From the NCBI GenBank assembly GCA_001769125.1, contig MEOG01000129.1:1-64000 (forward strand): DNA of 64,000 bases, written 5' to 3'. Made by a program: the position numbers and the translations under genes. Each line of letters begins with the position of its first letter. Position 1 is the first letter of the stretch. Positions 1 to 64,000 of this stretch are shown one piece after another. Under the pieces are notes generated by a model. The model was not told the DNA's origin and did not search any database. It was given only the letters and a program-made list of their open reading frames with translations. Source of the stretch: Bacteroidetes bacterium GWF2_35_48 (GTDB lineage: Bacteria; Bacteroidota; Bacteroidia; Bacteroidales; GWF2-35-48).

Positions 1-56
1 TTATGTATTCTTAATTGCCATTTATTGTGTACTTCTGCTTTCCGAAAGTTGTGTAG

Positions 57-185
57 TTTTATTTACCGATAACACCTGAATACAAAAGCATCAATAAAAG
101 CCCTAAATCAATTGATGCCATCCGGGCAAAATATGGAAGCGATACCATAAAGGGAGCTTCACGAAAATTTGAATTGCAAAATTAA
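57..185 (+). pseudogene. C-terminal remnant of a DinB-like Y-family DNA polymerase
   Basis: After an in-frame stop at 54-56 the frame is open to the TAA at 183-185 and encodes about 42 residues. They include TPEYKSINKS and then IDAIRAKYGSDTIKGAS, which resembles the last helix region of DinB/ImpB-type translesion polymerases (typically AIDkIRkKYG...IkrAS). There is no start codon in this piece and no polymerase sequence before it in any frame of the 56 bases to its left. It is therefore either a broken gene or a copy frameshifted near its end, with the body outside the window. A hairpin with a T-tract directly follows the stop, as expected for a real gene 3' end. The family call rests on one short motif and is moderate. 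Confidence 0.5.
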
Positions 186-187
186 GC

Positions 188-209
188 AAAGGGACGAAAG
201 TCCCTTTTT
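188..209 (+). terminator. Rho-independent terminator after the DinB-like remnant
   Basis: AAAGGGAC, a GAAA tetraloop and GTCCCTTTTT form an 8-bp stem followed by T residues, three bases after the remnant's stop codon. The stable tetraloop and T-run make this a convincing intrinsic terminator. Confidence 0.8.
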
Positions 210-300
210 CCATTTTAGCAACCCAGCGCAGCAAAGTGTATAATTCATCATAAGCCCTTTATTTATGGGCGTTTCAGAAATATTTACCTCTGTTGCACCG

Positions 301-308
301 TACCTTTG
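301..308 (+). promoter_or_regulatory. Candidate -7 box (TACCTTTG) for the small-peptide / DUF6266 cassette
   Basis: TACCTTTG matches the Bacteroidota -7 consensus TAnnTTTG and lies 25 bases before the ATG at 333. No clean TTTG -33 element is visible at the usual 19-21 bp distance, so this is only a candidate. The upstream stretch 186-300 contains the terminator and a small GCCC/GGGC hairpin near 252-272, nothing else recognised. Confidence 0.35.
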
Positions 309-332
309 TTATAAATTTTAAAACTTATAATT

Positions 333-551
333 ATGGTACAGCATGTATTAAATTTCATCATGGGAACAGCAGCCACAGCTGGCGCAGCTACAGCCCTTGG
401 AGGTATTGACCCCTCTCAATTCGGTTCATTAGATGAACTGATTAAGTACATTCTCAGCATCGTAGGAGGGCTTTTAACAACCCTTCTCATCAATTTGCTG
501 AAAAAGAAATTTCCTGAATGGTTTCAAAAAAACAAATCTATTTCAGGGTAG
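333..551 (+). CDS. Small predicted membrane protein (72 aa), unknown
   Basis: I do not recognise this protein by family. Residues 10-24 are alanine/glycine-rich and hydrophobic, a short acidic stretch with Asp and Glu follows, and residues 39-56 form a clear hydrophobic helix (ILSIVGGLLTTLLINLL) ending in KKK, after which the tail is basic. That is the profile of a small inner-membrane protein with a positively charged cytoplasmic end; a holin-like or small phage-type protein is possible but not shown. It has a TACCTTTG box 25 bases upstream. It stands 112 bp before the first DUF6266-type gene, in the same direction, and the gap holds an inverted repeat and direct repeats, so it may be the first gene of a cassette. 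Confidence 0.6.
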   Translation: MVQHVLNFIMGTAATAGAATALGGIDPSQFGSLDELIKYILSIVGGLLTTLLINLLKKKFPEWFQKNKSISG

Positions 552-556
552 TTTTT

Positions 557-607
557 CGCCATATCAAGACCGTATCAAGTCCATATCAAGCCCACTAAAA
601 CGGTCTT
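557..607 (+). promoter_or_regulatory. Triple TATCAAG direct repeat inside an inverted repeat
   Basis: Three near-identical units (ATATCAAGACC, GTATCAAGTCC, ATATCAAGCCC) stand head to tail. The first overlaps AAGACCG (566-572), whose complement CGGTCTT lies at 601-607, so the second and third units are looped out by a 7-bp stem. Weaker ATCAAA-type words recur just before the next gene (about 1385-1400). It could be an operator for a repeat-binding regulator, an attenuator or a recombination site; the function is unknown. Confidence 0.45.
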
Positions 608-663
608 AAAAATGGCTCTCAAATTTTTAGTTTTTTAGTATTAATCCTTAAATTTTATTTAAA

Positions 664-1308
664 ATGGCAATTGTTCAAAATCCAGTAACAGGCAGAACCC
701 GAAAAAAATTCGGGTCTGCTGTTTTTTCCAAACAGTTTGGAAAAAACACGATGCGCACTAAACCCGTTGAAGTGCACAATCCAAAAACAGTCCCTCAGAA
801 ACAACAGCGTACTAAATTTTCATTAATGGTTGCCCTTGCAAGGCTGATAATGGGTTTTATCCGTGTCAGCTTCAAGCAGTCTGCAAATGGAATGTCGCAG
901 TTTAATGTTTTTGTGAGGTCTAACATCTCGACCGCCATCACTGGCGTTTATCCAAATTACACGGTGAATTTCCAAAGCCTTATTATTGCAAAAGGTACGC
1001 TCACAGGTGCCGATGGTGCTACTGCTGTTGCAGCAGCAGGTAAAAAGGTTACAATTTCATGGCTCGACAATTCCGGCAATGGTGATGCACAGGCTACGGA
1101 CAAAGCATTGATGCTTATCATTAACAACACCAAAAAGGCAATTGTTCAGGACATGGTAAACAAAACCCGTGTTGATTTAACAAGCCAGTTTATTGTACCT
1201 GCTTCATGGGTAGGCGATCAGGTTCATGTTTACCTGTCATTTAAAGCAGCTACAGGCGACAAAGTCGCTGACAGCACCTTTTTGGCAACTGTAACAATTT
1301 TGGCTTAA
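664..1308 (+). CDS. DUF6266-type protein, short form (214 aa)
   Basis: The N-terminal 75 residues carry the pattern typical of DUF6266 proteins of Bacteroidota: a Gly-containing start, GSAVFSK near residue 17, a basic stretch, VHNPKTVPQKQQRTKFS near 37-53, then hydrophobic ALARLIMGFIRVSFK. The rest (about 90-214) is rich in Thr, Ala and Val with alternating hydrophobics, suggesting beta structure. No signal peptide or membrane span is seen. Function of the family is not established. The next gene encodes a paralogue with the same N-terminal pattern (VFSK, VHDAK, QLKQRNRMVALLQFL). A terminator hairpin follows 30 bases after the stop, so the gene may be transcribed alone or with the 72-aa gene. 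By eye it is more GC-rich than its neighbours, consistent with transfer. Confidence 0.75.
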   Translation: MAIVQNPVTGRTRKKFGSAVFSKQFGKNTMRTKPVEVHNPKTVPQKQQRTKFSLMVALARLIMGFIRVSFKQSANGMSQFNVFVRSNISTAITGVYPNYTVNFQSLIIAKGTLTGADGATAVAAAGKKVTISWLDNSGNGDAQATDKALMLIINNTKKAIVQDMVNKTRVDLTSQFIVPASWVGDQVHVYLSFKAATGDKVADSTFLATVTILA

Positions 1309-1337
1309 TTTTTTTTCCTTTTTGTTGGTTATTTGTC

Positions 1338-1376
1338 AAAGGCAGTTGTCAGAGAATCCCTGCAACTGCCTTTTTT
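1338..1376 (+). terminator. Rho-independent terminator between the DUF6266-type genes
   Basis: AAAGGCAGTTG (1338-1348) pairs perfectly with CAACTGCCTTT (1363-1373) around a 14-base loop and is followed by a T-run. It separates the two DUF6266-type genes into distinct transcripts. Confidence 0.85.
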
Positions 1377-1441
1377 AGTAACCTATCAAAGCATAATCAA
1401 AATGTTTTTCAAATAAATTTTAAATCCTAAAAAGTAAAATT

Positions 1442-2917
1442 ATGGCACGTATTAATCAAGGTTTTCTTGGCAACGCATCCGGCAAGCTCGGTAATGTTGT
1501 CTTTTCAAAATGGCGTGATTTGCAAACGGCAAGGCAATATCAGCCGGATGTTCACGATGCAAAATCACCAGCTCAGCTAAAACAGCGCAACCGCATGGTT
1601 GCCCTGTTGCAGTTCTTAAAACCGCTCAACAAGAATTTTATAAAATTCTTTAATTCGCCTATCTCCAAAGGCTCAACGCCCTGGGCTGTGGCTATTAAAA
1701 ATAATATGAAATGTGTTTCTGAAGAAGGTTGCTGTGAATTGGAAGAACTGGAGCTTGGCGATCCAGAATATCCAGAAGATGAATTGTCGATTGTTATTTA
1801 TAACCCATTTATTGACCAAACTTCATTTACTTACAACGCAAGGAGCATAGCTCCTAAAAATGTTCCTTATCCCTACATTGGTGTTTCTGTTCTGGGTAAA
1901 TACAAAACACTGGACGGTTCACATCAATTTGATACAAGACATTTATTATGTTTTTTACCTCCGGGTCATTTCTTTTGTTCCATCTATACCGCATCATCAG
2001 AATGCGCTTTTGACAATTGGTGGGGTGGTGGCAGGTTTTGGATGATGTTTTATGATACTTACGATTATGAACGTCATTTTAACCCAAATAATGGGCTTTC
2101 AAAACCAACATCTTTCAAACCAGTTTCAATTATTGAAAATTTCAACACATTGGTAAAAGAAAATCCAGTGCCTGTTAATGCTATTTTTTGGGAGTATCAA
2201 GTTAAAGAGAATAAGAAATCTATTGTTTTTAATATTGATTACAAGAAAACACAAATCAAAAATCCCAAAGATTATACAATAATTTTCTGGGCAGTTTCAC
2301 TTGTTGAAGGTGCAATAAAACAGTTTGATGCTGCCGAGTGGGATTTAGCTAAAAAACAGTTTATCGGTCCGTTGGATGATTCTTTGGCAAAAAGCACGTT
2401 CATTATTCTTTATTCAGTTTTCAAAAAAACAGGTGAGCAGGTGGCTTGCTTCAATCGTTTCTACATTGATAAAAGCAGCGAAAGTAAAGAATATCCTTAT
2501 TTCCAACAGCTTTTTATTTGTTGGTATGCCCATCCGTCCTCTTTTGTTTTAGAAGGTCACCAGTGCGGTTTCTGTGGCTCACTAGATGAATTGTTCTCTG
2601 ATTTCATCCAGTTATTTGAACAGGGTGTTATTCATAATGGTAATGAACCGGAACCAACCACCGAATATATGCTTCGCATGGGTGAAGATCCAAATGGCAA
2701 AGTTGAAATAACTGGTTTCATCAGGGAAGAAGGGGACGTTCATTATTTTACAAATAAAACGAAAGCGATTTTAATTCCTCGTGCTAATCCGGGTTATGAT
2801 TTTTCTGCTTGGGTTGGTGTTGATTCTATTGATGTCGTTGCAACAGCAGAGGGTTCTTATGAACTGCTTATGATTAAAGACCGCAGCCTTTCACCAGTGT
2901 TTAAAGTAATATTATAA
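1442..2917 (+). CDS. DUF6266-type protein, long form (491 aa)
   Basis: Residues 1-75 show the same pattern as the preceding gene: GKLGNVVFSKW, VHDAKSPAQLKQRNRM and a hydrophobic stretch ending in FIKFF. The middle is acidic and aromatic, with a CVSEEGCCELEELEL segment near 95-109 and a CGFCG pair near residues 377-381 that could bind metal or form disulfides. The last 75 residues (GKVEITGF... to the end, with PGYDFSAW) resemble a divergent InlB B-repeat, a small beta domain often seen in surface proteins. No signal peptide is visible. The cassette function is unknown. The start has a usable A-rich region upstream and follows a terminator, so this gene probably has its own promoter. The next gene follows by 28 bases and is likely co-transcribed. 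Confidence 0.75.
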   Translation: MARINQGFLGNASGKLGNVVFSKWRDLQTARQYQPDVHDAKSPAQLKQRNRMVALLQFLKPLNKNFIKFFNSPISKGSTPWAVAIKNNMKCVSEEGCCELEELELGDPEYPEDELSIVIYNPFIDQTSFTYNARSIAPKNVPYPYIGVSVLGKYKTLDGSHQFDTRHLLCFLPPGHFFCSIYTASSECAFDNWWGGGRFWMMFYDTYDYERHFNPNNGLSKPTSFKPVSIIENFNTLVKENPVPVNAIFWEYQVKENKKSIVFNIDYKKTQIKNPKDYTIIFWAVSLVEGAIKQFDAAEWDLAKKQFIGPLDDSLAKSTFIILYSVFKKTGEQVACFNRFYIDKSSESKEYPYFQQLFICWYAHPSSFVLEGHQCGFCGSLDELFSDFIQLFEQGVIHNGNEPEPTTEYMLRMGEDPNGKVEITGFIREEGDVHYFTNKTKAILIPRANPGYDFSAWVGVDSIDVVATAEGSYELLMIKDRSLSPVFKVIL

Positions 2918-2945
2918 TGTCTAACTTTTTTAATTCAATAAAAAT

Positions 2946-3398
2946 ATGAATACCACAAAAAAAATAGATTATAGCAAATTCAGGTGTGAAATTTACAGCC
3001 CTGAAGGTGTCTTTATTAAAGAAGCATCATTCAATCAGAAAAATGATTTTTATTGTCCGGAGCTTGTACCTGGTCAAAAATATTTCCTTGTATTTTCCTA
3101 CGATGAAATGTTTGTTGATTGCTTTTCTTTCAAGTGTGAAACTGCCGGAAAGGTTGTTTATCTTTCAACGGGTCATTTGTTCTTTAATAAAGATTATGAA
3201 AAAATCCCAAAGGAACTAGCGGACATTATCAAACCGAAAATTAATAAAGCAAAGCTTTATTATTGGAACAGGCACAAAGGTCCAAGAAAAGCCCTTGATG
3301 CTTTTATTGCTTCAACACACGACCGCCAGAAAATCGCACATCGCCACGAGTGGCCTGTTGCTTATAAAACTGGTGCTGATTTGTCAACTAATGTGTAA
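2946..3398 (+). CDS. Hypothetical protein (150 aa) of the DUF6266 cassette
   Basis: Not recognised. The N-terminal 75 residues alternate hydrophobic and polar positions (FRCEIYSPEGVFI, KYFLVFSYDEMFVDCFSF), suggesting a small beta domain with several cysteines; the C-terminal half is basic and probably helical (KPKINKAKLYYWNRHKG, HDRQKIAHRHEWP). No signal peptide or membrane helix is visible. It follows the long DUF6266-type gene by 28 bases with the same orientation, so the two are probably one transcript. It is the last gene before the tRNA-Lys locus, and a shared bidirectional hairpin (3562-3600) lies 160 bases downstream. Confidence 0.65.
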   Translation: MNTTKKIDYSKFRCEIYSPEGVFIKEASFNQKNDFYCPELVPGQKYFLVFSYDEMFVDCFSFKCETAGKVVYLSTGHLFFNKDYEKIPKELADIIKPKINKAKLYYWNRHKGPRKALDAFIASTHDRQKIAHRHEWPVAYKTGADLSTNV

Positions 3399-3561
3399 AA
3401 ATTTGCTATGTTTTTTTTGCTTCTGTTTGTTTTCAAATTAAACAGTTATACAAAAATGAAGTGAAATTTTAAAATAGGTTTACTGAAACAATTAATAACT
3501 GGGTAAAGTGGCATTTTAGGTGCTTTTTCAAAAACATGTACCTATAATGTACCCGGTAAAT

Positions 3562-3600
3562 AAAAAGCCCCTGAAATGCTTGCATTTTCAGGGGCTTTTT
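3562..3600. terminator. Bidirectional terminator between the cassette and tRNA-Lys
   Basis: AAAAAGCCCCTGAAATGC and GCATTTTCAGGGGCTTTTT pair almost perfectly around a small loop, with A/T tracts on both sides. It can end both the + strand cassette transcript and the minus strand tRNA transcript, whose 3' end is only 8 bases away. The stretch 3399-3561 shows no gene; it has only short direct repeats of TGTACC near 3537-3552. Confidence 0.85.
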
Positions 3601-3607
3601 ATTTGAT

Positions 3608-3683
3608 TGGTGATCTCGCTGGGATTCGAACCCAGGACCCCTACATTAAAAGTGTAATGCTCTACCAGCTGAGCTACGAAATC
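3608..3683 (-). tRNA. tRNA-Lys (anticodon TTT)
   Basis: Read on the minus strand the gene begins GATTTCGTAGCTCAGCTGGT and folds into a normal cloverleaf. The acceptor stem GATTTCG pairs with CGAGATC (one G-T), the D-loop holds AGCTGGTAGAGC, the anticodon loop is CTTTTAA giving anticodon TTT, and the T-arm is CTGGGTTCGAATCCCAG. The discriminator is A and CCA is encoded (3608-3610). Its 3' end faces the DUF6266 cassette, the geometry expected when an element has integrated at a tRNA 3' end, but no duplicated tRNA end is seen in bases 1-3600. Confidence 0.97.
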
Positions 3684-3703
3684 ATCTTTTATTTTTGGAG
3701 GTG

Positions 3704-3734
3704 CAAATATAGAACCTTATGTTTATAATGCAAA
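3704..3734 (-). promoter_or_regulatory. Promoter of tRNA-Lys (TTTG-N19-TATATTTG)
   Basis: On the minus strand TTTG (3731-3734), a 19-base spacer and TATATTTG (3704-3711) match the Bacteroidota primary-sigma consensus exactly. The -7 box ends 20 bases upstream of the mature tRNA 5' end at 3683, an ideal position. Confidence 0.8.
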
Positions 3735-3819
3735 AAAACTTTGACTTTTTTTATCAAAATATAAATAATTATCAGTATATCAGTAAAATAAAATTGAATT
3801 TAGAGAAAAACCCTGATTT

Positions 3820-3851
3820 TTTGCAGGTTTGCAAAAATTAAAATATTTTTA
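3820..3851 (+). promoter_or_regulatory. Candidate murB promoter
   Basis: TTTG (3820-3823), 20 bases and TATTTTTA (3844-3851) approximate the Bacteroidota promoter. The last base of the -7 box deviates (A for G), and the box is 18 bases before the murB ATG, leaving a very short leader. Confidence 0.3.
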
Positions 3852-3869
3852 CAGCCTAAAATTGATAAA

Positions 3870-4883
3870 ATGACATACGTTAAAAATAACTTTCCTCTTC
3901 TTAAGCTGAACACATTTAATTTGAATGTTACATGTATGCATTTTTTCGAGTTTTCAAAATCTCAATTACTGATTGATTTACTTAAAGATTCTTATTATAG
4001 AAATTTACCTAAAGTAATTTTAGGAAACGGAAGCAATATTTTGTTTACAAAAAAATTTGATGGGCTTGTGATTCGTCCTGTTCATAAGGGAATTAAAATT
4101 ATTGAAGAAAATGCTGATTCTGTTATTGTAAAAGTGGGCAGCAATGAATCTTGGGATGATTTTACTGAATTTGCGGCTAATAAAAACTTTTATGGGATTG
4201 AGAATCTGGCTGGGATTCCAGGTACTGTTGGTGCTGCTCCGATTCAAAATATAGGCGCTTATGGGCAGGAAGTTTGTTCAAGTATCCATTTTGTTTCTGC
4301 TATAAATATTGAAACTGGGGAAAAAAAAGATTTCTATCAGAATGATTGTGAATTTGGATATCGCGACAGCATTTTTAAATCAAAATATAAAAATCAATAT
4401 ATTATTCTTACAGTTCATTTTAAATTATCAATAAATCCTGATTTTAATTTGTCTTATGGCAATTTAAAAGAAAGAGTTCTTGAATTTGGAGAAATAAATA
4501 TTTCAAATATCAGAAAAGCTGTTTTAACGATCAGGAAAGAAAAATTACCAGATTACACGCATACCGGAAATGCTGGTAGTTTTTTTAAAAACCCAGTTGT
4601 TGATGCGCCTTTTTTTAAATCTTTGCAAAGTCAATTTCCGAATATTCCTTTTTATCTGTCGGATAATACCAATTATAAGATTCCGGCTGCCTGGCTGATT
4701 GAGAAATGTGGTTGGAAAGCTTATAAAGATGGAACGGTTGGCGTTTATGAAAAGCAACCATTGATTCTTATTAATTTAGGAAATGCAAAAGGCCAGGACA
4801 TTGTTGACCTGGCCCATAAAATATCTGATTCTGTAAAAAAACGTTTTGGTATTAAACTTCAAACAGAAGTAAATATTATCTGA
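3870..4883 (+). CDS. murB: UDP-N-acetylenolpyruvoylglucosamine reductase
   Basis: MurB reduces the enolpyruvyl group of UDP-GlcNAc-enolpyruvate to UDP-MurNAc with NADPH and FAD, a cytoplasmic step of peptidoglycan precursor synthesis. Visible motifs: GNGSN (52-56) and GIPGTVGAAPIQNIGAYG (115-132) of the FAD-binding domain, YRDS (164-167) with the conserved Arg, GNAGSFFKNP (233-242) holding the catalytic Ser237, and a terminal TEV with Glu333. The substrate-domain region IPAAWLIEKCGWK (271-283) is intact. At 337 aa it has the length of type I MurB. It stands alone on the + strand and its stop overlaps the stop of the convergent giant adhesin gene by 8 bases, with no room for a separate terminator. 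Confidence 0.96.
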   Translation: MTYVKNNFPLLKLNTFNLNVTCMHFFEFSKSQLLIDLLKDSYYRNLPKVILGNGSNILFTKKFDGLVIRPVHKGIKIIEENADSVIVKVGSNESWDDFTEFAANKNFYGIENLAGIPGTVGAAPIQNIGAYGQEVCSSIHFVSAINIETGEKKDFYQNDCEFGYRDSIFKSKYKNQYIILTVHFKLSINPDFNLSYGNLKERVLEFGEINISNIRKAVLTIRKEKLPDYTHTGNAGSFFKNPVVDAPFFKSLQSQFPNIPFYLSDNTNYKIPAAWLIEKCGWKAYKDGTVGVYEKQPLILINLGNAKGQDIVDLAHKISDSVKKRFGIKLQTEVNII

Positions 4884-7800
4884 TTACTGTTACACTTCCG
4901 GTCTTCTCAATCCATTTTCCATTAACATCCCTAAAGCGTACATGCCATATATAAGATCCGCTTTTTACGTAATCTGTTCCACTGTTAAAAAATCTACCAT
5001 CCCAAGCTTCATTAAAATCACTTGTTTCAAAAACTATTTGTCCCCACCTATCAAATATATATACATAATATTTACTTTCATCTATACCCACACCTGTAGG
5101 TTTCCACTTATTGTTTCTTGGTGAATTCGGATCAAAAGCGGTAGGGGCATAGAATGTCGTTTCCTCCCTTACTTCTATGTCATGAGTAACAGAATCTTTA
5201 CAGCCATAGCTATTTTTTACGATTAATTGTACCTGAAATATTCCTGCCTCTTGATAGCTGTGTTCCGGATTTGTTAACGAGGAAAAATGATTATCTCCGA
5301 AATTCCACGACCACCATGATACATCGCCTGAAATATCTGTAAATTCAACTGTAGAATGGAATAAACTTACAACTTCCGGAAATGCATGAAATTCCGCATT
5401 TGGAACAGGGAAAACATTTATTTGTCTGTTTGCTATTGCTGTACAACCTTCAGGAGTTGTGAGTGTAAGTGAAACTGTAAATACACCGTTATCCGTATAA
5501 GTGTGAGAAGGGTTTTGATCTATTGTAATATTATTGTTGGAATAGGGATCATTGAAATTCCACAAATATGTAACATTTCCTGTTGTATCTATATTTTGAA
5601 AATCTACAGATAGAGGCTCGCAACCACTAACAGGTGAAGCAATAATATTTGCATTCGGAATTGGAATAATAGTAACAACGACACTGTCTTTATCACTAAC
5701 AGGACTGCAATTGTCAGTTGCTTCAACCATATATTCTGTTGTTACCAATGGACTCACAGTGAATTCATCATTTGGTGATAACCCAGAGCTTGTACCATTT
5801 TCATACCAGTAGTAATTATAAGGTCCGCCGTTACCACCAGAAGGTATTGCATAAAGAGTCGCTTCCATTCCCTTGCAAATGCTGGTATCTTTAAAGAGTT
5901 GTACCGTAACAAGCGGATATACATTTACAGTAACTTCTGCTGTGTCTGACTGGCATAAATTCTGGTCTGTTGCAAAAACCTGATAGGTTGAAGTTACAGT
6001 AGGATTAACATATTGCACAGGATTATTTGAAGGAAGTGTATTCCATGAAAATAAATATGGAAATTGTCCTCCAGATGCATTTGCCGAAATAGTGACCGAT
6101 TGACCAACACAAATCCATTGACCTCCGTCTGCAAAAACATGAATCGGATCTGGCTCATCAACAATAAATGTTGTCTGAACATTGCAACCGTTAATATCAC
6201 TGATTGTGACATTATAAATTCCGGCTTGAAGATCATTTAGGTTTGCTGTTAGCGCATTGATAACAGAATCTGATCCGATGAAGGGAGTCCATGTGTAAGT
6301 GAAAGGACTTGTACCAAATTTTACACCTATAGTGGCTGTACCATCTGAAAAGCCCGGACAGGATGCGTTTTCTGTGCTAACGTAATCGAGAACAGGAGGT
6401 GTAACAGAACTTACTGGAACGGGGAATACTTCACTACAGTTATTTTCATCTGTTATCTGAAGCTGGTAAGTTCCTGCTGCGGCATTATAAATAGTATCTC
6501 CTGAATAATTGCCGGGTGACCATGAAATAGTAAATGGATGTACCCCGCCTGTAATTTCTCCATAAATATAAGCCATTCCATTATTTAACCCACAAGTAGT
6601 AGGAGTGCTGTTTGTATTTGCAAAAATAGGGTAGGGCTCTGTAACTGTAAATGTTTCTGTAACACTGCAATTAAGATCATAATAATCTGTTAACACAAGA
6701 GTGTACTCACCGGGAGCAAGGTTTGCAGCAACAGAATTTGAACTTACATTTGGAAACCAGTTATAAAAATAACCTGTGCCACCTGAGGCTTGCACTATTA
6801 TTTGACCATTTTGAAGACCATTGCATGTTACGGAGTTAATCGTTGAGTTTATTTCCAATGAATCTGGTTGATCAATTACAATAGTGCTGATACTTGTACA
6901 TCCATTATTATCCGTTGTTGTTACAGAATAATTTCCGGCACACAATCCATTAACCGAATAACTTGTCAGGGCATTCGACCATAAATACTGATGTGGGTCA
7001 ATTCCGCCGCTTGATAACACGGTAGCACTTCCGTTACAATAACCAAAGCAGGAAACGTCCGTGTGATTTGTTACTGCAGACAGGAGCTGTTGAGGCTGGG
7101 TAATTGATGCATTCTGTGAAGAGGTACATCCATGATCATCTGTTATTACTACAGAATACATTCCGGGTCCCAAATTGACTGCAGTTGCTCCATTCTGAAC
7201 AGGAGTCGTATTCCACGTTATGGTGTTATATGTTGTAGAACTTGTAAAATTAACAAGCAGCGATCCATTCTGTGCATTGTAACAGCTTACGTTTGTCGGT
7301 ATTATATTATTTATAATAGGTCCATCTGCATTATTAATATTTATATCCAGAGTTGCAGTACAATTGTTGTCATCTGTTACTGTTACCGTATAGGAGCCTG
7401 CCAATAATCCAGATGCTGCTGGAGAATTACTGCTAACTCCTGCCGGCCAGCTATAATCATAATTACTGGAACCACCTATAACACTTATCTGAGCAGCGCC
7501 ATTTGGTTGTCCGCAAGTTGCTGTATCAACATGTACCAACAATAAACTCAAAATATCATACCCAACAATATTTGTATTTGCAGATGCAGTACAATTATTC
7601 AAATCTGTAACAGTTAAATTATACAAGCCCGGGCAAAGATTATTTGCAGTAGAATTTGTAGTAAAGTTTGACCACAGATACGTGTAAGGCTGCTGACCTC
7701 CCTGAATATTAGGGGTAGCAGTTCCATCACAAAAACCATAACAGCTTTCATCAGTATGATTCAAGCTTACCTGAAGAAGCGGTGGCTGACTTACAATAAA

Positions 7801-10800
7801 ACATGTGTCTTTTGAACAACCATTCTGATCCGTTACGGTTAAGCAGTAATTACCAAAAGGTATTCCAATAAGATTCTGTGTTGTTGCTCCATTACTCCAA
7901 CTATACGAATGATTTGGCGTTCCACCTGATACACTCACTATTATTCTTCCGGATGATTGTCCAAAACATTTTACATGTTGAAGGTCTATTAAAAATATGA
8001 GTAAAGGTGGAGGAGCAGTTACATTAACTGTAGATAATACATCGCAACCATGCGCATCAGATACTGTAACCGAATGCGTTCCGGAGCATAATCCAACAGC
8101 AGTTTGTGTTGTTTGGTTTCCTGGTTGCCAACTATAACTATAAGGAGATGTTCCTCCAGAAGGGATAACAGTTGCCGTTCCATCGCAAACAGAATTACAT
8201 GTCATAGAAGTGCTTGAAGTTACAGCCGTAACAAATGTTGGTTGATTAACTGTAACGGTATACATTCCTGTGCATGCGTTTGCATCGGAAACAACAAGAG
8301 AATAGTTCCCCGCGCACAAATCAGTATTTGTTGCACTTGTTACTGATGAGCCACCGCCAAACCATTGGTAATTATACGGAGCTGTTCCTCCTGTTACAAG
8401 CGCAGCTGCAGAACCATTGCAATCACCGTTGCAAAGTGGTTCAATAACTGATTGAATTGCATTAAGGGCAGCAGGCTCTGTTATTGTAACACTAAGGTTT
8501 GCATTACAATTTGTATTTACATCCGTAACCGTAACAGAGTGAATTCCCGGTTCAAGATTCGTTGCAGATGCAGTGTATTGTGCAGGGGTGGTATTCCACT
8601 GATAGGTGAACATTAATGTTCCTCCTGTTACAGAAATAGATGCTGTTCCATTATTGCTTCCAAAGCATGTAATGTTTGTCTGACCTGTCAGTGTTATTGC
8701 TGGACCCGAAATATTATTTACATTAAAAGCCTGACTTGCTGTACATCCTTCTGCATCAGTAACCATAATAGTATATGTGCCTGCTGCAACTGCATTGATA
8801 TTTTGATTTGTTGAGCTGTTTGACCACAAAAATTGATACGCCGGAGATCCCCCTGTAACAGTAATATCAACAGAGCCATCTGCATTATTACAAGCCGCAT
8901 CAGAAGCTGTACCTGTAATAATTATTTGTGAGGGCTGTGTTAATGTAGAAGAAAATTCAGCACTACAATTATTGGCATCTGTTACTGTTAAAGAATAGGA
9001 TTCTGCACATAAAGCTGATATAGTAGACGATGTCTGTACATTACTCCAAATATATTGGTAAGGAGTAGTTCCACCTGATATTAAACTTGCAATAGAACCG
9101 GTACAGGCATTATAACAAAGCGGGTTCTGAACTGTAAATATATTTGATAAAACAGCCGGTTCAGTTATGGAAACACTTGCGGTTACGATACAATTAAAAG
9201 CATCTGTTACAGAAACCGTATAAGTTCCGGGAGCAAGATTTGTTGCCGTGAGTGTTGTTTGTGAAGGAACTGTACTCCATAAATACTGATAGGGACTTTG
9301 TCCTCCTCCCATAGATACTGTTGCGCTTCCATCAGCAGCTCCGTTGCATGATACATTGGTAAAAGAAGATATGCTAGCCGTTCCGGGCGGAATATCTCCG
9401 ACGGATACATTGGCAGTTGCTGTACAATTATTGTTATCCGTAACAGTTACGGTATAGGGTGATAATGCTGAAGAAAGTCCAGAAATGGTTGACAAATTGA
9501 GCGGCATTGTTCCACCAGACCAAAGATACGAATAGCCTGTTGAAATCGTTCCTCCAGTTGCTGTTACACTTGCAGAACCATCAGCCTGACCGCAATGAGC
9601 ATTATTAAATGTTGTACTTACTATAATTGGCGAAGGTTGAGTGATAACAACAGAAATATCATCAGAACAACCATTGACATCTGTTATTGTAACAGAGTAA
9701 TTACCTGCAATCAGACCGGTTGCTATCACATCTGTTTGAGAAGGAATAGTATTCCATATTGCAGTAAATGGTACAGTGCCTCCGGAACCACTTACTGTTG
9801 CTGAACCGTCTGAACCATTATCACATGAAACATGAACGCTATCCAAAATTGTTGCAATTACAGGAAGCGGTTCATTAATTGTAAAAGTTACAGATGCCTG
9901 ACAGCTATTACCGTCTGTTACTGTTGCAGAATAATTTCCTGCACAAAGTCCGTTAATATCAATTGTATTGGATGCGTTGGTAGTTGTATATCCGTTTGAA
10001 CAGGTATACGTATAAGGCGTTCCTCCTCCAGAGGATTCAATAATTGCAATGCCATCACAGGATCCATTACATAAAGCATCTGTTAAACCTTTAATAATTA
10101 AAGTTACTCCCGGTATATTATTAATAATACCTGTTGCTGTAGAGGTGCAATTGTTAACATCTGTAACCGTAGTTGAATAAGTTCCGGGTACAAGATTACT
10201 TACAGTTTGTATGCCCGGTTGAGGTGATATATTCCATAAATATGTATAGGGTGCAGTACCACCTGTAACAACAGCTGAAATACTTCCCTGAGCCTGATTA
10301 CAATTCGCATCAATAGAGGTTGTGGTAACAACAAGCGTTGTTGGCTCAGAAATACTTACATTTGATGTGTATTGGCAATTGTGACTATCTGTTATGACTA
10401 CACTGTAACCACCAGCTGCAAGTAAAGTAATCGTATCATTTGTGGCTGTATTACTCCATAAATAGCTATAGGGAGTTGTTCCTCCAGTAGCAGTAACCCA
10501 CGCACTACCAGATGTTCCTCCGTTACATAATACATTTGAAATAACAAGGGTTGTTGCACTTAAAAGTGCAGGTTCGGTTAAATTTACAGAATAGGTAGCG
10601 CTGTATCCATTTTGATCTGTAACAGTAACAGTGTTGCTCCCTGCACAAAGACCGGTTACATCAGGTGTTACAACTCCATTTCCCCATAGATAAGTGTATC
10701 CTGGTACTCCACCTGAAACACTAATTTCAGCTGTTCCATCACATACTCCATTACATGAAATATTTGTTGAGGAAATCAACTGAATTTGCAAAGCTCCAGG

Positions 10801-13800
10801 TTCAAAAATAGTAGCACTGGTTGTTGCAGTACATCCATTTGCATCTGTTACTGTAACAGTATATGTTCCCGATGAAAGACCGGTTGCTACATCTGAAGTA
10901 GTTCCGTTTGACCAACTCCATGTATAGGGAGTTGCTCCACCAGTAGCGCCTGCAGTAGCACTTCCATCACTGGCTCCAAAACCTGAAGGGTCTGTTGTCG
11001 CTAAAATAGAAATATCTAACAAAACCGGTTGGCTAATTGTAACACTCGTTGTCGCTGTGCAATTATTAATATCTGTTACTGTAACACTGTAAGTTCCCTC
11101 AGGTAAATTTGAAACAGATGAATTTGCTGAACCATTACTCCATTCAAATGAATATCCAGGAGTCCCTTCTGAAGGAGTTGCAAGAACAGAACCATCTGTT
11201 CCGTTAAAACAGGCAACATCTGTTCCTGAAGCTGAAACAATTACTTGTGTCGGAGAAGTTATTGTTACGCTGGATACAGAGATACATCCGTTTCCGTCAA
11301 TTACTGTTACATCATAAGTGCCCGCTATCAGCCCGGTTGCATTTGCTCCGGAAGTGCTGTTTGACCAATTGTACGTGTAAGGTAAGGTACCGTTCGATGC
11401 TTGGGCACTAGCTGATCCATCAGCACTTCCAAAGCAAAGTGTATTATCCTGATCAATAATTGAAGAGGTTAAAAGTGTCGGTTCTGTTACTGTAGACAAA
11501 ATTGAAGCTATTGCTCCGTTTGAATCAGTAACTGTAACAGAATAACTTCCGGCGCAAAGACCTACAGCAGTATCATTTGTCTGGCTTCCAGCATTGACAT
11601 CCCATGCGAAATTATATGGAGGAATACCCCCGGTAACAGAAACAGAAGCTGTTCCGTCACAGTCTCCATTGCAGTCAACCGCAGAACCTGTAACTGTAAG
11701 CACGAGAGCATCCGGACCCAAAACAGTTGTTGGAATAACAAATATACATCCGTTTTGATCTGTTACTGTAACAGTATATGTTCCCGGACAAAGATTTGAT
11801 GCAGCCTGAGTTGTTTGTGCTGGAGCAGGGTTGTCCCATAGATAAGAATAAATCCCGGTTCCTCCTATAGGAGTAACTGTCGCAGTACCGTCACATGCAC
11901 CAAAAACTGTTTCTGATGTATTCCCTATTGTAGCAGTCAGAACAACCGGTTCGTTAATCGTAATATTTTCATTCTGAGTACATCCGTTAGCATCCGTAAC
12001 TGTAACAATATAGTTGCCTGCGGCAAGGTTGGAAATATCTTCTGATGATGCAGTATTTGACCAGCTAAAAGATAAAATGCCAGTTCCACCACTGGCAGTC
12101 AAATCTGCACTGCCATCTGCATTTCCATTACATAAGACATCTGTTCCTGAAATATTAATAATTATCTGGGTTGGTTCACCTAAAATTTGTGATGCCGTAG
12201 TTGTACATCCTAAGGCATCAGTTATTGTTACGGAATAAGTTCCGGCACTTAAATTTGTTGCAGACGCAGTTGTCTGAGAGGGTGTTGTGCCCCAGACATA
12301 AGAATAGGGAAGCGTTCCGCCTGTTGCAGATACTGTTGCGTTTCCATTTGTGCCTCCAAAACATGAGGGTTGAACACTTACAGGTATGCTTGCAGACATT
12401 GCTGTTGGTTGCGTTACAGTTGCAGTAGTAGTACCTGTGGCGCCATTCTGATCTGTAACAGTTACGGAATAAATTCCGGCACACAAACCAGTTGCAGTTT
12501 GTGTTATTTGATTGCCTGCTGTTGCATCCCATAAATAATCATAAGGTGCAATTCCACCAGACACAGCAACAGTAGTCGTCCCATCACAATCTCCATTACA
12601 ATTAACAGCGCTTCCTGTCGGAGTCAAAATCAAAGCATCAGGACCAGAAATTGTAACAGTCGTAATATAAGTGCATCCATTTGCATCAGAAAGTGTAACA
12701 GTATAATTACCTACACATAAATTATTTGCAGTTTGAGTTGTTTGTGCTGATAGATCGCTCCATACATAGGAATACAGAGGTGTCCCGTCTGATCCTGTAA
12801 TTGTAGCAGTTCCGTCGCATGCATTAAACACCGTTTCATTTGTTACTAATGTAGCCCCTGTTAATGCAGTGGGTTCGGTAATTGTTACTCCAAATGTTTG
12901 TGTGCATAAATTTGCATCGGATACAGTAACAGTATAAATTCCTGCTGTTAATCCTGATGCAGTTGCACCTGTAGCACCGTTGCTCCATGTGTAAGTATAG
13001 TTAGGGACTCCTCCTGATGCAATTACAGTAACACTTCCATTGTTTCCTCCAAAACAGGAAACATTTGTTTGAGTTGTGTTGTTTACATTGATAACAGCAG
13101 GTTCTGTTATTGTTACAGTATCTTCAAGAGTGCAATTATTCAAATCTGTAATCGTAACATAATAAATTCCTGCGCTAAAATTTGTTGCGCTACTATTGGT
13201 TTGACCGCCTGTCCACTCATAAGAATAAGCTGGTGTTCCTCCGCTTGCTGTAATACTTGCAGAGCCATCTGCTCCGCCATTGCATGAAACATTTACCTGT
13301 GAACTTATTGATGAAGTAATAACAGTAGGTTGTGTAATAATAACTGAAGTGTTTACAGAACAATTACCCGCATCGGTAACAGTAACAGAAAGAGTTTGCG
13401 CTGTTAAATTATTTACAGTTTCAGTGAGTAAAGGATTATCAATAGTTGTGCTTCCTGACGACCAGTAATAATCGTAGGGAGAAGCTCCTCCTACAACAGT
13501 AACAGTAGCACTACCGGTTGCGCCTCCAAAACAGGCAACATTAGTACTTAACGTTATCGTTGCGCTTGGGGCTGCATTATCATTGACATTAACAGTTTCC
13601 GTAACAGAACATCCGTTTACATCAGTAACAGTAACAGTGTATGTTCCGCTGGGAATACTGCTGATATTATTTGTAGTGGAAGGTGTATTCAATGTAGAGC
13701 TACCATCAGACCATACATAATTAAAATTTGGAAAGCCTCCGGAAACTGAAATTGTAGCTACTCCTGTAGAAGTTCCGCAATTTGCATTCAGGCTACCTGG

Positions 13801-16800
13801 AGTTAATACCATAGCAATAGGTTCATTTACTGTTGCGGATGAAGTTGTGGTGCATAAATTCGCATCTGTTACTGTAACAGTATATGTTCCATCGCAAAGG
13901 TTTCCTGCACTTTGTGTTGTTTGCAGATCAGACCATAAATAAGCATAAGGACTAGTACCCCCGGATGTGATAACATCTGTAGAGCCATTGCATAGATTAT
14001 TACAGGTCGCATTAACAGCAGTTGCACTAGCTGTTAATGCAGCGGGTTCTGTTATTGTTACAGATGTTGTTGAAACGCATAAATTTCCATCAGTTACTGT
14101 AACCGTATATATTCCAGCAGCAAGAGCAGAAGCCGAAGAGGAAGTTTGTGCAGGAGCAGGGTCATTCCATAAGTAAGTATAAGAAGGGACTCCTCCACTT
14201 ACAGTTATGGTTGCGCTACCATTCGTGGCTCCGTTACAAGCAATGTTAATTTGTGACGATAATGTTGCAATTAATGGTGTGGGCTCAGTAATTGTAACAT
14301 TAACATTTGTACTGCATGTTAATACATCTGTAACTGTAACCGTGTATACCCCTGCTATTAACCCAGAAGCAGTTGTTGTAGTTTGGCCATCAGACCATAG
14401 GTAAGTGTATGGAGATGTTCCTCCAGATGCTGTTACAGTGGCTGAACCGTTGTTTCCCCCATTGCAAAGAACATTAACAGGAGGAGCAATTGAAGCTGTA
14501 GGTGCGCCAGCATTTGAAATGGGTGCAGAACCGGTTACGGTGCAATTATTTGCATCTGTTACAGTCAATGTATAAGAACCTGAGCCAAGTCCACTTATTG
14601 AACTCCCTGTCCCACTATTTGACCATGCATACGAATAAGCAGTTACACCCCCTGTTACAATTGCTGATGCAGATCCGTTGGTTGCTCCGCAAGTAGCATT
14701 TACAGGAGTTATAGAAACAGCTAAAACGTCGGGTTGTGTAATTAATATTGAAGAATTTGTCGTACAATTATTAAAATCAGTAACTGTTACAGTATACGTT
14801 CCGGCAGCTATATTAGAAAGATCTTCAGTAGTAGCTGTATTTGACCAACTGTAAGTATAGGGTGAGATTCCTCCTGTAACACTGAGGTTTGCTGCTCCTG
14901 TCAAAGCTGCATTACATAGAACATCAGAAGCAGAAATAGTGGCTGTTAATACAGCCGGTTCTGTAATCACTGTATTAACAACAGTAGTGCATCCATTCAA
15001 ATCTGTTACTGTTACAGAGTAATTACCCACTGTTAAATTTGAAGCGGTTGCTGTTGTTTGCCCACCTGTCCATGAATAAGAATAAGGCAAAGCCCCTCCT
15101 GAAGCAGAAACTGTTGCGCTTCCATTATTACCGCCATTGCATAAAATGTTTACAGGGCTTCCAATCGTTGCTGTCAGGGCAGCAGGTTGTGAAATTGTAA
15201 CAGATGCATTTGCTGTGCAATTATTTAAATCTGTTACCGTAACAGTGTACGAACCAGCTCCAATATTGGTTAAATCTTCAGAACTGGAGCTGTTTGACCA
15301 TGCAATACTGTAGGGTGTAGTGCCACCTGAAACTGTGAGATTTGCAGCTCCGGTTGTTTCTCCATTACAACTAACATTTGTTCCTGCAATAACAGCTGTA
15401 AGAGCAGTCGGTTGTGTAATAGTGATACTGGCAGTAACCGTGCAATTGTTTATATCTTTAACAGTAACCGTATAAGTGCCGGCAATTAATCCAGAAAGAT
15501 CTTCAGTAACGGCTGTGTTCGACCATAAATAAGTATACGGGCTTGTACCCCCTGTAGCAGTCAGATTTGCTGCGCCTGTTGTTCCTCCGGCACACGAAAC
15601 ATTTGTTCCGGCTATTGTTGCATTTAGTACAGCTGGTTGCGCAATGGTAACATTTGCTGTAATTGTGCAGTTATTAGCGTCTTTAACAGTTACAGTATAT
15701 GTCCCCGCTATCAAGCCACTGATATCTTCTGATGTAGCAGTATTGGACCATGTATAAGTATAAGGAGAAACTCCTCCTGTAACAGTAAGGTTTGCTGAAC
15801 CTGTTGCTCCACCATTACATAATACATCCGTTCCTGCTATAGTTGCTGTAAATGGAGGTGGTTCTGTTATTGTAACAGATGTTTGAACAAAAGGAACAAC
15901 ACAACCATTATTAACATAACTAGCAGTTCCGGCATCGTTAAAATAAACGGATGCACCATCTTGAGAGCCAAGTGTACCGGCTTGTGTTATTAAGTTTGCT
16001 CTGTCGTAAGAAACTACATCTGTGCAAGCACCAAAACTCATAGTCAGCGTACGTATTCCGGTTCCGTAATTAGCAAAATGTCCAGTTGTTATACTGTCGC
16101 ATTGAAAAATTACATAAAGAGTAGAAGATAAATCTGCAAAACTATTAAATGACGTAGAATAGGCTTCGCTAGTAATAATAACAACCTGTGCGCCTGCAGG
16201 TAATACACCACCTGTTGGTTCTAACAATTGTCCTCCTCCTGTAATTGTAGCATTAACATTAGCTACAAAGTCAGGGTCTGTGCATACCCCATCCCATGCA
16301 TTATTTGGCCAGGTTACTGATAAATCAGATGTATTCATTGCTGTTGGTCCAATCTGGAAGAAAACCATTTCCTGATATCCTTCGTTGGTAGAAACAGCAC
16401 ATGCATCAACCAGAATGCTTTGTATTTGAAAACATGAAGGTGGGATACTCGTATTTGCGGTACATCCATTTGCATCTGTAACGGTTACTTCGTATGTACC
16501 GGCTATTAAACCAGAAGCTGTAGCTGTTGTGTAGCCCCCTGTCCAGTTATATGAATAAGGAAGTGTTCCTCCCGTTGCTACGACAGTTGCGGAACCATTA
16601 TTTCCACCATAACAACTAACGTTTGTATGTAATGTGATATTTGCAGAAAGCTCTGTTGCTTGTGTAATGGTAACAGGCAAGACAGATGTACAGTTATTCA
16701 AATCTGTTACAGTAACATTATATGTACCGGCAGTTAAGCCTGATGCCGTAGCAGTTGTTTGAGCCGGAGCCGGATCATTCCAAAGGTATGTGTAAGGAAT

Positions 16801-19800
16801 AGTTCCACCAGATGCAAAAACAGTTGCTGAACCTGTTGTGTTACCATAACAAAGCACATTTGTTTGTGCGCTAATTGTTGAATTTAATGCTGCCGGTTGT
16901 GTAATTGTTACACTTGCTGTAGAATTACAAGAATTAGAATCGTAAACAGTAACAGAATATATCCCTGCAATAAGTCCGGTTGCTGTTGTTGTACTTTGCA
17001 CCGGTGTTGTATTCCATGAATAGGTTAAAGGAGCAGTACCTCCGGTAGCGGTCACTGTAGCTGAACCGGTATTCCCTCCATTACATAAAACATTTGCGCT
17101 AGTACTAATTGAAGCCGTTGGTCCTCCTGTATTGCTTATATTAATTGTTTGTGTATTTGTACAATTTTTAAAATCGGTAACAGTTACAGTGTATGAACCA
17201 GCAGCAAGTCCTGTAAGTGATGAAGCAGTAGCCCCGTTTGACCAAAGATAGGTATAGGGAGAAGTTCCACCTGATACCGCAACAGATGCAGTCCCATTTG
17301 ATAATCCACATGAAGCATTACCCGATGAAGGTGTTATTGAAATAGCAGTTGGTTGTCCTATGTCTACACTTGCAGTTTGCAGACAGGTAGGAGAAGCGGC
17401 ATCAGTAACAGTAACAGTATGTATTCCGAAACATAAACCAGATGCACTTGCAGTAGTTTGGCCATTATCCCATAAATACGTATAAGCCCCTGATCCACCT
17501 GTTGGAGCAACACTGGCAGTTCCGCTGCAAACGCCAAAACACAATGCATCTGTTCTAGATGTAACAAGATTTAATGCAGCAGGTTCTGTTATTGTTACAG
17601 ATTGTGTGGCAGTACAAGCATTCGAATTAGAAACAGTAACAGTGATCACTCCGTCGCAAAGACCTCCTGCTGTTTGACCTGTAGTTCCGTTTGACCAGGA
17701 ATAAGTAAAGCCAGATCCACCAGTAGGATTTGAAGTAGCCGAGCCATTACAAACTCCATTACAATTGGCATTTACAAATGTTACAGTAGGAACCGGAACC
17801 GCATAAACTGTTATAACCTGAGTTGTAGTAGATGAACATCCGCCTTGTGTTACAGTATGTGTAACAGTGTAGGTACCTGGTGTAGCCCATGTAACAGAGG
17901 GGTTTTCAGCAGTTGAACTGGAAGGAGTCCCGCTTGGAAAAGTCCATGAGTAAGTAACACCTACTCCTGTTGTTCCTGTATTTGTAAAATTAAATGCAAC
18001 ACCCACACATTGATTACCATTGTATGAAAATGTAGAGGCAGGGTTGGCAGTTGTTAGAACTTCAACAGTGTCTGAAATTGCACAGCCATTTGAACCCGTT
18101 GCAGAAATAATGTAAATTCCGGCAGCTAAACTTGTATATGTGTAATTGGCAGGTTTATTATTTGCATTAGGTTTTCCAGTGCAGGTATATGTAAAATTTG
18201 CCACACCATTTGCAACAGTAATTGCAATGGAGCCATTACTACTTCCGCAAGTCGCTGCAGTAGGAGTTAGTGTTAAAATCATAGCTGCCGGCTGTGTAAT
18301 AGTAATAGTCGCAACAGCATGACAACCCAGAGCATCTGTTACTGTACATGTATAAGTGCCTGCAATAAGTCCTGAAATAGTTGCAGTAGAGCCACCATTT
18401 GACCATGCATACGTATAAGGGGATGTACCACCTGAAGTTACAGAAACTGAAGCAATACCATTTGTTCCGCCATTACATGCAATATTTGTTTGAGATGGAG
18501 TAAGAACAATATTGTTAATATTAAAATTAAAGGTGGCAGGAGGTGCAACATTGCCACATATATCAGATACAGACCCGGCTGTATTTACTAGGCTAAGTGC
18601 AAAAGCCCCGCTTGTAGTGAGTGCTGGTGACACTGTAATTGTAAAAGTATTATCATAAGTAGCTCCTGATGCGCATTGGGTAGAAGATATTGAAGAAATA
18701 GCATAAGGTCCACCCGGTCCAGTAAGAGTAAAGTCGGCAGGTGTTGCTGTACTGCAATTTACATTTTCACTGAAATTAAATGTTAAAGAATTGGAACCAC
18801 ACGCAATCGGAAGAGCAACAGATTGAAACACGGGGCTAATATTATCAAATATAGTAGCAGTTGATGCAGTAAAATCAATAAAATAACCTGCTTGTGAAGG
18901 TGAGTATTGGCTAACATTTACAACGTAAGTCTGACCAGCAGAAACAGGTATAACGGGTTCATTCTGTCCCGCGCAATCAACTGTTTCTCCATTAGGTCCT
19001 GTTAATCCATCACATCCTATATTTGAAGAAAAATTACAACCGACTTCTAATGCAGCATTTGAATAAATATCAGAGCAATTTGCAGTTGACAGATTGTATA
19101 CAGCCCAATCGTAATCGTCAGTAGAGGTATTCGGGGTTATGGTAAAGTTTAAATTACCACTGTTCTGAACGGTAAAAACATACCAAACATCGTTTTTTTC
19201 ACCAGCGCCTAAACATGAATTTAGCGAATTTATTTCATTTGCAATATTTCCAGTACCGGAATATGCCAGATTCGTAGTAAAAGTACTTTGACAAATAGGA
19301 ATAGCTCCCATACAATCCTGATTATTTGGAGCGCCCGGATTTGTGATACATGTAGTAAACGTAGTATTGGTGGGATTTGTTGAATAATAATCATAAACCC
19401 TGTAATAATAAGTTAGCCCTGCAGTAAGACCCGAAATTGTTAATGTACCTGCGGTTCCTGATACAAAAGTAGCATCGTTACAAACTAGAGAAGTTAAAGA
19501 GGCACATGTACCAGAAAACACCTGAACTACCGGATCAAAGCCTGACGCAGGTGTTACTGTAATATTTTGAGACGAATTTCCGGCAACAAAGCTGTACCAG
19601 ACATCGTCATTAGCCGTTCCTACACATCCTGCAAGAGATTGGGTTGCTCCGGAAATATTGCCACTAATTGTAGTGCATGTAGCACCGGGTGTAACAGCTA
19701 AAGCCCCACTGCAATTATCATTTGGAGGTGCAACTGGTACAGGTGGATCCGTTACACAAATATCAAAATCACCTTGTGTTCCTCCTCCATATTCCCAAAA

Positions 19801-20223
19801 ACGAATATAAATTGTTGTACCCGGAGTCAGACCTGTTCTGTCAATCATTGGCATCATACCATTGGGGCTATCATCATCATCACATTCGATAAGGGTTAAT
19901 GAACCGCAGGAGCCAGAGTATATAGCCATTCCTCCATCAGTTATACCACCAGTCTGAGTATTTATCACTAGATGCCCTGAAGCAGGTACAGTAACTTTAA
20001 ACCATACATCTTCAAACACACTCCCCGCACAACCTGGCGCAGTTTCTGTTGAAACCGTAGCATCATCATTGTCATAGTTCGTATATGTACATGTAGCCCC
20101 GGGAGTGAGAGCAATTGCTCCTGCACAATCATCATTCAAAGGTGCTGGAGGTTGAGCTAATAAAGAAAAATTTGAAATAAAAAATATTGTAAAAATAATA
20201 GGAATAATAAATTTCGTAGCCAT
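4876..20223 (-). CDS. Giant SprB-repeat surface adhesin, T9SS type B (5115 aa)
   Basis: Predicted cell-surface adhesin of the SprB / gliding type, exported by Sec and T9SS. A signal peptide spans about residues 1-24. Residues 25-560 hold two NDDC...GAI domains of pre-peptidase-C character and a module beginning NQDCMGAIPIC that recurs in the neighbouring giant. An array of about 55 SprB units (my estimate from about 75 aa each) runs from about 590 to 4700, with cores such as GGTSPYTYLWSNG and YTVTVTD. It is interrupted by a PKD-like domain near 721-811 and an unrelated lamin-tail-like domain near 1257-1441. Two PKD domains (WNFNDP, WNFGDN) follow at about 4854-5018, then a type B sorting domain (APTAFDPNSP, IFDRWGQIVFET) to the end. 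The small secreted-protein gene lies 21 bases upstream, so they are probably one transcript. In SprB such proteins are moved along the cell surface by the gliding motor; adhesion here is inferred. No frameshift is seen across 15 kb. Confidence 0.93.
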   Translation of the reverse strand: MATKFIIPIIFTIFFISNFSLLAQPPAPLNDDCAGAIALTPGATCTYTNYDNDDATVSTETAPGCAGSVFEDVWFKVTVPASGHLVINTQTGGITDGGMAIYSGSCGSLTLIECDDDDSPNGMMPMIDRTGLTPGTTIYIRFWEYGGGTQGDFDICVTDPPVPVAPPNDNCSGALAVTPGATCTTISGNISGATQSLAGCVGTANDDVWYSFVAGNSSQNITVTPASGFDPVVQVFSGTCASLTSLVCNDATFVSGTAGTLTISGLTAGLTYYYRVYDYYSTNPTNTTFTTCITNPGAPNNQDCMGAIPICQSTFTTNLAYSGTGNIANEINSLNSCLGAGEKNDVWYVFTVQNSGNLNFTITPNTSTDDYDWAVYNLSTANCSDIYSNAALEVGCNFSSNIGCDGLTGPNGETVDCAGQNEPVIPVSAGQTYVVNVSQYSPSQAGYFIDFTASTATIFDNISPVFQSVALPIACGSNSLTFNFSENVNCSTATPADFTLTGPGGPYAISSISSTQCASGATYDNTFTITVSPALTTSGAFALSLVNTAGSVSDICGNVAPPATFNFNINNIVLTPSQTNIACNGGTNGIASVSVTSGGTSPYTYAWSNGGSTATISGLIAGTYTCTVTDALGCHAVATITITQPAAMILTLTPTAATCGSSNGSIAITVANGVANFTYTCTGKPNANNKPANYTYTSLAAGIYIISATGSNGCAISDTVEVLTTANPASTFSYNGNQCVGVAFNFTNTGTTGVGVTYSWTFPSGTPSSSTAENPSVTWATPGTYTVTHTVTQGGCSSTTTQVITVYAVPVPTVTFVNANCNGVCNGSATSNPTGGSGFTYSWSNGTTGQTAGGLCDGVITVTVSNSNACTATQSVTITEPAALNLVTSRTDALCFGVCSGTASVAPTGGSGAYTYLWDNGQTTASASGLCFGIHTVTVTDAASPTCLQTASVDIGQPTAISITPSSGNASCGLSNGTASVAVSGGTSPYTYLWSNGATASSLTGLAAGSYTVTVTDFKNCTNTQTINISNTGGPTASISTSANVLCNGGNTGSATVTATGGTAPLTYSWNTTPVQSTTTATGLIAGIYSVTVYDSNSCNSTASVTITQPAALNSTISAQTNVLCYGNTTGSATVFASGGTIPYTYLWNDPAPAQTTATASGLTAGTYNVTVTDLNNCTSVLPVTITQATELSANITLHTNVSCYGGNNGSATVVATGGTLPYSYNWTGGYTTATASGLIAGTYEVTVTDANGCTANTSIPPSCFQIQSILVDACAVSTNEGYQEMVFFQIGPTAMNTSDLSVTWPNNAWDGVCTDPDFVANVNATITGGGQLLEPTGGVLPAGAQVVIITSEAYSTSFNSFADLSSTLYVIFQCDSITTGHFANYGTGIRTLTMSFGACTDVVSYDRANLITQAGTLGSQDGASVYFNDAGTASYVNNGCVVPFVQTSVTITEPPPFTATIAGTDVLCNGGATGSANLTVTGGVSPYTYTWSNTATSEDISGLIAGTYTVTVKDANNCTITANVTIAQPAVLNATIAGTNVSCAGGTTGAANLTATGGTSPYTYLWSNTAVTEDLSGLIAGTYTVTVKDINNCTVTASITITQPTALTAVIAGTNVSCNGETTGAANLTVSGGTTPYSIAWSNSSSSEDLTNIGAGSYTVTVTDLNNCTANASVTISQPAALTATIGSPVNILCNGGNNGSATVSASGGALPYSYSWTGGQTTATASNLTVGNYSVTVTDLNGCTTVVNTVITEPAVLTATISASDVLCNAALTGAANLSVTGGISPYTYSWSNTATTEDLSNIAAGTYTVTVTDFNNCTTNSSILITQPDVLAVSITPVNATCGATNGSASAIVTGGVTAYSYAWSNSGTGSSISGLGSGSYTLTVTDANNCTVTGSAPISNAGAPTASIAPPVNVLCNGGNNGSATVTASGGTSPYTYLWSDGQTTTTASGLIAGVYTVTVTDVLTCSTNVNVTITEPTPLIATLSSQINIACNGATNGSATITVSGGVPSYTYLWNDPAPAQTSSSASALAAGIYTVTVTDGNLCVSTTSVTITEPAALTASATAVNATCNNLCNGSTDVITSGGTSPYAYLWSDLQTTQSAGNLCDGTYTVTVTDANLCTTTSSATVNEPIAMVLTPGSLNANCGTSTGVATISVSGGFPNFNYVWSDGSSTLNTPSTTNNISSIPSGTYTVTVTDVNGCSVTETVNVNDNAAPSATITLSTNVACFGGATGSATVTVVGGASPYDYYWSSGSTTIDNPLLTETVNNLTAQTLSVTVTDAGNCSVNTSVIITQPTVITSSISSQVNVSCNGGADGSASITASGGTPAYSYEWTGGQTNSSATNFSAGIYYVTITDLNNCTLEDTVTITEPAVINVNNTTQTNVSCFGGNNGSVTVIASGGVPNYTYTWSNGATGATASGLTAGIYTVTVSDANLCTQTFGVTITEPTALTGATLVTNETVFNACDGTATITGSDGTPLYSYVWSDLSAQTTQTANNLCVGNYTVTLSDANGCTYITTVTISGPDALILTPTGSAVNCNGDCDGTTTVAVSGGIAPYDYLWDATAGNQITQTATGLCAGIYSVTVTDQNGATGTTTATVTQPTAMSASIPVSVQPSCFGGTNGNATVSATGGTLPYSYVWGTTPSQTTASATNLSAGTYSVTITDALGCTTTASQILGEPTQIIINISGTDVLCNGNADGSADLTASGGTGILSFSWSNTASSEDISNLAAGNYIVTVTDANGCTQNENITINEPVVLTATIGNTSETVFGACDGTATVTPIGGTGIYSYLWDNPAPAQTTQAASNLCPGTYTVTVTDQNGCIFVIPTTVLGPDALVLTVTGSAVDCNGDCDGTASVSVTGGIPPYNFAWDVNAGSQTNDTAVGLCAGSYSVTVTDSNGAIASILSTVTEPTLLTSSIIDQDNTLCFGSADGSASAQASNGTLPYTYNWSNSTSGANATGLIAGTYDVTVIDGNGCISVSSVTITSPTQVIVSASGTDVACFNGTDGSVLATPSEGTPGYSFEWSNGSANSSVSNLPEGTYSVTVTDINNCTATTSVTISQPVLLDISILATTDPSGFGASDGSATAGATGGATPYTWSWSNGTTSDVATGLSSGTYTVTVTDANGCTATTSATIFEPGALQIQLISSTNISCNGVCDGTAEISVSGGVPGYTYLWGNGVVTPDVTGLCAGSNTVTVTDQNGYSATYSVNLTEPALLSATTLVISNVLCNGGTSGSAWVTATGGTTPYSYLWSNTATNDTITLLAAGGYSVVITDSHNCQYTSNVSISEPTTLVVTTTSIDANCNQAQGSISAVVTGGTAPYTYLWNISPQPGIQTVSNLVPGTYSTTVTDVNNCTSTATGIINNIPGVTLIIKGLTDALCNGSCDGIAIIESSGGGTPYTYTCSNGYTTTNASNTIDINGLCAGNYSATVTDGNSCQASVTFTINEPLPVIATILDSVHVSCDNGSDGSATVSGSGGTVPFTAIWNTIPSQTDVIATGLIAGNYSVTITDVNGCSDDISVVITQPSPIIVSTTFNNAHCGQADGSASVTATGGTISTGYSYLWSGGTMPLNLSTISGLSSALSPYTVTVTDNNNCTATANVSVGDIPPGTASISSFTNVSCNGAADGSATVSMGGGQSPYQYLWSTVPSQTTLTATNLAPGTYTVSVTDAFNCIVTASVSITEPAVLSNIFTVQNPLCYNACTGSIASLISGGTTPYQYIWSNVQTSSTISALCAESYSLTVTDANNCSAEFSSTLTQPSQIIITGTASDAACNNADGSVDITVTGGSPAYQFLWSNSSTNQNINAVAAGTYTIMVTDAEGCTASQAFNVNNISGPAITLTGQTNITCFGSNNGTASISVTGGTLMFTYQWNTTPAQYTASATNLEPGIHSVTVTDVNTNCNANLSVTITEPAALNAIQSVIEPLCNGDCNGSAAALVTGGTAPYNYQWFGGGSSVTSATNTDLCAGNYSLVVSDANACTGMYTVTVNQPTFVTAVTSSTSMTCNSVCDGTATVIPSGGTSPYSYSWQPGNQTTQTAVGLCSGTHSVTVSDAHGCDVLSTVNVTAPPPLLIFLIDLQHVKCFGQSSGRIIVSVSGGTPNHSYSWSNGATTQNLIGIPFGNYCLTVTDQNGCSKDTCFIVSQPPLLQVSLNHTDESCYGFCDGTATPNIQGGQQPYTYLWSNFTTNSTANNLCPGLYNLTVTDLNNCTASANTNIVGYDILSLLLVHVDTATCGQPNGAAQISVIGGSSNYDYSWPAGVSSNSPAASGLLAGSYTVTVTDDNNCTATLDININNADGPIINNIIPTNVSCYNAQNGSLLVNFTSSTTYNTITWNTTPVQNGATAVNLGPGMYSVVITDDHGCTSSQNASITQPQQLLSAVTNHTDVSCFGYCNGSATVLSSGGIDPHQYLWSNALTSYSVNGLCAGNYSVTTTDNNGCTSISTIVIDQPDSLEINSTINSVTCNGLQNGQIIVQASGGTGYFYNWFPNVSSNSVAANLAPGEYTLVLTDYYDLNCSVTETFTVTEPYPIFANTNSTPTTCGLNNGMAYIYGEITGGVHPFTISWSPGNYSGDTIYNAAAGTYQLQITDENNCSEVFPVPVSSVTPPVLDYVSTENASCPGFSDGTATIGVKFGTSPFTYTWTPFIGSDSVINALTANLNDLQAGIYNVTISDINGCNVQTTFIVDEPDPIHVFADGGQWICVGQSVTISANASGGQFPYLFSWNTLPSNNPVQYVNPTVTSTYQVFATDQNLCQSDTAEVTVNVYPLVTVQLFKDTSICKGMEATLYAIPSGGNGGPYNYYWYENGTSSGLSPNDEFTVSPLVTTEYMVEATDNCSPVSDKDSVVVTIIPIPNANIIASPVSGCEPLSVDFQNIDTTGNVTYLWNFNDPYSNNNITIDQNPSHTYTDNGVFTVSLTLTTPEGCTAIANRQINVFPVPNAEFHAFPEVVSLFHSTVEFTDISGDVSWWSWNFGDNHFSSLTNPEHSYQEAGIFQVQLIVKNSYGCKDSVTHDIEVREETTFYAPTAFDPNSPRNNKWKPTGVGIDESKYYVYIFDRWGQIVFETSDFNEAWDGRFFNSGTDYVKSGSYIWHVRFRDVNGKWIEKTGSVTVIR

Positions 20224-20244
20224 AGTATTTTTGTTGAAAGGTAA

Positions 20245-20838
20245 TTATTTAATTTCTTGTTGTTTTGAATGCCATTCTTTTTTTGCCTTCTCATATAAAA
20301 TAGCATCTTCTGTTTCATTTCCTGTTTTCTCATATTTTGGAAAATCAGCGGGAAGCTCAATAACTGCATCAGAAATTTTTCTTCCTGTCATGATTTCTAC
20401 TTCTTCAGGATAATTTTTTATCCATTCCTGCTTATCTTTTTCATACCTGTCATGATCAGCCTGAGGGTTTCCTGTATCTTTAAAAACAGGATAGTGTTCT
20501 GTTGCTATTTGTGATTTTATAATTGAAGAATCATTAAAATCAAATCCGTTTTGACGTAAAATTTCACGGACTTGGTCTGCAGACAAATGCTCTTTTATTT
20601 TAAGCTTAAAATATTTAATAGTACCGGAAATAACAAATTGGGCAGATAAAACATCTGGTTTTTGTTTAAATATATTTTCAAGAGATTCGACAGGAATCGT
20701 ATTGTTTTTTTCAATAACTTCAAAAGAAACTATTACGCCATCAGAAATAGTTTTTTTATATTGAAAATCGCAATTATATTTTTGCGCAAACGAGCATAAG
20801 CATAGCAAAGCCAGCCATCCAAATAATAAAAATTTCAT
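20245..20838 (-). CDS. Small secreted protein with repeated TGN...EW motif (197 aa)
   Basis: A signal peptide covers about residues 1-18 (hydrophobic, ending SFAQ). The body (20-110) is mixed alpha/beta and not recognised. Two copies of a short motif follow: FKDTGNPQADHDRYEKDKQE with WIKNYPE, and YEKTGNETEDAILYEKAKKE with W. The pattern is TGN-x(4)-D-x(3)-Y-x(2)-K-x-EW. The same motif occurs in the 215-aa protein upstream of the other giant adhesin, so the two are paralogues. It precedes the 5115-aa adhesin by 21 bases. A periplasmic or surface accessory role for its adhesin (chaperone, processing, anchoring) is inferred from this repeated pairing only. The start is the first Met before the signal peptide. 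Confidence 0.85.
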   Translation of the reverse strand: MKFLLFGWLALLCLCSFAQKYNCDFQYKKTISDGVIVSFEVIEKNNTIPVESLENIFKQKPDVLSAQFVISGTIKYFKLKIKEHLSADQVREILRQNGFDFNDSSIIKSQIATEHYPVFKDTGNPQADHDRYEKDKQEWIKNYPEEVEIMTGRKISDAVIELPADFPKYEKTGNETEDAILYEKAKKEWHSKQQEIK

Positions 20839-20887
20839 AAAAATTTATTTCAGGTTAATAACGAAAAATACTAAAAATAACAATCCA

Positions 20888-20904
20888 GATTCTACAATAG
20901 AATC
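20888..20904. promoter_or_regulatory. Palindrome GATTCTA-CAA-TAGAATC upstream of the 197-aa gene
   Basis: A perfect 7-bp inverted repeat with a 3-base centre sits 50 bases upstream of the 197-aa gene start, between the terminator-like hairpin of the preceding giant gene and the start. The position suits an operator, but no second copy was noticed. Confidence 0.3.
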
Positions 20905-20922
20905 AAAGATAATGAACAAAAT

Positions 20923-20959
20923 ATAAACAGTCTGAAAAATATTAAATCAGACTGTTTAT
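20923..20959 (-). terminator. Terminator-like hairpin after the 2987-aa adhesin gene
   Basis: ATAAACAGTCTG (20923-20934) and CAGACTGTTTAT (20948-20959) form a perfect 12-bp stem just downstream of the stop at 20970. On the minus strand it is followed by ATATTTTG, a weak T-tract. It probably separates, or attenuates transcription between, the two adhesin modules. Confidence 0.65.
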
Positions 20960-20969
20960 TATAAATAAA

Positions 20970-23900
20970 TTACCGGATAACTGTTACATATCCGTTCTTT
21001 TCATAAGCTTTATTGTATTTATCTTTTACCCATATATACCAAACATAGGTTCCGGATTTTACATACTCTCCTTTATTCATGAATTTACCACTCCAGCGTT
21101 CATTCCAGTCAATTGTTTCAAATATCAGCTCTCCCCATCTGTCAAAAATCCATAAATGATAATTCTTTTCATCAATACCTACACCCTGAGGATAAAATTC
21201 TCTGTTAATAGGAGAATTCGGATCAAAAGCTGTAGGAACGTATAAGGTAAATTCATCGCGTATTTCAACTTGTTTTGTTATCGAGTCAACACAATTATGA
21301 TCGGTGCGAACGGTTAACATTACATTGTAAATTCCTGCTTGCTCATACGTATGTTCCGGGTTTACCATTCCGGAATAACGGTTGTCGCCAAAATTCCAAA
21401 GCCTGTTTGAAATAATTCCGTCTGAAATATCATTAAATTCAATTGTAGAATGGAACAAACTTGCAAATTCAGGATATAGCGTGAAATTAGCAATTGGTTT
21501 CGGATACACAGTTATGATTTGGTCATCTGTAGCAGTACAGCCATCTCCGGTTTTTATTGTAAGGGTAACATTATAGTTTCCATCATGTGTAAAAAGATGA
21601 GAAGGGTTGGGGTCTAGCGAAGAATTATTATTTGAATAAACATCGTTGAAGTTCCACAAATACTGAAGATCTGTTGTTGTGGCAATATTTCTGAAGAAAA
21701 CTTCAAGAGGCTCACAACCCGCCATTTTATCTACAATTACAGCAACCTGAGGTACGGGCAAAACATAAATAGTAATACTGTCTGCAATAGATGGAGAACC
21801 ACAATTGTCCACTGCATAAACGATATAGGTAGTTGTATCCGGTGGAGAAACATCACGTATTGCAAATGGAACAGTATCTTGTAAGTCATACCAGTAAAAA
21901 TTATAGGGACCTCCGTTTCCTCCAGATGGTATTGCTTCTAAATGAGCCTGATCATTTTTACATATTCTTGTTGTATCTGCAATAAGGTTCACAATAACCG
22001 GAGGGTACACATAAATAGTAACTCCTGCTGTATCTGAAACACAAGCTCTGTTATCTGTTGCATAAACATTATAAGTTGTTGTACTTGTCGGATTCACTAT
22101 TTGAACTGCATTTGAAGAGGGAAGCCCAATCCAACTAAAAGAATAGGGTGGAGTTCCACCGCTTGCATTTGCAGTAATAGTTGTTGTTTGTCCTTCACAT
22201 ATCCAGCGTGAGCCATCAGCATGAATAATGATAGGAGAGGGCTCTGTTACAATTAAAGCAGTTTGAAGCAAACAACCATTGTCATCTGCAATGGTTACAT
22301 TGTAATTCCCTGCTGATAAACCATAAATGTCCATAGTGAAATTATCAACAATCGAATCATTTCCAATAAATGGATTCCAATCATAACTATATGGTTGAGA
22401 ACCGTCTTTTATAGTAATTAAAGCAGATCCATCATTCATTCCCGGGCAGGAAACATTTGATGTAACGATGCTGAAAATAATGGGAGGAGTGATTGCATTG
22501 ACAGCTACTGTTGAGTTAAACAGGCAGTTGTTTGCATCTGTTATCTGGAACTGATAGCTACCTGAAGCTGCATTGTAAACTGTATCATTAGTACTATTTC
22601 CCGGCGACCAAGTGAAATTGTAAGGCGCAGTTCCTCCAGTAACATTGGATGAAACAAAAGCAGTTCCATTATTTTGTCCGCAGCTTGTCGGTGTAGAGCC
22701 TAATGTAGTTTGGATTAGATTAGGTTCTGTGATTAAATAACTTGCGGTTTTTGTACAATTCTGATCGTAGTAATCAGTAATAAGAACGCTATAAGTACCC
22801 GGCGATAGTGGCGCTGCTACAGAATTCGAACTGACATTCGGTAACCAGTTGTAGAAATAACCTGTGCCGCCTGTTACAGAAAGTACGATTTGTCCGTTGT
22901 TAGATCCGTTACAAGTCGCGTTTTGGACATTTGCAGTAATGTGAATGGAGTCGGGTTGTGTTATAGTTGTACTGCTAATACTCGTGCATAGGTTTGCATC
23001 TGTAAGCGTAACGGAATAATTTCCTGCACATAAATTTGAAACAGTAGAAGTCGTTCCTCCTCCTGTCCAATTAAAGCTGTAAGGATTTGTTCCTCCATTG
23101 CCCATGACAGTTGCTGTTCCGTTACATGTACCATAACAGGATGTATTTGTATGATTCGTAATCGCAGATTGTAATTGTGTAGGCTGAATAATGGTGCGGC
23201 TTCCGGATGCAACACATCCATGACCATCTGTAATAACAACGGAATAAGTTCCCGGTCCGAGGTTGGTTACCATATCTTCATCTACTCCTGTTATAGGGGG
23301 TGAAGTATTCCATCCTAAAGAATAGCTTATAGTACTTCCATGGTAAAATACCTGTATAGAACCGTTTTGATAACCGTAACAAGTAATATGTTGTACTTGA
23401 AAACTATCTATAATCGGACCATCTGCATTGCTTATATTTATCTGTAAAGAATCACGGCATCCGTTTGCATCTATAACAGTAACAGTATAAGCACCTGCAG
23501 CAAGGTTGTTGGCTATAGATGAAATGCTGTTTATGCCTGTCGGCCATTGATAAGTAAAGCTATATGTTCCTCCTAAAGCTGATATAACGGCACTTCCATT
23601 TGCCTGCCCACAGGTTGCTGTGTCTGTATTCACGGTCATTATAGCAAGAATATCATGTCCTGTAACAGTCGCATTTGATGTCGCAATACAATTGTTAAAG
23701 TCAGTTATATTTATAGCGTAAGCTCCGGGGCATAGACTGTCTGCTGTTGCTTGCGTATCAAAATTAGACCAGAGGTAAGCGTAAGGTGGTTGACCGCCTT
23801 GTATATTGGAAGTTATATAGCCATCGCATAAGCCGTAACAGCTTTCTTCATGTGCTGTTGCGCTAACTTGTAATAAAGGAGGCTGGCTTATTATGAAACA

Positions 23901-26900
23901 AGTGTCTTTCGAACAACCGTTCAGATCTGTTACGGTTACACAATAATTTCCATAGGGAATATTAATTATATTTTGCGTTGTCGCTCCATTACTCCAGTTG
24001 TATGTATAACCAGGAGAGCCTCCTGTTACACTTAATGTGATGCGTCCTGTTGATTCCGAAAAACATTTTACATGTTGCAAATCCAATACCTGAACAACTA
24101 TTTTCGGAGGCGTTGTTACAATAGTACTTACTGAAGTAGAACAGTCATTGTTATCTGTAATTATGCACGAATAAGTATCAGGACAAAGAGCAATAGCCTG
24201 TTGAGTTGTCTGATTGTTTGTATTTGCGCTCCATTGGTAAGAATAGGGCGCGATTCCCCCGGATGCTGTAACATTTGTTGTTCCATTGCAAATTCCAAAA
24301 CAAGACAAGGGTGTAGCGGTTGCCACTACCGACAGAAACGCTGGCTGTGTTACATTTACAGTTTCCATTTTTGTACAGGAATTTGTATCTGTGATTATAA
24401 TCGTGTAAGAACCGGCACATAATCCTGTATTTGTAGCAGATGTTTGCGCGTTGCCTCCTCCAAACCATTGATACGTGTAAGGAGAAGTTCCTCCACTTGG
24501 TGTTACAGTTGCAGAGCCATCGCAGTCTCCATTACATAGAGGGGGGGTTATTTGTGTTGTGTTTGACAGTATTGAGGGTTCTGTAATTATTACAGTAGTA
24601 TTGGCTGTACAATTTGAAATAATATCTGTAACAATAACATTGTATGTTCCCGGATCAAGGTTTGACGCTGTAGCAGAATATTGAGCGGGGTTTGTACTCC
24701 ATACATAATTAAACTGGAGTGAGCCGCCATCTGCATAAACGGTTGCGTACCCGTTAGCCGCTCCATTACATAGAACATTTTGGGACTCAGAGATAGTAGC
24801 GGTTGGACCTGAAATATTGTTTATTTGGAAAGTGCTTGTCTGATTACAACCTGATGCATCAATTACTGCAAGCGTATAAGTTCCTGATGGAACATTTGAT
24901 AAAGACTGTGTATCTTCTCCTGAAGTCCAGTGAAACTGATAAGGAATTGTTCCTCCTGTTATTATAGTCGTAATGCTTCCATCGGATTGATTGCAGTTGG
25001 CGTTTTCAGCAGTTCCGGTAATTTCAATAGGTGCAGGTTCTGTTACTGTAGCAGTAAAAGTTGCAGTGCAGCTCAGATTATCTATTGCTGTCAAAGTGTA
25101 TTCTCCATCACATAAATTAGAAATAGTTGCTGTTGATTGCAGATTGCTCCACTGATAAATATAGGGCGAAGTTCCACCCATAACAGAGGAAGTAATTTGT
25201 CCGTCGCATTGTCCATTACAGCTGGCATTTGTTACTGTAAACATATTTGATAACTGAGCCGGTTGTGTAATTGTTACAGTTGCTGTAGCAATGCATGAAT
25301 TAGCATCCGTAACATTAACCGTATATACACCGGGATCGAGATTCGTTGCTGTAACTGTAGTTTGAGGAGGTGTTGTACTCCATGAATACGTAAACGGAGC
25401 GAGACCTCCACCCATAGAAACCGTTGCTGACCCATTCGATTGTCCGTAGCATGTAACATTTGAAAATGCAGAGATGCTTGCGGTTCCTCCGGGTAAATCT
25501 CCTATTGTAACACTTGTCGTTGCCGTGCAGCTATTATTGTCTGTAACAATAACACTATAAGTTCCTGCTGCTAATCCAGTACAGTTAGCTTGAGTAGGTA
25601 TAGTTCCACCGCTCCATAAATAAGTATAGCCCGTTGTAATAGTTCCACCTATTGCTGAAACATTTGCAGAACCATCTGCCTGACTGCAATGTGCGTCTGT
25701 TTTTGTCGTAGATAATGTTATTGCAGTTGGTTCAGAAATTAAAACAGAAGCATTCGCCGTACAGCCATTCCCATCTGTAATTGTAACATTATAGGTTCCG
25801 GCAACTAATCCTGTTGCTGTTAAAGTATTTTGAGCAGGGATGGTATTCCAATCGGCAGTAAAGGTTTCTGTTCCTCCTGTGCCTGTAACTGTTGCAGCGC
25901 CCGTACTCCCTCCATTACAATTTACATTTGTGCTAGCTGAAATACTTGCAGTAACGGCATCAGGTTGAGATATGGTAAAGGTTTCAACACTTTGACAACT
26001 GTTGGCATCTGTTACCGTCAGCGTGAATGTACCTGCGCACAAATTGGGAATAGTAAAATTTATTGAAGAGGTTGAGGCTGTATATCCGTTAGAAACAACT
26101 ATACTGTAACCGGGCAATCCACCTACAATTTCAAGAGAGGCAGTTCCATCACAATCTCCGTTACAGGTAGGTTGCGTTGATGATTTTACCGAAACAAGAA
26201 CACCCGGAATATCACTGATAGTGCCGTTTGCAGTTGTTGAGCACAAATTTGCATCGGTTACAATAACTGTATAAGCTGCCGGAGGTAGATTCGATGCTAT
26301 CTGTGTTGTTTGTGTAGGTGTTGAATTCCATGCATAAGTATACGGACCTGTTCCTCCAGATGGATTTGCCTGTATGCTTCCAGTTGCCTGTCCACAATTG
26401 GCTCCTATAGGACTTGTTGTTGCAGAAAGAGCCGTGGGTTGAATAATGGTAACCGTTGCTGTCGCCGTGCAGCCATTGTTATCTGTAGCTGTAAAAGTAT
26501 GTGTTCCCGATGGTAATCCTGAAATGCTTAATTGGTTCGTGGGAGCAGTTCCCGCACTCCATAAATACGTAATAGGTGTTGCAGCTCCGCTTGCAGTAGC
26601 TGTGGCAGAACCTGTGCTGCCTCCGAAACATGATACATCAGCGCTGGTAACGATTGAAGCAGTCGGACCGTCATCACTGCTAACATTTGCTGAACCTGTT
26701 ACACTACACCCATGTGAGTCCGTTACAGTAACGGGATAGGCATTTGTTGCTAATCCTGTTGCTGTTTGTGTGGTTTGCGCCGGAGATGTTCCCCAGTTGT
26801 ATGTATAAGCAGGGAAACCGTTTGTGGCAGTAACCGTGGCTTCTCCGTTATTATTACCGCAGGTTGTATTAACGGTAGTAAAAATTAATGTGATTAGATC

Positions 26901-29900
26901 GGGTTGCGATATACTTACATTAGCAGTTTGGAAACAAGCCGGAGTGCTTGCATCAGTTACTGTAACTGTAAAAGTACCTACACAAAGATTTCCAGTATTG
27001 TTTGCAGTAGGCGTATTTCCTCCGCTCCAACTATATGTATAGCTGCCAGAGCCGCCTGATGCTGTAACGCTTGCTGTCCCATCACACAAGCCATAGCAAG
27101 TTACATCGGTGCGCGTTGTTACTAATGTTAGAGGAAGAGGTTCCGTAATAGTTACTGTTTGTATCCCTGCGCAGTTGTCTGTGTTGGTAACGGTTACAGT
27201 GTACGACCCTGCAGCTAAACCTGTAATAGCCTGACTGGTTGCTCCGGTTGACCAAAGGTATGAAAAAGTAGAACCTCCGGTTGGATTAGATGTTGCAATA
27301 CCCGTGCTTCCTCCCGCACAATTTGCATTTGTTGTCAGAACATTTGGAACAGGATTTGGCAGAACCGCAATATTCATGGTAGATGTAGATGTACAGCTTC
27401 CTTGTGTTACAGTATGAGTAATTGTGTATGTTCCTGATGTTGTCCACGTAATGCCTATTGGGTTTTCTGCAGTAGAACTTGTTGGCGTACCGCTTGGGAA
27501 AGTCCATGAGTGGGTAATTCCAACTCCTGTACTACCGGTATTGGTAAAGTTATATTGATTTGCAACCTCTGTTCCTGCACAATGATTACCATTGTATGTA
27601 AAAGTACTTGTAACACTTCCTGTGTTGATTATTGTTGTAGTACCCGAAGCAGTACAGCCATGTCCATCTGTAACATTAACGGTATAACTACTTGGTGCAA
27701 GCCCTGTAAAAGTATAACTACTGTTTGCATTATTATTTGACGCAACTGCAGGAGGGCATGTGTAATTATAATTAGCATAACCATTGGAAACGCTTACAGC
27801 TATTTGTCCGTTACTTGCACCGCATGTAGCTTCAGCAGGGGTAAGTGCTAACGTTATTTGAAGAGGTTGTGTGATTGTGAAAGAATTTATTACAGAACAA
27901 CCAGTACTATTTGTGGTTGTTACGGAATAAGTTCCGGGAACGGCTGTTAATCCTGAAATACTGGATGTTGTTGTAGCGGTAGGACCAGTAGTTGTTCCAT
28001 TTGACCAATTGTAAGTATAGGGAGAACCCGACCCTGATGTAATCGTTACAGATGCAATTCCATTATTCCCGTTATAACAGGAAACATTTGTTTGCGTCTG
28101 GCTTGTAACCAATCCGGTTATAGTAAAAGGTAAACTTCCATCAGTTGCAACATTACCGCATAAGTCTTGTACATAACCACAACCAGCAACAAGATTAACA
28201 TTGTAATTTCCAGTCGTTGTCATAGCCGGAGTTACATTTAGTGTAAATTGTACTTCCTGAGTACCACCTGCAGCACATGCAGTTCCTGTTACACCAGTAA
28301 CAGTATAAGGTCCACCAGGTCCGGTAATGGTAAAATCACAAGCTTGAACAGAGCTACATAAAACTTGCTCAGTGAAACGAATTGTCACAGATGTTGCTCC
28401 ACAGGATGGGGTTGTTGTTAATATATCAAGGGCAGGGGGAATGTTATCAAAAATCACAGCGGTTGATGCAGAAAAATCAAGACTATAGCCAGATTGACTT
28501 GAAGAAAAATTACTGACATTAACAACGTAGGTTTCACCCGCTACTACCGGAATTACAGGTTCATTCTGGGCATCGCAATTAACAGTTTCACCATTGGGAC
28601 CAGTTAAACCACCGCATCCAATATTAGATGAATAATTGCAACTTACATCCAACGATGCATCCAAAGGTATTTGCGCACAGGTAGCATTGGTCAAATTAAA
28701 AACTGCCCAGTCATAATCATCTGTTGTTGAATTTGGCGTAATAGTAAAATTCACATTGCCCGATTGCTGTACTGTAAATATGTACCATGAGTCATTTTTT
28801 TCACCTGAACCTAGACAAGTATTTCCAGTAGGAATTTCTCCTGAAACATTTCCGGTACCAACAAATGAAGATTCCTGACAAAAATAATTCTGACATACAG
28901 GTATAGCTCCGTTACAATCCTGATTAACAACAGAACCGGGATTCGGATTGCAAGATGCAGCACCAGCACAAGTCATTTCCAAACAAGAAACAGTAGCTGT
29001 ACCAGAAAATTGAAGCGGAACATTCGTTAATGCTGAACTATAATTGGAAAAACAAATAATGTATTGCTCTCCGCATAACACTGGAAGCGGAGGTTCAAAA
29101 TTAGCATTGGTTGTATATGATGGAGACAAGCCTGTCCCACCACTAGAGGTAGCATTCCAGTTACAACGAACAGGAGCAACAACATTATTTGGAATTGCAG
29201 AACAGGAAGAAGAATTATAGGGATACATTATCCAATCGTAATAACCGGCTTGTGAAGACCCACCAAAATTAAATTCAAGAAGCCCATCTGAACCTATATT
29301 GACAATCATCCAAGTACTATTTTTTTCACCTACTTGTAAACAACCAGAATGACCACTTCCTCCCGGATTATTATTCAGAGGATTTCCTAAAGAACCGCTG
29401 GCTGGAATCTCGTTTGTTGCACCTATCCCATTTGCATCTACCTGAAATCCTAAATTAGTACAAACATTTATTGCATCTGCACAATCACCTGCTGTTGCAA
29501 CAGAAGTACCACCGGACGCTGACCATTGAAGAGTCATGCAATCTGTATTTGAAGTACAATTATATTCACTCACAAGAACAGTTACAACTCCAGTAAAAGT
29601 TGCAGTCCACGTTATCGTTGATTGTGTTCCACATCCGTCGTCATTATAAGCGAGAGAAGTGCCACCACAACCTGTCCCTTGAATTAACGATAACTGTGTA
29701 TCAAAGTCAGTATCCCCGCAAGTTTCCCATGTGTAGGTAGTACCACTGGTAACATTGCATACAACGTAATCACTTCCATACATACAGGTAGAAATGGTTG
29801 TCATTGTTGTAGAAGTGGTAGATTGTGTTGTTGAAGGATATTGCGAACCGCAATTAGTACATTGCGAAAATGTTTTTTTTGTAATAAAAAAAACAATAAA

Positions 29901-29933
29901 AGTAAAGAGGCAGAGTATATATACTTTTTTCAT
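20970..29933 (-). CDS. Giant SprB-repeat surface adhesin, T9SS type B (2987 aa)
   Basis: Paralogue of the downstream 5115-aa protein with the same plan but a shorter array. Signal peptide about 1-23; Cys-rich N-terminal domains; a NQDCNGAIPVC module near 340-500 that closely matches the one in the larger protein, including STTDDYDWAVFN and NSTWMIV-type stretches; an Ig-like VIFDNIPPALDIL region. The SprB array runs about 618-2564, roughly 26 units by length, with a PKD-like interruption near 771-854. Two PKD domains (WNFNDV, WNFGDN) lie near 2721-2888 and the type B sorting domain (VPTAFDPNSP, IFDRWGELIFET, ending VTVIR) near 2894-2987. The 215-aa secreted-protein gene lies only 12 bases upstream. 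The lamin-tail-like insert of the larger paralogue is absent here. Surface exposure by T9SS is well supported; ligand unknown. Confidence 0.93.
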   Translation of the reverse strand: MKKVYILCLFTFIVFFITKKTFSQCTNCGSQYPSTTQSTTSTTMTTISTCMYGSDYVVCNVTSGTTYTWETCGDTDFDTQLSLIQGTGCGGTSLAYNDDGCGTQSTITWTATFTGVVTVLVSEYNCTSNTDCMTLQWSASGGTSVATAGDCADAINVCTNLGFQVDANGIGATNEIPASGSLGNPLNNNPGGSGHSGCLQVGEKNSTWMIVNIGSDGLLEFNFGGSSQAGYYDWIMYPYNSSSCSAIPNNVVAPVRCNWNATSSGGTGLSPSYTTNANFEPPLPVLCGEQYIICFSNYSSALTNVPLQFSGTATVSCLEMTCAGAASCNPNPGSVVNQDCNGAIPVCQNYFCQESSFVGTGNVSGEIPTGNTCLGSGEKNDSWYIFTVQQSGNVNFTITPNSTTDDYDWAVFNLTNATCAQIPLDASLDVSCNYSSNIGCGGLTGPNGETVNCDAQNEPVIPVVAGETYVVNVSNFSSSQSGYSLDFSASTAVIFDNIPPALDILTTTPSCGATSVTIRFTEQVLCSSVQACDFTITGPGGPYTVTGVTGTACAAGGTQEVQFTLNVTPAMTTTGNYNVNLVAGCGYVQDLCGNVATDGSLPFTITGLVTSQTQTNVSCYNGNNGIASVTITSGSGSPYTYNWSNGTTTGPTATTTSSISGLTAVPGTYSVTTTNSTGCSVINSFTITQPLQITLALTPAEATCGASNGQIAVSVSNGYANYNYTCPPAVASNNNANSSYTFTGLAPSSYTVNVTDGHGCTASGTTTIINTGSVTSTFTYNGNHCAGTEVANQYNFTNTGSTGVGITHSWTFPSGTPTSSTAENPIGITWTTSGTYTITHTVTQGSCTSTSTMNIAVLPNPVPNVLTTNANCAGGSTGIATSNPTGGSTFSYLWSTGATSQAITGLAAGSYTVTVTNTDNCAGIQTVTITEPLPLTLVTTRTDVTCYGLCDGTASVTASGGSGSYTYSWSGGNTPTANNTGNLCVGTFTVTVTDASTPACFQTANVSISQPDLITLIFTTVNTTCGNNNGEATVTATNGFPAYTYNWGTSPAQTTQTATGLATNAYPVTVTDSHGCSVTGSANVSSDDGPTASIVTSADVSCFGGSTGSATATASGAATPITYLWSAGTAPTNQLSISGLPSGTHTFTATDNNGCTATATVTIIQPTALSATTSPIGANCGQATGSIQANPSGGTGPYTYAWNSTPTQTTQIASNLPPAAYTVIVTDANLCSTTANGTISDIPGVLVSVKSSTQPTCNGDCDGTASLEIVGGLPGYSIVVSNGYTASTSSINFTIPNLCAGTFTLTVTDANSCQSVETFTISQPDAVTASISASTNVNCNGGSTGAATVTGTGGTETFTADWNTIPAQNTLTATGLVAGTYNVTITDGNGCTANASVLISEPTAITLSTTKTDAHCSQADGSANVSAIGGTITTGYTYLWSGGTIPTQANCTGLAAGTYSVIVTDNNSCTATTSVTIGDLPGGTASISAFSNVTCYGQSNGSATVSMGGGLAPFTYSWSTTPPQTTVTATNLDPGVYTVNVTDANSCIATATVTITQPAQLSNMFTVTNASCNGQCDGQITSSVMGGTSPYIYQWSNLQSTATISNLCDGEYTLTAIDNLSCTATFTATVTEPAPIEITGTAENANCNQSDGSITTIITGGTIPYQFHWTSGEDTQSLSNVPSGTYTLAVIDASGCNQTSTFQINNISGPTATISESQNVLCNGAANGYATVYADGGSLQFNYVWSTNPAQYSATASNLDPGTYNVIVTDIISNCTANTTVIITEPSILSNTTQITPPLCNGDCDGSATVTPSGGTSPYTYQWFGGGNAQTSATNTGLCAGSYTIIITDTNSCTKMETVNVTQPAFLSVVATATPLSCFGICNGTTNVTASGGIAPYSYQWSANTNNQTTQQAIALCPDTYSCIITDNNDCSTSVSTIVTTPPKIVVQVLDLQHVKCFSESTGRITLSVTGGSPGYTYNWSNGATTQNIINIPYGNYCVTVTDLNGCSKDTCFIISQPPLLQVSATAHEESCYGLCDGYITSNIQGGQPPYAYLWSNFDTQATADSLCPGAYAINITDFNNCIATSNATVTGHDILAIMTVNTDTATCGQANGSAVISALGGTYSFTYQWPTGINSISSIANNLAAGAYTVTVIDANGCRDSLQINISNADGPIIDSFQVQHITCYGYQNGSIQVFYHGSTISYSLGWNTSPPITGVDEDMVTNLGPGTYSVVITDGHGCVASGSRTIIQPTQLQSAITNHTNTSCYGTCNGTATVMGNGGTNPYSFNWTGGGTTSTVSNLCAGNYSVTLTDANLCTSISSTTITQPDSIHITANVQNATCNGSNNGQIVLSVTGGTGYFYNWLPNVSSNSVAAPLSPGTYSVLITDYYDQNCTKTASYLITEPNLIQTTLGSTPTSCGQNNGTAFVSSNVTGGTAPYNFTWSPGNSTNDTVYNAASGSYQFQITDANNCLFNSTVAVNAITPPIIFSIVTSNVSCPGMNDGSALITIKDGSQPYSYDWNPFIGNDSIVDNFTMDIYGLSAGNYNVTIADDNGCLLQTALIVTEPSPIIIHADGSRWICEGQTTTITANASGGTPPYSFSWIGLPSSNAVQIVNPTSTTTYNVYATDNRACVSDTAGVTIYVYPPVIVNLIADTTRICKNDQAHLEAIPSGGNGGPYNFYWYDLQDTVPFAIRDVSPPDTTTYIVYAVDNCGSPSIADSITIYVLPVPQVAVIVDKMAGCEPLEVFFRNIATTTDLQYLWNFNDVYSNNNSSLDPNPSHLFTHDGNYNVTLTIKTGDGCTATDDQIITVYPKPIANFTLYPEFASLFHSTIEFNDISDGIISNRLWNFGDNRYSGMVNPEHTYEQAGIYNVMLTVRTDHNCVDSITKQVEIRDEFTLYVPTAFDPNSPINREFYPQGVGIDEKNYHLWIFDRWGELIFETIDWNERWSGKFMNKGEYVKSGTYVWYIWVKDKYNKAYEKNGYVTVIR

Positions 29934-29945
29934 TCCTGAATATTT

Positions 29946-30593
29946 TTATTTATTAAAATTTTCTCTTTTTATCCTTTCCTGTTTTTCTTCATCTGTTTCA
30001 TTTTTTTTTGAACTCGAAGAAATAGCCTTGTATTTTTCTGGATTATTTTTAATCCATTCGTCTTTTCTTTTTTTATAGTCTTTGTTATCATATTCAGAAT
30101 TTCCTGTATCAATAAATTGAGGAAAGTCAGCAGGCCATGCATTTAAAATCCTATTTTGTTCTTCTCTGTCCGCTTCAATTTTAGCTCGTTCATCTGCTGA
30201 TACAACAGGCATTTGAATCATCAGGTTTACTTTTTCTGAATACTCAGAAATTTTATAACCAGCATTGCCGGTTAAATAAACAACATTTGTTTTATCTATT
30301 GACAGCTTGGATTCAATATTGCAGATTTTAGATACTGCATTATACTCTACGTTAAAGAAATTGTTATTGCCTTTAAATAATTGCAAGAAGCTTTTTATTT
30401 GTTGGTCAGAATTTAAAAAATCTACTCTAAAATTGATTGTTTTATAGCTTTCCGATTCTTTAAAAGTAAGCTGATTGTCTTCTCTGAATACATTATTTTG
30501 TGCAAACAGAGAAACACAAATAAAAAAAAGAACTGTGACTAAAGTAACTTTTTTTGCTTTAATACGCATTAAATAATAATATTTCATATTCAT
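29946..30593 (-). CDS. Small secreted protein with TGN...EW motif (215 aa)
   Basis: A basic N-terminus and a hydrophobic stretch ending in SLFAQ form a signal peptide (about residues 1-32). A start at Met9 (MRIKAKK) would give a more usual signal length, so the true start is uncertain. The body is not recognised. Near residue 150 the segment FPQFIDTGNSEYDNKDYKKR is followed by KDEWIKNNPEKY, matching the motif repeated in the 197-aa paralogue. The C-terminal 30 residues are highly charged and Lys/Glu-rich. It lies 12 bases before the 2987-aa adhesin gene, almost certainly in one transcript, and repeats the small-then-giant order found downstream. A strong terminator separates it from the preceding gene. 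Confidence 0.85.
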   Translation of the reverse strand: MNMKYYYLMRIKAKKVTLVTVLFFICVSLFAQNNVFREDNQLTFKESESYKTINFRVDFLNSDQQIKSFLQLFKGNNNFFNVEYNAVSKICNIESKLSIDKTNVVYLTGNAGYKISEYSEKVNLMIQMPVVSADERAKIEADREEQNRILNAWPADFPQFIDTGNSEYDNKDYKKRKDEWIKNNPEKYKAISSSSKKNETDEEKQERIKRENFNK

Positions 30594-30610
30594 AAGATTA
30601 TGATTTAAAA

Positions 30611-30654
30611 ATAAAAAAAAGAAGCTAAGCCTTAAATAATTCAGGGCTTCGCTT
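30611..30654 (-). terminator. Rho-independent terminator of the ECF sigma operon
   Basis: On the minus strand AAGCGAAGCC pairs with GGCTTAGCTT (one mismatch) and is followed by CTTTTTTTT. It lies about 45 bases after the stop of the PKD/T9SS protein gene, and isolates the two-gene sigma operon from the adhesin modules. Confidence 0.8.
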
Positions 30655-30699
30655 AATAAAAATTATATTCTGAATTCGGGTTAATCAAAAACAATACTT

Positions 30700-32010
30700 T
30701 TACTTTATCAAAGTTACATTACCGGTTTTTCTTTCGGTGTTCCCATACTTATCTTTAAAAAGAACCTGATAAGCATAAACACCAGGATCAGCTATTTTAT
30801 CAGAACCCTTGATTTTTCCATCCCATTTCTGGTAGGGGTCTTTAGATTCAAAAATTAACTGCCCGAGTCTATTGTATATTGTAATATGATATTCGTATTC
30901 ACTTAAATTTTCTGCTTCCGGTCCCCAGTTGTCGTTAATTCCATCTCCATCCGGATTAAAAGCGTTAGCATAAAAAATATGTGAAAATACATTTATTAAA
31001 ATTTCTTTTTTAGCAATATCTGTACAGTTGAAAATGTTAACAACATATAAGGATATCGTGTATTTTCCATTAAGATTAAATGTTTTAACAGGGTTTTCTT
31101 CGGCTGTTTCTTCTCCATTTCCAAACATCCATTTTACTTTTGTAAAGTTAATAGATTTGTTATTAAAAGTGCAGGTATTTGCTCTTAAATCCATTGAGAA
31201 ATCTGATTTTGGAGCAGGCTTAACATTGATTGCTTGATTTAATGTATACGTAGCAACAACTTTGGATTTTTTAAACTTAACTGTAAGGCTCGGCGTATAT
31301 GTGCCTTCCTGATCAAAGGAATGGTTGGGTTTCATTAAGGAATTTGTTTCTCCATCGCCGAAATTCCAAATATATTCTATTGTGTCGCATTTCATGAAAG
31401 GAATGAAGGTTACTTTCAGTGGCGCGCACCCATCAATTGCATCTACTGTAAATTGCGCATTGGGCTGAATGCTCATTCCTGTGCAACTATTTGCAGGTTT
31501 GTTTTGGTTATTCGTTACAATTGCCGTTTCATTTTTGTTTGAAATATTATTTTCTGTTTTAATAATTTGATTTTTTTCTTCTGTAATTACCGGAGTAAGG
31601 GTAGTCTTCGATTCATTATTTATTGTAGAAGAAGTATTATTTTCAGAAATATTCTGATGTGTTTTATGCTGTGAATCATTTCCTGTTTTTACAAAAACCG
31701 TAATGTTTGAATTCGGCTCAGATGCCTTTATTTCTTGAGGATTTACAACAATTTCCTGTTTCGTTTCGGGTTGCTCATTTTTATTTTCAGAAGCATTATA
31801 AAAATAAACAGCGCTGATAATACCAACAGCTGTGATTCCAAGTATAGCAGCAATTTTCAGAATGCTTCCTGCGCTTCCTGAAAAACCGATTTTTGCCTTA
31901 GGCAGTTTCTTCTCAAAATTCAGCCATTCGCTATGATTGTATTCCATCTCATAGCCATTAAGCTTATCTTTGATAAGTTCCCCGAATGATATGTTGTTAT
32001 TTTTTTCCAT
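30700..32010 (-). CDS. Anti-sigma-like transmembrane protein with PKD domains and T9SS type B tail (436 aa)
   Basis: Residues 1-45 are cytoplasmic in character and contain the spacing typical of Bacteroidota anti-sigma N-termini (a short helix, then EWLNFEKKL). One hydrophobic helix follows at about 48-70 (ILKIAAILGITAVGIISAVYF). A low-complexity Asn/Thr/Glu/Lys linker spans 72-180. Two PKD-like domains follow (WNFGDGE near 218, WMFGNGE near 295) and then a type B sorting domain (ANAFNPDGDGINDNW, IYNRLGQLIFES, ending VTLIK). The start overlaps the ECF sigma stop by 14 bases, the usual sigma/anti-sigma arrangement. The mix is odd: T9SS tails normally need a cleaved signal peptide, while this N-terminus looks retained in the inner membrane. 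Either it is a trans-envelope receptor that binds the sigma factor, or the helix acts as an uncleaved or late-cleaved export signal. The anti-sigma role is inferred. Confidence 0.8.
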   Translation of the reverse strand: MEKNNNISFGELIKDKLNGYEMEYNHSEWLNFEKKLPKAKIGFSGSAGSILKIAAILGITAVGIISAVYFYNASENKNEQPETKQEIVVNPQEIKASEPNSNITVFVKTGNDSQHKTHQNISENNTSSTINNESKTTLTPVITEEKNQIIKTENNISNKNETAIVTNNQNKPANSCTGMSIQPNAQFTVDAIDGCAPLKVTFIPFMKCDTIEYIWNFGDGETNSLMKPNHSFDQEGTYTPSLTVKFKKSKVVATYTLNQAINVKPAPKSDFSMDLRANTCTFNNKSINFTKVKWMFGNGEETAEENPVKTFNLNGKYTISLYVVNIFNCTDIAKKEILINVFSHIFYANAFNPDGDGINDNWGPEAENLSEYEYHITIYNRLGQLIFESKDPYQKWDGKIKGSDKIADPGVYAYQVLFKDKYGNTERKTGNVTLIK

Positions 32011-32581
32011 GAATGTAATTTCTGAATAAATCCCTCAGCCTCATTTTGGCTTTGGCAAGGTTCGACTTGGAAGATCCTATACTGATATGAAGGGTTTCGG
32101 CGATTTCTTTGTGTGGCATGTTATCTATAACATACATGTTAAATACAGCGCGATATGCAGGCGTTAGTTTTTGCACAAGGCTTAAAACCACATCTGCCTG
32201 AATGCTCATATACTGCATTAATTCTTCTTCTTCATCATCTTCTTCTTTTGAGTCTGAAAGATTCACGAGATTTGCTTCTTCTTGATAAACAAACATGGCT
32301 TCCTTTTTTTTGCGAACCATATCTATCGAATTATTAACAATAATGCGCCTTACCCAACCTTCCAAAGAACCTTCGTTTTTAAAACTTTTAAGCCTGTCAA
32401 AAACTTTTATGAACCCATCCTGTAAGAAATCCTGAGCTTCTTCCCTGCCTGCAGCATAACGCATGCAAACAACCATCATTTTGCCGTAAAAAGCCTTGTA
32501 AAAATCATGTTGGCTTTTTCGGTCTCCCCTGATGCATCCGCTAATCAGCTTCTCAACTTCCTCCCTGTTTGCAAGATTCAT
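31997..32581 (-). CDS. ECF RNA polymerase sigma factor
   Basis: A 194-aa sigma-70 family factor of ECF type. Region 2 spans about 10-90 with YAAGREEAQDFLQDGFIKVF (RNA polymerase and -10 binding) and WVRRIIVNNSIDMVRKKK; an acidic linker (KEEDDEEEEL) follows; region 4 spans about 127-190 with LTPAYRAVFNMYVIDNMPHKEIAETL and the recognition helix IGSSKSNLAKAKMRLR. Only these two sigma domains are present, as expected. It directs RNA polymerase to a dedicated promoter set. A GGCAACC-N15-CGTC element just upstream suggests autoregulation. The next gene overlaps it and encodes a putative membrane-bound anti-sigma. Target genes are unknown; the adjacent adhesin modules lack an obvious copy of the same promoter. 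Confidence 0.95.
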   Translation of the reverse strand: MNLANREEVEKLISGCIRGDRKSQHDFYKAFYGKMMVVCMRYAAGREEAQDFLQDGFIKVFDRLKSFKNEGSLEGWVRRIIVNNSIDMVRKKKEAMFVYQEEANLVNLSDSKEEDDEEEELMQYMSIQADVVLSLVQKLTPAYRAVFNMYVIDNMPHKEIAETLHISIGSSKSNLAKAKMRLRDLFRNYIHGKK

Positions 32582-32601
32582 AATTGGTTTGACTTCATGT
32601 T

Positions 32602-32630
32602 AAAGACGAAAGATTCTTTTTTGGGTTGCC
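32602..32630 (-). promoter_or_regulatory. ECF-type promoter candidate upstream of the sigma gene
   Basis: On the minus strand GGCAACC (32624-32630), 15 bases and CGTCTTT (32602-32608) reproduce the general ECF promoter form, with AAC in the -35 element and CGTC in the -10 element. It ends 20 bases before the sigma ATG. No TAnnTTTG box with a TTTG partner is seen there. This suggests the factor drives its own operon. Confidence 0.5.
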
Positions 32631-32689
32631 TCTTGTGAAGAGTAAATTTTAAATTTTTCCTAATAAGTTGATTATTATGGCAATTAGTT

Positions 32690-32763
32690 AGCGGTGGCTG
32701 AGCTTCGGACATTAAGCTCCTGCCTGCCGGTAGGCAAGGTGTCGAAATGCCGAAGCCACCGCT
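32690..32763. repeat. Large nested inverted repeat between phosphomutase and sigma genes
   Basis: AGCGGTGGC (32690-32698) and CTTCGG (32703-32708) pair with CCGAAGCCACCGCT (32750-32763), leaving a short bulge. Inside sits TGCCTGCCGGTAGGCA, itself a palindrome. The structure lies just past the stop of the phosphohexomutase gene on the minus strand and could act as a terminator or mRNA 3' stabiliser. CCTGCCTGCC-type palindromes recur in other gaps here, so it is probably a dispersed repeat. Confidence 0.6.
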
Positions 32764-32769
32764 TTAAAA

Positions 32770-34176
32770 TTACCCAATAATAGTAGCATAACAAGCATCC
32801 AGCATTTCCTTAGCTCTTTCAATACTGGTTGCTTCAGCGTAGGTTCTTAAAACTGGTTCTGTTCCTGATGGGCGAATCATGATCCATTCATTTTCATTAA
32901 TGAAAAATTTATATCCGTCAAAATAATCGAAACGCTCTACCTTGAATACGCCGAAAGAAGTATATTCTTTGTTTTCGCATTTTTTAATTATCTGCTGTTT
33001 TAGTGATTCTTCAATTCTCAGGTCTGAACGCTGATAAGCAAAACTGCCGGTTAGAGCATAAATCTCGTTAATTATTTCTGAGAGATTCAAGCCTGTTTCA
33101 ATCATAAATTGCCAGATAGTAAGTCCCATCCAGATTCCATCGCGTTCCGGAAGATGTGTTTTTATTGCTATTCCACCTGATTCTTCTCCTCCAACCAGAA
33201 CATCTTCTTTCAGCATTATTTTGCAGATATCTTTAAATCCGATGCGTACTCTCTGAACTTCCAGTTTGTAATGGTTACAAAGTTTTTCAACTTTTACAGT
33301 TGATGAAAAGCCTGTAACAATTTTACCTTTCATTTTTTTATATTTTGAAAGGTAATGAATTAATATCAGGATAATATGATGCGAGTCTATATAATTCCCT
33401 TTGCTGTCATACAGTGCTATGCGGTCAGCATCTCCATCAACTGCAAGTCCGCAGTCAATTTTTCCTGATTTATTAATGTGTTCAGAAAATTCCAAAAGGT
33501 TTTTATGCAGGGGTTCCGGCGCAATACCTTTAAACGTGGGATTGTGTTCGCAATGGAGTAAGTCAATATCTGGGAAAAGACGGCGCATTACGTTCTGTCC
33601 AGAGCCATACATAGCATCAAATGCAAAATGGAATTTTGATTTCTGAAAAGCTGAAATATCAAAATTTGCATGAACATGGTCAATGTACATTTGTTCAAGG
33701 TCAACAATTTCTATTTGTTTTTTATGAATCAGATCATTTATTTTTACAATTTCGAGATTGATTTTATTTTGCTCGGGCAATAAAGCTTCAATTTCGCGTA
33801 ATGATTCTTCCGCAAGCGGACCACCATGTGAGCCTTTTAGTTTATATCCGTTGTAATCCGGAGGATTGTGGCTTGCGGTTATAACAACACCAATATTTGT
33901 TTTTAATTTCAACGCTCCTAATGAAATCATGGGAGTTGAAATAAATCCCTGGTGCATATACACTTTAATTCCTGCTGCTGAAAAAACTTTTGCAACTGTT
34001 TCTGCAAACAATGCTCCGGCAAACCTGCAATCATGACCTATCACTGCAGATGGATTTTTATGATTTTTCAGTAGCCAATCTGCTGTTGCCTTAGCAATAC
34101 GTGCTACATTTTCCGTTGTGAAATCTTTTGCTATAACGGCTCTCCAGCCATCTGTTCCAAATTTTATTGTTTCCAT
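32770..34176 (-). CDS. Phosphohexomutase (phosphoglucomutase/phosphomannomutase family)
   Basis: Alpha-D-phosphohexomutase that interconverts hexose 1- and 6-phosphates, linking glycolysis to nucleotide-sugar and envelope polysaccharide synthesis in the cytoplasm. All four domain signatures are present: FGTDGWR at 6-12, the phosphoserine loop TASHNPPDYNGYK (Ser102), the metal site DGDADR (247-252), the sugar-binding loop GGEESGG (329-335) and the phosphate-binding loop RPSGTEP (435-441). At 468 aa it is close to the usual family length. Whether it prefers glucose, mannose or glucosamine phosphates cannot be told from the motifs alone; the loop GEESGG fits the phosphoglucomutase/phosphomannomutase groups. 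The mltG gene ends 5 bases upstream, so the two form an operon read on the minus strand. Confidence 0.92.
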   Translation of the reverse strand: METIKFGTDGWRAVIAKDFTTENVARIAKATADWLLKNHKNPSAVIGHDCRFAGALFAETVAKVFSAAGIKVYMHQGFISTPMISLGALKLKTNIGVVITASHNPPDYNGYKLKGSHGGPLAEESLREIEALLPEQNKINLEIVKINDLIHKKQIEIVDLEQMYIDHVHANFDISAFQKSKFHFAFDAMYGSGQNVMRRLFPDIDLLHCEHNPTFKGIAPEPLHKNLLEFSEHINKSGKIDCGLAVDGDADRIALYDSKGNYIDSHHIILILIHYLSKYKKMKGKIVTGFSSTVKVEKLCNHYKLEVQRVRIGFKDICKIMLKEDVLVGGEESGGIAIKTHLPERDGIWMGLTIWQFMIETGLNLSEIINEIYALTGSFAYQRSDLRIEESLKQQIIKKCENKEYTSFGVFKVERFDYFDGYKFFINENEWIMIRPSGTEPVLRTYAEATSIERAKEMLDACYATIIG

Positions 34177-34181
34177 TTTTT

Positions 34182-35258
34182 TTAATTTATATTATTTCTA
34201 TTTAATGCATTTTGATATCTGCGGGCATTTGCAAGGTGTTGCGCGTAGCAGGCAGCAAAGTTGTGATACCCTGAAAAATCTTCTTTCGCACAAAAATAAA
34301 TATATTCATGTTTTTCATAATCGAGTACTGCGTTAATAGCAGCAATGGAGGGCATACAAATCGGACCGGGTGGTAGTCCTGTATATTTATATGTATTGTA
34401 GGGCGAATCAATTTCAAGATGTTTTTTTAAAACTCTGCGAATGCTCCAGTCTCCGTTTGCAAAAATAACCGTAGGATCAGCCTGCAGGGGCATATCTTTG
34501 CGAAGCCGGTTCATATATACTCCGGCTACAACAGGCTGCTCGTCCCGCTTTTTAGATTCCATTTCAATGATGGAAGCCAGTGTAATAGCCTGCAAATGGG
34601 TTAATCCTATTTTTTTCAACTTTGTTTCTCTGTTATCATTCCAGAATTTTTTATATTCCTGATACATCCGCTCAAAAAATTGTTCCGCAGATGTATTCCA
34701 CTGAAATCTGTATTTGTTGGCAATGAACATTGATATTATATTCTGTGTGTTGAATCCATACTTTTTCAAATATTCAGTATCTTTAAGAATATCATAAATG
34801 TCGGAAGAGTCTGCTTCAAGCTGTTTTCCTGCTCTTGATGCTAAATTTTTCAGCGAATGAAGATTTTCAATCAGCAAATCTATAGGCTCTTGTTTTCCTG
34901 ATCGCAATAAGTTGATGATTTCATTATGACTCATCTGTTTTTTTAACCTGTATTTTCCGGGATGTACATTGTTCGGATAGTTTTTCTTTTCAGCCAACCA
35001 TTCAAAAATATTTTTGTCTTTGACATATCCTTTTGAATACAAAGCATTGTAAACATCCTCAGCTTTCCATCCGGTATGAATATAAAAATACGCAGAAGAT
35101 TTTCCCTGCAAAATAGTATTTTCCCTGTAAATAGCTTTGTATACCTGCCATGCAGAGATTCCGCCTACAATAATTGCAAGAAAAATAAATGCAAGTATTA
35201 TTTTCAGTAACAGTCCTTTTTTTCCGCTCTTGTTCATCAATTTATTTTTAATTTTCAC
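34182..35258 (-). CDS. mltG: Endolytic peptidoglycan transglycosylase MltG
   Basis: Inner-membrane lytic transglycosylase that cleaves nascent glycan strands and sets their length. One N-terminal membrane helix spans about 17-36. A LysM-like region follows (WKAEDVYNALYSKGY, GKYRLK), then the YceG catalytic domain with TLASIIEMESKKRDE, where Glu232 corresponds to the catalytic glutamate of ASIxExE, and VAGVYMNRL, MPLQADPTV, SPYNTYKYTGLPPGPI and the YFCAKEDFSGYHNFA tail. The length of 358 aa is typical. It lies 5 bases upstream of the phosphohexomutase gene and divergently from the lipoprotein gene, with an 88-base shared promoter region. Confidence 0.94.
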   Translation of the reverse strand: MKIKNKLMNKSGKKGLLLKIILAFIFLAIIVGGISAWQVYKAIYRENTILQGKSSAYFYIHTGWKAEDVYNALYSKGYVKDKNIFEWLAEKKNYPNNVHPGKYRLKKQMSHNEIINLLRSGKQEPIDLLIENLHSLKNLASRAGKQLEADSSDIYDILKDTEYLKKYGFNTQNIISMFIANKYRFQWNTSAEQFFERMYQEYKKFWNDNRETKLKKIGLTHLQAITLASIIEMESKKRDEQPVVAGVYMNRLRKDMPLQADPTVIFANGDWSIRRVLKKHLEIDSPYNTYKYTGLPPGPICMPSIAAINAVLDYEKHEYIYFCAKEDFSGYHNFAACYAQHLANARRYQNALNRNNIN

Positions 35259-35315
35259 AAAAGATTCAAAATTAATATTTTTTACTTTAATGGAAGTGTT
35301 CTTATTAAGAATTTC

Positions 35316-35323
35316 TATTTTTG
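35316..35323 (+). promoter_or_regulatory. Candidate -7 box TATTTTTG for the DUF2807 lipoprotein gene
   Basis: TATTTTTG matches TAnnTTTG and ends 23 bases before the TTG start of the lipoprotein gene. No clear TTTG -33 motif is present 19-21 bp upstream, so support is partial. Confidence 0.35.
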
Positions 35324-35346
35324 CATTTTATTGAAAACTTTTTGCT

Positions 35347-36087
35347 TTGAAATATTCATTTTTTCTCCTGCTGATAATTTTAGTCATTGCTTCTTGTAGC
35401 AAAGACAATCGCTGGGATTGCCTCAAACGAACCGGAGATATTTCATTCAAAACAGAAAATTTACAGGCATTTTCAATCCTTACTTTAGAGGATCAGTTTC
35501 AGGTTGAAATTATTCTCGATACTATTGATAAAATTATTATTGAAGGCGGAAAAAATCTGTTACCACTTATTTCCTGCAATGTTAACGAAGGAAATTTATC
35601 TTTGAAAAATAATATTCGCTGTAGATGGGCTAGGGATTATGATAAACAGAAAATAAAAGTGAAGTTGTATACAAGAAATCTGACAGGAATTTATATAAAA
35701 GATAAGTGTGAAATTACTTCAGAAAGTGTTATTTGCAGCAATAATTTTTTTATTGAAGTCATGCAAAATATAGTAGCTTCAGCAAATTTAAAGCTACAGG
35801 TATCTTCATTCAATTTTATGCAGCATTCCGGAACGGGAAAATATGTATTTATCGGCTCCGCAGAAAACGCTTATTTTTTTATAAAAGGAACAGGATATAT
35901 TTATGCTGAAAATTTACAGTCAGACTATGTTCATGTAGTGAATAAATCTACCGGAAATGTTTATGTCAATGCCTTAAAAAAATTATATGTTGAATTTACC
36001 GGAAAAGGCGATGTTTACTATTCTGGAGCTCCTCCTGAAATTGTTTTCGATCCATCAAAAAGCACTGGTCATATAATTCCGAATTAA
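35347..36087 (+). CDS. DUF2807 (head GIN) lipoprotein
   Basis: A lipoprotein signal peptide with lipobox (IASC, lipidated Cys about residue 17) is followed by SKDNRWDC. The body has the shallow repetitive beta pattern of DUF2807 proteins: FKTENLQAFSILTLEDQFQV, then repeated short strands (SGTGKYVFIGSAENAYFFI, KSTGNVYVNALKKLYVEF, TGKGDVYYSG) resembling a right-handed beta-helix. Function of this family is not established; members are common envelope lipoproteins in Bacteroidota. Translation appears to start at TTG, since no ATG precedes the signal peptide in frame. It is divergent from mltG. No operon partner is seen: a 256-base gap follows. Confidence 0.8.
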   Translation: MKYSFFLLLIILVIASCSKDNRWDCLKRTGDISFKTENLQAFSILTLEDQFQVEIILDTIDKIIIEGGKNLLPLISCNVNEGNLSLKNNIRCRWARDYDKQKIKVKLYTRNLTGIYIKDKCEITSESVICSNNFFIEVMQNIVASANLKLQVSSFNFMQHSGTGKYVFIGSAENAYFFIKGTGYIYAENLQSDYVHVVNKSTGNVYVNALKKLYVEFTGKGDVYYSGAPPEIVFDPSKSTGHIIPN

Positions 36088-36121
36088 TTTTCCAACCACT
36101 CCAACGAATCACTAAATCTCA

Positions 36122-36225
36122 CACCCTGCAACCTACACCCTGCAACCTGATAAGTTGAGCGAAGCCGAAACTTGCAACAACTTGTCAACCTTAGTGAACC
36201 TTAGTGTCCTTAGTGTCTTAGTGGT
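36122..36225. repeat. Low-complexity direct repeats (CCCTGCAACCT, CCTTAGTG)
   Basis: Short imperfect copies of ACCCTGCAACCT are followed by CTTAGTG units (TTAGTGAACC, TTAGTGTCC, TTAGTGTC, TTAGTGG). The first type recurs at 51742-51830 as a heptamer array. No gene is visible in this gap. Confidence 0.5.
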
Positions 36226-36278
36226 AAATATAACACCTTGCAACCACAAAATACCTGTTTCACAATATCTTTTTCCGT

Positions 36279-36309
36279 ATTGCCGATTACAAACAATGTT
36301 ATATATTTG
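36279..36309 (+). promoter_or_regulatory. Promoter of the isocitrate/isopropylmalate dehydrogenase gene
   Basis: ATTG (36279-36282), a 19-base spacer and TATATTTG (36302-36309) fit the Bacteroidota consensus with one deviation in the -33 element. The start codon follows 34 bases later, giving a leader of roughly 25 bases. Confidence 0.55.
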
Positions 36310-36343
36310 AACAATTTCTTTAGTAAATAACCTAAAATTTATA

Positions 36344-37543
36344 ATGAATATGGCAAAAAGAACTATCGTTGCAATGCCCGGAGATGGTATTGGCAAGCCC
36401 GTTTTGGAAGAATGTATCAGAGTGTTAAATGCTGCTGGATTTGAAGCCGATTATGTTCAAGGAGACATTGGATGGGAATTTTGGTGTAAAGAAGGAAATC
36501 CGCTTCCAGACAGAACTATTAAATTGCTTGAAGAGCATAAAATCGGATTATTTGGTGCTATCACATCGAAACCAAAAGATAAAGCTATTGCTGAATTAAC
36601 TCCGGAACTTAAAGACAAAGGATGTGTTTACTACAGCCCTATTGTTGCTATGAGACAATATTTCGGCATGGATATCTGCATGAGACCCTGCAAAACATTT
36701 AAAGGCAACCCTCTGAATTTTATTCGCCGCGGACCTAATAATACGATTGAAGAACCCATGGTTGACGCTATGATTTTCCGTCAGAATACTGAAGGCTTGT
36801 ATGGCGGCGTTGAATGGACAAATCCTCCGGATCAGGTGTATGAAGCATTAAAAACTCATTCGCAATTTACAAAAAATTTTAGCTGGTGTCCAAAAGAAGA
36901 ACTGGCTGTTTCTACGCGTATTTTATCTAAAAAATATTGCACTCGCATTATTAAAGCTGGTTTCGAATACGCTAAGAAAAACGGATATAAAGCAATCACA
37001 ATTTGCGAAAAACCAAATGTTGTCCGTGAAACTTCCGGCATGATGCTGAAAATAGCACAGGAAATGGGGAAAAATGAATATCCCGAAATTGCGGTTTGGG
37101 ACACCAACATTGATGCGCAAATGATGTGGCTAACGAAAAATCCTGAATATTACAATGTAATCGTTTCCAGCAATATGTTTGGCGATATTATCAGCGATGG
37201 TTTTGCCGGACTTGTAGGAGGATTGGGTTTTGCTTGCAGCGCACAATTCAGCGAAAGCGGAGTTGCGGTATTTGAACCAACACATGGATCAGCTCCAAAA
37301 TATGCCGATTATGAAACTTCTATTGTGAATCCTATCGCAATGTTCATGTCTGCTGTAATGATGCTTGAGTATCTTGGTGAAAATGGTATTGCTAAAAAAA
37401 TAGAAAATGCTATTTCAGCTGTTGTTGCAGAAGGAAAAGTTCAAACCTATGATATGGCAAAAATGAGAGGTACTGCTGATGTAATAAACAAAGGTGCTGC
37501 TTCAACCAAAGCTATGGCAGATGCAATCATAGCAAAACTGTAG
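36344..37543 (+). CDS. Isocitrate/isopropylmalate dehydrogenase family protein
   Basis: Decarboxylating beta-hydroxyacid dehydrogenase of the homodimeric ICDH/IPMDH fold. Motifs: MPGDGIGKPV near residue 11, an ITSKPKDK substrate loop, MDICMRPCKTF, the FRQNTEGLYGGVEW segment, EKPNVVRETSG, the metal site DTNIDAQMMWL and SSNMFGDIISDGFAGLVGGLG, and the nucleotide site EPTHGSAPKYA. The short length (399 aa) and EPTHGSAPKYA point to the NAD/NADP isocitrate dehydrogenase branch used in the TCA cycle rather than LeuB, whose gene would normally sit with leuCD. The cofactor cannot be fixed. Met3 is a possible alternative start. A strong terminator follows 22 bases after the stop; the gene is monocistronic. 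Confidence 0.88.
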   Translation: MNMAKRTIVAMPGDGIGKPVLEECIRVLNAAGFEADYVQGDIGWEFWCKEGNPLPDRTIKLLEEHKIGLFGAITSKPKDKAIAELTPELKDKGCVYYSPIVAMRQYFGMDICMRPCKTFKGNPLNFIRRGPNNTIEEPMVDAMIFRQNTEGLYGGVEWTNPPDQVYEALKTHSQFTKNFSWCPKEELAVSTRILSKKYCTRIIKAGFEYAKKNGYKAITICEKPNVVRETSGMMLKIAQEMGKNEYPEIAVWDTNIDAQMMWLTKNPEYYNVIVSSNMFGDIISDGFAGLVGGLGFACSAQFSESGVAVFEPTHGSAPKYADYETSIVNPIAMFMSAVMMLEYLGENGIAKKIENAISAVVAEGKVQTYDMAKMRGTADVINKGAASTKAMADAIIAKL

Positions 37544-37565
37544 TTTTATACAAACACAAAAAACA

Positions 37566-37600
37566 AAAACGGTCATCGGAATAATTCAGATGACCGTTTT
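37566..37600 (+). terminator. Rho-independent terminator of the dehydrogenase gene
   Basis: AAAACGGTCATC and GATGACCGTTTT form a 12-bp stem around an 11-base loop, with A and T tracts at the ends, 22 bases after the stop codon. Confidence 0.88.
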
Positions 37601-37676
37601 ACAATTCCTCTCCTTTCATGGGAGGCAGGTGCTTTTGCCCTGTAATGTTTTACATTTTACTAGAATGTCAAACAAC

Positions 37677-37865
37677 CTAGTAATTAATATTTTCAAAAAC
37701 CTCTTTAATGATATCACTATAAACTGCAAATGTGCTGAGCGCCCAAGTTTGTAAAACCTTAACTTCATTGTCTTTCAGCCATTGCAATGATTTTTTTAAC
37801 TCTTTGGCAAACAAACTTTTGTCAAAGCTAACTTTTTGCAGTACTAGTTTAGTATATTCCAGCAT
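37677..37865 (-). CDS. Small helical protein (62 aa), unknown
   Basis: A short protein with an amphipathic helical pattern (MLEYTKLVLQKVSFDKSLFA, KELKKSLQWLKDNEVKVLQ). No signal peptide or membrane helix. It resembles small conserved proteins I associate with Bacteroidota genomes, but no function is known to me. It stands alone on the minus strand between a + strand terminator and a repeat-rich gap. The ATG is preceded by an A-rich stretch rather than a clear ribosome-binding site, common in this phylum. Reality of the gene is likely but not certain. Confidence 0.55.
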   Translation of the reverse strand: MLEYTKLVLQKVSFDKSLFAKELKKSLQWLKDNEVKVLQTWALSTFAVYSDIIKEVFENINY

Positions 37866-38040
37866 TTTCTTAAAGTTTTTGAATTGTAATAATATATACG
37901 TTCAATTTATAATTTTGTTGTGTTTTTTTTATAAAAAATTGATAATTCTCAATTTTTTCAGCAATCCTGTGAGGTATTGCGGGGAAGCTTGAGCGCAGGA
38001 TATCCTCACAGGTTTGAGCGAGTAGAGGAATGGATTAAAG

Positions 38041-38109
38041 ACCTGCCTGCTTGACGCAGTCTGGCAGGTTAAGAAGTAGGATTAAGAAGTAGGATTAAGA
38101 AGTAGGATT
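38041..38109. repeat. GGCAGG palindrome followed by three 13-bp tandem repeats
   Basis: ACCTGCC (38041-38047) pairs with GGCAGGT (38063-38069). Directly after come three exact head-to-tail copies of AAGAAGTAGGATT (38071-38083, 38084-38096, 38097-38109), with degenerate copies to about 38170. The gap 37866-38362 otherwise shows no gene. Confidence 0.75.
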
Positions 38110-38362
38110 GCACCTAAGTGAGATGAAAATTGGATTTAGAATAAGAAGTAGGATAAGGATTAAGGATTAAAAAAAATGGGCAAGGCATGTTTTGATAGGA
38201 GGTAGGTTTTATTCCCGAAATTATTTAACCCAAAATTTATCCCCCGTAGGATTACGGGATAAGGAACAGCCCTTACTCATTTTATAAAAAACTAATTTGT
38301 TCAAAAATATTATAAATATTGAATATTGAAGTAATTTGTTCAAAAATTTTATTAACAATCAA

Positions 38363-38390
38363 AAAAAAGCTGCCCGACAAGGACAGCTTT
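38363..38390 (-). terminator. Terminator of the thrS-infC-rpmI-rplT operon
   Basis: On the minus strand AAAGCTGTCC, loop TTGTC, GGGCAGCTTT then TTTTT: a 10-bp stem with one mismatch and a strong T-run, 19 bases after the rplT stop. Confidence 0.88.
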
Positions 38391-38408
38391 AAGAAAAAAT
38401 TTTAAATT

Positions 38409-38753
38409 TTATTTTACAGCATTCACAACTGCTTCAAATGCTTTAGGATGATTCATCGCAAGATCTGCCAATGTTTTTCTGTTTAATTCGATGCCTTTTT
38501 TATTTAATTTATCTATAAATACAGAATAAGACATTCCATTTATTCTTGCTGCTGCATTGATTCTTTGAATCCATAATGCACGGAAATTTCCTTTATTCTT
38601 TTTCCTGTCGCGGTATGCATAACCCATACCTTTTTCCCAGGTGTTTTTTGCAACGGTCCATACATTGCTTCTACCAAGGAAATATCCTTTGGTTTGTTTT
38701 AAAATTTTCTTTTTTCTTGCTCTTGAAGCGACTGAATTTACTGATCTTGGCAT
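38409..38753 (-). CDS. rplT: 50S ribosomal protein L20
   Basis: A 114-aa basic protein with the L20 sequence throughout: [18 protein letters not shown] at the start, [34 protein letters not shown] and [14 protein letters not shown]20 binds 23S rRNA early in large-subunit assembly. In several bacteria L20 represses this operon by binding the leader; whether that holds here is not visible. It is the last gene of thrS-infC-rpmI-rplT, 81 bases after rpmI, and is followed by a strong terminator. Confidence 0.98.
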
Positions 38754-38834
38754 AATTTTTCAATTTTTGAATGGTTAGCGTCACGCCCTTAAAGCATGAT
38801 CTTTCGGCTAATTCACTCTGATTAATACTAATTT

Positions 38835-39032
38835 TTACTTCATTGCTAATAAAAGTTTCACATTTTTTTCATCTGCTGCAGAAATAGGTGCATCATAACC
38901 CAATGCTCTTTTTCTTTTAGTAGATTTTTTTGTAAGGATGTGGCTTTTATAAGCATGTTTCCTTCTTAATTTTCCTGAACCGGTAAGAAAAAATCTTTTC
39001 TTCGCGCCGGATTTTGTTTTCATTTTAGGCAT
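38835..39032 (-). CDS. rpmI: 50S ribosomal protein L35
   Basis: A 65-aa very basic protein matching L35: [20 protein letters not shown] at the start, the [18 protein letters not shown] region and the [19 protein letters not shown] tail. It is a structural protein of the 50S subunit. It lies 22 bases downstream of infC and 81 bases upstream of rplT in the conserved operon. Confidence 0.98.
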
Positions 39033-39054
39033 CTCTGTATTTATTTATATTTAA

Positions 39055-39615
39055 TTATTTTTTTCCTTTTGGAGTTATCATAATAATCATTCGTTTTCCT
39101 TCTAATTTTGGAGCCATTTCAAGCTTTCCGAACTCTTCAAGATCAGTGATAAATCTTTCAAGAATAATTTCACCCTGTTCTTTGTATAAAATTGATCTCC
39201 CTTTAAAGAAAACGTAAGCTTTCACACGCGCTCCTTCTTCAAGGAACTTAATCGCATGTTTTAGCTTGAAATTGTAATCATGATCATCTGTATTTGGACC
39301 GAATCGGATTTCTTTAATAACCACTTTACTTGTTTTTGCTTTCATTTCCTTTTGCTTTTTTTTCTGTTGATAAAGGAATTTTTGAAAGTCAATAGCTTTG
39401 CAAACAGGCGGTGTTGCATTGGGTGAAATTTCTACCAGGTCTAGTCCAAGGTCGTTGCAAGTTCTTAACGCTTCTTCAATTGAAACAATGGCGGGTTCCA
39501 TATTTTCTCCAACCAAGCGTATAACTTTTGCCCTAATCTGTTGATTTACCTTGTATTTTTGTTCTTGTTCATCAGGCCTCCTGGGGCGTGGTGAAAATCG
39601 TAATGGTCCTGCGAT
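39055..39615 (-). CDS. infC: Translation initiation factor IF-3 (ATC start)
   Basis: IF-3 binds the 30S subunit, keeps it free of 50S and checks the start codon. The N-domain ([40 protein letters not shown]) and C-domain ([52 protein letters not shown]) are complete. A start at TTG (39516) would remove the first conserved strand, so the frame was followed upstream: the only sensible start is ATC at 39613-39615, giving 186 aa with the leader [19 protein letters not shown] lies 9 bases before it, inside the end of thrS, and the thrS TAA is one base upstream. Rare ATT/ATC-type starts in infC are known from other bacteria and allow IF-3 to repress its own translation. Confidence 0.93.
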
Positions 39616-39616
39616 A

Positions 39617-41578
39617 TTATGGTTCCTCCGTGTTAGTTAATAATTCTGTTTCTTTTCTTACTTCCTCTGTCAGAAATGTTGCAAATTCTTGAAGGGTCAT
39701 AACTCCCTTATCTCCTTCTCCCTGTTTTCTGACAGCAATTGTATTATTTTCTGCTTCTTTTTCTCCGACTATGAGCAGGTATGGAATACGTTTCAGCTCG
39801 TTATCGCGAATTTTTCTGCCAATTTTTTCATTGCGCTCGTCAATGAGGCTGCGAATATCGTAATTATTTAGAAAATTTAAAACTTTTTTTGCATAATCGT
39901 TAAATTTTTCACTGATAGGAAGGATTACGCACTGCTCCGGAGTCAGCCAGAGTGGAAATTTACCGCTTGTATGTTCAATTAAAACAGCGACAAAACGTTC
40001 CATGGAACCAAAAGGCGCCCTGTGAATCATTACCGGTCGGTGAGGTTTGTCATCACTTCCAATATATTCAAGATTAAAGCGTTCCGGAAGATTGTAATCT
40101 ACCTGAATGGTACCAAGCTGCCATTTTCTTCCGATAGCATCTTTTACCATGAAGTCGAGTTTTGGTCCGTAAAATGCAGCTTCGCCGATAACCTGCGTTG
40201 TTTTCAGCCCTTTTTCTGCTGCTGCTTCAATAATTGCTCTTTCTGATTTTTCCCAGTTTTCGTCAGAACCTATATATTTGGTAGTATTATTAGGATCGCG
40301 AAGTGAAATCTGCGCAACATAGTCTTTAAAGCTTAATGTTTTGAAAATATAAAGAACAATATCAATAACTTTAATAAATTCTTCCTTTAATTGATCGGGA
40401 CGGCAGAAAATATGCGCATCATCCTGTGTAAATCCTCTTACACGTGTTAATCCATGCAGTTCTCCGCTTTGCTCATAACGATAAACTGTTCCGAATTCTG
40501 CCAGACGAATTGGTAAATCGCGATAGGAGCGGGGTTTAAATTTGTAAATTTCGCAATGATGCGGACAGTTCATTGGTTTTAAAAGAAATTCTTCTCCTTC
40601 TTGTGGGGTAGTGATTGGCTGAAAAGAATCTTTTCCGTATTTTTCAAAATGACCGGATGTAACATAAAGTTCTTTTTGACCAATGTGTGGCGAAATTACT
40701 TGTTCATAGCCATATTTCATTTGAACTTTTTTCAGGAAATTTTCAAGCCGTTCACGAAGCTTTGCTCCTTTTGGCAACCAAATAGGAAGCCCCATTCCGA
40801 CTTTTGAAGAAAACATAAAAAGTTCAAGCTCTTTTCCAAGTTTTCTGTGGTCGCGTTTTTTAGCTTCCTCAAGAACCATAAGATATTCTTCGAGCAATTT
40901 TTGTTTCGGGAAAGAAATTCCATAAACGCGGGTAAGCTGCTTGCGTTTTTCATCTCCTCTCCAATAGGCACCTGCAAGACTTGTAACTTTAACGGATTTG
41001 ATATATTCAGTCCCCGGTAAATGTGGACCCTTACACAAATCTGTAAAATTTCCATGTTTATATAACGTGATGGTTCCATCTGTAAGCTCGCTTATCAGTT
41101 CGGTTTTATAAACTTCATTTTTTGCATTGAAAAAATTCAGCGCTTTTTCTTTTGATATATCTTCTCTTGCATACGTGCTTTTCGCACGTGCTAGTTCCAG
41201 CATTTTCGCCTCAATTTTAGATAGGTCTGCTTCTGTAAGCACTCTGTCTTCTCCAAGGTCTATGTCGTAGTAAAACCCGCTTTCAATGGCAGGACCAATG
41301 CCGAACTTCACTCCCGGGTATAATTCCTGAAGTGCTTCAGCCATAAGGTGCGATGAGGAATGCCAGAATGCATGTTTTCCTTCATCATCGTCCCATGTGT
41401 ATAGTTTTATTGAAACATCTTCTTTAATAGGGCGTGTGAGATCCCATGTTTCTCCGTTAACAGAAACAGATAATACTTCTTTCGCAAGATTATGACTGAT
41501 GGATTTTGCTATGTCCATCCCGGTTACTCCGCTTTCGTATTCCCTGACAGAATTATCCGGTAATGTAATTTTTATCAT
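39617..41578 (-). CDS. thrS: Threonyl-tRNA synthetase
   Basis: Charges tRNA-Thr in the cytoplasm. Domains in order: TGS domain (1-61), editing domain with HSSSH (His73, His77) and CKGPHLPGT, class II catalytic core with [19 protein letters not shown], the zinc-site Cys in [45 protein letters not shown], and an anticodon-binding domain from about residue 550 ([18 protein letters not shown]). The 653-aa length is normal. It heads thrS-infC-rpmI-rplT and shares its last codons with the ribosome-binding site of infC. A dispersed repeat begins 56 bases upstream of the start, so the promoter must be in or beyond that repeat. Confidence 0.97.
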
Positions 41579-41634
41579 TCTTCCATTTTTTAAAAAGTTA
41601 GCAAAAATAATAAAAAATCAGATTAATTAACACT

Positions 41635-41904
41635 ATTGTCCGACAAAATTTTGTTATGTAGCTTAACCTTTTCATTACAACTCGTTTTATAAACAGGGCG
41701 CTCCTATAGAGCTTCTGTATTTATAAATATTATTTTTGTTATAAACAGTACGACACTACCTGCCAGCCGTACTCAAGCCATTGAGGCAGGCAGGCGTGTC
41801 TTAAAAAATGAAGGAACTCCGTAGGAGTGAACTGTTTATAAAACAAATAAACTTCCATAACTAAAGCTCCGTAGATAGGAGCGCCCTGTTTTTTTTCGGA
41901 CAAT
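41635..41904. mobile_element. MITE-like repeat, family 2 copy 1 (270 bp)
   Basis: Bounded by ATTGTCCGA (41635-41643) and its complement TCGGACAAT (41896-41904). Inside are AACAGGGCGCTCC with GAGCTT on the left, a CCTGCC / GGCAGGCAGG palindrome in the centre, CTCCGTAGGAGTGAACTG, TGTTTATAAAACA and GGAGCGCCCTGTT on the right, so the whole can fold into a long cruciform. The same words in the same order occur at 60818-61117. It carries no gene and lies between thrS and the 307-aa gene. The rest of the gap, 41905-42130, shows nothing recognised. Confidence 0.7.
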
Positions 41905-42130
41905 AATGATTCATTAAAAGTAAATTTCATTTTTTATAATTTCTTTTTTCTGTTATTATCTTTATTTTTACAAAATGTTTTGTAAATCCGGTTTGGTAGG
42001 CAAAAATGATTATTTGCCAAATATTCGATGACCCATTTTTTATCTAAAATAAATATTGACTGATGTTACGTAAATTGTGGAAATGAAAATAAAAAAGCAT
42101 TTTGTGTAACAGTAATATTAAAATAAAACT

Positions 42131-43054
42131 ATGAAAAAATTTCTACTCGTATTTTTCTGTATGGCAGCTTTGTTGTCGTATTCTCAAGAAGAAGAAATTA
42201 CCGACAGGCTGGAAGGATTGCTCCCGACAAATTATATATCTGTGGAAGCGGCTTTTACTCCGGGATTAAGTTTTTCCTCGGGAGTTGATGCCTATTTTGA
42301 TGTGTTTCGTATTTTTAAGAAAGAAAGTGCGCCTTCCTGGATAATTACAGGGCAGTATTATTTTTATACCATGCCTGCACATGAGGAAAAAATAGATTAT
42401 AAATTCGGACACAATTTCGGATTGCGTGGCGGCGGATTTAAAATAGGAACGGGAATAATTCTTTTTGAAAAAGTTTCTACCATGCGTTTTCGTTTTTATT
42501 ACGACAGCAGCAGCGGTATGGAAGAAGGGAATAAATTAACGAAGCGCATTTACGATGGTCCTATTGCTAAAAGTTACGGCATTTTTGTAAATTATATTGA
42601 AGAAAATTCAGGCAATGGTTGGATTTTAGATACCGTGAATAGTGATGGTACTTCGTCTTACAGGGCCTTGCATGGTTATAATGCATATATTGTCCCCAGC
42701 TTAAAAATACAGAAAGCCTGGAATTTTCTGAAAAAAGGTATCAACCCCGATGGACAGAAAGGTTGGCGGTACTTTGATATTGGTATTCCTTTTACACCCG
42801 ATTTTAAACAGTTTGGAGTACGTTTAGAGTGGTTCATGCTAACAGGAATATGGACTTCAAGATTGAGCGTGGGAGCTATTTACAGAAACGATTCGTCTGT
42901 TCCTTCCGATCCAGATACATACAGAAATCAATTGCTGCATTGGTACTTCCCAATAACCCTAACCCTCGGCATCGGTGGAAACTGGCTTTTGCCCTCTAAC
43001 GGAGATCGAAGATACAACGAAAAACTTTTCGGAAAAGGTAAGAGTTTGTTGTAA
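42131..43054 (+). CDS. Predicted exported, possibly outer-membrane beta-barrel protein (307 aa)
   Basis: A signal peptide spans about residues 1-18 (ends SYSQ). The remainder is aromatic-rich with alternating hydrophobic residues (YISVEAAFTPGLSFSSGVDA, WIITGQYYFYTM, FGVRLEWFMLTGIWTSRLSV, LTLGIGGNWLL), fitting an outer-membrane beta-barrel. No family is recognised. The final residues KGKSLL are not a typical barrel end. It stands alone on the + strand, after a dispersed repeat on one side and before a repeat-containing gap on the other. Confidence 0.7.
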   Translation: MKKFLLVFFCMAALLSYSQEEEITDRLEGLLPTNYISVEAAFTPGLSFSSGVDAYFDVFRIFKKESAPSWIITGQYYFYTMPAHEEKIDYKFGHNFGLRGGGFKIGTGIILFEKVSTMRFRFYYDSSSGMEEGNKLTKRIYDGPIAKSYGIFVNYIEENSGNGWILDTVNSDGTSSYRALHGYNAYIVPSLKIQKAWNFLKKGINPDGQKGWRYFDIGIPFTPDFKQFGVRLEWFMLTGIWTSRLSVGAIYRNDSSVPSDPDTYRNQLLHWYFPITLTLGIGGNWLLPSNGDRRYNEKLFGKGKSLL

Positions 43055-43112
43055 TTTTTTAAGTTGAGATTTTAATTCTTTACCATACCCGGACAATAAT
43101 TGCGCATTTGAA

Positions 43113-43161
43113 AAACCCTTGAGGTCTCCCTTGGATAGGCGCAATGAGACCTCAAGGGTTT
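43113..43161. repeat. 16-bp perfect inverted repeat (AAACCCTTGAGGTCTC)
   Basis: AAACCCTTGAGGTCTC (43113-43128) pairs perfectly with GAGACCTCAAGGGTTT (43146-43161) around 17 bases, flanked by weaker GCGCAT/ATGCG pairing. It lies 58 bases after the 307-aa gene. There is no T-run directly after the stem, so a terminator role is possible but unsure; a dispersed palindrome is equally likely. Confidence 0.7.
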
Positions 43162-43204
43162 ATGCGATTGAGAAATTTTGACCGATAAGAGTATAACTAT
43201 AAAT

Positions 43205-43333
43205 GGAATTCAGTAGAAATTAAATCGTACATCTGCTGAACACCTATTGTAGCACTATTGAACATCTACTGAATTCCTATCGTTGCACTATTGAATATCT
43301 ACCGAATTAACAATCGTACATCTACTGAATACC
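43205..43333. repeat. Degenerate ~33-bp tandem repeat with inverted repeat
   Basis: Units of the form GCACTATTGAACATCTACTG + AATTCCTATCGTT repeat about three and a half times from 43225 to 43333. TCTACTGAATTCC (43265-43277) is the exact complement of GGAATTCAGTAGA (43205-43217). No open frame of gene quality crosses it. The array ends at the stop side of the metallophosphoesterase gene. Confidence 0.6.
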
Positions 43334-43338
43334 TTTTT

Positions 43339-44106
43339 TTAAATATCCAAAGTTAAAACGGCATCCAACCGGAACTCTCTGTGTTCGCCATAATGAACAT
43401 AGCCCAACTGATTTGTAAGTAATTTGGTTTTTCCTATTTTAAATTCTTCAACATTGGTGTGATGATGTCCGAAAATCCAAGAGTCTATTTCTGATGTTTC
43501 AATAAAATCATGCAATTCTGTGCAAAAAGCAGTGTTTAATTTGCTTCCTCTATATTCGTCCGGATAGTTTTTCTTTGTCGGTACATGGTGTGTAACTACA
43601 ACTTTTTGTTTTTCATTTTTCAGCGATGCTTGCGCTTTGATGAAATTCAAACATTCTGTATGCAGTTTATTAAAATCATCGGGAGAAAATTTTTTCTTTT
43701 TATTTTTTATAACAAGAAAATCTGAAACGTGTTTGCTTATATACCATTGGTCATGGAGAGGTATTTCAGACCAGAGCGTTGAAAAAATAATATCTGCGTT
43801 TTCTTTCGATACAACTTTATTGTTAATCAGAAAAAAATTTGAATTTATTTTTTCAAGAAATGAAGAGGGATATTTACTTATATCTGAATGATAATATTCA
43901 TGATTCCCCGGCAGCCAGTATACTTCCTGAAAGTTATCGCTCGCGTATGAAATAAAATCTTTTATCGCCGCCGTATGATTGCTTAACAGATAAAAATCTC
44001 CTGCAATAACAAGAATATCTCCAATCGGTTTAAGAGGATGTTTTTTTAAATAGTCATAGTTGTCGGGAAATTCTAAATGCAGATCGGAGCAGTATTGGAT
44101 TTTCAT
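43339..44106 (-). CDS. Metallophosphoesterase (calcineurin-like)
   Basis: A 255-aa two-metal phosphoesterase. The metal ligands are visible in order: SDLHLEF (Asp8, His10), IAGDFYLL (Asp37), LPGNHEYYH (Asn68, His69), VVTHHVPT and the terminal GHHHTN. Such enzymes hydrolyse phosphomonoesters or diesters; the substrate is not predictable. No signal peptide or membrane helix, so cytoplasmic. It stands alone on the minus strand, with 132 bases to the next gene upstream, a gap holding AATCTGTGTAAATTTGTG-like repeats that recur near 48350. Confidence 0.88.
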   Translation of the reverse strand: MKIQYCSDLHLEFPDNYDYLKKHPLKPIGDILVIAGDFYLLSNHTAAIKDFISYASDNFQEVYWLPGNHEYYHSDISKYPSSFLEKINSNFFLINNKVVSKENADIIFSTLWSEIPLHDQWYISKHVSDFLVIKNKKKKFSPDDFNKLHTECLNFIKAQASLKNEKQKVVVTHHVPTKKNYPDEYRGSKLNTAFCTELHDFIETSEIDSWIFGHHHTNVEEFKIGKTKLLTNQLGYVHYGEHREFRLDAVLTLDI

Positions 44107-44238
44107 AGTACTTAATTATAATATTTTTATTGCCACAGATTATTACAGATTTCTTCACTATTTCAGAAGATATATTAATATTCTCTTAATCTGTGTAAAT
44201 TTGTGAAATTTGTGTTATATTTATTCTCGAATTTAAAT

Positions 44239-46332
44239 TTATTTTTTTGCAACACACCAAACATGGCTTGTAGTGCGAATGAATAATTGATTGTTCACAG
44301 GCGCAAGACTTGCAAATATAGGTTCCGGTAATTTATTTTCAGCTATTTTCCTGAATGTTTTGTCTGCAGCAATCACTGTTGTCAATCCTGATGTACTGCT
44401 GAAAAAAACATTATCATTTATCAATATGCACGACGATAAATAAGTGCCGTTAAGTTTTGTGCGCCAGATTAATTTTCCGTTTTTTGCATCAAGACAACTT
44501 GCATAACCATTATCAGAAACCATGAAAAGCATATTATTGTACAATACAGGACTGGAGCATACTGGTCCTTTGCTTTGCATTTTAACAGACCATATTTCAG
44601 ATTTGATTTTTTCTAATAATTTCCCTAAATGAAAAGCATGAAATCGTTTCAAATCCGGTGCAAATAGTGTATCTCCTGAAAACTGAAAAGATGCCACCAA
44701 TTGCCCGATTGAATTTTTTAGCGGGTAATCAAACAACTCTTTTCCTGTTAAAAAATCGTAACCATTGAGTCCGTACATACCCCATGTTACAATAATTTTC
44801 TGCCCTTTGTAATTTATTATTTCAGGAGTTCTGTGTGCGCCGTGAAAATTATTCCAGGACTTTCTTTTTGTCAGCCATTCCGTCTTTCCAGACTTGCTGT
44901 TGAGCGCAATTAAATAGGGCGCTTTGGGCTGATCGTTCAGAATGATAATTTTATCGTCGCTGTAAACCGGAGAAGTGCCGATACCGTGAATATCTTCAAA
45001 TGGCAGTTGTGTATTTTCCCATATTTTATTTCCGTCTTCATCCATGCAGATTAATCCGGGAGAGCCAAAATATGCATATACAAGATTGTCTGCAATAAGT
45101 GAGGTAGGGCTTGCCGGTGTATTGTCGGGATGCAGGTTTTGCAGAGAGCCACTAAATACATCTTTACTCCATCTTATTTTTCCTGATGCTCTGTCAATAC
45201 ACACTACGGAATAAACCGTTTCATCGCCTGCTAAAAGAAAATTATTTCTGATAAAAACAAGTGTTGAAAGAACAATCAAACCAATAAATATTTTTTTTGA
45301 CTGAATTAAGAATTGATTTCTGAAATTGCTTATGTAGCTTATTATCCAAACAACTAGACCTAAAAAAATCATTCCTTTAAAAACATTGTTGTCTCTGAAA
45401 AATATTTCAAGAAAAGGATCAAAAGATAATGCAGGAATATCACGAACAATAAGAATCCGGTATATCCCTATTCCGAACATGCCAAGAATGAAAAATCCTG
45501 TTATGCCGGAGATGAAAATAAACAAAATAAATCTTGTCTTTTTAATAGATTTTATATTGTCGGTCGTTACATTTTTTTTCTTAATAAAAAACAGCGAAAT
45601 TATTAAAATCAGAATTACCCAAACAGCAAACTTGACAGCCTTGAGTATTGTATCGGAAATATAGCCACTGTCGCTGATTTTGTAGTATTCAGGAGCGGGA
45701 CGAAACCATATCATGAAACACAAAAAAAGAAGAGATCCCGCAAGAAAAAGTATTTGATTTCTTAATCTGATTTTTAGTGTATATGTTATCAGCATTATGC
45801 ACAGAAAAACAAACATCGCAGAATAGTACCATCGAATAGAGCGAATAATGTGGTCGCTGCCATCATTTCCTGTAAAAAAAATACCTGTCTGTGCATAATA
45901 GAGAACAAGACCCAGAATAAAACTAAATCCCCAGATCTGTAAAATATTTTTGACAGTAAAATTTTTCATATCAGCAAAAAATTTCCTGATTTGAAAAACA
46001 AAAACAAAAAACAGAAAAGCAGAAGCAGCGTAAATTAAATATTGAAAAATATCGCTCAATAATTTATTTTTCTCAACAGTATAAGCAGTTGTTACAAAAA
46101 CATTTTTTGCAGATACAATGGGGGAAGAATGTCCTTTGCCTGGAATCTCTGTTTTCCAAAGAATGTTTTCTTTTTCATTCCAAACTACCGGAGCAGAAGA
46201 TTCTTTTTTAATTCCCTTTTTTTCCAATCCAAGCCAACCATTCCAGGTATCTTCATTGTTTTGGGAATAAAGATTGGAAGAGATGAAAAGTTGTATAAAA
46301 AAAATCAAGAAATATTTAAAAAAGGATATCAT
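44239..46332 (-). CDS. PQQ-type beta-propeller protein with an internal eight-span membrane domain (697 aa)
   Basis: A signal peptide or first anchor spans about 1-23. Residues 48-85 form a first propeller strand set (NILWKTEIPGKGHSSPIVS). A membrane domain with about eight hydrophobic spans follows (roughly 96-113, 130-147, 168-187, 192-210, 232-250, 268-290, 320-335, 348-361). The propeller then resumes with PQQ-like blades: DRASGKIRWSKDVF, SPTSLIADNLVYAYFGSPGL, GTSPVYSDDKIIIL, LNSKSGKTEWLTK, LDAKNGKLIWRTKLNG. The enzyme class is unknown; PQQ binding itself is not shown and blades alone may bind other ligands or proteins. A propeller interrupted by a membrane domain is unusual. The start is the first Met before the hydrophobic stretch. 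Confidence 0.85.
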   Translation of the reverse strand: MISFFKYFLIFFIQLFISSNLYSQNNEDTWNGWLGLEKKGIKKESSAPVVWNEKENILWKTEIPGKGHSSPIVSAKNVFVTTAYTVEKNKLLSDIFQYLIYAASAFLFFVFVFQIRKFFADMKNFTVKNILQIWGFSFILGLVLYYAQTGIFFTGNDGSDHIIRSIRWYYSAMFVFLCIMLITYTLKIRLRNQILFLAGSLLFLCFMIWFRPAPEYYKISDSGYISDTILKAVKFAVWVILILIISLFFIKKKNVTTDNIKSIKKTRFILFIFISGITGFFILGMFGIGIYRILIVRDIPALSFDPFLEIFFRDNNVFKGMIFLGLVVWIISYISNFRNQFLIQSKKIFIGLIVLSTLVFIRNNFLLAGDETVYSVVCIDRASGKIRWSKDVFSGSLQNLHPDNTPASPTSLIADNLVYAYFGSPGLICMDEDGNKIWENTQLPFEDIHGIGTSPVYSDDKIIILNDQPKAPYLIALNSKSGKTEWLTKRKSWNNFHGAHRTPEIINYKGQKIIVTWGMYGLNGYDFLTGKELFDYPLKNSIGQLVASFQFSGDTLFAPDLKRFHAFHLGKLLEKIKSEIWSVKMQSKGPVCSSPVLYNNMLFMVSDNGYASCLDAKNGKLIWRTKLNGTYLSSCILINDNVFFSSTSGLTTVIAADKTFRKIAENKLPEPIFASLAPVNNQLFIRTTSHVWCVAKK

Positions 46333-46369
46333 TTTTTTGTTTGATTTTTATTTTTCATTTATTTGGATT

Positions 46370-46456
46370 TTAAGAATTAGGATTAGGATGAGGATTAAGA
46401 ATTAATCCGTTGAGATTTTTAATCCTACTTCTACTTCTAAATCCTTAATCCAATCT
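46370..46456. repeat. ATTAGGATTAGGAT / TAATCCTACTTC inverted low-complexity repeat
   Basis: AGGATTAAGG-type words on the left are complemented by TCCTACTTCTACTTCTAAATCC on the right, with a GGATTAA-GAA-TTAATCC hairpin at 46392-46408. The words match the 13-bp AAGAAGTAGGATT array at 38071, so this is another copy of that family, in the gap between two minus strand genes. Confidence 0.5.
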
Positions 46457-46473
46457 TTACTCTAAAATTCATT

Positions 46474-47997
46474 TTATTTCTTTAAAGCTTCAGTAACATC
46501 CACAAATTTATAAGGAGCTTCGTAAGTTGAAAAAAAACATCGATCTTCCAATAATTCTAAATGAGTATTAAAATATGAATTAAAAATTACTCTGAAGGTA
46601 TTAATCGGGCTAATAGAATCATAAAGATTTGCATCACAAATTTCAGGGAGAAAATATGCATTTATAATTCCCATTCTTTCTTTCAGCATTGTATTTGTAA
46701 CAGAATCGGTTTGGCATAATGAAAGTTTTTCAAATTTTGAGCCTGGTCCGTGGTCAGCTTGAATGATAATAACAGGTAATGTTTCAGAATTAGAAATAAT
46801 TTCATCAACTAAATTTAATATTTTTTTATTTACAAATTGTAGTTGATTTATATAATTTTCTTTTTGTTTCCAACAATTGCCATCTCTGCTTGTTTTTTCT
46901 CTCGAAACTGTTTCTCCGTTTTTGCCAAACAAATAAGGAAAATGGGGTGATACAATATGCGCGAAAATAAATTTTGGACCTTTTATTTTATGAGCTTTTC
47001 CAAGTCCATCGATCGTAAATAAAATACTTTTTTTTAAATCAAATTCAAAAAGATCAATAAAAGCTCTTAATATTGTTTTTTCAGTTAAATAAATGAAATA
47101 AGTATTCATAAAATTGACGCTGAAATTTATTGTTGCATGGGGATTATAATCTGTTGCTTCATGTCTTGAACTGTAATGAATATATTTATATCCTTTCGAT
47201 TTCAAAAATTTTATGGTTTGATTATTTCTGACCATTTTATATGGAATTATTCCATCCGTTGATTCATACCCCGTAATTTTTCCAACATCATTAATATAAT
47301 TAAGATTTAATGAAGAAGCTAATGATAAAAAGGTTTCAGGATAATTACTGAAACTTTTATTAGCAATATAGAATCCTTTATTCTCTAATTGCTTTAAAAA
47401 GGAAGAATTATCAAAGTTGTATATGTTTTTTAAAGTTTCAGAACTAGCATACCCATCAAGAATTATGTAATAAATATCACGTTGTAAATCTGGTGTTATT
47501 GAATTAGTTTCTGTTATTTCATTGATAATGTATTTATCTTTTCTTTTTGATTCAAATATTCCTATTGAAAAAAGAGAAAATCCATTCAGAATAAGTGCTA
47601 CGAATAAAAGAATTTTATTTAAATTAATCAGAACAGATTTCGACTTTAAAACAAAATAAAGTCCGAAAATAAAAAATAGAAACCATATTGAAAGAAGGTA
47701 TTTGTGACTTGGAGAAGGAAGTATTTTACAATGCAGCCATTTAACATATATAACATCCATTACATATCCGTATGAAAAAAACAGTAATAGAAACAACGAA
47801 ACAATTATTCCCCCTTTTTGGGAATTACGAAAAATAAATTTTGAAATAAGTAAAAGAATAGCTGTGAAAAGAAAAAAAATAATGAAGGATGTGTAAGTAT
47901 CTGAAAAAGATATTTTTTCTATGTTAAATGAGTATCTGTACAAAACAGGAAATACTGCAAATAAAAAGGGATGGATATAAGGAATTTTATTTGTCAT
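46474..47997 (-). CDS. Sulfatase-like (alkaline phosphatase superfamily) membrane enzyme
   Basis: A 507-aa protein with about five membrane spans in the first 150 residues (for example 36-53, 63-81, 101-118, 126-146) followed by an exported hydrolase/transferase domain. Superfamily motifs: YIILDGYASSETL (Asp181, metal), NYPETFLSLASSLN (Thr222 as likely nucleophile), FAHIVSPHFPYLFG and IIQADHGPGS (metal His/Asp). The layout resembles lipoteichoic acid synthase and phosphoethanolamine transferases, which move headgroups on the outer face of the inner membrane; the true substrate is unknown. It overlaps the 76-aa membrane protein gene by 11 bases, so both are translated together. Confidence 0.85.
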   Translation of the reverse strand: MTNKIPYIHPFLFAVFPVLYRYSFNIEKISFSDTYTSFIIFFLFTAILLLISKFIFRNSQKGGIIVSLFLLLFFSYGYVMDVIYVKWLHCKILPSPSHKYLLSIWFLFFIFGLYFVLKSKSVLINLNKILLFVALILNGFSLFSIGIFESKRKDKYIINEITETNSITPDLQRDIYYIILDGYASSETLKNIYNFDNSSFLKQLENKGFYIANKSFSNYPETFLSLASSLNLNYINDVGKITGYESTDGIIPYKMVRNNQTIKFLKSKGYKYIHYSSRHEATDYNPHATINFSVNFMNTYFIYLTEKTILRAFIDLFEFDLKKSILFTIDGLGKAHKIKGPKFIFAHIVSPHFPYLFGKNGETVSREKTSRDGNCWKQKENYINQLQFVNKKILNLVDEIISNSETLPVIIIQADHGPGSKFEKLSLCQTDSVTNTMLKERMGIINAYFLPEICDANLYDSISPINTFRVIFNSYFNTHLELLEDRCFFSTYEAPYKFVDVTEALKK

Positions 47998-48217
47998 TTT
48001 TTTTTATCAATCGAAATATCTTGAGGATTAAATCCTTCACTTTTTTCCAGTATAATTTTATCGCGAATAAACCTCCTAAAACAAATGCAATTAATAATTG
48101 CATGATGTAGCTTCCTGTCCCGGGATCAAGATATGCATAAGCATCAGATGGGAATAATAAGATAAAGGAAATTACAAAGTAAATACCTGATGTTGTAATT
48201 TTTTTTTCAGAATACAT
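47987..48217 (-). CDS. Small membrane protein with YLDPGTGSYIMQ motif (76 aa)
   Basis: A signal-like helix (about 10-28, ending AYA) precedes YLDPGTGSYIMQLLIA and a second helix (about 38-55) with a lysine-rich tail. The YLDPGTGS motif marks a widespread small-protein family of unknown function. It overlaps the sulfatase-like gene by 11 bases, strong evidence of translational coupling and a shared job. The ATG is followed by a polar start; no ribosome-binding site stands out. Confidence 0.8.
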   Translation of the reverse strand: MYSEKKITTSGIYFVISFILLFPSDAYAYLDPGTGSYIMQLLIAFVLGGLFAIKLYWKKVKDLILKIFRLIKKNDK

Positions 48218-48412
48218 CCGGATTGTTTTTCGATAAAATTTTAAATGAATAACTGTATAAATATCTAATACACCAAAATTGAACTCTCTCCGAAAAAGTC
48301 TTTTTCTGATTTTGCCACTGGTTACACATATTTTATTCGCAGATTAAAAGAATTAAATAATCTGTGTAAATCTGCGAAACCTGCCTGTTTACACCAGGTA
48401 AATCTGCCGCCA

Positions 48413-48676
48413 AGCTACCGTGTGGACACATCTTTTTTATTAAGTCCTTTCCGAAAAGTATTATTGACACGAATTACACGAACCTGCCTTGTCAACTTCA
48501 GTTGATAAATCGGCTGATTTACCTAGTGTAAATTTACCTGTTGTAAACAGGCAGGCAAATTCGTGAAATTCGTGTCATATATTAGGTTTAATTAATTTTC
48601 AGAGTAGGCTTAATATATTAATAATATCAAACACCTCAATAAAAATACTTCACATATTTGTGTCCACACGGTAGCT
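48413..48676. mobile_element. MITE-like element, family 1 copy A (264 bp)
   Basis: Ends are perfect 18-bp inverted repeats: AGCTACCGTGTGGACACA (48413-48430) and its complement (48659-48676). Inside are GACACGAATTACACGAA and its mirror TTCGTGAAATTCGTGTC, plus TTTACCTGTTGTAAACAGG, so the body is itself palindromic. No gene is present. The surrounding gap 48218-48719 holds GCAGATTAAAAG / AATCTGTGTAAATCTGCG-type repeats on the left and no gene. Confidence 0.8.
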
Positions 48677-48719
48677 GCCACCAAGGCAGGTCTGTGGCAG
48701 AAAGATTTTTCAGTTGCAA

Positions 48720-50780
48720 TTACTTCCCTGTTTTCGCATTAAATGCAGCAATTCCTTCGTCTAAAAATTTCACGAAATCATCCACATTTTTATCGTAAGC
48801 ACGTGGTTGGTTAAGCAAATTGCCATTGTTATCGAGCAACACATAATAAGGCTGCGCGTTGACCTGAAAGCGTTCAATCTGATAATCGGCATATTTTTTA
48901 CCCAATGTTTTTTTCACTTTGCCATCCACTTTCGATGTGATCCACTCGTTTTCGTGAAGGTCGGTTTTATCATCCACATACAATGCAATCACAACAAAAT
49001 TTTCACGCAGGCGCTTTAACACAGGCGGGGCAGACCAAACATTGGCTTCCATCTCTCTGCAATTAACGCAACCATGCCCTGTGAAGTCAATAAACACAGG
49101 CTTGTTCAATTTTTTCGCACAGGCTAATCCTTGTTCATAATCGAAGAAACCTTTTAATCCATGGGGCAAGTGAAGGAAGTCAGCATATTTCGGCTTTTCA
49201 CAGTCTGTTGATGTATTCGTAGCTTGTGTTCCACCTCCTGAATTATTGTCGCGGATAATCGAAATAAGGTCAAAATCGTGAGAGCTTTGCGGAGGGAGAT
49301 ATCCTGATAAAGCTTTCAAGGGTGCACCAAATATTCCTGGAATAAGATATACGACAAAGGAGAATGTAATCAGCACCAGCGTTAATCTTGGAACACTTAT
49401 ATGTTTAACTTCGCTGTCGTGTTTGAATTTAATTTTGCCCATCAGGTAAAAGCCCATCAAGGTAAAAATCACAATCCAGATAGCAAGATAAATGTCCCTG
49501 TCTAATATGCCCCAATGATACGTCTGGTCTGCTATGCTAAGGAATTTTAATCCGAGCGCAAGTTCAAGAAATCCCAAAACAACTTTTACGGAATTTAGCC
49601 AACCACCTGATTTGGGCAGGTTGCTAAGCCACGAGGGAAATATCGCAAATAGCGTGAAAGGAAGCGCAAAAGCAAGCGCAAAGCCGAACATACCAATGAT
49701 GGGCATCAGAATTTCTCCACCCGCAGAGGCGACAAGTATTGCGCCTACAATAGGACCGGTGCAGGAAAAAGACACAAGAACCAATGTAAATGCCATGAAA
49801 AAAGGTCCAGTGAAACCACCTTTGTCCACTTGCTTATCTGATTTTGTTACAAGCCAGCTTGGGAGTGTTATTTCAAACAATCCAAAAAATGAAGCTGCAA
49901 AAATTACAAAAATTAAAAAGAAGAAAACATTCGGAATCCAGTGCGTACTCAGCCAGTTAGCAAAATTTGCTCCAAGCGTAATAGCTACAACCGTTCCAAT
50001 TATCGTGTAAATAGCAATGATTGAAAACCCATAAATAAACGCTTCGGTTTTTGCTTTTTTCTTACTTTTTCCTTCACTCATGAAAAAAGAAACCGTCATG
50101 GGAATCATGGGAAAAACACAGGGAGTTAGTATTGCAGCAAGACCTGCAAGAAAAGATAAAAGGAAAAATATAAACAAAGAATCTTCTTTATTTATGGGCG
50201 CATCGGGTTTTATTTCTGAACTTGCATTAACATTAGCAGTATCATTTTTATTTGAATCTGCTGTCTGGGTACTATTTTCAACAATCAAAGTGTCTGTGGA
50301 TTTTTCTTCAGCTCCTCCTTTTCCTTCAATCGTAATACTGAATTCAATTTCTTCCGGAGGCAGACATTTTTCATCGTCGCAAGTCATAAATTCAACAAGA
50401 CCTGTAATAGAAAATGTTTTATCTGAAAGCAAAGAAATTTTTTGTTTAAAAATTGCAGTCCCGCTAAAATACTTGAGATTCATCTCAAAATTTTTATCGT
50501 ACTCTTCAATGCCTTTTGATGTTTCCAAAACTTTGCCAACAAGCTTGAAATCTTTAGTAACATTAATTTTAAAAAAAGTGGGTACAGGTCGGATTTCTGC
50601 TTCAGGAATATGTTGGGAATACAAGTGCCATCCCTGATCCATTTTAGCTTTAAATATTAATTCGGCTTCTGTTTCATTCAGCTTGTTTGTGGAAAACGAC
50701 CATTTTACAGGCTTCAGCACCTGCGAAAAACTTGTCAGAGTAATAAAAATAGCAACAGCAGCAAAGAAAAAACGTTTCAT
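48720..50780 (-). CDS. dsbD: Thiol:disulfide interchange protein DsbD
   Basis: Carries electrons from cytoplasmic thioredoxin through the inner membrane to periplasmic thiol proteins. A signal peptide spans about 1-19. An N-terminal periplasmic domain follows (about 20-150; MTCDDEKCLPPEE holds the cysteine region), then a Ser/Asn/Thr linker, the membrane domain from about 200 (FFLLSFLAGLAAILTPCVFP, SFSCTGPIVGAILVASAGG, with the paired cysteines) to about 480, and a thioredoxin-like end domain with FIDFTGHGCVNCREME (CVNC) and PYYVLLDNNG. At 686 aa it has the full three-domain layout. It stands alone between MITE-like elements A and B, and a 9-bp hairpin lies in its leader. Confidence 0.93.
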   Translation of the reverse strand: MKRFFFAAVAIFITLTSFSQVLKPVKWSFSTNKLNETEAELIFKAKMDQGWHLYSQHIPEAEIRPVPTFFKINVTKDFKLVGKVLETSKGIEEYDKNFEMNLKYFSGTAIFKQKISLLSDKTFSITGLVEFMTCDDEKCLPPEEIEFSITIEGKGGAEEKSTDTLIVENSTQTADSNKNDTANVNASSEIKPDAPINKEDSLFIFFLLSFLAGLAAILTPCVFPMIPMTVSFFMSEGKSKKKAKTEAFIYGFSIIAIYTIIGTVVAITLGANFANWLSTHWIPNVFFFLIFVIFAASFFGLFEITLPSWLVTKSDKQVDKGGFTGPFFMAFTLVLVSFSCTGPIVGAILVASAGGEILMPIIGMFGFALAFALPFTLFAIFPSWLSNLPKSGGWLNSVKVVLGFLELALGLKFLSIADQTYHWGILDRDIYLAIWIVIFTLMGFYLMGKIKFKHDSEVKHISVPRLTLVLITFSFVVYLIPGIFGAPLKALSGYLPPQSSHDFDLISIIRDNNSGGGTQATNTSTDCEKPKYADFLHLPHGLKGFFDYEQGLACAKKLNKPVFIDFTGHGCVNCREMEANVWSAPPVLKRLRENFVVIALYVDDKTDLHENEWITSKVDGKVKKTLGKKYADYQIERFQVNAQPYYVLLDNNGNLLNQPRAYDKNVDDFVKFLDEGIAAFNAKTGK

Positions 50781-50807
50781 ATTTTTCAGTTTTATACTTT
50801 AATGTCA

Positions 50808-50840
50808 GCAAGAAAATTCAAGTGATTTACGTTTTCTTGC
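50808..50840 (-). other. Hairpin in the dsbD leader
   Basis: GCAAGAAAA (50808-50816) pairs perfectly with TTTTCTTGC (50832-50840), about 30 bases upstream of the dsbD start. It could shape the leader mRNA or be a small palindrome; no promoter is visible between it and the ATG. Confidence 0.4.
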
Positions 50841-51004
50841 AAGCACTACTAAATCAATTTAGATTAAAAAATTACTACAATAGTAAAAAAAAAAATAATA
50901 CCTCCGTATAAAAACAAAAAAAAGATAAAAAAATTATGATAAGAATTAGGTTTTTGTGAGAAGGGTTTAATTTGGGAAAAAGGGGTTGCAGCCTGCCTGT
51001 CGGC

Positions 51005-51259
51005 AGCTACCGTGTGGTCACAAATAATGCAAAACGACTCCGTAGGAGTCGAATGCCTGCCTTGCCGGTCAGGCGGGTTTATAACCCCGAGCTATGGTTA
51101 TTGAGCGAAGTCGAAATAAGCTCGGGGTATAAACGAATGATAATAAAAAGATTTTGGCGAAAAATTTGCGTAACACCTATGTTAACCTTACATAACAATA
51201 TAAATATGCAAATTTTGTGACAAAATCTCAATTAAAAAAGATGTGTCCACACGGTAGCT
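51005..51259. mobile_element. MITE-like element, family 1 copy B (255 bp)
   Basis: Ends AGCTACCGTGTGGTCACA (51005-51022) and TGTGTCCACACGGTAGCT (51242-51259) are inverted repeats with one mismatch. Inside are CGACTCCGTAGGAGTCG, a CCCCGAGCT...AGCTCGGGG hairpin, AAGATTTTGGCG and TGCAAATTTTGTGACAAAAT, in the same order as in copy C. The open frame across it is a by-product of the repeat. Part of the 1164-base gap 50781-51944, which contains no gene. Confidence 0.8.
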
Positions 51260-51325
51260 GTCGGCAGATAGGGTTGCAGGTTGCGGGTTTGTCGTTGATC
51301 ATTGATTATTTGACCTGCCTGCTGT

Positions 51326-51676
51326 AGCTACCGTGTGGACACAAATCGTTCAATTATAATACGATCGCAACTTGAAGGTAAAAAATGCGTTAAGCATAAC
51401 CATAGAGAGCTTATCCCGCCTGGGGGATTTACCTGTCTGCCTTGCCTATTTAAACAGGTAAGGCTGGTAGGTAAATAACCCCGAGCTTTAGCTCAGGGGT
51501 TCTAAAACTAATGTAAATAAAAGATTTTGGCGGAAAATTTGCAACAGCACAGAGTTTATATTATACAATTAAGTGCTTGCAAATTTTGTGACAAAATCAC
51601 GTCATTGTATTGTGCGAGAAGACAGGAATTTTTAATAAACTTTCTCTCTTCTCAAAGATGTGTCCACACAGTAGCT
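51326..51676. mobile_element. MITE-like element, family 1 copy C (351 bp)
   Basis: Ends AGCTACCGTGTGGACACA (51326-51343) and TGTGTCCACACAGTAGCT (51659-51676) pair with one mismatch. It shares CCCCGAGCTTTAGCTC, AAGATTTTGGCGGAAAATTTG and GCAAATTTTGTGACAAAATC with copy B, separated by extra sequence including a GCCTTGCC...GGTAAGGC hairpin. It lies 66 bases from copy B in the same orientation. Confidence 0.8.
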
Positions 51677-51741
51677 GCTGTAGGCATGGTGTTGATCATT
51701 GATTAATTTTAACGAACGGAATTCAATAATCAACGTCTCCG

Positions 51742-51830
51742 TAACCTGCAACACCTCCAACCTGCAACCTGCAACCTGCAACCTGCAACACCTCCAACCT
51801 GCAACTTGCAACTTGTAACACCCTGCAACA
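51742..51830. repeat. Heptamer array (AACCTGC)
   Basis: AACCTGC is repeated head to tail about ten times with CACCTCC and AACTTGC variants. Shorter relatives occur at 36122-36160. Such heptamer minisatellites change length easily; no coding function is apparent. It ends 115 bases before the RAYT gene. Confidence 0.75.
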
Positions 51831-51944
51831 AATTTTAATCTCTAACTCCCGCAATAAGTATTTATACCCACAATAATTTATCCTCAAAACATTTTGAAGA
51901 AGATTTAAAAATAACTAAATTAGCATTTTTGAAAACCAATTAAT

Positions 51945-52496
51945 GTGATAACAAATTTCAGAGAAAAATATAAAAGACAATCCATGCGCATGAAGGGGAA
52001 AGACTACTCTGACCCGGGAATGTATTTTATTACATTTAACACAAAAGATTGGATTCATTGGTTTGGAGAAATCAAAGAAGGACAAATATATTATTCTGAA
52101 ATAGGAATTCTGGCACAAAAAATATTTGAAGAAATCCCAAATCATTTCAGCAACACAATAATTGACACATATATCATAATGCCAGACCATATTCATGCAA
52201 TAATTGAAATTCTGCCTGTTGTGCCAATAGATATATTGGCAGCATCGCCCCATGGGGCGATGCCACAGGCAATTAATCCCCATCATAATCCCCAATGGAA
52301 AAAAGGAACAATCGGGGTCATTATTAATCAATTCAAATCCTCTGTTACCAGAGAAATCAGAAAACAAAACCCAAACTCAACATTTGCCTGGCAATCAAAA
52401 TTTCATGACCATATTCTGAGATGCTGGGACATTGAGCGCGTCAGAAATTACATCAACAACAACATCCAAAATTGGGGAAAAAAGAAAAAGAAATAA
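51945..52496 (+). CDS. REP-associated tyrosine transposase (RAYT, Y1 family)
   Basis: Single-strand transposase-like nuclease of the IS200/REP-associated group. Visible: YFITFNTKDWIHWFGEI, the HUH-type motif MPDHIHAIIEI (His82, His84) and the C-terminal FAWQSKFHDHILR then RVRNYINNNIQNW, where Tyr169 is a candidate nucleophile. At 183 aa the length fits. Residues 93-107 are encoded by a hairpin and a CATCGCC palindrome of the REP type, and another palindrome stands just after the stop. Translation may start at GTG 51945 or at ATG 51984 (MRMKGKDYSD), which matches where related proteins begin. RAYTs are thought to be domesticated and to spread or maintain REP palindromes. Confidence 0.88.
   Translation: MITNFREKYKRQSMRMKGKDYSDPGMYFITFNTKDWIHWFGEIKEGQIYYSEIGILAQKIFEEIPNHFSNTIIDTYIIMPDHIHAIIEILPVVPIDILAASPHGAMPQAINPHHNPQWKKGTIGVIINQFKSSVTREIRKQNPNSTFAWQSKFHDHILRCWDIERVRNYINNNIQNWGKKKKK
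52222..52263. repeat. REP-like hairpin and palindrome inside the RAYT gene
   Basis: TGCCAATAGATATATTGGCA (52222-52241) folds into a 7-bp hairpin and is followed at once by the perfect palindrome CATCGCCCCATGGGGCGATG (extended by G/C to 52242-52263). Both are in frame and encode the loop between the HUH motif and the next helix. The same CATCGyCC core occurs at 52505 and 63796-63882. Confidence 0.8.
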
Positions 52497-52504
52497 ATTG
52501 GCGC

Positions 52505-52524
52505 CATCGCCCTATAGGGCGATG
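52505..52524. repeat. REP-like palindrome downstream of the RAYT gene
   Basis: CATCGCCCTATAGGGCGATG is a perfect 20-base palindrome starting 9 bases after the RAYT stop. A half-copy GGGCGATGATG at 52550-52560 adds a second arm, so the unit resembles the multi-arm structure at the right edge of the window. Confidence 0.8.
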
Positions 52525-52593
52525 AAATAGCCTCCAAAAATAATCAATGGGCGATGATGTCAATTAAAAATAAATAAATAAAAATCAAATAAT

Positions 52594-55500
52594 ATGAAAA
52601 AAATTACAACCTCAACACTGTTCACTATTATTACAATTTGTAGTGTTTTTGCTCAGGGAATTTGGACTACAAAAGCTCCTATGCCAACAGGAAGGTGGCA
52701 ATTAGGGTCAGCAAACTATGACAATAAAATATTTGTTATAGGAGGACAAAATACAAGCGACCAATCAATTGCCACAAATGAAATGTATGATCCTTCTACA
52801 AATACATGGACAACTAAAACACCAATGCCATCTGGGGTTGGATTTTGCAATGCTATTACATGCAATGGAAAAATATATGTGATTGGTGGATGGGATGGTG
52901 GTTATCAGACGCAACAGAATTATGAATATGACCCCATAGCTGATACATGGGCAATAAAAGCGAACATGCCAACCATAAGATCCAATCCGGGTCTTGCAGT
53001 AGTTGATGGTAAAATATATGCAATGGGTGGCTGGCAATGGGGCTCAAGCATTAGAAGCGAAAACGAAATGTATGATCCCGCAACAAATACATGGACATCA
53101 AAGGCATCCATGCCTACAGGTCATGGATACTTTTCTGTTACCGTTGTTAATAATAAAATTTATGCAATCGGAGGAGGTACCCCATCTGATATTTTAGAGG
53201 AATATGACCCTGTTACAAACACATGGACTACAAAAAACAGTATGCCTATTGCAAAAAGTGCAACTGCTGCTATTACATTTAATAATGAAATTTATGTTTT
53301 TGGTGGTATGTATAATACTGCTGATACAACATTAATTTATAATCCTCAAAATAATGTCTGGCGTTATGGTTCAATTTTGCCTACAATGAGGCAACACTTA
53401 ACGGCCACGCTTATTAATAATAAAATATATGTGATTGGTGGAAATAACTCTGTTACTGCAGGATTAACAGTAAATGAAGAACTATCACTTATCAACCTCG
53501 ACTCCGGCCTAGTTGCCCACTACCCATTTAACGGTAATGCAAACGATGAAAGTGGAAACAACAATAATGGAACTGTAAACGGTGCACAATTAACTACTGA
53601 TAGATTTGGGAATGTTGAGAAGGCTTATAGTTTTGATGGGACAGGGAGCTACATTGAAGTTGCTGATAATTCCACCTTAGGACCTGAAAAAATTACTATA
53701 TCAGCTTGGGTATATATGTCAAATATATATGATGGCGCAATTGTAGGAAAAGGGAATTATAACGATGCGTCTGGAGAACAATACTTAATGGGGGTTAATT
53801 CTAATAATAATCAAGCATTTTTTGAAATAAAAAGAAACAGTTCTTGCCAAGCCGGTATTGGATGGAACATTGCTAATGCAACAACTTCAACATTTGCATG
53901 GAGGCATATAGTTGGGTCTTATGATGGTAATATAATAAATGTTTACATAGATAATTATTTAGTCGATACAAATAGTAGCTTTTTATCTGGGTCTTTAGAT
54001 GATTGTTCGGGTGGGACATTGCGTTTTGGTAAATGGTGGAGTGGTGAAACTAGATATTTTAACGGCCTCATCGACGACATCCGAATCTACAACCGCGCCT
54101 TGAACGAGGCAGAAATAGATAGCCTTTACAGAGAGGGAGGTTGGCCATTATCCCTCACAGTCCAACAACGCCTAGACACAAACGAAACTCCCAAACAAAT
54201 CTACGACAGTGGCATTCCATTAGATTCGCTTTATGGCAAAACATATCAGGGCGGTTTAATTTTCCATTTGAATACCACAACCGGCGAAGGCTTGGTGGCT
54301 GCGCCAACTGACCAGAGTACAGGGGAATGGGGTTGTGTCGGTATTGAAATAACCGGTGCTGATGGTACTGCTATAGGAACAGGCGCACAAAATACATTAG
54401 ATATAATAGCAGGTTGCGCCACTGCCGGAATTGCCGCTAAACTATGCGCCGATTTGGTTCTGAACACTTACGATGACTGGTTTTTGCCTTCAAAAGATGA
54501 ATTAAATGCAATGTACACAAATTTACAATTATCAGACTTTGGCGGTTTTGCTGATGACTACTATTGGAGTTCCAGCGAGTACGATAACGACTACGCATGG
54601 GGCCAACTCTTCTTCGACCTTGGCATTCAGAACGACCCCAATAAGTACAGCACACTTTATGTGCGTGCAGTTCGGGCTTTTCAACAATTTAACAATTTAA
54701 CAGTCCAACAACGCCTAGACACAAACGAAACCCCCAAACAAATCTACGACAGCGGCATTCCATTAGACTCCCTCTATGGTAAAACATACCAGGGAGGTTT
54801 AATTTTCCATTTGAATACCACAACAGGTTCAGGCTTACTTGCTGCGCCTACAGACCAGAGTACTGGTGCTCCATGGGGTTGTCAGGGAACAAATTTAACA
54901 GGTGCCGATGCGCTTGTTATTGGCTCTGGACAACAGAATACGGCTGATATTCTTGCAGGCTGTCCTACTGCTGGTACTGCTGCATCCATTGCAGATACAC
55001 TTGCTCTGAATGGATATGCTGACTGGTTCCTGCCCTCAATTGATGAAATGACAGCTATGTATAATAATTTAAAACTTTGGGGTTATGGAAATTTCGGTGG
55101 AATAATTTACAAATCCTCTACAGAAGATGGCGCAGACGGCAACCGTGGTCAACGCATGCACGATGGCACTACAGGTTATGATTATAAAAATGATTTGAAT
55201 TATGTGCGGTGTGCGAGGAGTTTTTGCGAACCTGTAAGAGATACCCTCAAGCGTTACATTTGTCAAGGCGATGTATATACATATAACAGCCAGACCTATA
55301 CAAATGCTGGCTTCTACAATCATACATTTACAGCATCTTCGGGTTGCGATAGCATTGTTACACTTCATTTAATAACAGTAACACCTGGAACAATTGTTAC
55401 AGATACAATCAACAAAGTAATTCACGATGGCATTAATTGCCGCAATTATGATATTGTGAAAATTGGCACCCAATGGTGGATGAAAGAGAATGTAAATGCA

Positions 55501-58500
55501 ACGAAATATTCGGATGGGACTTTACTTGTTGATGGAACCGGAGCCGGAGATATTACAGGAGATTATACAACTAAATATTTCTTTAATTATAATGATGACA
55601 CTGAAATTGCTGAGGAATACGGTAAGTTATACACATGGGCTTCGGTTATGAATGATGAAACATCCAGTAACAGTGACCCTAGCGGCATACAAGGAATTTG
55701 TCCGAATGGCTGGCATTTGCCAAGTGATAACGAATGGCAAAATTTAATTAATTATTTAGGCGGCTCTTCTGTTGCAGGTGGTAAAATGAAAGAAGTTGGA
55801 AATATACATTGGTTATATTACAACGAAGAATCAACTAATGAAAGTGGATTTACAGCATTACCAGGAGGGTGGCGTCTCCCTCAGGGATTTCAATCATTTC
55901 AATTTCTTGGTGATAGTACAACGTTGTGGAGTTCTTTTCAAAATGATGCGTATAGTGTATGGGTTCAAAGTATTTCACACGGGATATCTACTTATCGGAC
56001 CTCATATAATAAAGACCACAGTTATTCAGTCCGATGTATAAAAAATATTGAGCAAACAACTCTATCAATAAATGCCCAACCTCAATCTGAAGAACTCTGC
56101 CTAAATGATAACACGATTTTAACAATTGGAGTTACCGGAGACAACCCGACTTTCCAGTGGTATAAAGAAGGTATTCAGATAAGCGAAGCCACAAATGACA
56201 CATTAAATTTGAATGCCGTTTCTATAACAGATCAGGGAAATTATTATTGTGAAGTCAGTGATGGCGTTTCTACTCTTAATTCTGATACTGCAACAATAAC
56301 CGTAAGCATACCACCAACAACTGATGCAGGGGCAGACCATACTGTTTGCGCCAATAACAGTGTTACGAATCTTTCAGGAAGTGTTACCAATGCTACAGGT
56401 GGCGTATGGACAAGCTCCGGCACCGGCACATTCGGCGATGCAAATACATTAAGCACTACATATAACCCAAGTGCGTCCGATATTACTATTGGAATGGTAA
56501 CTCTAACGCTGACGAGTACAGGAAGTGGCGCTTGCAGCCCTGCAACAGATAATGTTATGATTTCTATAATGCCTGCTCCAACTATTGATGCAGGGCTCGA
56601 TCAGAATTCATGCGGTGCTATGGATGTTTCATTGAGCGCAACTGTTAACGGTGCTACAGGCGTTACGTGGGGCGGTGGTAATGGAATATTTTTACCCGAT
56701 GGTATTTCACAAAATGTAACCTATCAACCTGGTGTGGGAGAAATAAATTCTGTTCCTGTTGCTCTAATAGTAAGCTCTACGGGAAATGGGTACTGTTTTG
56801 CTGTTACAGATACTGTTTTGATCACATTTAGCCCAATGCCCGCTGCCAATGCCGGTTCTGATGCTTCTATAGCAACCAATACAAACACAACTTTGACTGG
56901 TTCTGCAAGTGGAGGCTCTGGAACTTATTCCTACACATGGTCGCCTGCAGGTTTATTGCTCGATGCAAATGTGCAAAATCCACAAACTGTTTCCTTAACT
57001 ACAACAACAACATTTATTTTAACAGTTACGGATCTTGGCTCTTTGTGCACAAGTACCGATCAGGTTACAATAACTGTAACAGGAGGAACATTGTCTGTTA
57101 TAATAAATACAGGCAATACAACAATTTGCTTCGGTTCTTCAACTTCTCTTAATGCAGTTGCAAGTGGTGGTGCTGGTTCTTATGTTTACAACTGGTCGCC
57201 AATGGAAGGACTCAGCGATGTTAACGTTGCGAATCCAATGGCATCTCCTATAGCTACCACTACATATTATGTTACCGTTACAGATGGCTTTAGCAGTGTT
57301 TACGACAGTGTAGCGATCATAGTGAATCCTTCACCGAATGTTATTGCTACAGCATCTTCCAATGAAATCTGCATGGGTTCTTCTGTTACACTTACTGGAG
57401 GCAATGCCTTTACATATTCGTGGAGTCATAGTGTTGTAAACAATGTTCCTTTTGATCCTGTTGTAACAACAACTTATACTGTAACAGGTACAGATATTAA
57501 TGGCTGTCAAAATACAGCAACAGCTACAGTTACAGTTAATACTCCACCCACTGTTAATGCCGGTTCTGATTTTGCTGTATGCGCAGACAATACTATTTCA
57601 TTGAATGGCTCTGCTACGAATGCATCTGCATATTTGTGGATAGGAAACAGTGGAACCTTCTCTAATTCTAGTGCTTTGCTAACAACCTATACGCCATCTG
57701 CATTAGAAATTCAGAATGGCGCTGCATATTTGATTCTTGCAGCAGGTGGAATGATTCCATGTCCTGATGCGCAGGATACAATTATTGTAAATATTGATCC
57801 AATTCCTGTTGTAAATGCTGGCGCAGATCAAAATATTCAGATAGACTCTGTTACTGTTTCAGGAACAATTACAGGAGCGTTGGGCAGCATTTGGTCAACG
57901 AATGGAGATGGTACTTTTAACAATCAATCCACTCTTACTACAAATTACACTTTAGGTCCTAACGATATCACAAGCGGTCTTGTAACACTCACGCTGACAT
58001 CACAGGGCAATGGCGCATGTAGTGCTGTTTCAGATGACATAATCATTACTTACACTGTGCAAACATGGCAACCACAGCCGGCTACAGCAAGTGATGTGTC
58101 TCAATGTGGTGAAGGAACCGTTACTCTTACTGCATCAGGAGCAGATGGCAATGAAACCTACAACTGGTACGATAGCGCAATTGGAACAACAGTTTTAGGA
58201 ACAGGAGCATCATTCACAACTCCACTGTTAAGCAATACTACCAGCTATTTTGTAGCTATTGATAGCCTTGGAACAGAAAGTCCGCGTGTGATGGTAAATG
58301 CAATTATTAATCCGTTGCCAACTGTTACAATGTCTCCAATTGCTCCTGTTTGTGAGGGCTCTGCTGCTATTCCATTAAGTGGCGGTACACCAATGGGTGG
58401 CACGTATTCAGGAAATGGTGTTACTACAGGAATATTTGATCCGACAGTTTCCGGTGTGGGAACACACACGATTACGTATAGTTATACAGATATTAATTCC

Positions 58501-60789
58501 TGTACCAATACAGCAAATGGACTAATCAGCGTATTAGTGCCTCCAGCAGTTACATTTGAATTAACAAACAGTTTAGTATGTGTAAACACAGGTAATGTAA
58601 CGCTTGATGGAGGATATCCTGCAGGGGGTAATTATACCGGATTGTATGTAAATACAAATACGTTCAATACCATCAACAGTGGAGCAGGTGAATTTGCAAT
58701 TACATATTCTTATACAGATATTACCTCAGGTTGTACCGCGGAAGCTGTAGATACGATTATTGTAGAAGCGCTTCCCATTGTAACGTTTGATAATGTTCTT
58801 CCGCAAATATGCTCCAATGCAGCTGCTATGACACTTACTGGCGGACTTCCATCGGGTGGCACGTATTCTGGAAATGGCGTTACGGGTTCAATGTTCAATC
58901 CTTCGCAAATCAGCATAGGTAATAATGTTATCTTTTATTCTTATTCAAGTTTAGCGGGTTGTTCTGCTGTTGATTCCAATACGGTTGAAGTCCTTGCAGC
59001 GCCCTCTGTTTTTATCGGAAATGATACCACACTTTGCGGTGGCACAGCATTGGCTCTGAATGCAGGAACTGGAATGAGCGCATACTCCTGGAGTACTGGT
59101 GGCACAACACAACAAATATCTGTCTCAACAACCGGCATGTATGCAGTAACAGTAACAGGCTCTAATGGCTGTACTAAATCGGATGTGATTTATGTTGTTT
59201 TTAATCCCTCGCCAACAGTAAACCTTGGAGCAGATATTACTGTTTGCGAAGGCACACCCGTGATGCTTGACGCGCAGAATCCGGGCAGCAGCTACCAGTG
59301 GAGCAATGCAGAAACAACGCAGCAAATAAATGTAACAACATCCGGCACATACAGCGTAACCGTAACCAACGCGCAAAATTGCAGCGCAAGTGATGAGTTG
59401 AGTGTAACAATCAATGCGAACCCTGTTGTTGATTTAGGTCCTAACAAAGCAGGCTGCGAAGGCGATGTGTTTACGCTTGATGCAGGCAACTCTGGCAGCA
59501 TATTTTTATGGAATGATAACAGCACGACACAAACGATATCTGCAAACATAAGCGGCACTTATACTGTAACAGTAACCAATGCTGAGCAATGCAGCGCATC
59601 AGACAGTGTTATGGTATTTATATTCCAGTTGCCGGTTGTGAATCTTGGGAACGATACAGCGCTTTGTATTGTTCAGCCGTTTATTATTGATGCAGGAAAT
59701 CCCAGCGCAAATTATTTATGGAGCAATGGCGCACATACAAAAATAATAGGTGTAACCCAAACAGGGACTTACGCTGTAACAGTAACGAACGCGTATAATT
59801 GCTCATCAACAGATGCGATTCAAGTAACAGCCAGAACACTTCCATCCTTAAATGGAGTAGTAAATTATAGCGAAGGATTTTTGACAGAAAATACAGCAAA
59901 GGTTTATTTATTACCGGAAGGACAACCAGGCTTGGGTAATGCCGTAGATATAGTCAATATAGGTTCAAACGGGCAATTTAGTTTTGCAGATATAGCACCT
60001 GATAATTATATGGTGTTGGTAAAGCTTAACAACAATGCGCCTTATCAACATGTAATGCACACCTATTATGACTCCACATACAAATGGGAAGAAGCTATAA
60101 CATTAGCATTAGCGTGTGAAGCGAGCGAAAGTATCACTGTAAAGATGTATGAAAATATGCCATTGCAGCAGGGCGCATTTGCTTTCCAGGGCAATGTCAA
60201 TTATCATGATCCGGCAGGATACAAAGAAATGGGCGAACCTGTAAAAGGATCAGAAATCTACATAGAACTCGAACCCGATGATGAGCCTATTGCCAATACT
60301 GCATCAGACACAACAGGATTCTGGGAAGTAACAGGATTGCCCGAAGGAACGTATTCCATATATGTAGATATACCGGGCTTGCCGATGTTGAGTACATACA
60401 GTAATCTAACACTGAATCCTGAAAAACCCTATTACAATGAGCTGTTGTTTTTAGTAGATACTTTTTCATCGAATCCCGGAATTTTGATACCATCAGGGAG
60501 TTTCACATTTTCTGAAGAAGCAGAATCAATCTATGTAAAAATATCGCCGAATCCATTCAGAGAAAAAGCAGCCTTGTCATTTGCAGTTTCAAAAGAACAT
60601 TATTTTAATTATCGTCTGCTTGATGTTACAGGAAAGCAAATTGAACAATTAGAAAATAAAAAATTAGCGCAGGGAAATTACACGTATGAAATCAATGCCA
60701 AAGCCAATAATATGAAGCCTGGCATGTATTATCTGCAAATGCAGTTTGACAATATTGTTGTAGTGAAAAAGATTGTGTTGAGGGATTAA
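52594..60789 (+). CDS. Multidomain surface protein: Kelch, LamG, DUF1566 x2, FISUMP, Ig/PKD-like repeats, T9SS type A (2731 aa)
   Basis: A mosaic exported protein. Signal peptide 1-20. Kelch propeller (about 23-300; repeated MYDPSTNTWTTKTPMP and IYVIGG). LamG-like lectin domain (about 303-518; YPFNGNANDESGNNNNG, LIDDIRIYNRALNEAEI). Two tandem DUF1566 modules (about 520-700 and 703-880), each opened by an almost identical QRLDTNETPKQIYDSGIPLD linker. A FISUMP domain (about 936-1152; GTQWWMKENVNAT, PNGWHLPSDNEW). An Ig-like domain (about 1156-1240). Then some 900 residues of PKD/SprB-like modules, four similar units of about 67 aa (about 2133-2413; LGADITVCEGTPVMLDA, SGTYSVTVTN), a SdrD/Cna-B-like region (about 2416-2630) and a type A sorting domain (SPNPFREKAALSF, ending KKIVLRD). 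The layout implies a binding protein on the cell surface or released; ligand unknown. A terminator follows the stop. Confidence 0.93.
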   Translation: MKKITTSTLFTIITICSVFAQGIWTTKAPMPTGRWQLGSANYDNKIFVIGGQNTSDQSIATNEMYDPSTNTWTTKTPMPSGVGFCNAITCNGKIYVIGGWDGGYQTQQNYEYDPIADTWAIKANMPTIRSNPGLAVVDGKIYAMGGWQWGSSIRSENEMYDPATNTWTSKASMPTGHGYFSVTVVNNKIYAIGGGTPSDILEEYDPVTNTWTTKNSMPIAKSATAAITFNNEIYVFGGMYNTADTTLIYNPQNNVWRYGSILPTMRQHLTATLINNKIYVIGGNNSVTAGLTVNEELSLINLDSGLVAHYPFNGNANDESGNNNNGTVNGAQLTTDRFGNVEKAYSFDGTGSYIEVADNSTLGPEKITISAWVYMSNIYDGAIVGKGNYNDASGEQYLMGVNSNNNQAFFEIKRNSSCQAGIGWNIANATTSTFAWRHIVGSYDGNIINVYIDNYLVDTNSSFLSGSLDDCSGGTLRFGKWWSGETRYFNGLIDDIRIYNRALNEAEIDSLYREGGWPLSLTVQQRLDTNETPKQIYDSGIPLDSLYGKTYQGGLIFHLNTTTGEGLVAAPTDQSTGEWGCVGIEITGADGTAIGTGAQNTLDIIAGCATAGIAAKLCADLVLNTYDDWFLPSKDELNAMYTNLQLSDFGGFADDYYWSSSEYDNDYAWGQLFFDLGIQNDPNKYSTLYVRAVRAFQQFNNLTVQQRLDTNETPKQIYDSGIPLDSLYGKTYQGGLIFHLNTTTGSGLLAAPTDQSTGAPWGCQGTNLTGADALVIGSGQQNTADILAGCPTAGTAASIADTLALNGYADWFLPSIDEMTAMYNNLKLWGYGNFGGIIYKSSTEDGADGNRGQRMHDGTTGYDYKNDLNYVRCARSFCEPVRDTLKRYICQGDVYTYNSQTYTNAGFYNHTFTASSGCDSIVTLHLITVTPGTIVTDTINKVIHDGINCRNYDIVKIGTQWWMKENVNATKYSDGTLLVDGTGAGDITGDYTTKYFFNYNDDTEIAEEYGKLYTWASVMNDETSSNSDPSGIQGICPNGWHLPSDNEWQNLINYLGGSSVAGGKMKEVGNIHWLYYNEESTNESGFTALPGGWRLPQGFQSFQFLGDSTTLWSSFQNDAYSVWVQSISHGISTYRTSYNKDHSYSVRCIKNIEQTTLSINAQPQSEELCLNDNTILTIGVTGDNPTFQWYKEGIQISEATNDTLNLNAVSITDQGNYYCEVSDGVSTLNSDTATITVSIPPTTDAGADHTVCANNSVTNLSGSVTNATGGVWTSSGTGTFGDANTLSTTYNPSASDITIGMVTLTLTSTGSGACSPATDNVMISIMPAPTIDAGLDQNSCGAMDVSLSATVNGATGVTWGGGNGIFLPDGISQNVTYQPGVGEINSVPVALIVSSTGNGYCFAVTDTVLITFSPMPAANAGSDASIATNTNTTLTGSASGGSGTYSYTWSPAGLLLDANVQNPQTVSLTTTTTFILTVTDLGSLCTSTDQVTITVTGGTLSVIINTGNTTICFGSSTSLNAVASGGAGSYVYNWSPMEGLSDVNVANPMASPIATTTYYVTVTDGFSSVYDSVAIIVNPSPNVIATASSNEICMGSSVTLTGGNAFTYSWSHSVVNNVPFDPVVTTTYTVTGTDINGCQNTATATVTVNTPPTVNAGSDFAVCADNTISLNGSATNASAYLWIGNSGTFSNSSALLTTYTPSALEIQNGAAYLILAAGGMIPCPDAQDTIIVNIDPIPVVNAGADQNIQIDSVTVSGTITGALGSIWSTNGDGTFNNQSTLTTNYTLGPNDITSGLVTLTLTSQGNGACSAVSDDIIITYTVQTWQPQPATASDVSQCGEGTVTLTASGADGNETYNWYDSAIGTTVLGTGASFTTPLLSNTTSYFVAIDSLGTESPRVMVNAIINPLPTVTMSPIAPVCEGSAAIPLSGGTPMGGTYSGNGVTTGIFDPTVSGVGTHTITYSYTDINSCTNTANGLISVLVPPAVTFELTNSLVCVNTGNVTLDGGYPAGGNYTGLYVNTNTFNTINSGAGEFAITYSYTDITSGCTAEAVDTIIVEALPIVTFDNVLPQICSNAAAMTLTGGLPSGGTYSGNGVTGSMFNPSQISIGNNVIFYSYSSLAGCSAVDSNTVEVLAAPSVFIGNDTTLCGGTALALNAGTGMSAYSWSTGGTTQQISVSTTGMYAVTVTGSNGCTKSDVIYVVFNPSPTVNLGADITVCEGTPVMLDAQNPGSSYQWSNAETTQQINVTTSGTYSVTVTNAQNCSASDELSVTINANPVVDLGPNKAGCEGDVFTLDAGNSGSIFLWNDNSTTQTISANISGTYTVTVTNAEQCSASDSVMVFIFQLPVVNLGNDTALCIVQPFIIDAGNPSANYLWSNGAHTKIIGVTQTGTYAVTVTNAYNCSSTDAIQVTARTLPSLNGVVNYSEGFLTENTAKVYLLPEGQPGLGNAVDIVNIGSNGQFSFADIAPDNYMVLVKLNNNAPYQHVMHTYYDSTYKWEEAITLALACEASESITVKMYENMPLQQGAFAFQGNVNYHDPAGYKEMGEPVKGSEIYIELEPDDEPIANTASDTTGFWEVTGLPEGTYSIYVDIPGLPMLSTYSNLTLNPEKPYYNELLFLVDTFSSNPGILIPSGSFTFSEEAESIYVKISPNPFREKAALSFAVSKEHYFNYRLLDVTGKQIEQLENKKLAQGNYTYEINAKANNMKPGMYYLQMQFDNIVVVKKIVLRD
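54158..55240 (+). repeat. In-frame 543-bp tandem duplication of the DUF1566 module
   Basis: The first copy starts at CAGTCCAACAACGCC (54158) and the second at 54701, exactly 543 bases (181 codons) later. The first about 130 bases are nearly identical, differing mostly at third codon positions; later parts diverge in protein sequence. This shows one module duplicated within the gene and then diversified. Confidence 0.85.
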
Positions 60790-60817
60790 AAAAAATGCGC
60801 TTTAGGGCGCATTTTTT
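60790..60817 (+). terminator. Rho-independent terminator of the 2731-aa protein gene
   Basis: AAAAAATGCGC, loop TTTAGG, GCGCATTTTTT: an 11-bp stem with A and T tracts, directly after the stop codon. It also can serve the opposite strand. Confidence 0.9.
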
Positions 60818-61117
60818 AGAGACTGTTTAAATTTCATTTGAATATTTTTTTATTTTATTGTTCGACAAATTTTTATTATTTAGGTAGACTTTTTGCTATA
60901 CCTCGTATTCTTAACAGGGCGCTCCTATGGAGCTTCAATATTTATTGTAATTCGTATTTTATAAACAGTTCGTCCCTACGGGACTTGTAGGCAAAAACTC
61001 CGTAGGAGTGACCTGTTTATAAAACAGTAAACTTTTGCTATATAAGCTCCATAGGAGTGCCCTGTTTATTAATTGGATAATAAAATTTTTAGGAAAATTA
61101 ATCTTTAAACAGTCTCT
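60818..61117. mobile_element. MITE-like repeat, family 2 copy 2 (300 bp)
   Basis: The outer ends AGAGACTGTTTAAA (60818-60831) and TTTAAACAGTCTCT (61104-61117) are perfect 14-bp inverted repeats. Within are ATTGTTCGACAAA, AACAGGGCGCTCC with TATGGAGCTT, CGTCCCTACGGGACT, CTCCGTAGGAGTG and GGAGTGCCCTGTTT, matching the order in the copy at 41635. The right end runs into the stop codon (61117-61119) of the GH57-like gene. The gap holds nothing else. Confidence 0.75.
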
Positions 61118-63780
61118 TATACAATAACAATTTTCTTAACTAAAACTTTGTTCGTTTTTAAATTTAAAGCGCGAATATAATACACTCCTTTTTCAATATT
61201 TTTTCTTTCAAAAACAAACCTGTTTTCAGAAATATTTTGTGAGAAAATTATTTGTCCAAAAGCATTGATAATTTCTATCATATAATTTCTATCGTGTGAA
61301 TCCAGAAACTCAATAACTGCATTATCTGTAAAAGGATTCGGATATACATTTATCCCTTCAATTGAAATAGTTTTATGTTCAGGAATAGCTGTAGGATTCT
61401 GATTAATGGGAATGTGATAATCCTGTCCGTTATTATTATCCCATGAGTTATCATTGTAATGAATTACAAATGCCACTTGATTTACAACCTGTGCTGCATT
61501 ATTAAAAGGACCTATTTTTAAAGTAAGTGCATTGTTTGACGGACCATTCATAGCAGACTGTGTTGCAGGGCCAGTGCCATTAAATAAAGAGGACCCCGTG
61601 GGCCAGTAGGCATTATGAGCTTGTTGCCATGTACTTCCATTATTATTGACACCCCAGTGAAAAAACGCTCCCTGTGTCGCATTGTTAACAGTAATGGTTA
61701 TCGTGTCATTTAAAGTAGGGTAGGAGGGAGACCATTGAACGCCCTCGTCATTTCCACCTGTATTGCTTGCGCCGATGTACACATGCTGTATCGCAGTTTT
61801 TGTAATGTTGCCTTTTATGTCAGTAACTTCTACAAAATAATCTACAAGTGTATCGTGGAGGTCTATGATTTGCGCGTAGTATTGGTCTGCTATGTAATCG
61901 GGCAAAACAAAGAAATTTATTTCCGGATTATTTGTGATATTTCCTGTCGGAAAAATACGCAGTGTCATAGGAATAGAGAGCCATTCGCTTACACCCGTAC
62001 CGCCAGCGTATGTGTCGTTTTCATTATTGTCAAGAGGATTTGTTCCGTCAAAATCCACACGATATTTTAATACTGCGTTTTGAATTCCTGAAACATCATA
62101 AGCAAAAGTCCATACAAAAAAATCAGAAGGATTCGTGCGTTGCTGATATCCAGATGTAGGTCCAAAAGCAATACCACCCGGGTTATACGGCCAGCGTTGC
62201 GGAATAAAAACAGAGGGAGCTGTGTTATCTACACCGGGATGCGCATCAATAACTGCATCTGCATATTCAATTGCATTGTTGCAGGCAATAGTTTGTTTCA
62301 CTTCCATATCTAATGATGCACCATAATACATATAACAACTTGCAAATCCCGGAAGCAGAAAATGCCACGCTTTTTCAACATTTGAAGAATTTGCAGAAGG
62401 GTTTACTATGTCTGCGATATCTGCATTTCCATCGAGGTCTTCAGCCATTATCACATGGTTTTCGGCAGCAGTAAGAAGTGCCCAGTTTCTTGCATCTTCA
62501 GTCCAGCCATTCGGATTAAAATTGTAATTTGCATCATAGAAAGGCCATATCCAGTTTATGAATTGCGGATGTCCCCAATCATTTGCAGCATTAATCCACG
62601 AGCCATCTTCCACGTGTACAATGTCATTTGCAGGAACAGGATGATCTGTTAAAAACTGCTGAATGGTTGTGGGGACATAACCTTGAGAAGATGCGCTGCC
62701 TGCAAAGCCGGGTACAGATTCTCCATAATAGGAAGCTCCGCCTCCCCATGCATTATCGCCGTCATGCGCCATTAAAACAATGCAAGGTTGTGAAGAATTA
62801 TTATAAGGTGCAATATGCGCATCAATATCTCCGGTTCCCATAGTGGAGTAACCGTTCTGATAGCTTAATAAATCGCACATCGGGACAACTGTTAAATTAT
62901 GTTCTGTTCCATTTTCAGGATCCACATATTTTGCTTTATGTGCCTGATAGCAGAATGGAGCAGCGAATTTTCCTCCGCGTCCGTCTATCTGACCCGACCA
63001 CCAGTTGTTGCCTAAAAATTCTGTAACATCTGCTTTATTTGGAGGATCAATATTGCAGCCATTTGTGCCAAAAGAAAGCGGATAATCTTTCAATGTTCTT
63101 GACAAGCGTGAATTCGCTATAACACTCCATTCAAAGCCTTCTTCAGCCAATATTTTGATATTTCTTTCACTGAAAGAACATTCGGCAGGCCAGTAGCCTT
63201 TTGAGTAAAGAGGCGCAGTTCCAAAGGTTTGTCCGTAAATATATTTGTGCGTTTGCAATTCTTTTCTGAAAACACGATCATTAACTAATGGCGCAATAAC
63301 ATGATGAAATGTAAATCCTACAACATCCAGACGTGGCTTCCCTCCAGAGGTTGTCCATCCGCGGGCTTCAACAAAAGAATTCTGCCAGCCGGAAGAATAG
63401 CCCCACTGGTTGTTTCCTGCAAGGCTGTTTACATTTTCAATTAACACGCCGGAATAATTTACCTGCGCTCCTGCTTCAGGAAATCCTAGTAAGGATTGCA
63501 CGGCATCTTTCGCACGATATTGATATACAGCCTTGCGATCATCATTTCCAAAAATATCAGATAAATTATTTAACGGATGCGCCTGTCCATCGCTGTACAT
63601 ATTTCCACCGTTGAATTTTAAATAATCTGATTCGCGCACAGTCTGGTAACGGTGCGGATTCCAGATGCTTTTCTCCGGCCAGTAAATGGGTTGTTGCAAA
63701 TGCCACAGATACGTTGTGTGTACCTGCGAGAATGTGTTCATTGATATCAGAACACAGAGTATGGTTGCGAGTTTTTTCAT
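61117..63780 (-). CDS. Secreted GH57-like glycosidase with T9SS type A tail (887 aa)
   Basis: Start taken at the ATG ending at 63780 (MKKLATIL), which opens a signal peptide; the frame is open 12 codons further but those lie inside a REP repeat. The catalytic region resembles glycoside hydrolase family 57: YLWHLQQPIYW (family motif HxHQP, here with Gln for the second His), KGYWPAECSFS (Glu about residue 200, candidate nucleophile), FTFHHVIAPLVND, VLMAHDGDNAWGGG and SWINAANDWGHP. GH57 enzymes act on alpha-glucans by a retaining mechanism. Residues from about 690 form beta domains, one resembling a starch-binding CBM-type fold (TITVNNATQGAFFHWGVNNN), and the end is a type A sorting domain (VYPNPFTDNAVIEF, ending KKIVIV). 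The upstream partial gene ends with an amylase-like tail, so this may be a glucan-degradation operon; activity is unproven. Confidence 0.85.
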   Translation of the reverse strand: MKKLATILCVLISMNTFSQVHTTYLWHLQQPIYWPEKSIWNPHRYQTVRESDYLKFNGGNMYSDGQAHPLNNLSDIFGNDDRKAVYQYRAKDAVQSLLGFPEAGAQVNYSGVLIENVNSLAGNNQWGYSSGWQNSFVEARGWTTSGGKPRLDVVGFTFHHVIAPLVNDRVFRKELQTHKYIYGQTFGTAPLYSKGYWPAECSFSERNIKILAEEGFEWSVIANSRLSRTLKDYPLSFGTNGCNIDPPNKADVTEFLGNNWWSGQIDGRGGKFAAPFCYQAHKAKYVDPENGTEHNLTVVPMCDLLSYQNGYSTMGTGDIDAHIAPYNNSSQPCIVLMAHDGDNAWGGGASYYGESVPGFAGSASSQGYVPTTIQQFLTDHPVPANDIVHVEDGSWINAANDWGHPQFINWIWPFYDANYNFNPNGWTEDARNWALLTAAENHVIMAEDLDGNADIADIVNPSANSSNVEKAWHFLLPGFASCYMYYGASLDMEVKQTIACNNAIEYADAVIDAHPGVDNTAPSVFIPQRWPYNPGGIAFGPTSGYQQRTNPSDFFVWTFAYDVSGIQNAVLKYRVDFDGTNPLDNNENDTYAGGTGVSEWLSIPMTLRIFPTGNITNNPEINFFVLPDYIADQYYAQIIDLHDTLVDYFVEVTDIKGNITKTAIQHVYIGASNTGGNDEGVQWSPSYPTLNDTITITVNNATQGAFFHWGVNNNGSTWQQAHNAYWPTGSSLFNGTGPATQSAMNGPSNNALTLKIGPFNNAAQVVNQVAFVIHYNDNSWDNNNGQDYHIPINQNPTAIPEHKTISIEGINVYPNPFTDNAVIEFLDSHDRNYMIEIINAFGQIIFSQNISENRFVFERKNIEKGVYYIRALNLKTNKVLVKKIVIV

Positions 63781-63795
63781 AAATATAAATATTAC

Positions 63796-63882
63796 GGTAC
63801 TGTAGCATCGTCCCATGGGACGATGTTACAATCCCAATATGGGACGATGTTACAATCCCAATGTGGGACGATGTTACAGTAC
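63796..63882. repeat. Multi-arm REP-like array upstream of the GH57-like gene
   Basis: The core CATCGTCCCATGGGACGATG is followed by two exact-length 24-base repeats (63817-63840, 63841-63864) of GGGACGATGTTACAATCCCA plus four bases, and a partial third. The outer arms GGTACTGTA and TACAGTACC close the structure. It occupies nearly all of the gap between two co-directional genes. Confidence 0.8.
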
Positions 63883-63888
63883 CAAATG

Positions 63889-63999
63889 TTATTTTTTGAA
63901 TATATAAAACCCCCAGGGATTCATTTCGAATTTGTAATTTTTGGTGAGCGTGATTTCTGTATCAGAAAAAACATCAAAATATTTTCCATCAATTTCTCC
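63889..63999 (-). CDS. C-terminal end of an upstream gene, possibly amylase-like (partial)
   Basis: The minus strand frame entering from the right edge gives 36 residues (GEIDGKYFDVFSDTEITLTK, NYKFEMNPWGFYIFKK) and a stop at 63889-63891. The pattern of short strands with a Pro-Trp-Gly near the end resembles the C-terminal beta domain of GH13 alpha-amylases, which often ends in a similar way. It lies about 109 bases upstream of the GH57-like start, in the same direction. The family call is weak because most of the gene is outside the window. Confidence 0.5.
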   Translation of the reverse strand, partial: GEIDGKYFDVFSDTEITLTKNYKFEMNPWGFYIFKK

Positions 64000-64000
64000 A

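Follow-up and report, generated by a model that had tools for sequence, protein, structure and literature searches.

A predicted anti-sigma factor of the membrane that ends in a T9SS type B sorting domain, encoded behind an ECF sigma factor in Bacteroidales

What might a protein do that begins like the partner of an ECF sigma factor and ends like cargo of the T9SS? The question is raised by two overlapping genes in the window, a stretch of 64,000 nucleotides of Bacteroidetes bacterium GWF2_35_48 (contig MEOG01000129.1, positions 1 to 64,000), whose features are collected in Table 1. The first-pass annotation had read here an ECF sigma gene overlapped over 14 bp by the gene of a partner with EWLNFEKKL in its N-terminus, one membrane helix near residues 48-70, a linker of about 100 residues, two PKD domains, and a full type B tail. 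All these parts were recovered: sigma-70 regions 2 and 4 scored above cut-off, the shared 14 bp lie at 31997-32010, EWLNFEKKL occupies residues 28-36, a single hydrophobic helix covers residues ~48-72, the linker (~72-178) is rich in N, T, E, S, and K, PKD_4 matched in two stretches, and the tail exceeded the cut-offs of both PF13585 (51 bits, cut-off 27) and TIGR04131 (43.5 bits, cut-off 35). General ECF sigmas were the sole matches of the sigma in a PDB sequence search, and its score against TIGR02985 was 89 bits, under the cut-off of 126, which bears on an assignment to ECF21, the group expected next to a Dma gene. AlphaFold placed helices in the partner at residues 9-16, 26-35, and 48-75, left ~76-200 without structure, and folded the CHU_C part at pLDDT ~70-84; confidence in the model as a whole is low (mean pLDDT 44, from a thin alignment of seven rows), and no part beyond the helices and the CHU_C fold can be relied on. 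A long imperfect hairpin (AGCGGTGGC...GCCACCGCT) at 32690-32763, between a phosphomannomutase gene and the sigma promoter, is probably a terminator or repeat element.

Table 1. Features of the sigma locus and its gene run in the window
Feature	Positions	Strand	Basis
ECF-type promoter GGCAACC-N15-CGTC, just before sigma ATG	32605..32630	-	motif conserved before CHU_C-type sigma genes
ECF sigma factor, 194 aa	31997..32581	-	Sigma70_r2/r4_2 above Pfam cut-offs; orthologues in 34/393 Bacteroidales genomes, E<=1e-43
Sigma partner, 436 aa, predicted anti-sigma in the membrane, T9SS type B tail	30700..32010	-	ORF, domain and N-terminal profile matches
Residues 1-47, cytoplasmic anti-sigma-like domain (..IKDKLNGYE..SEWLNFEKKL), two short helices	31870..32010	-	hhalign match to barrel-type partners
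Residues 48-72, single inner-membrane helix	31795..31869	-	hydropathy; helix 48-75 in low-confidence model
Residues ~73-178, low-complexity tether (N/T/E/S/K rich), ~105 residues	31477..31794	-	composition; pLDDT 21-32
Residues ~185-340, two PKD domains	30990..31456	-	PKD_4, two stretches, 73 bits
Residues 347-433, CHU_C / T9SS type B sorting domain	30712..30972	-	PF13585, TIGR04131
Small protein, 215 aa, secreted; lies in the operon between the anti-sigma and adhesin genes	29946..30593	-	likewise placed in other loci
Giant SprB-repeat adhesin, 2987 aa, PKD + CHU_C tail, same gene run	20970..29933	-	Pfam
Second small secreted protein, '..FP.F.TGN..' motif shared with first	20245..20838	-	sequence
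Second giant adhesin, 5115 aa, tail resembling that of the anti-sigma	4876..20223	-	E 9e-32 to anti-sigma residues 122-436

Residues 1-47 of the window protein had no match in Pfam or NCBIfam, including none to the ASDI domain, which is found near just 6% of Bacteroidetes ECFs (PMC7406223). We searched for the sigma in 60 relatives, 393 Bacteroidales, and 395 Bacteroidota genomes and read the next gene in the fetched loci. Nearly all next genes open with a short domain ('..f.ekL..yE.pp...W..ie..L') followed by one helix, with the W conserved in 69 of 71 partners, and their C-termini fall into a beta-barrel class, a PKD plus CHU_C class, and others, comprising short tails and tandem N-terminal domains. 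The profile of barrel-type N-termini matched several CHU_C-type N-termini (L027 at E 3e-8, L061 at 2e-7), and its match to the window protein alone was weak (E 0.15, against 0.07 for the best shuffled sequence). Profile against profile, hhalign joined the CHU_C-type and barrel-type N-termini at E 2e-7 (probability 89.7%), and intermediates exist between the two. By these profile comparisons, the N-terminus of the window partner is homologous to that of barrel-bearing ECF partners of the Dma architecture. What the first-pass annotation had called anti-sigma-like holds as homology to the N-termini of barrel-type sigma partners. In the scanned proteins the domain (window 31870-32010 and homologues) was matched by neither a Pfam nor an NCBIfam model, although it stands behind the majority of the Bacteroidota ECF genes in our sample.

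The Dma proteins supply the closest published layout, with an N-terminal anti-sigma domain, a helix, a disordered tether, and a barrel (PMC13088901). Compared by described layout, Dma1 and Dma2 of Bacteroides thetaiotaomicron, which work with Das sigmas, share with the window protein the anti-sigma domain, the one helix, the long disordered tether, and a gene directly behind an ECF sigma; deletion of dma2 gave the behavior of an anti-sigma mutant, with the adjacent sigma activated (PMC13088901). Likewise, the M0N98_03760/03761 pair of Phocaeicola vulgatus agrees with the window pair in position and described layout, and genetics gave it anti-sigma function and induction by envelope stress: transposon mutants and deletions of the barrel-type homologue behave as anti-sigma mutants, its loss activating the adjacent sigma (PMC9308784). 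Because the N-terminus is shared with Dma-layout proteins whose loss has this effect, the anti-sigma role predicted for the window protein is well founded, and it probably works like Dma. The difference lies at the other end, where Dma1, Dma2, and the P. vulgatus protein carry a barrel, the last of these without a T9SS tail, whereas a barrel profile found no match in the C-terminus of the window protein, which has two PKD domains and the type B tail instead. We do not call the protein a Dma, because the defining barrel was looked for and is absent; PKD plus CHU_C in place of the outer-membrane beta-barrel is a new C-terminus. In searches of the open literature, neither an anti-sigma ending in a T9SS tail nor a regulon of this kind came up, in agreement with the first-pass annotation, which knew of no described protein with all these parts, although Dma proteins as published already have the first three of them.

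The search proposed at first reading, for other ECF-overlapping genes with a C-terminal CHU_C domain, has its counterpart in the next genes that were read. Among the 34 of 393 Bacteroidales genomes with sigma orthologues, all partners that were fetched and fully readable end in CHU_C, apart from L065, for which no partner turned up, and L014, in which the frame is split into two halves, the second keeping a CHU_C end. The same order of parts recurs behind the sigma in the readable relatives more often than chance would allow. The helix starts at residue 40-59 in all CHU_C-type partners, and from its end onward the proteins of the CHU_C clade (26 members) keep a length of 354 +/- 9 residues, over a tether of unconserved sequence. 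SprA was present in 369 of the 393 genomes, leaving a co-occurrence test with the T9SS uninformative. One clade of the sigma tree (support 99/88) held 36 of the 37 sigmas with CHU_C partners, and L027, with a CHU_C partner, was placed among the barrel types. Well-supported branches force at least three changes of C-terminal type, with L027 and L117/L120 as the cases outside the main clade, and by this tree the CHU_C tail has been gained or swapped repeatedly on sigma partners of this kind. The genome of the window itself holds a second sigma/anti-sigma pair (L117:2481-4307, contig C123) of a different sigma lineage, with a PKD plus CHU_C partner of 608 aa and a promoter of the form GGCAACG..TTGTC; L120 is its orthologue. 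Further, a scan of genome contigs with the sigma as query returned ten loci, several with a degenerate CHU_C, and because the domain is degenerate in Flavobacteriales relatives, secretion competence is not conserved everywhere. Six of the latter (L043, L044, L045, L050, L074, and L075) keep a decayed CHU_C-like end, with no Pfam match for L043 and L044; such an end may once have been a sorting tail and now serve as a sensor.

A shared motif, [AG]GCAAC-N17-GTC, mostly as RGCAACY-N15-CGTC, precedes the start codon by about 30-50 nt in 21 of 24 CHU_C-type sigma genes, and one further CHU_C-type locus has the promoter with a 16-nt spacer. The motif was absent from the scanned barrel-type loci, and the Flavobacteriales relatives retain GGCAACC with CGTT or CGTC. 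An ECF promoter under autoregulation would be expected to look like this. Of the 19 CHU_C-type loci that extend far enough, 11 have a giant adhesin no more than 3 genes downstream of the sigma (L123 being counted on length alone), versus 0 of 10 barrel-type loci (p 0.003), and as in the window it usually stands behind a small secreted protein. The small proteins before giant adhesins (window 29946-30593 and 20245-20838; L088 and L124) share '..FP.F..TGN...D....K..W', and the two of the window belong to no Pfam family above cut-off. At L248:229-1455 (G147), a second anti-sigma-like CHU_C protein lies directly behind RGCAACY-N15-CGTC and is followed by a small secreted protein and an adhesin of >3300 aa.

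A PWM trained only on other genomes was then applied upstream of the CHU_C genes in the genome of the window, where sites of at least 17.9 bits preceded 9 of the 15 adhesins with the closest tails versus 0 of 23 other CHU_C genes (best 9.7 bits; p 3e-5); 2 of the 6 closest-tail adhesins without a site are second genes behind another adhesin. Since a plain count of sites in the genome of the window shows no excess over a reversed control (7 versus 7; 15 versus 19), we relied on positional tests. Among unselected sites, 10 of 15 lay within 110 nt of and directly before an ORF with a signal peptide, versus 0 of 19 reversed-pattern sites (p 2e-5). Although T9SS-tailed genes are common in this genome (at least 150 matches in the type A search), a count of 10 out of 12 usable sites before such genes would give p ~5e-9 under an assumed base rate of 10%. 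Across genomes, eight bearing the sigma had 57 strict sites versus 7 in the reversed control, and eight bearing the T9SS without a close sigma had 7 versus 26 (p 3e-11 for the contrast; 4e-10 excluding the sites of the sigma genes themselves). Three further sigma-positive genomes showed an excess of sites, and sigma-positive G086 showed none (3 versus 3). The sites of G147 and G168 precede type A-tailed secreted proteins (L242, L243, L246, L244, L245, L250, and L252, with TIGR04183 well above cut-off) and also type B-tailed proteins (L247, L249, and L251), often with a small secreted protein first; one target in the genome of the window (L236) is a protease of the M43 family that combines PKD repeats with a tail of type A. 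None of the sites examined had T9SS machine genes behind it. These data support a predicted regulon of T9SS cargo, and the control of adhesin genes suggested earlier gains backing from the conserved promoter before the sigma gene, the giant adhesins, and the other cargo. Specific mimicry of the adhesin tails by the anti-sigma tail was considered as well and rejected, the regulon including type A cargo and the tail signatures differing.

The reading that we favor, at a probability of roughly 0.6, is that of an autoregulated ECF sigma with a Dma-related membrane anti-sigma bearing a T9SS tail, which would drive T9SS cargo and be switched by the contact of the tail with the T9SS or the outer membrane. 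The sigma would read RGCAACY-N15-CGTC promoters and so express giant PKD/SprB adhesins and type A-tailed secreted proteins. Its anti-sigma would be threaded into the inner membrane with the long tether crossing the periplasm, so that the CHU_C tail could meet the translocon of the T9SS, a PorP-like anchor, or some different partner in the outer membrane. Depending on the state of this contact (secretion capacity, a jam, surface contact, or envelope damage), the anti-sigma would be destroyed or rearranged and the sigma released, or not. Architecture, N-terminal homology, co-inheritance, promoter, and regulon were computed here, and from our side we infer sigma binding, tail topology, the signal, and the sign of the response.

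A different sensor is the strongest competitor, and we regard it as unlikely, though it deserves to be weighed: the protein would still be a membrane anti-sigma, its PKD-CHU_C end serving as a folded Ig-like sensor of the periplasm or outer membrane, comparable with the Dma barrel and never handled by the T9SS. Partners with barrels, short tails, or duplicated domains hold the same position behind related sigmas, the decayed Flavobacteriales end has been kept below Pfam detection, and an inner-membrane anchor precludes release in the manner of normal cargo, all of which this alternative would explain. Against it, within Bacteroidales the tail of the window protein lies above the curated type B cut-offs, CHU_C tails have been acquired more than once on such proteins, and the regulon consists of cargo of the T9SS. 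Less probable again is a cleaved partner, with the ectodomain shed and exported by the T9SS as a surface protein and a membrane stub regulating the sigma, so that secretion of the tail would be a FlgM-like switch; the intact type B tail, the long unstructured tether, and a regulon made of cargo of the same machine would suit it, but the tether sequence is unconserved. That the protein is an ordinary secreted adhesin whose overlap with the sigma gene is fortuitous can practically be set aside, for although PKD plus CHU_C is the usual end of a T9SS adhesin, a conserved domain of 40-59 residues common to non-adhesin sigma partners precedes the helix in the CHU_C-type relatives, and the sigma/partner pair is conserved across the order and beyond. 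For the same reason the helix, which the first-pass annotation had allowed might be a cleaved signal peptide, is not typical of one: by hydropathy and conservation it stands behind a charged, conserved domain of 47 residues and lacks the form of the cleavable signal peptide of type B cargo.

With the sensor and cleavage alternatives ranked below it, a membrane anti-sigma contacting the T9SS or outer membrane through its tail plausibly couples the expression of cargo to the state of secretion or of the surface. Because the apparent targets of the sigma are cargo of the machine to which the tail belongs, the cell may tune cargo production to secretion. Flagellar export offers a parallel in FlgM and sigma28, where the anti-sigma is linked to the very system that secretes the late cargo under sigma28 control. 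A FlgM-like logic is suggested here, because an inner-membrane regulator of T9SS cargo bears a T9SS sorting domain; FlgM is small, soluble, and part of another secretion system, and we claim no homology with the window protein. The boldest form of the idea, in which the anti-sigma spans the envelope and engages the translocon or surface anchors by its sorting tail, so that the working state of the machine directly sets cargo transcription as a T9SS counterpart of FlgM, is tentative, somewhat short of an even chance in our estimate.

Two T9SS systems offer further comparison. In Porphyromonas gingivalis, the T9SS-tailed PorA feeds, through PorXY, the ECF sigma SigP, which controls T9SS genes (PMC7712824); PorA differs in being a separate surface protein acting via a two-component system, and SigP controls components of the machine, none of which lay behind the sites examined here. 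Type B cargo binds PorP-like barrels, and the SprB-SprF and PG1035-PorP systems share with the window protein the type B tail and the PorP-like barrel as a possible anchor (PMC9143113); their cargo differs in having signal peptides and neither an anti-sigma domain nor an inner-membrane anchor. By analogy, one may speculate that the CHU_C tail and a PorP-like barrel together would form a two-piece Dma. The regulon of Dma2 itself comprises vesiculation and polysaccharide utilization loci (PMC13088901), as distinct from the predicted T9SS cargo of the window sigma. Most ECF sigmas of Bacteroidota are without a recognized anti-sigma (PMC7406223), and details of the PorXY-SigP pathway regulating T9SS expression in P. 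gingivalis are still termed unknown (PMC7712824). The pair described here adds a definite family of partners and, defined by its promoter, a predicted regulon of T9SS cargo that includes adhesins and secreted proteases; should the tail indeed sense the T9SS, secretion and transcription would be directly coupled in Bacteroidota.

Among the other partners, L046, L049, L076-L081, and L118 carry at least two tandem copies of the N-terminal anti-sigma-like motif, and L046 has several copies without a helix near its N-terminus.
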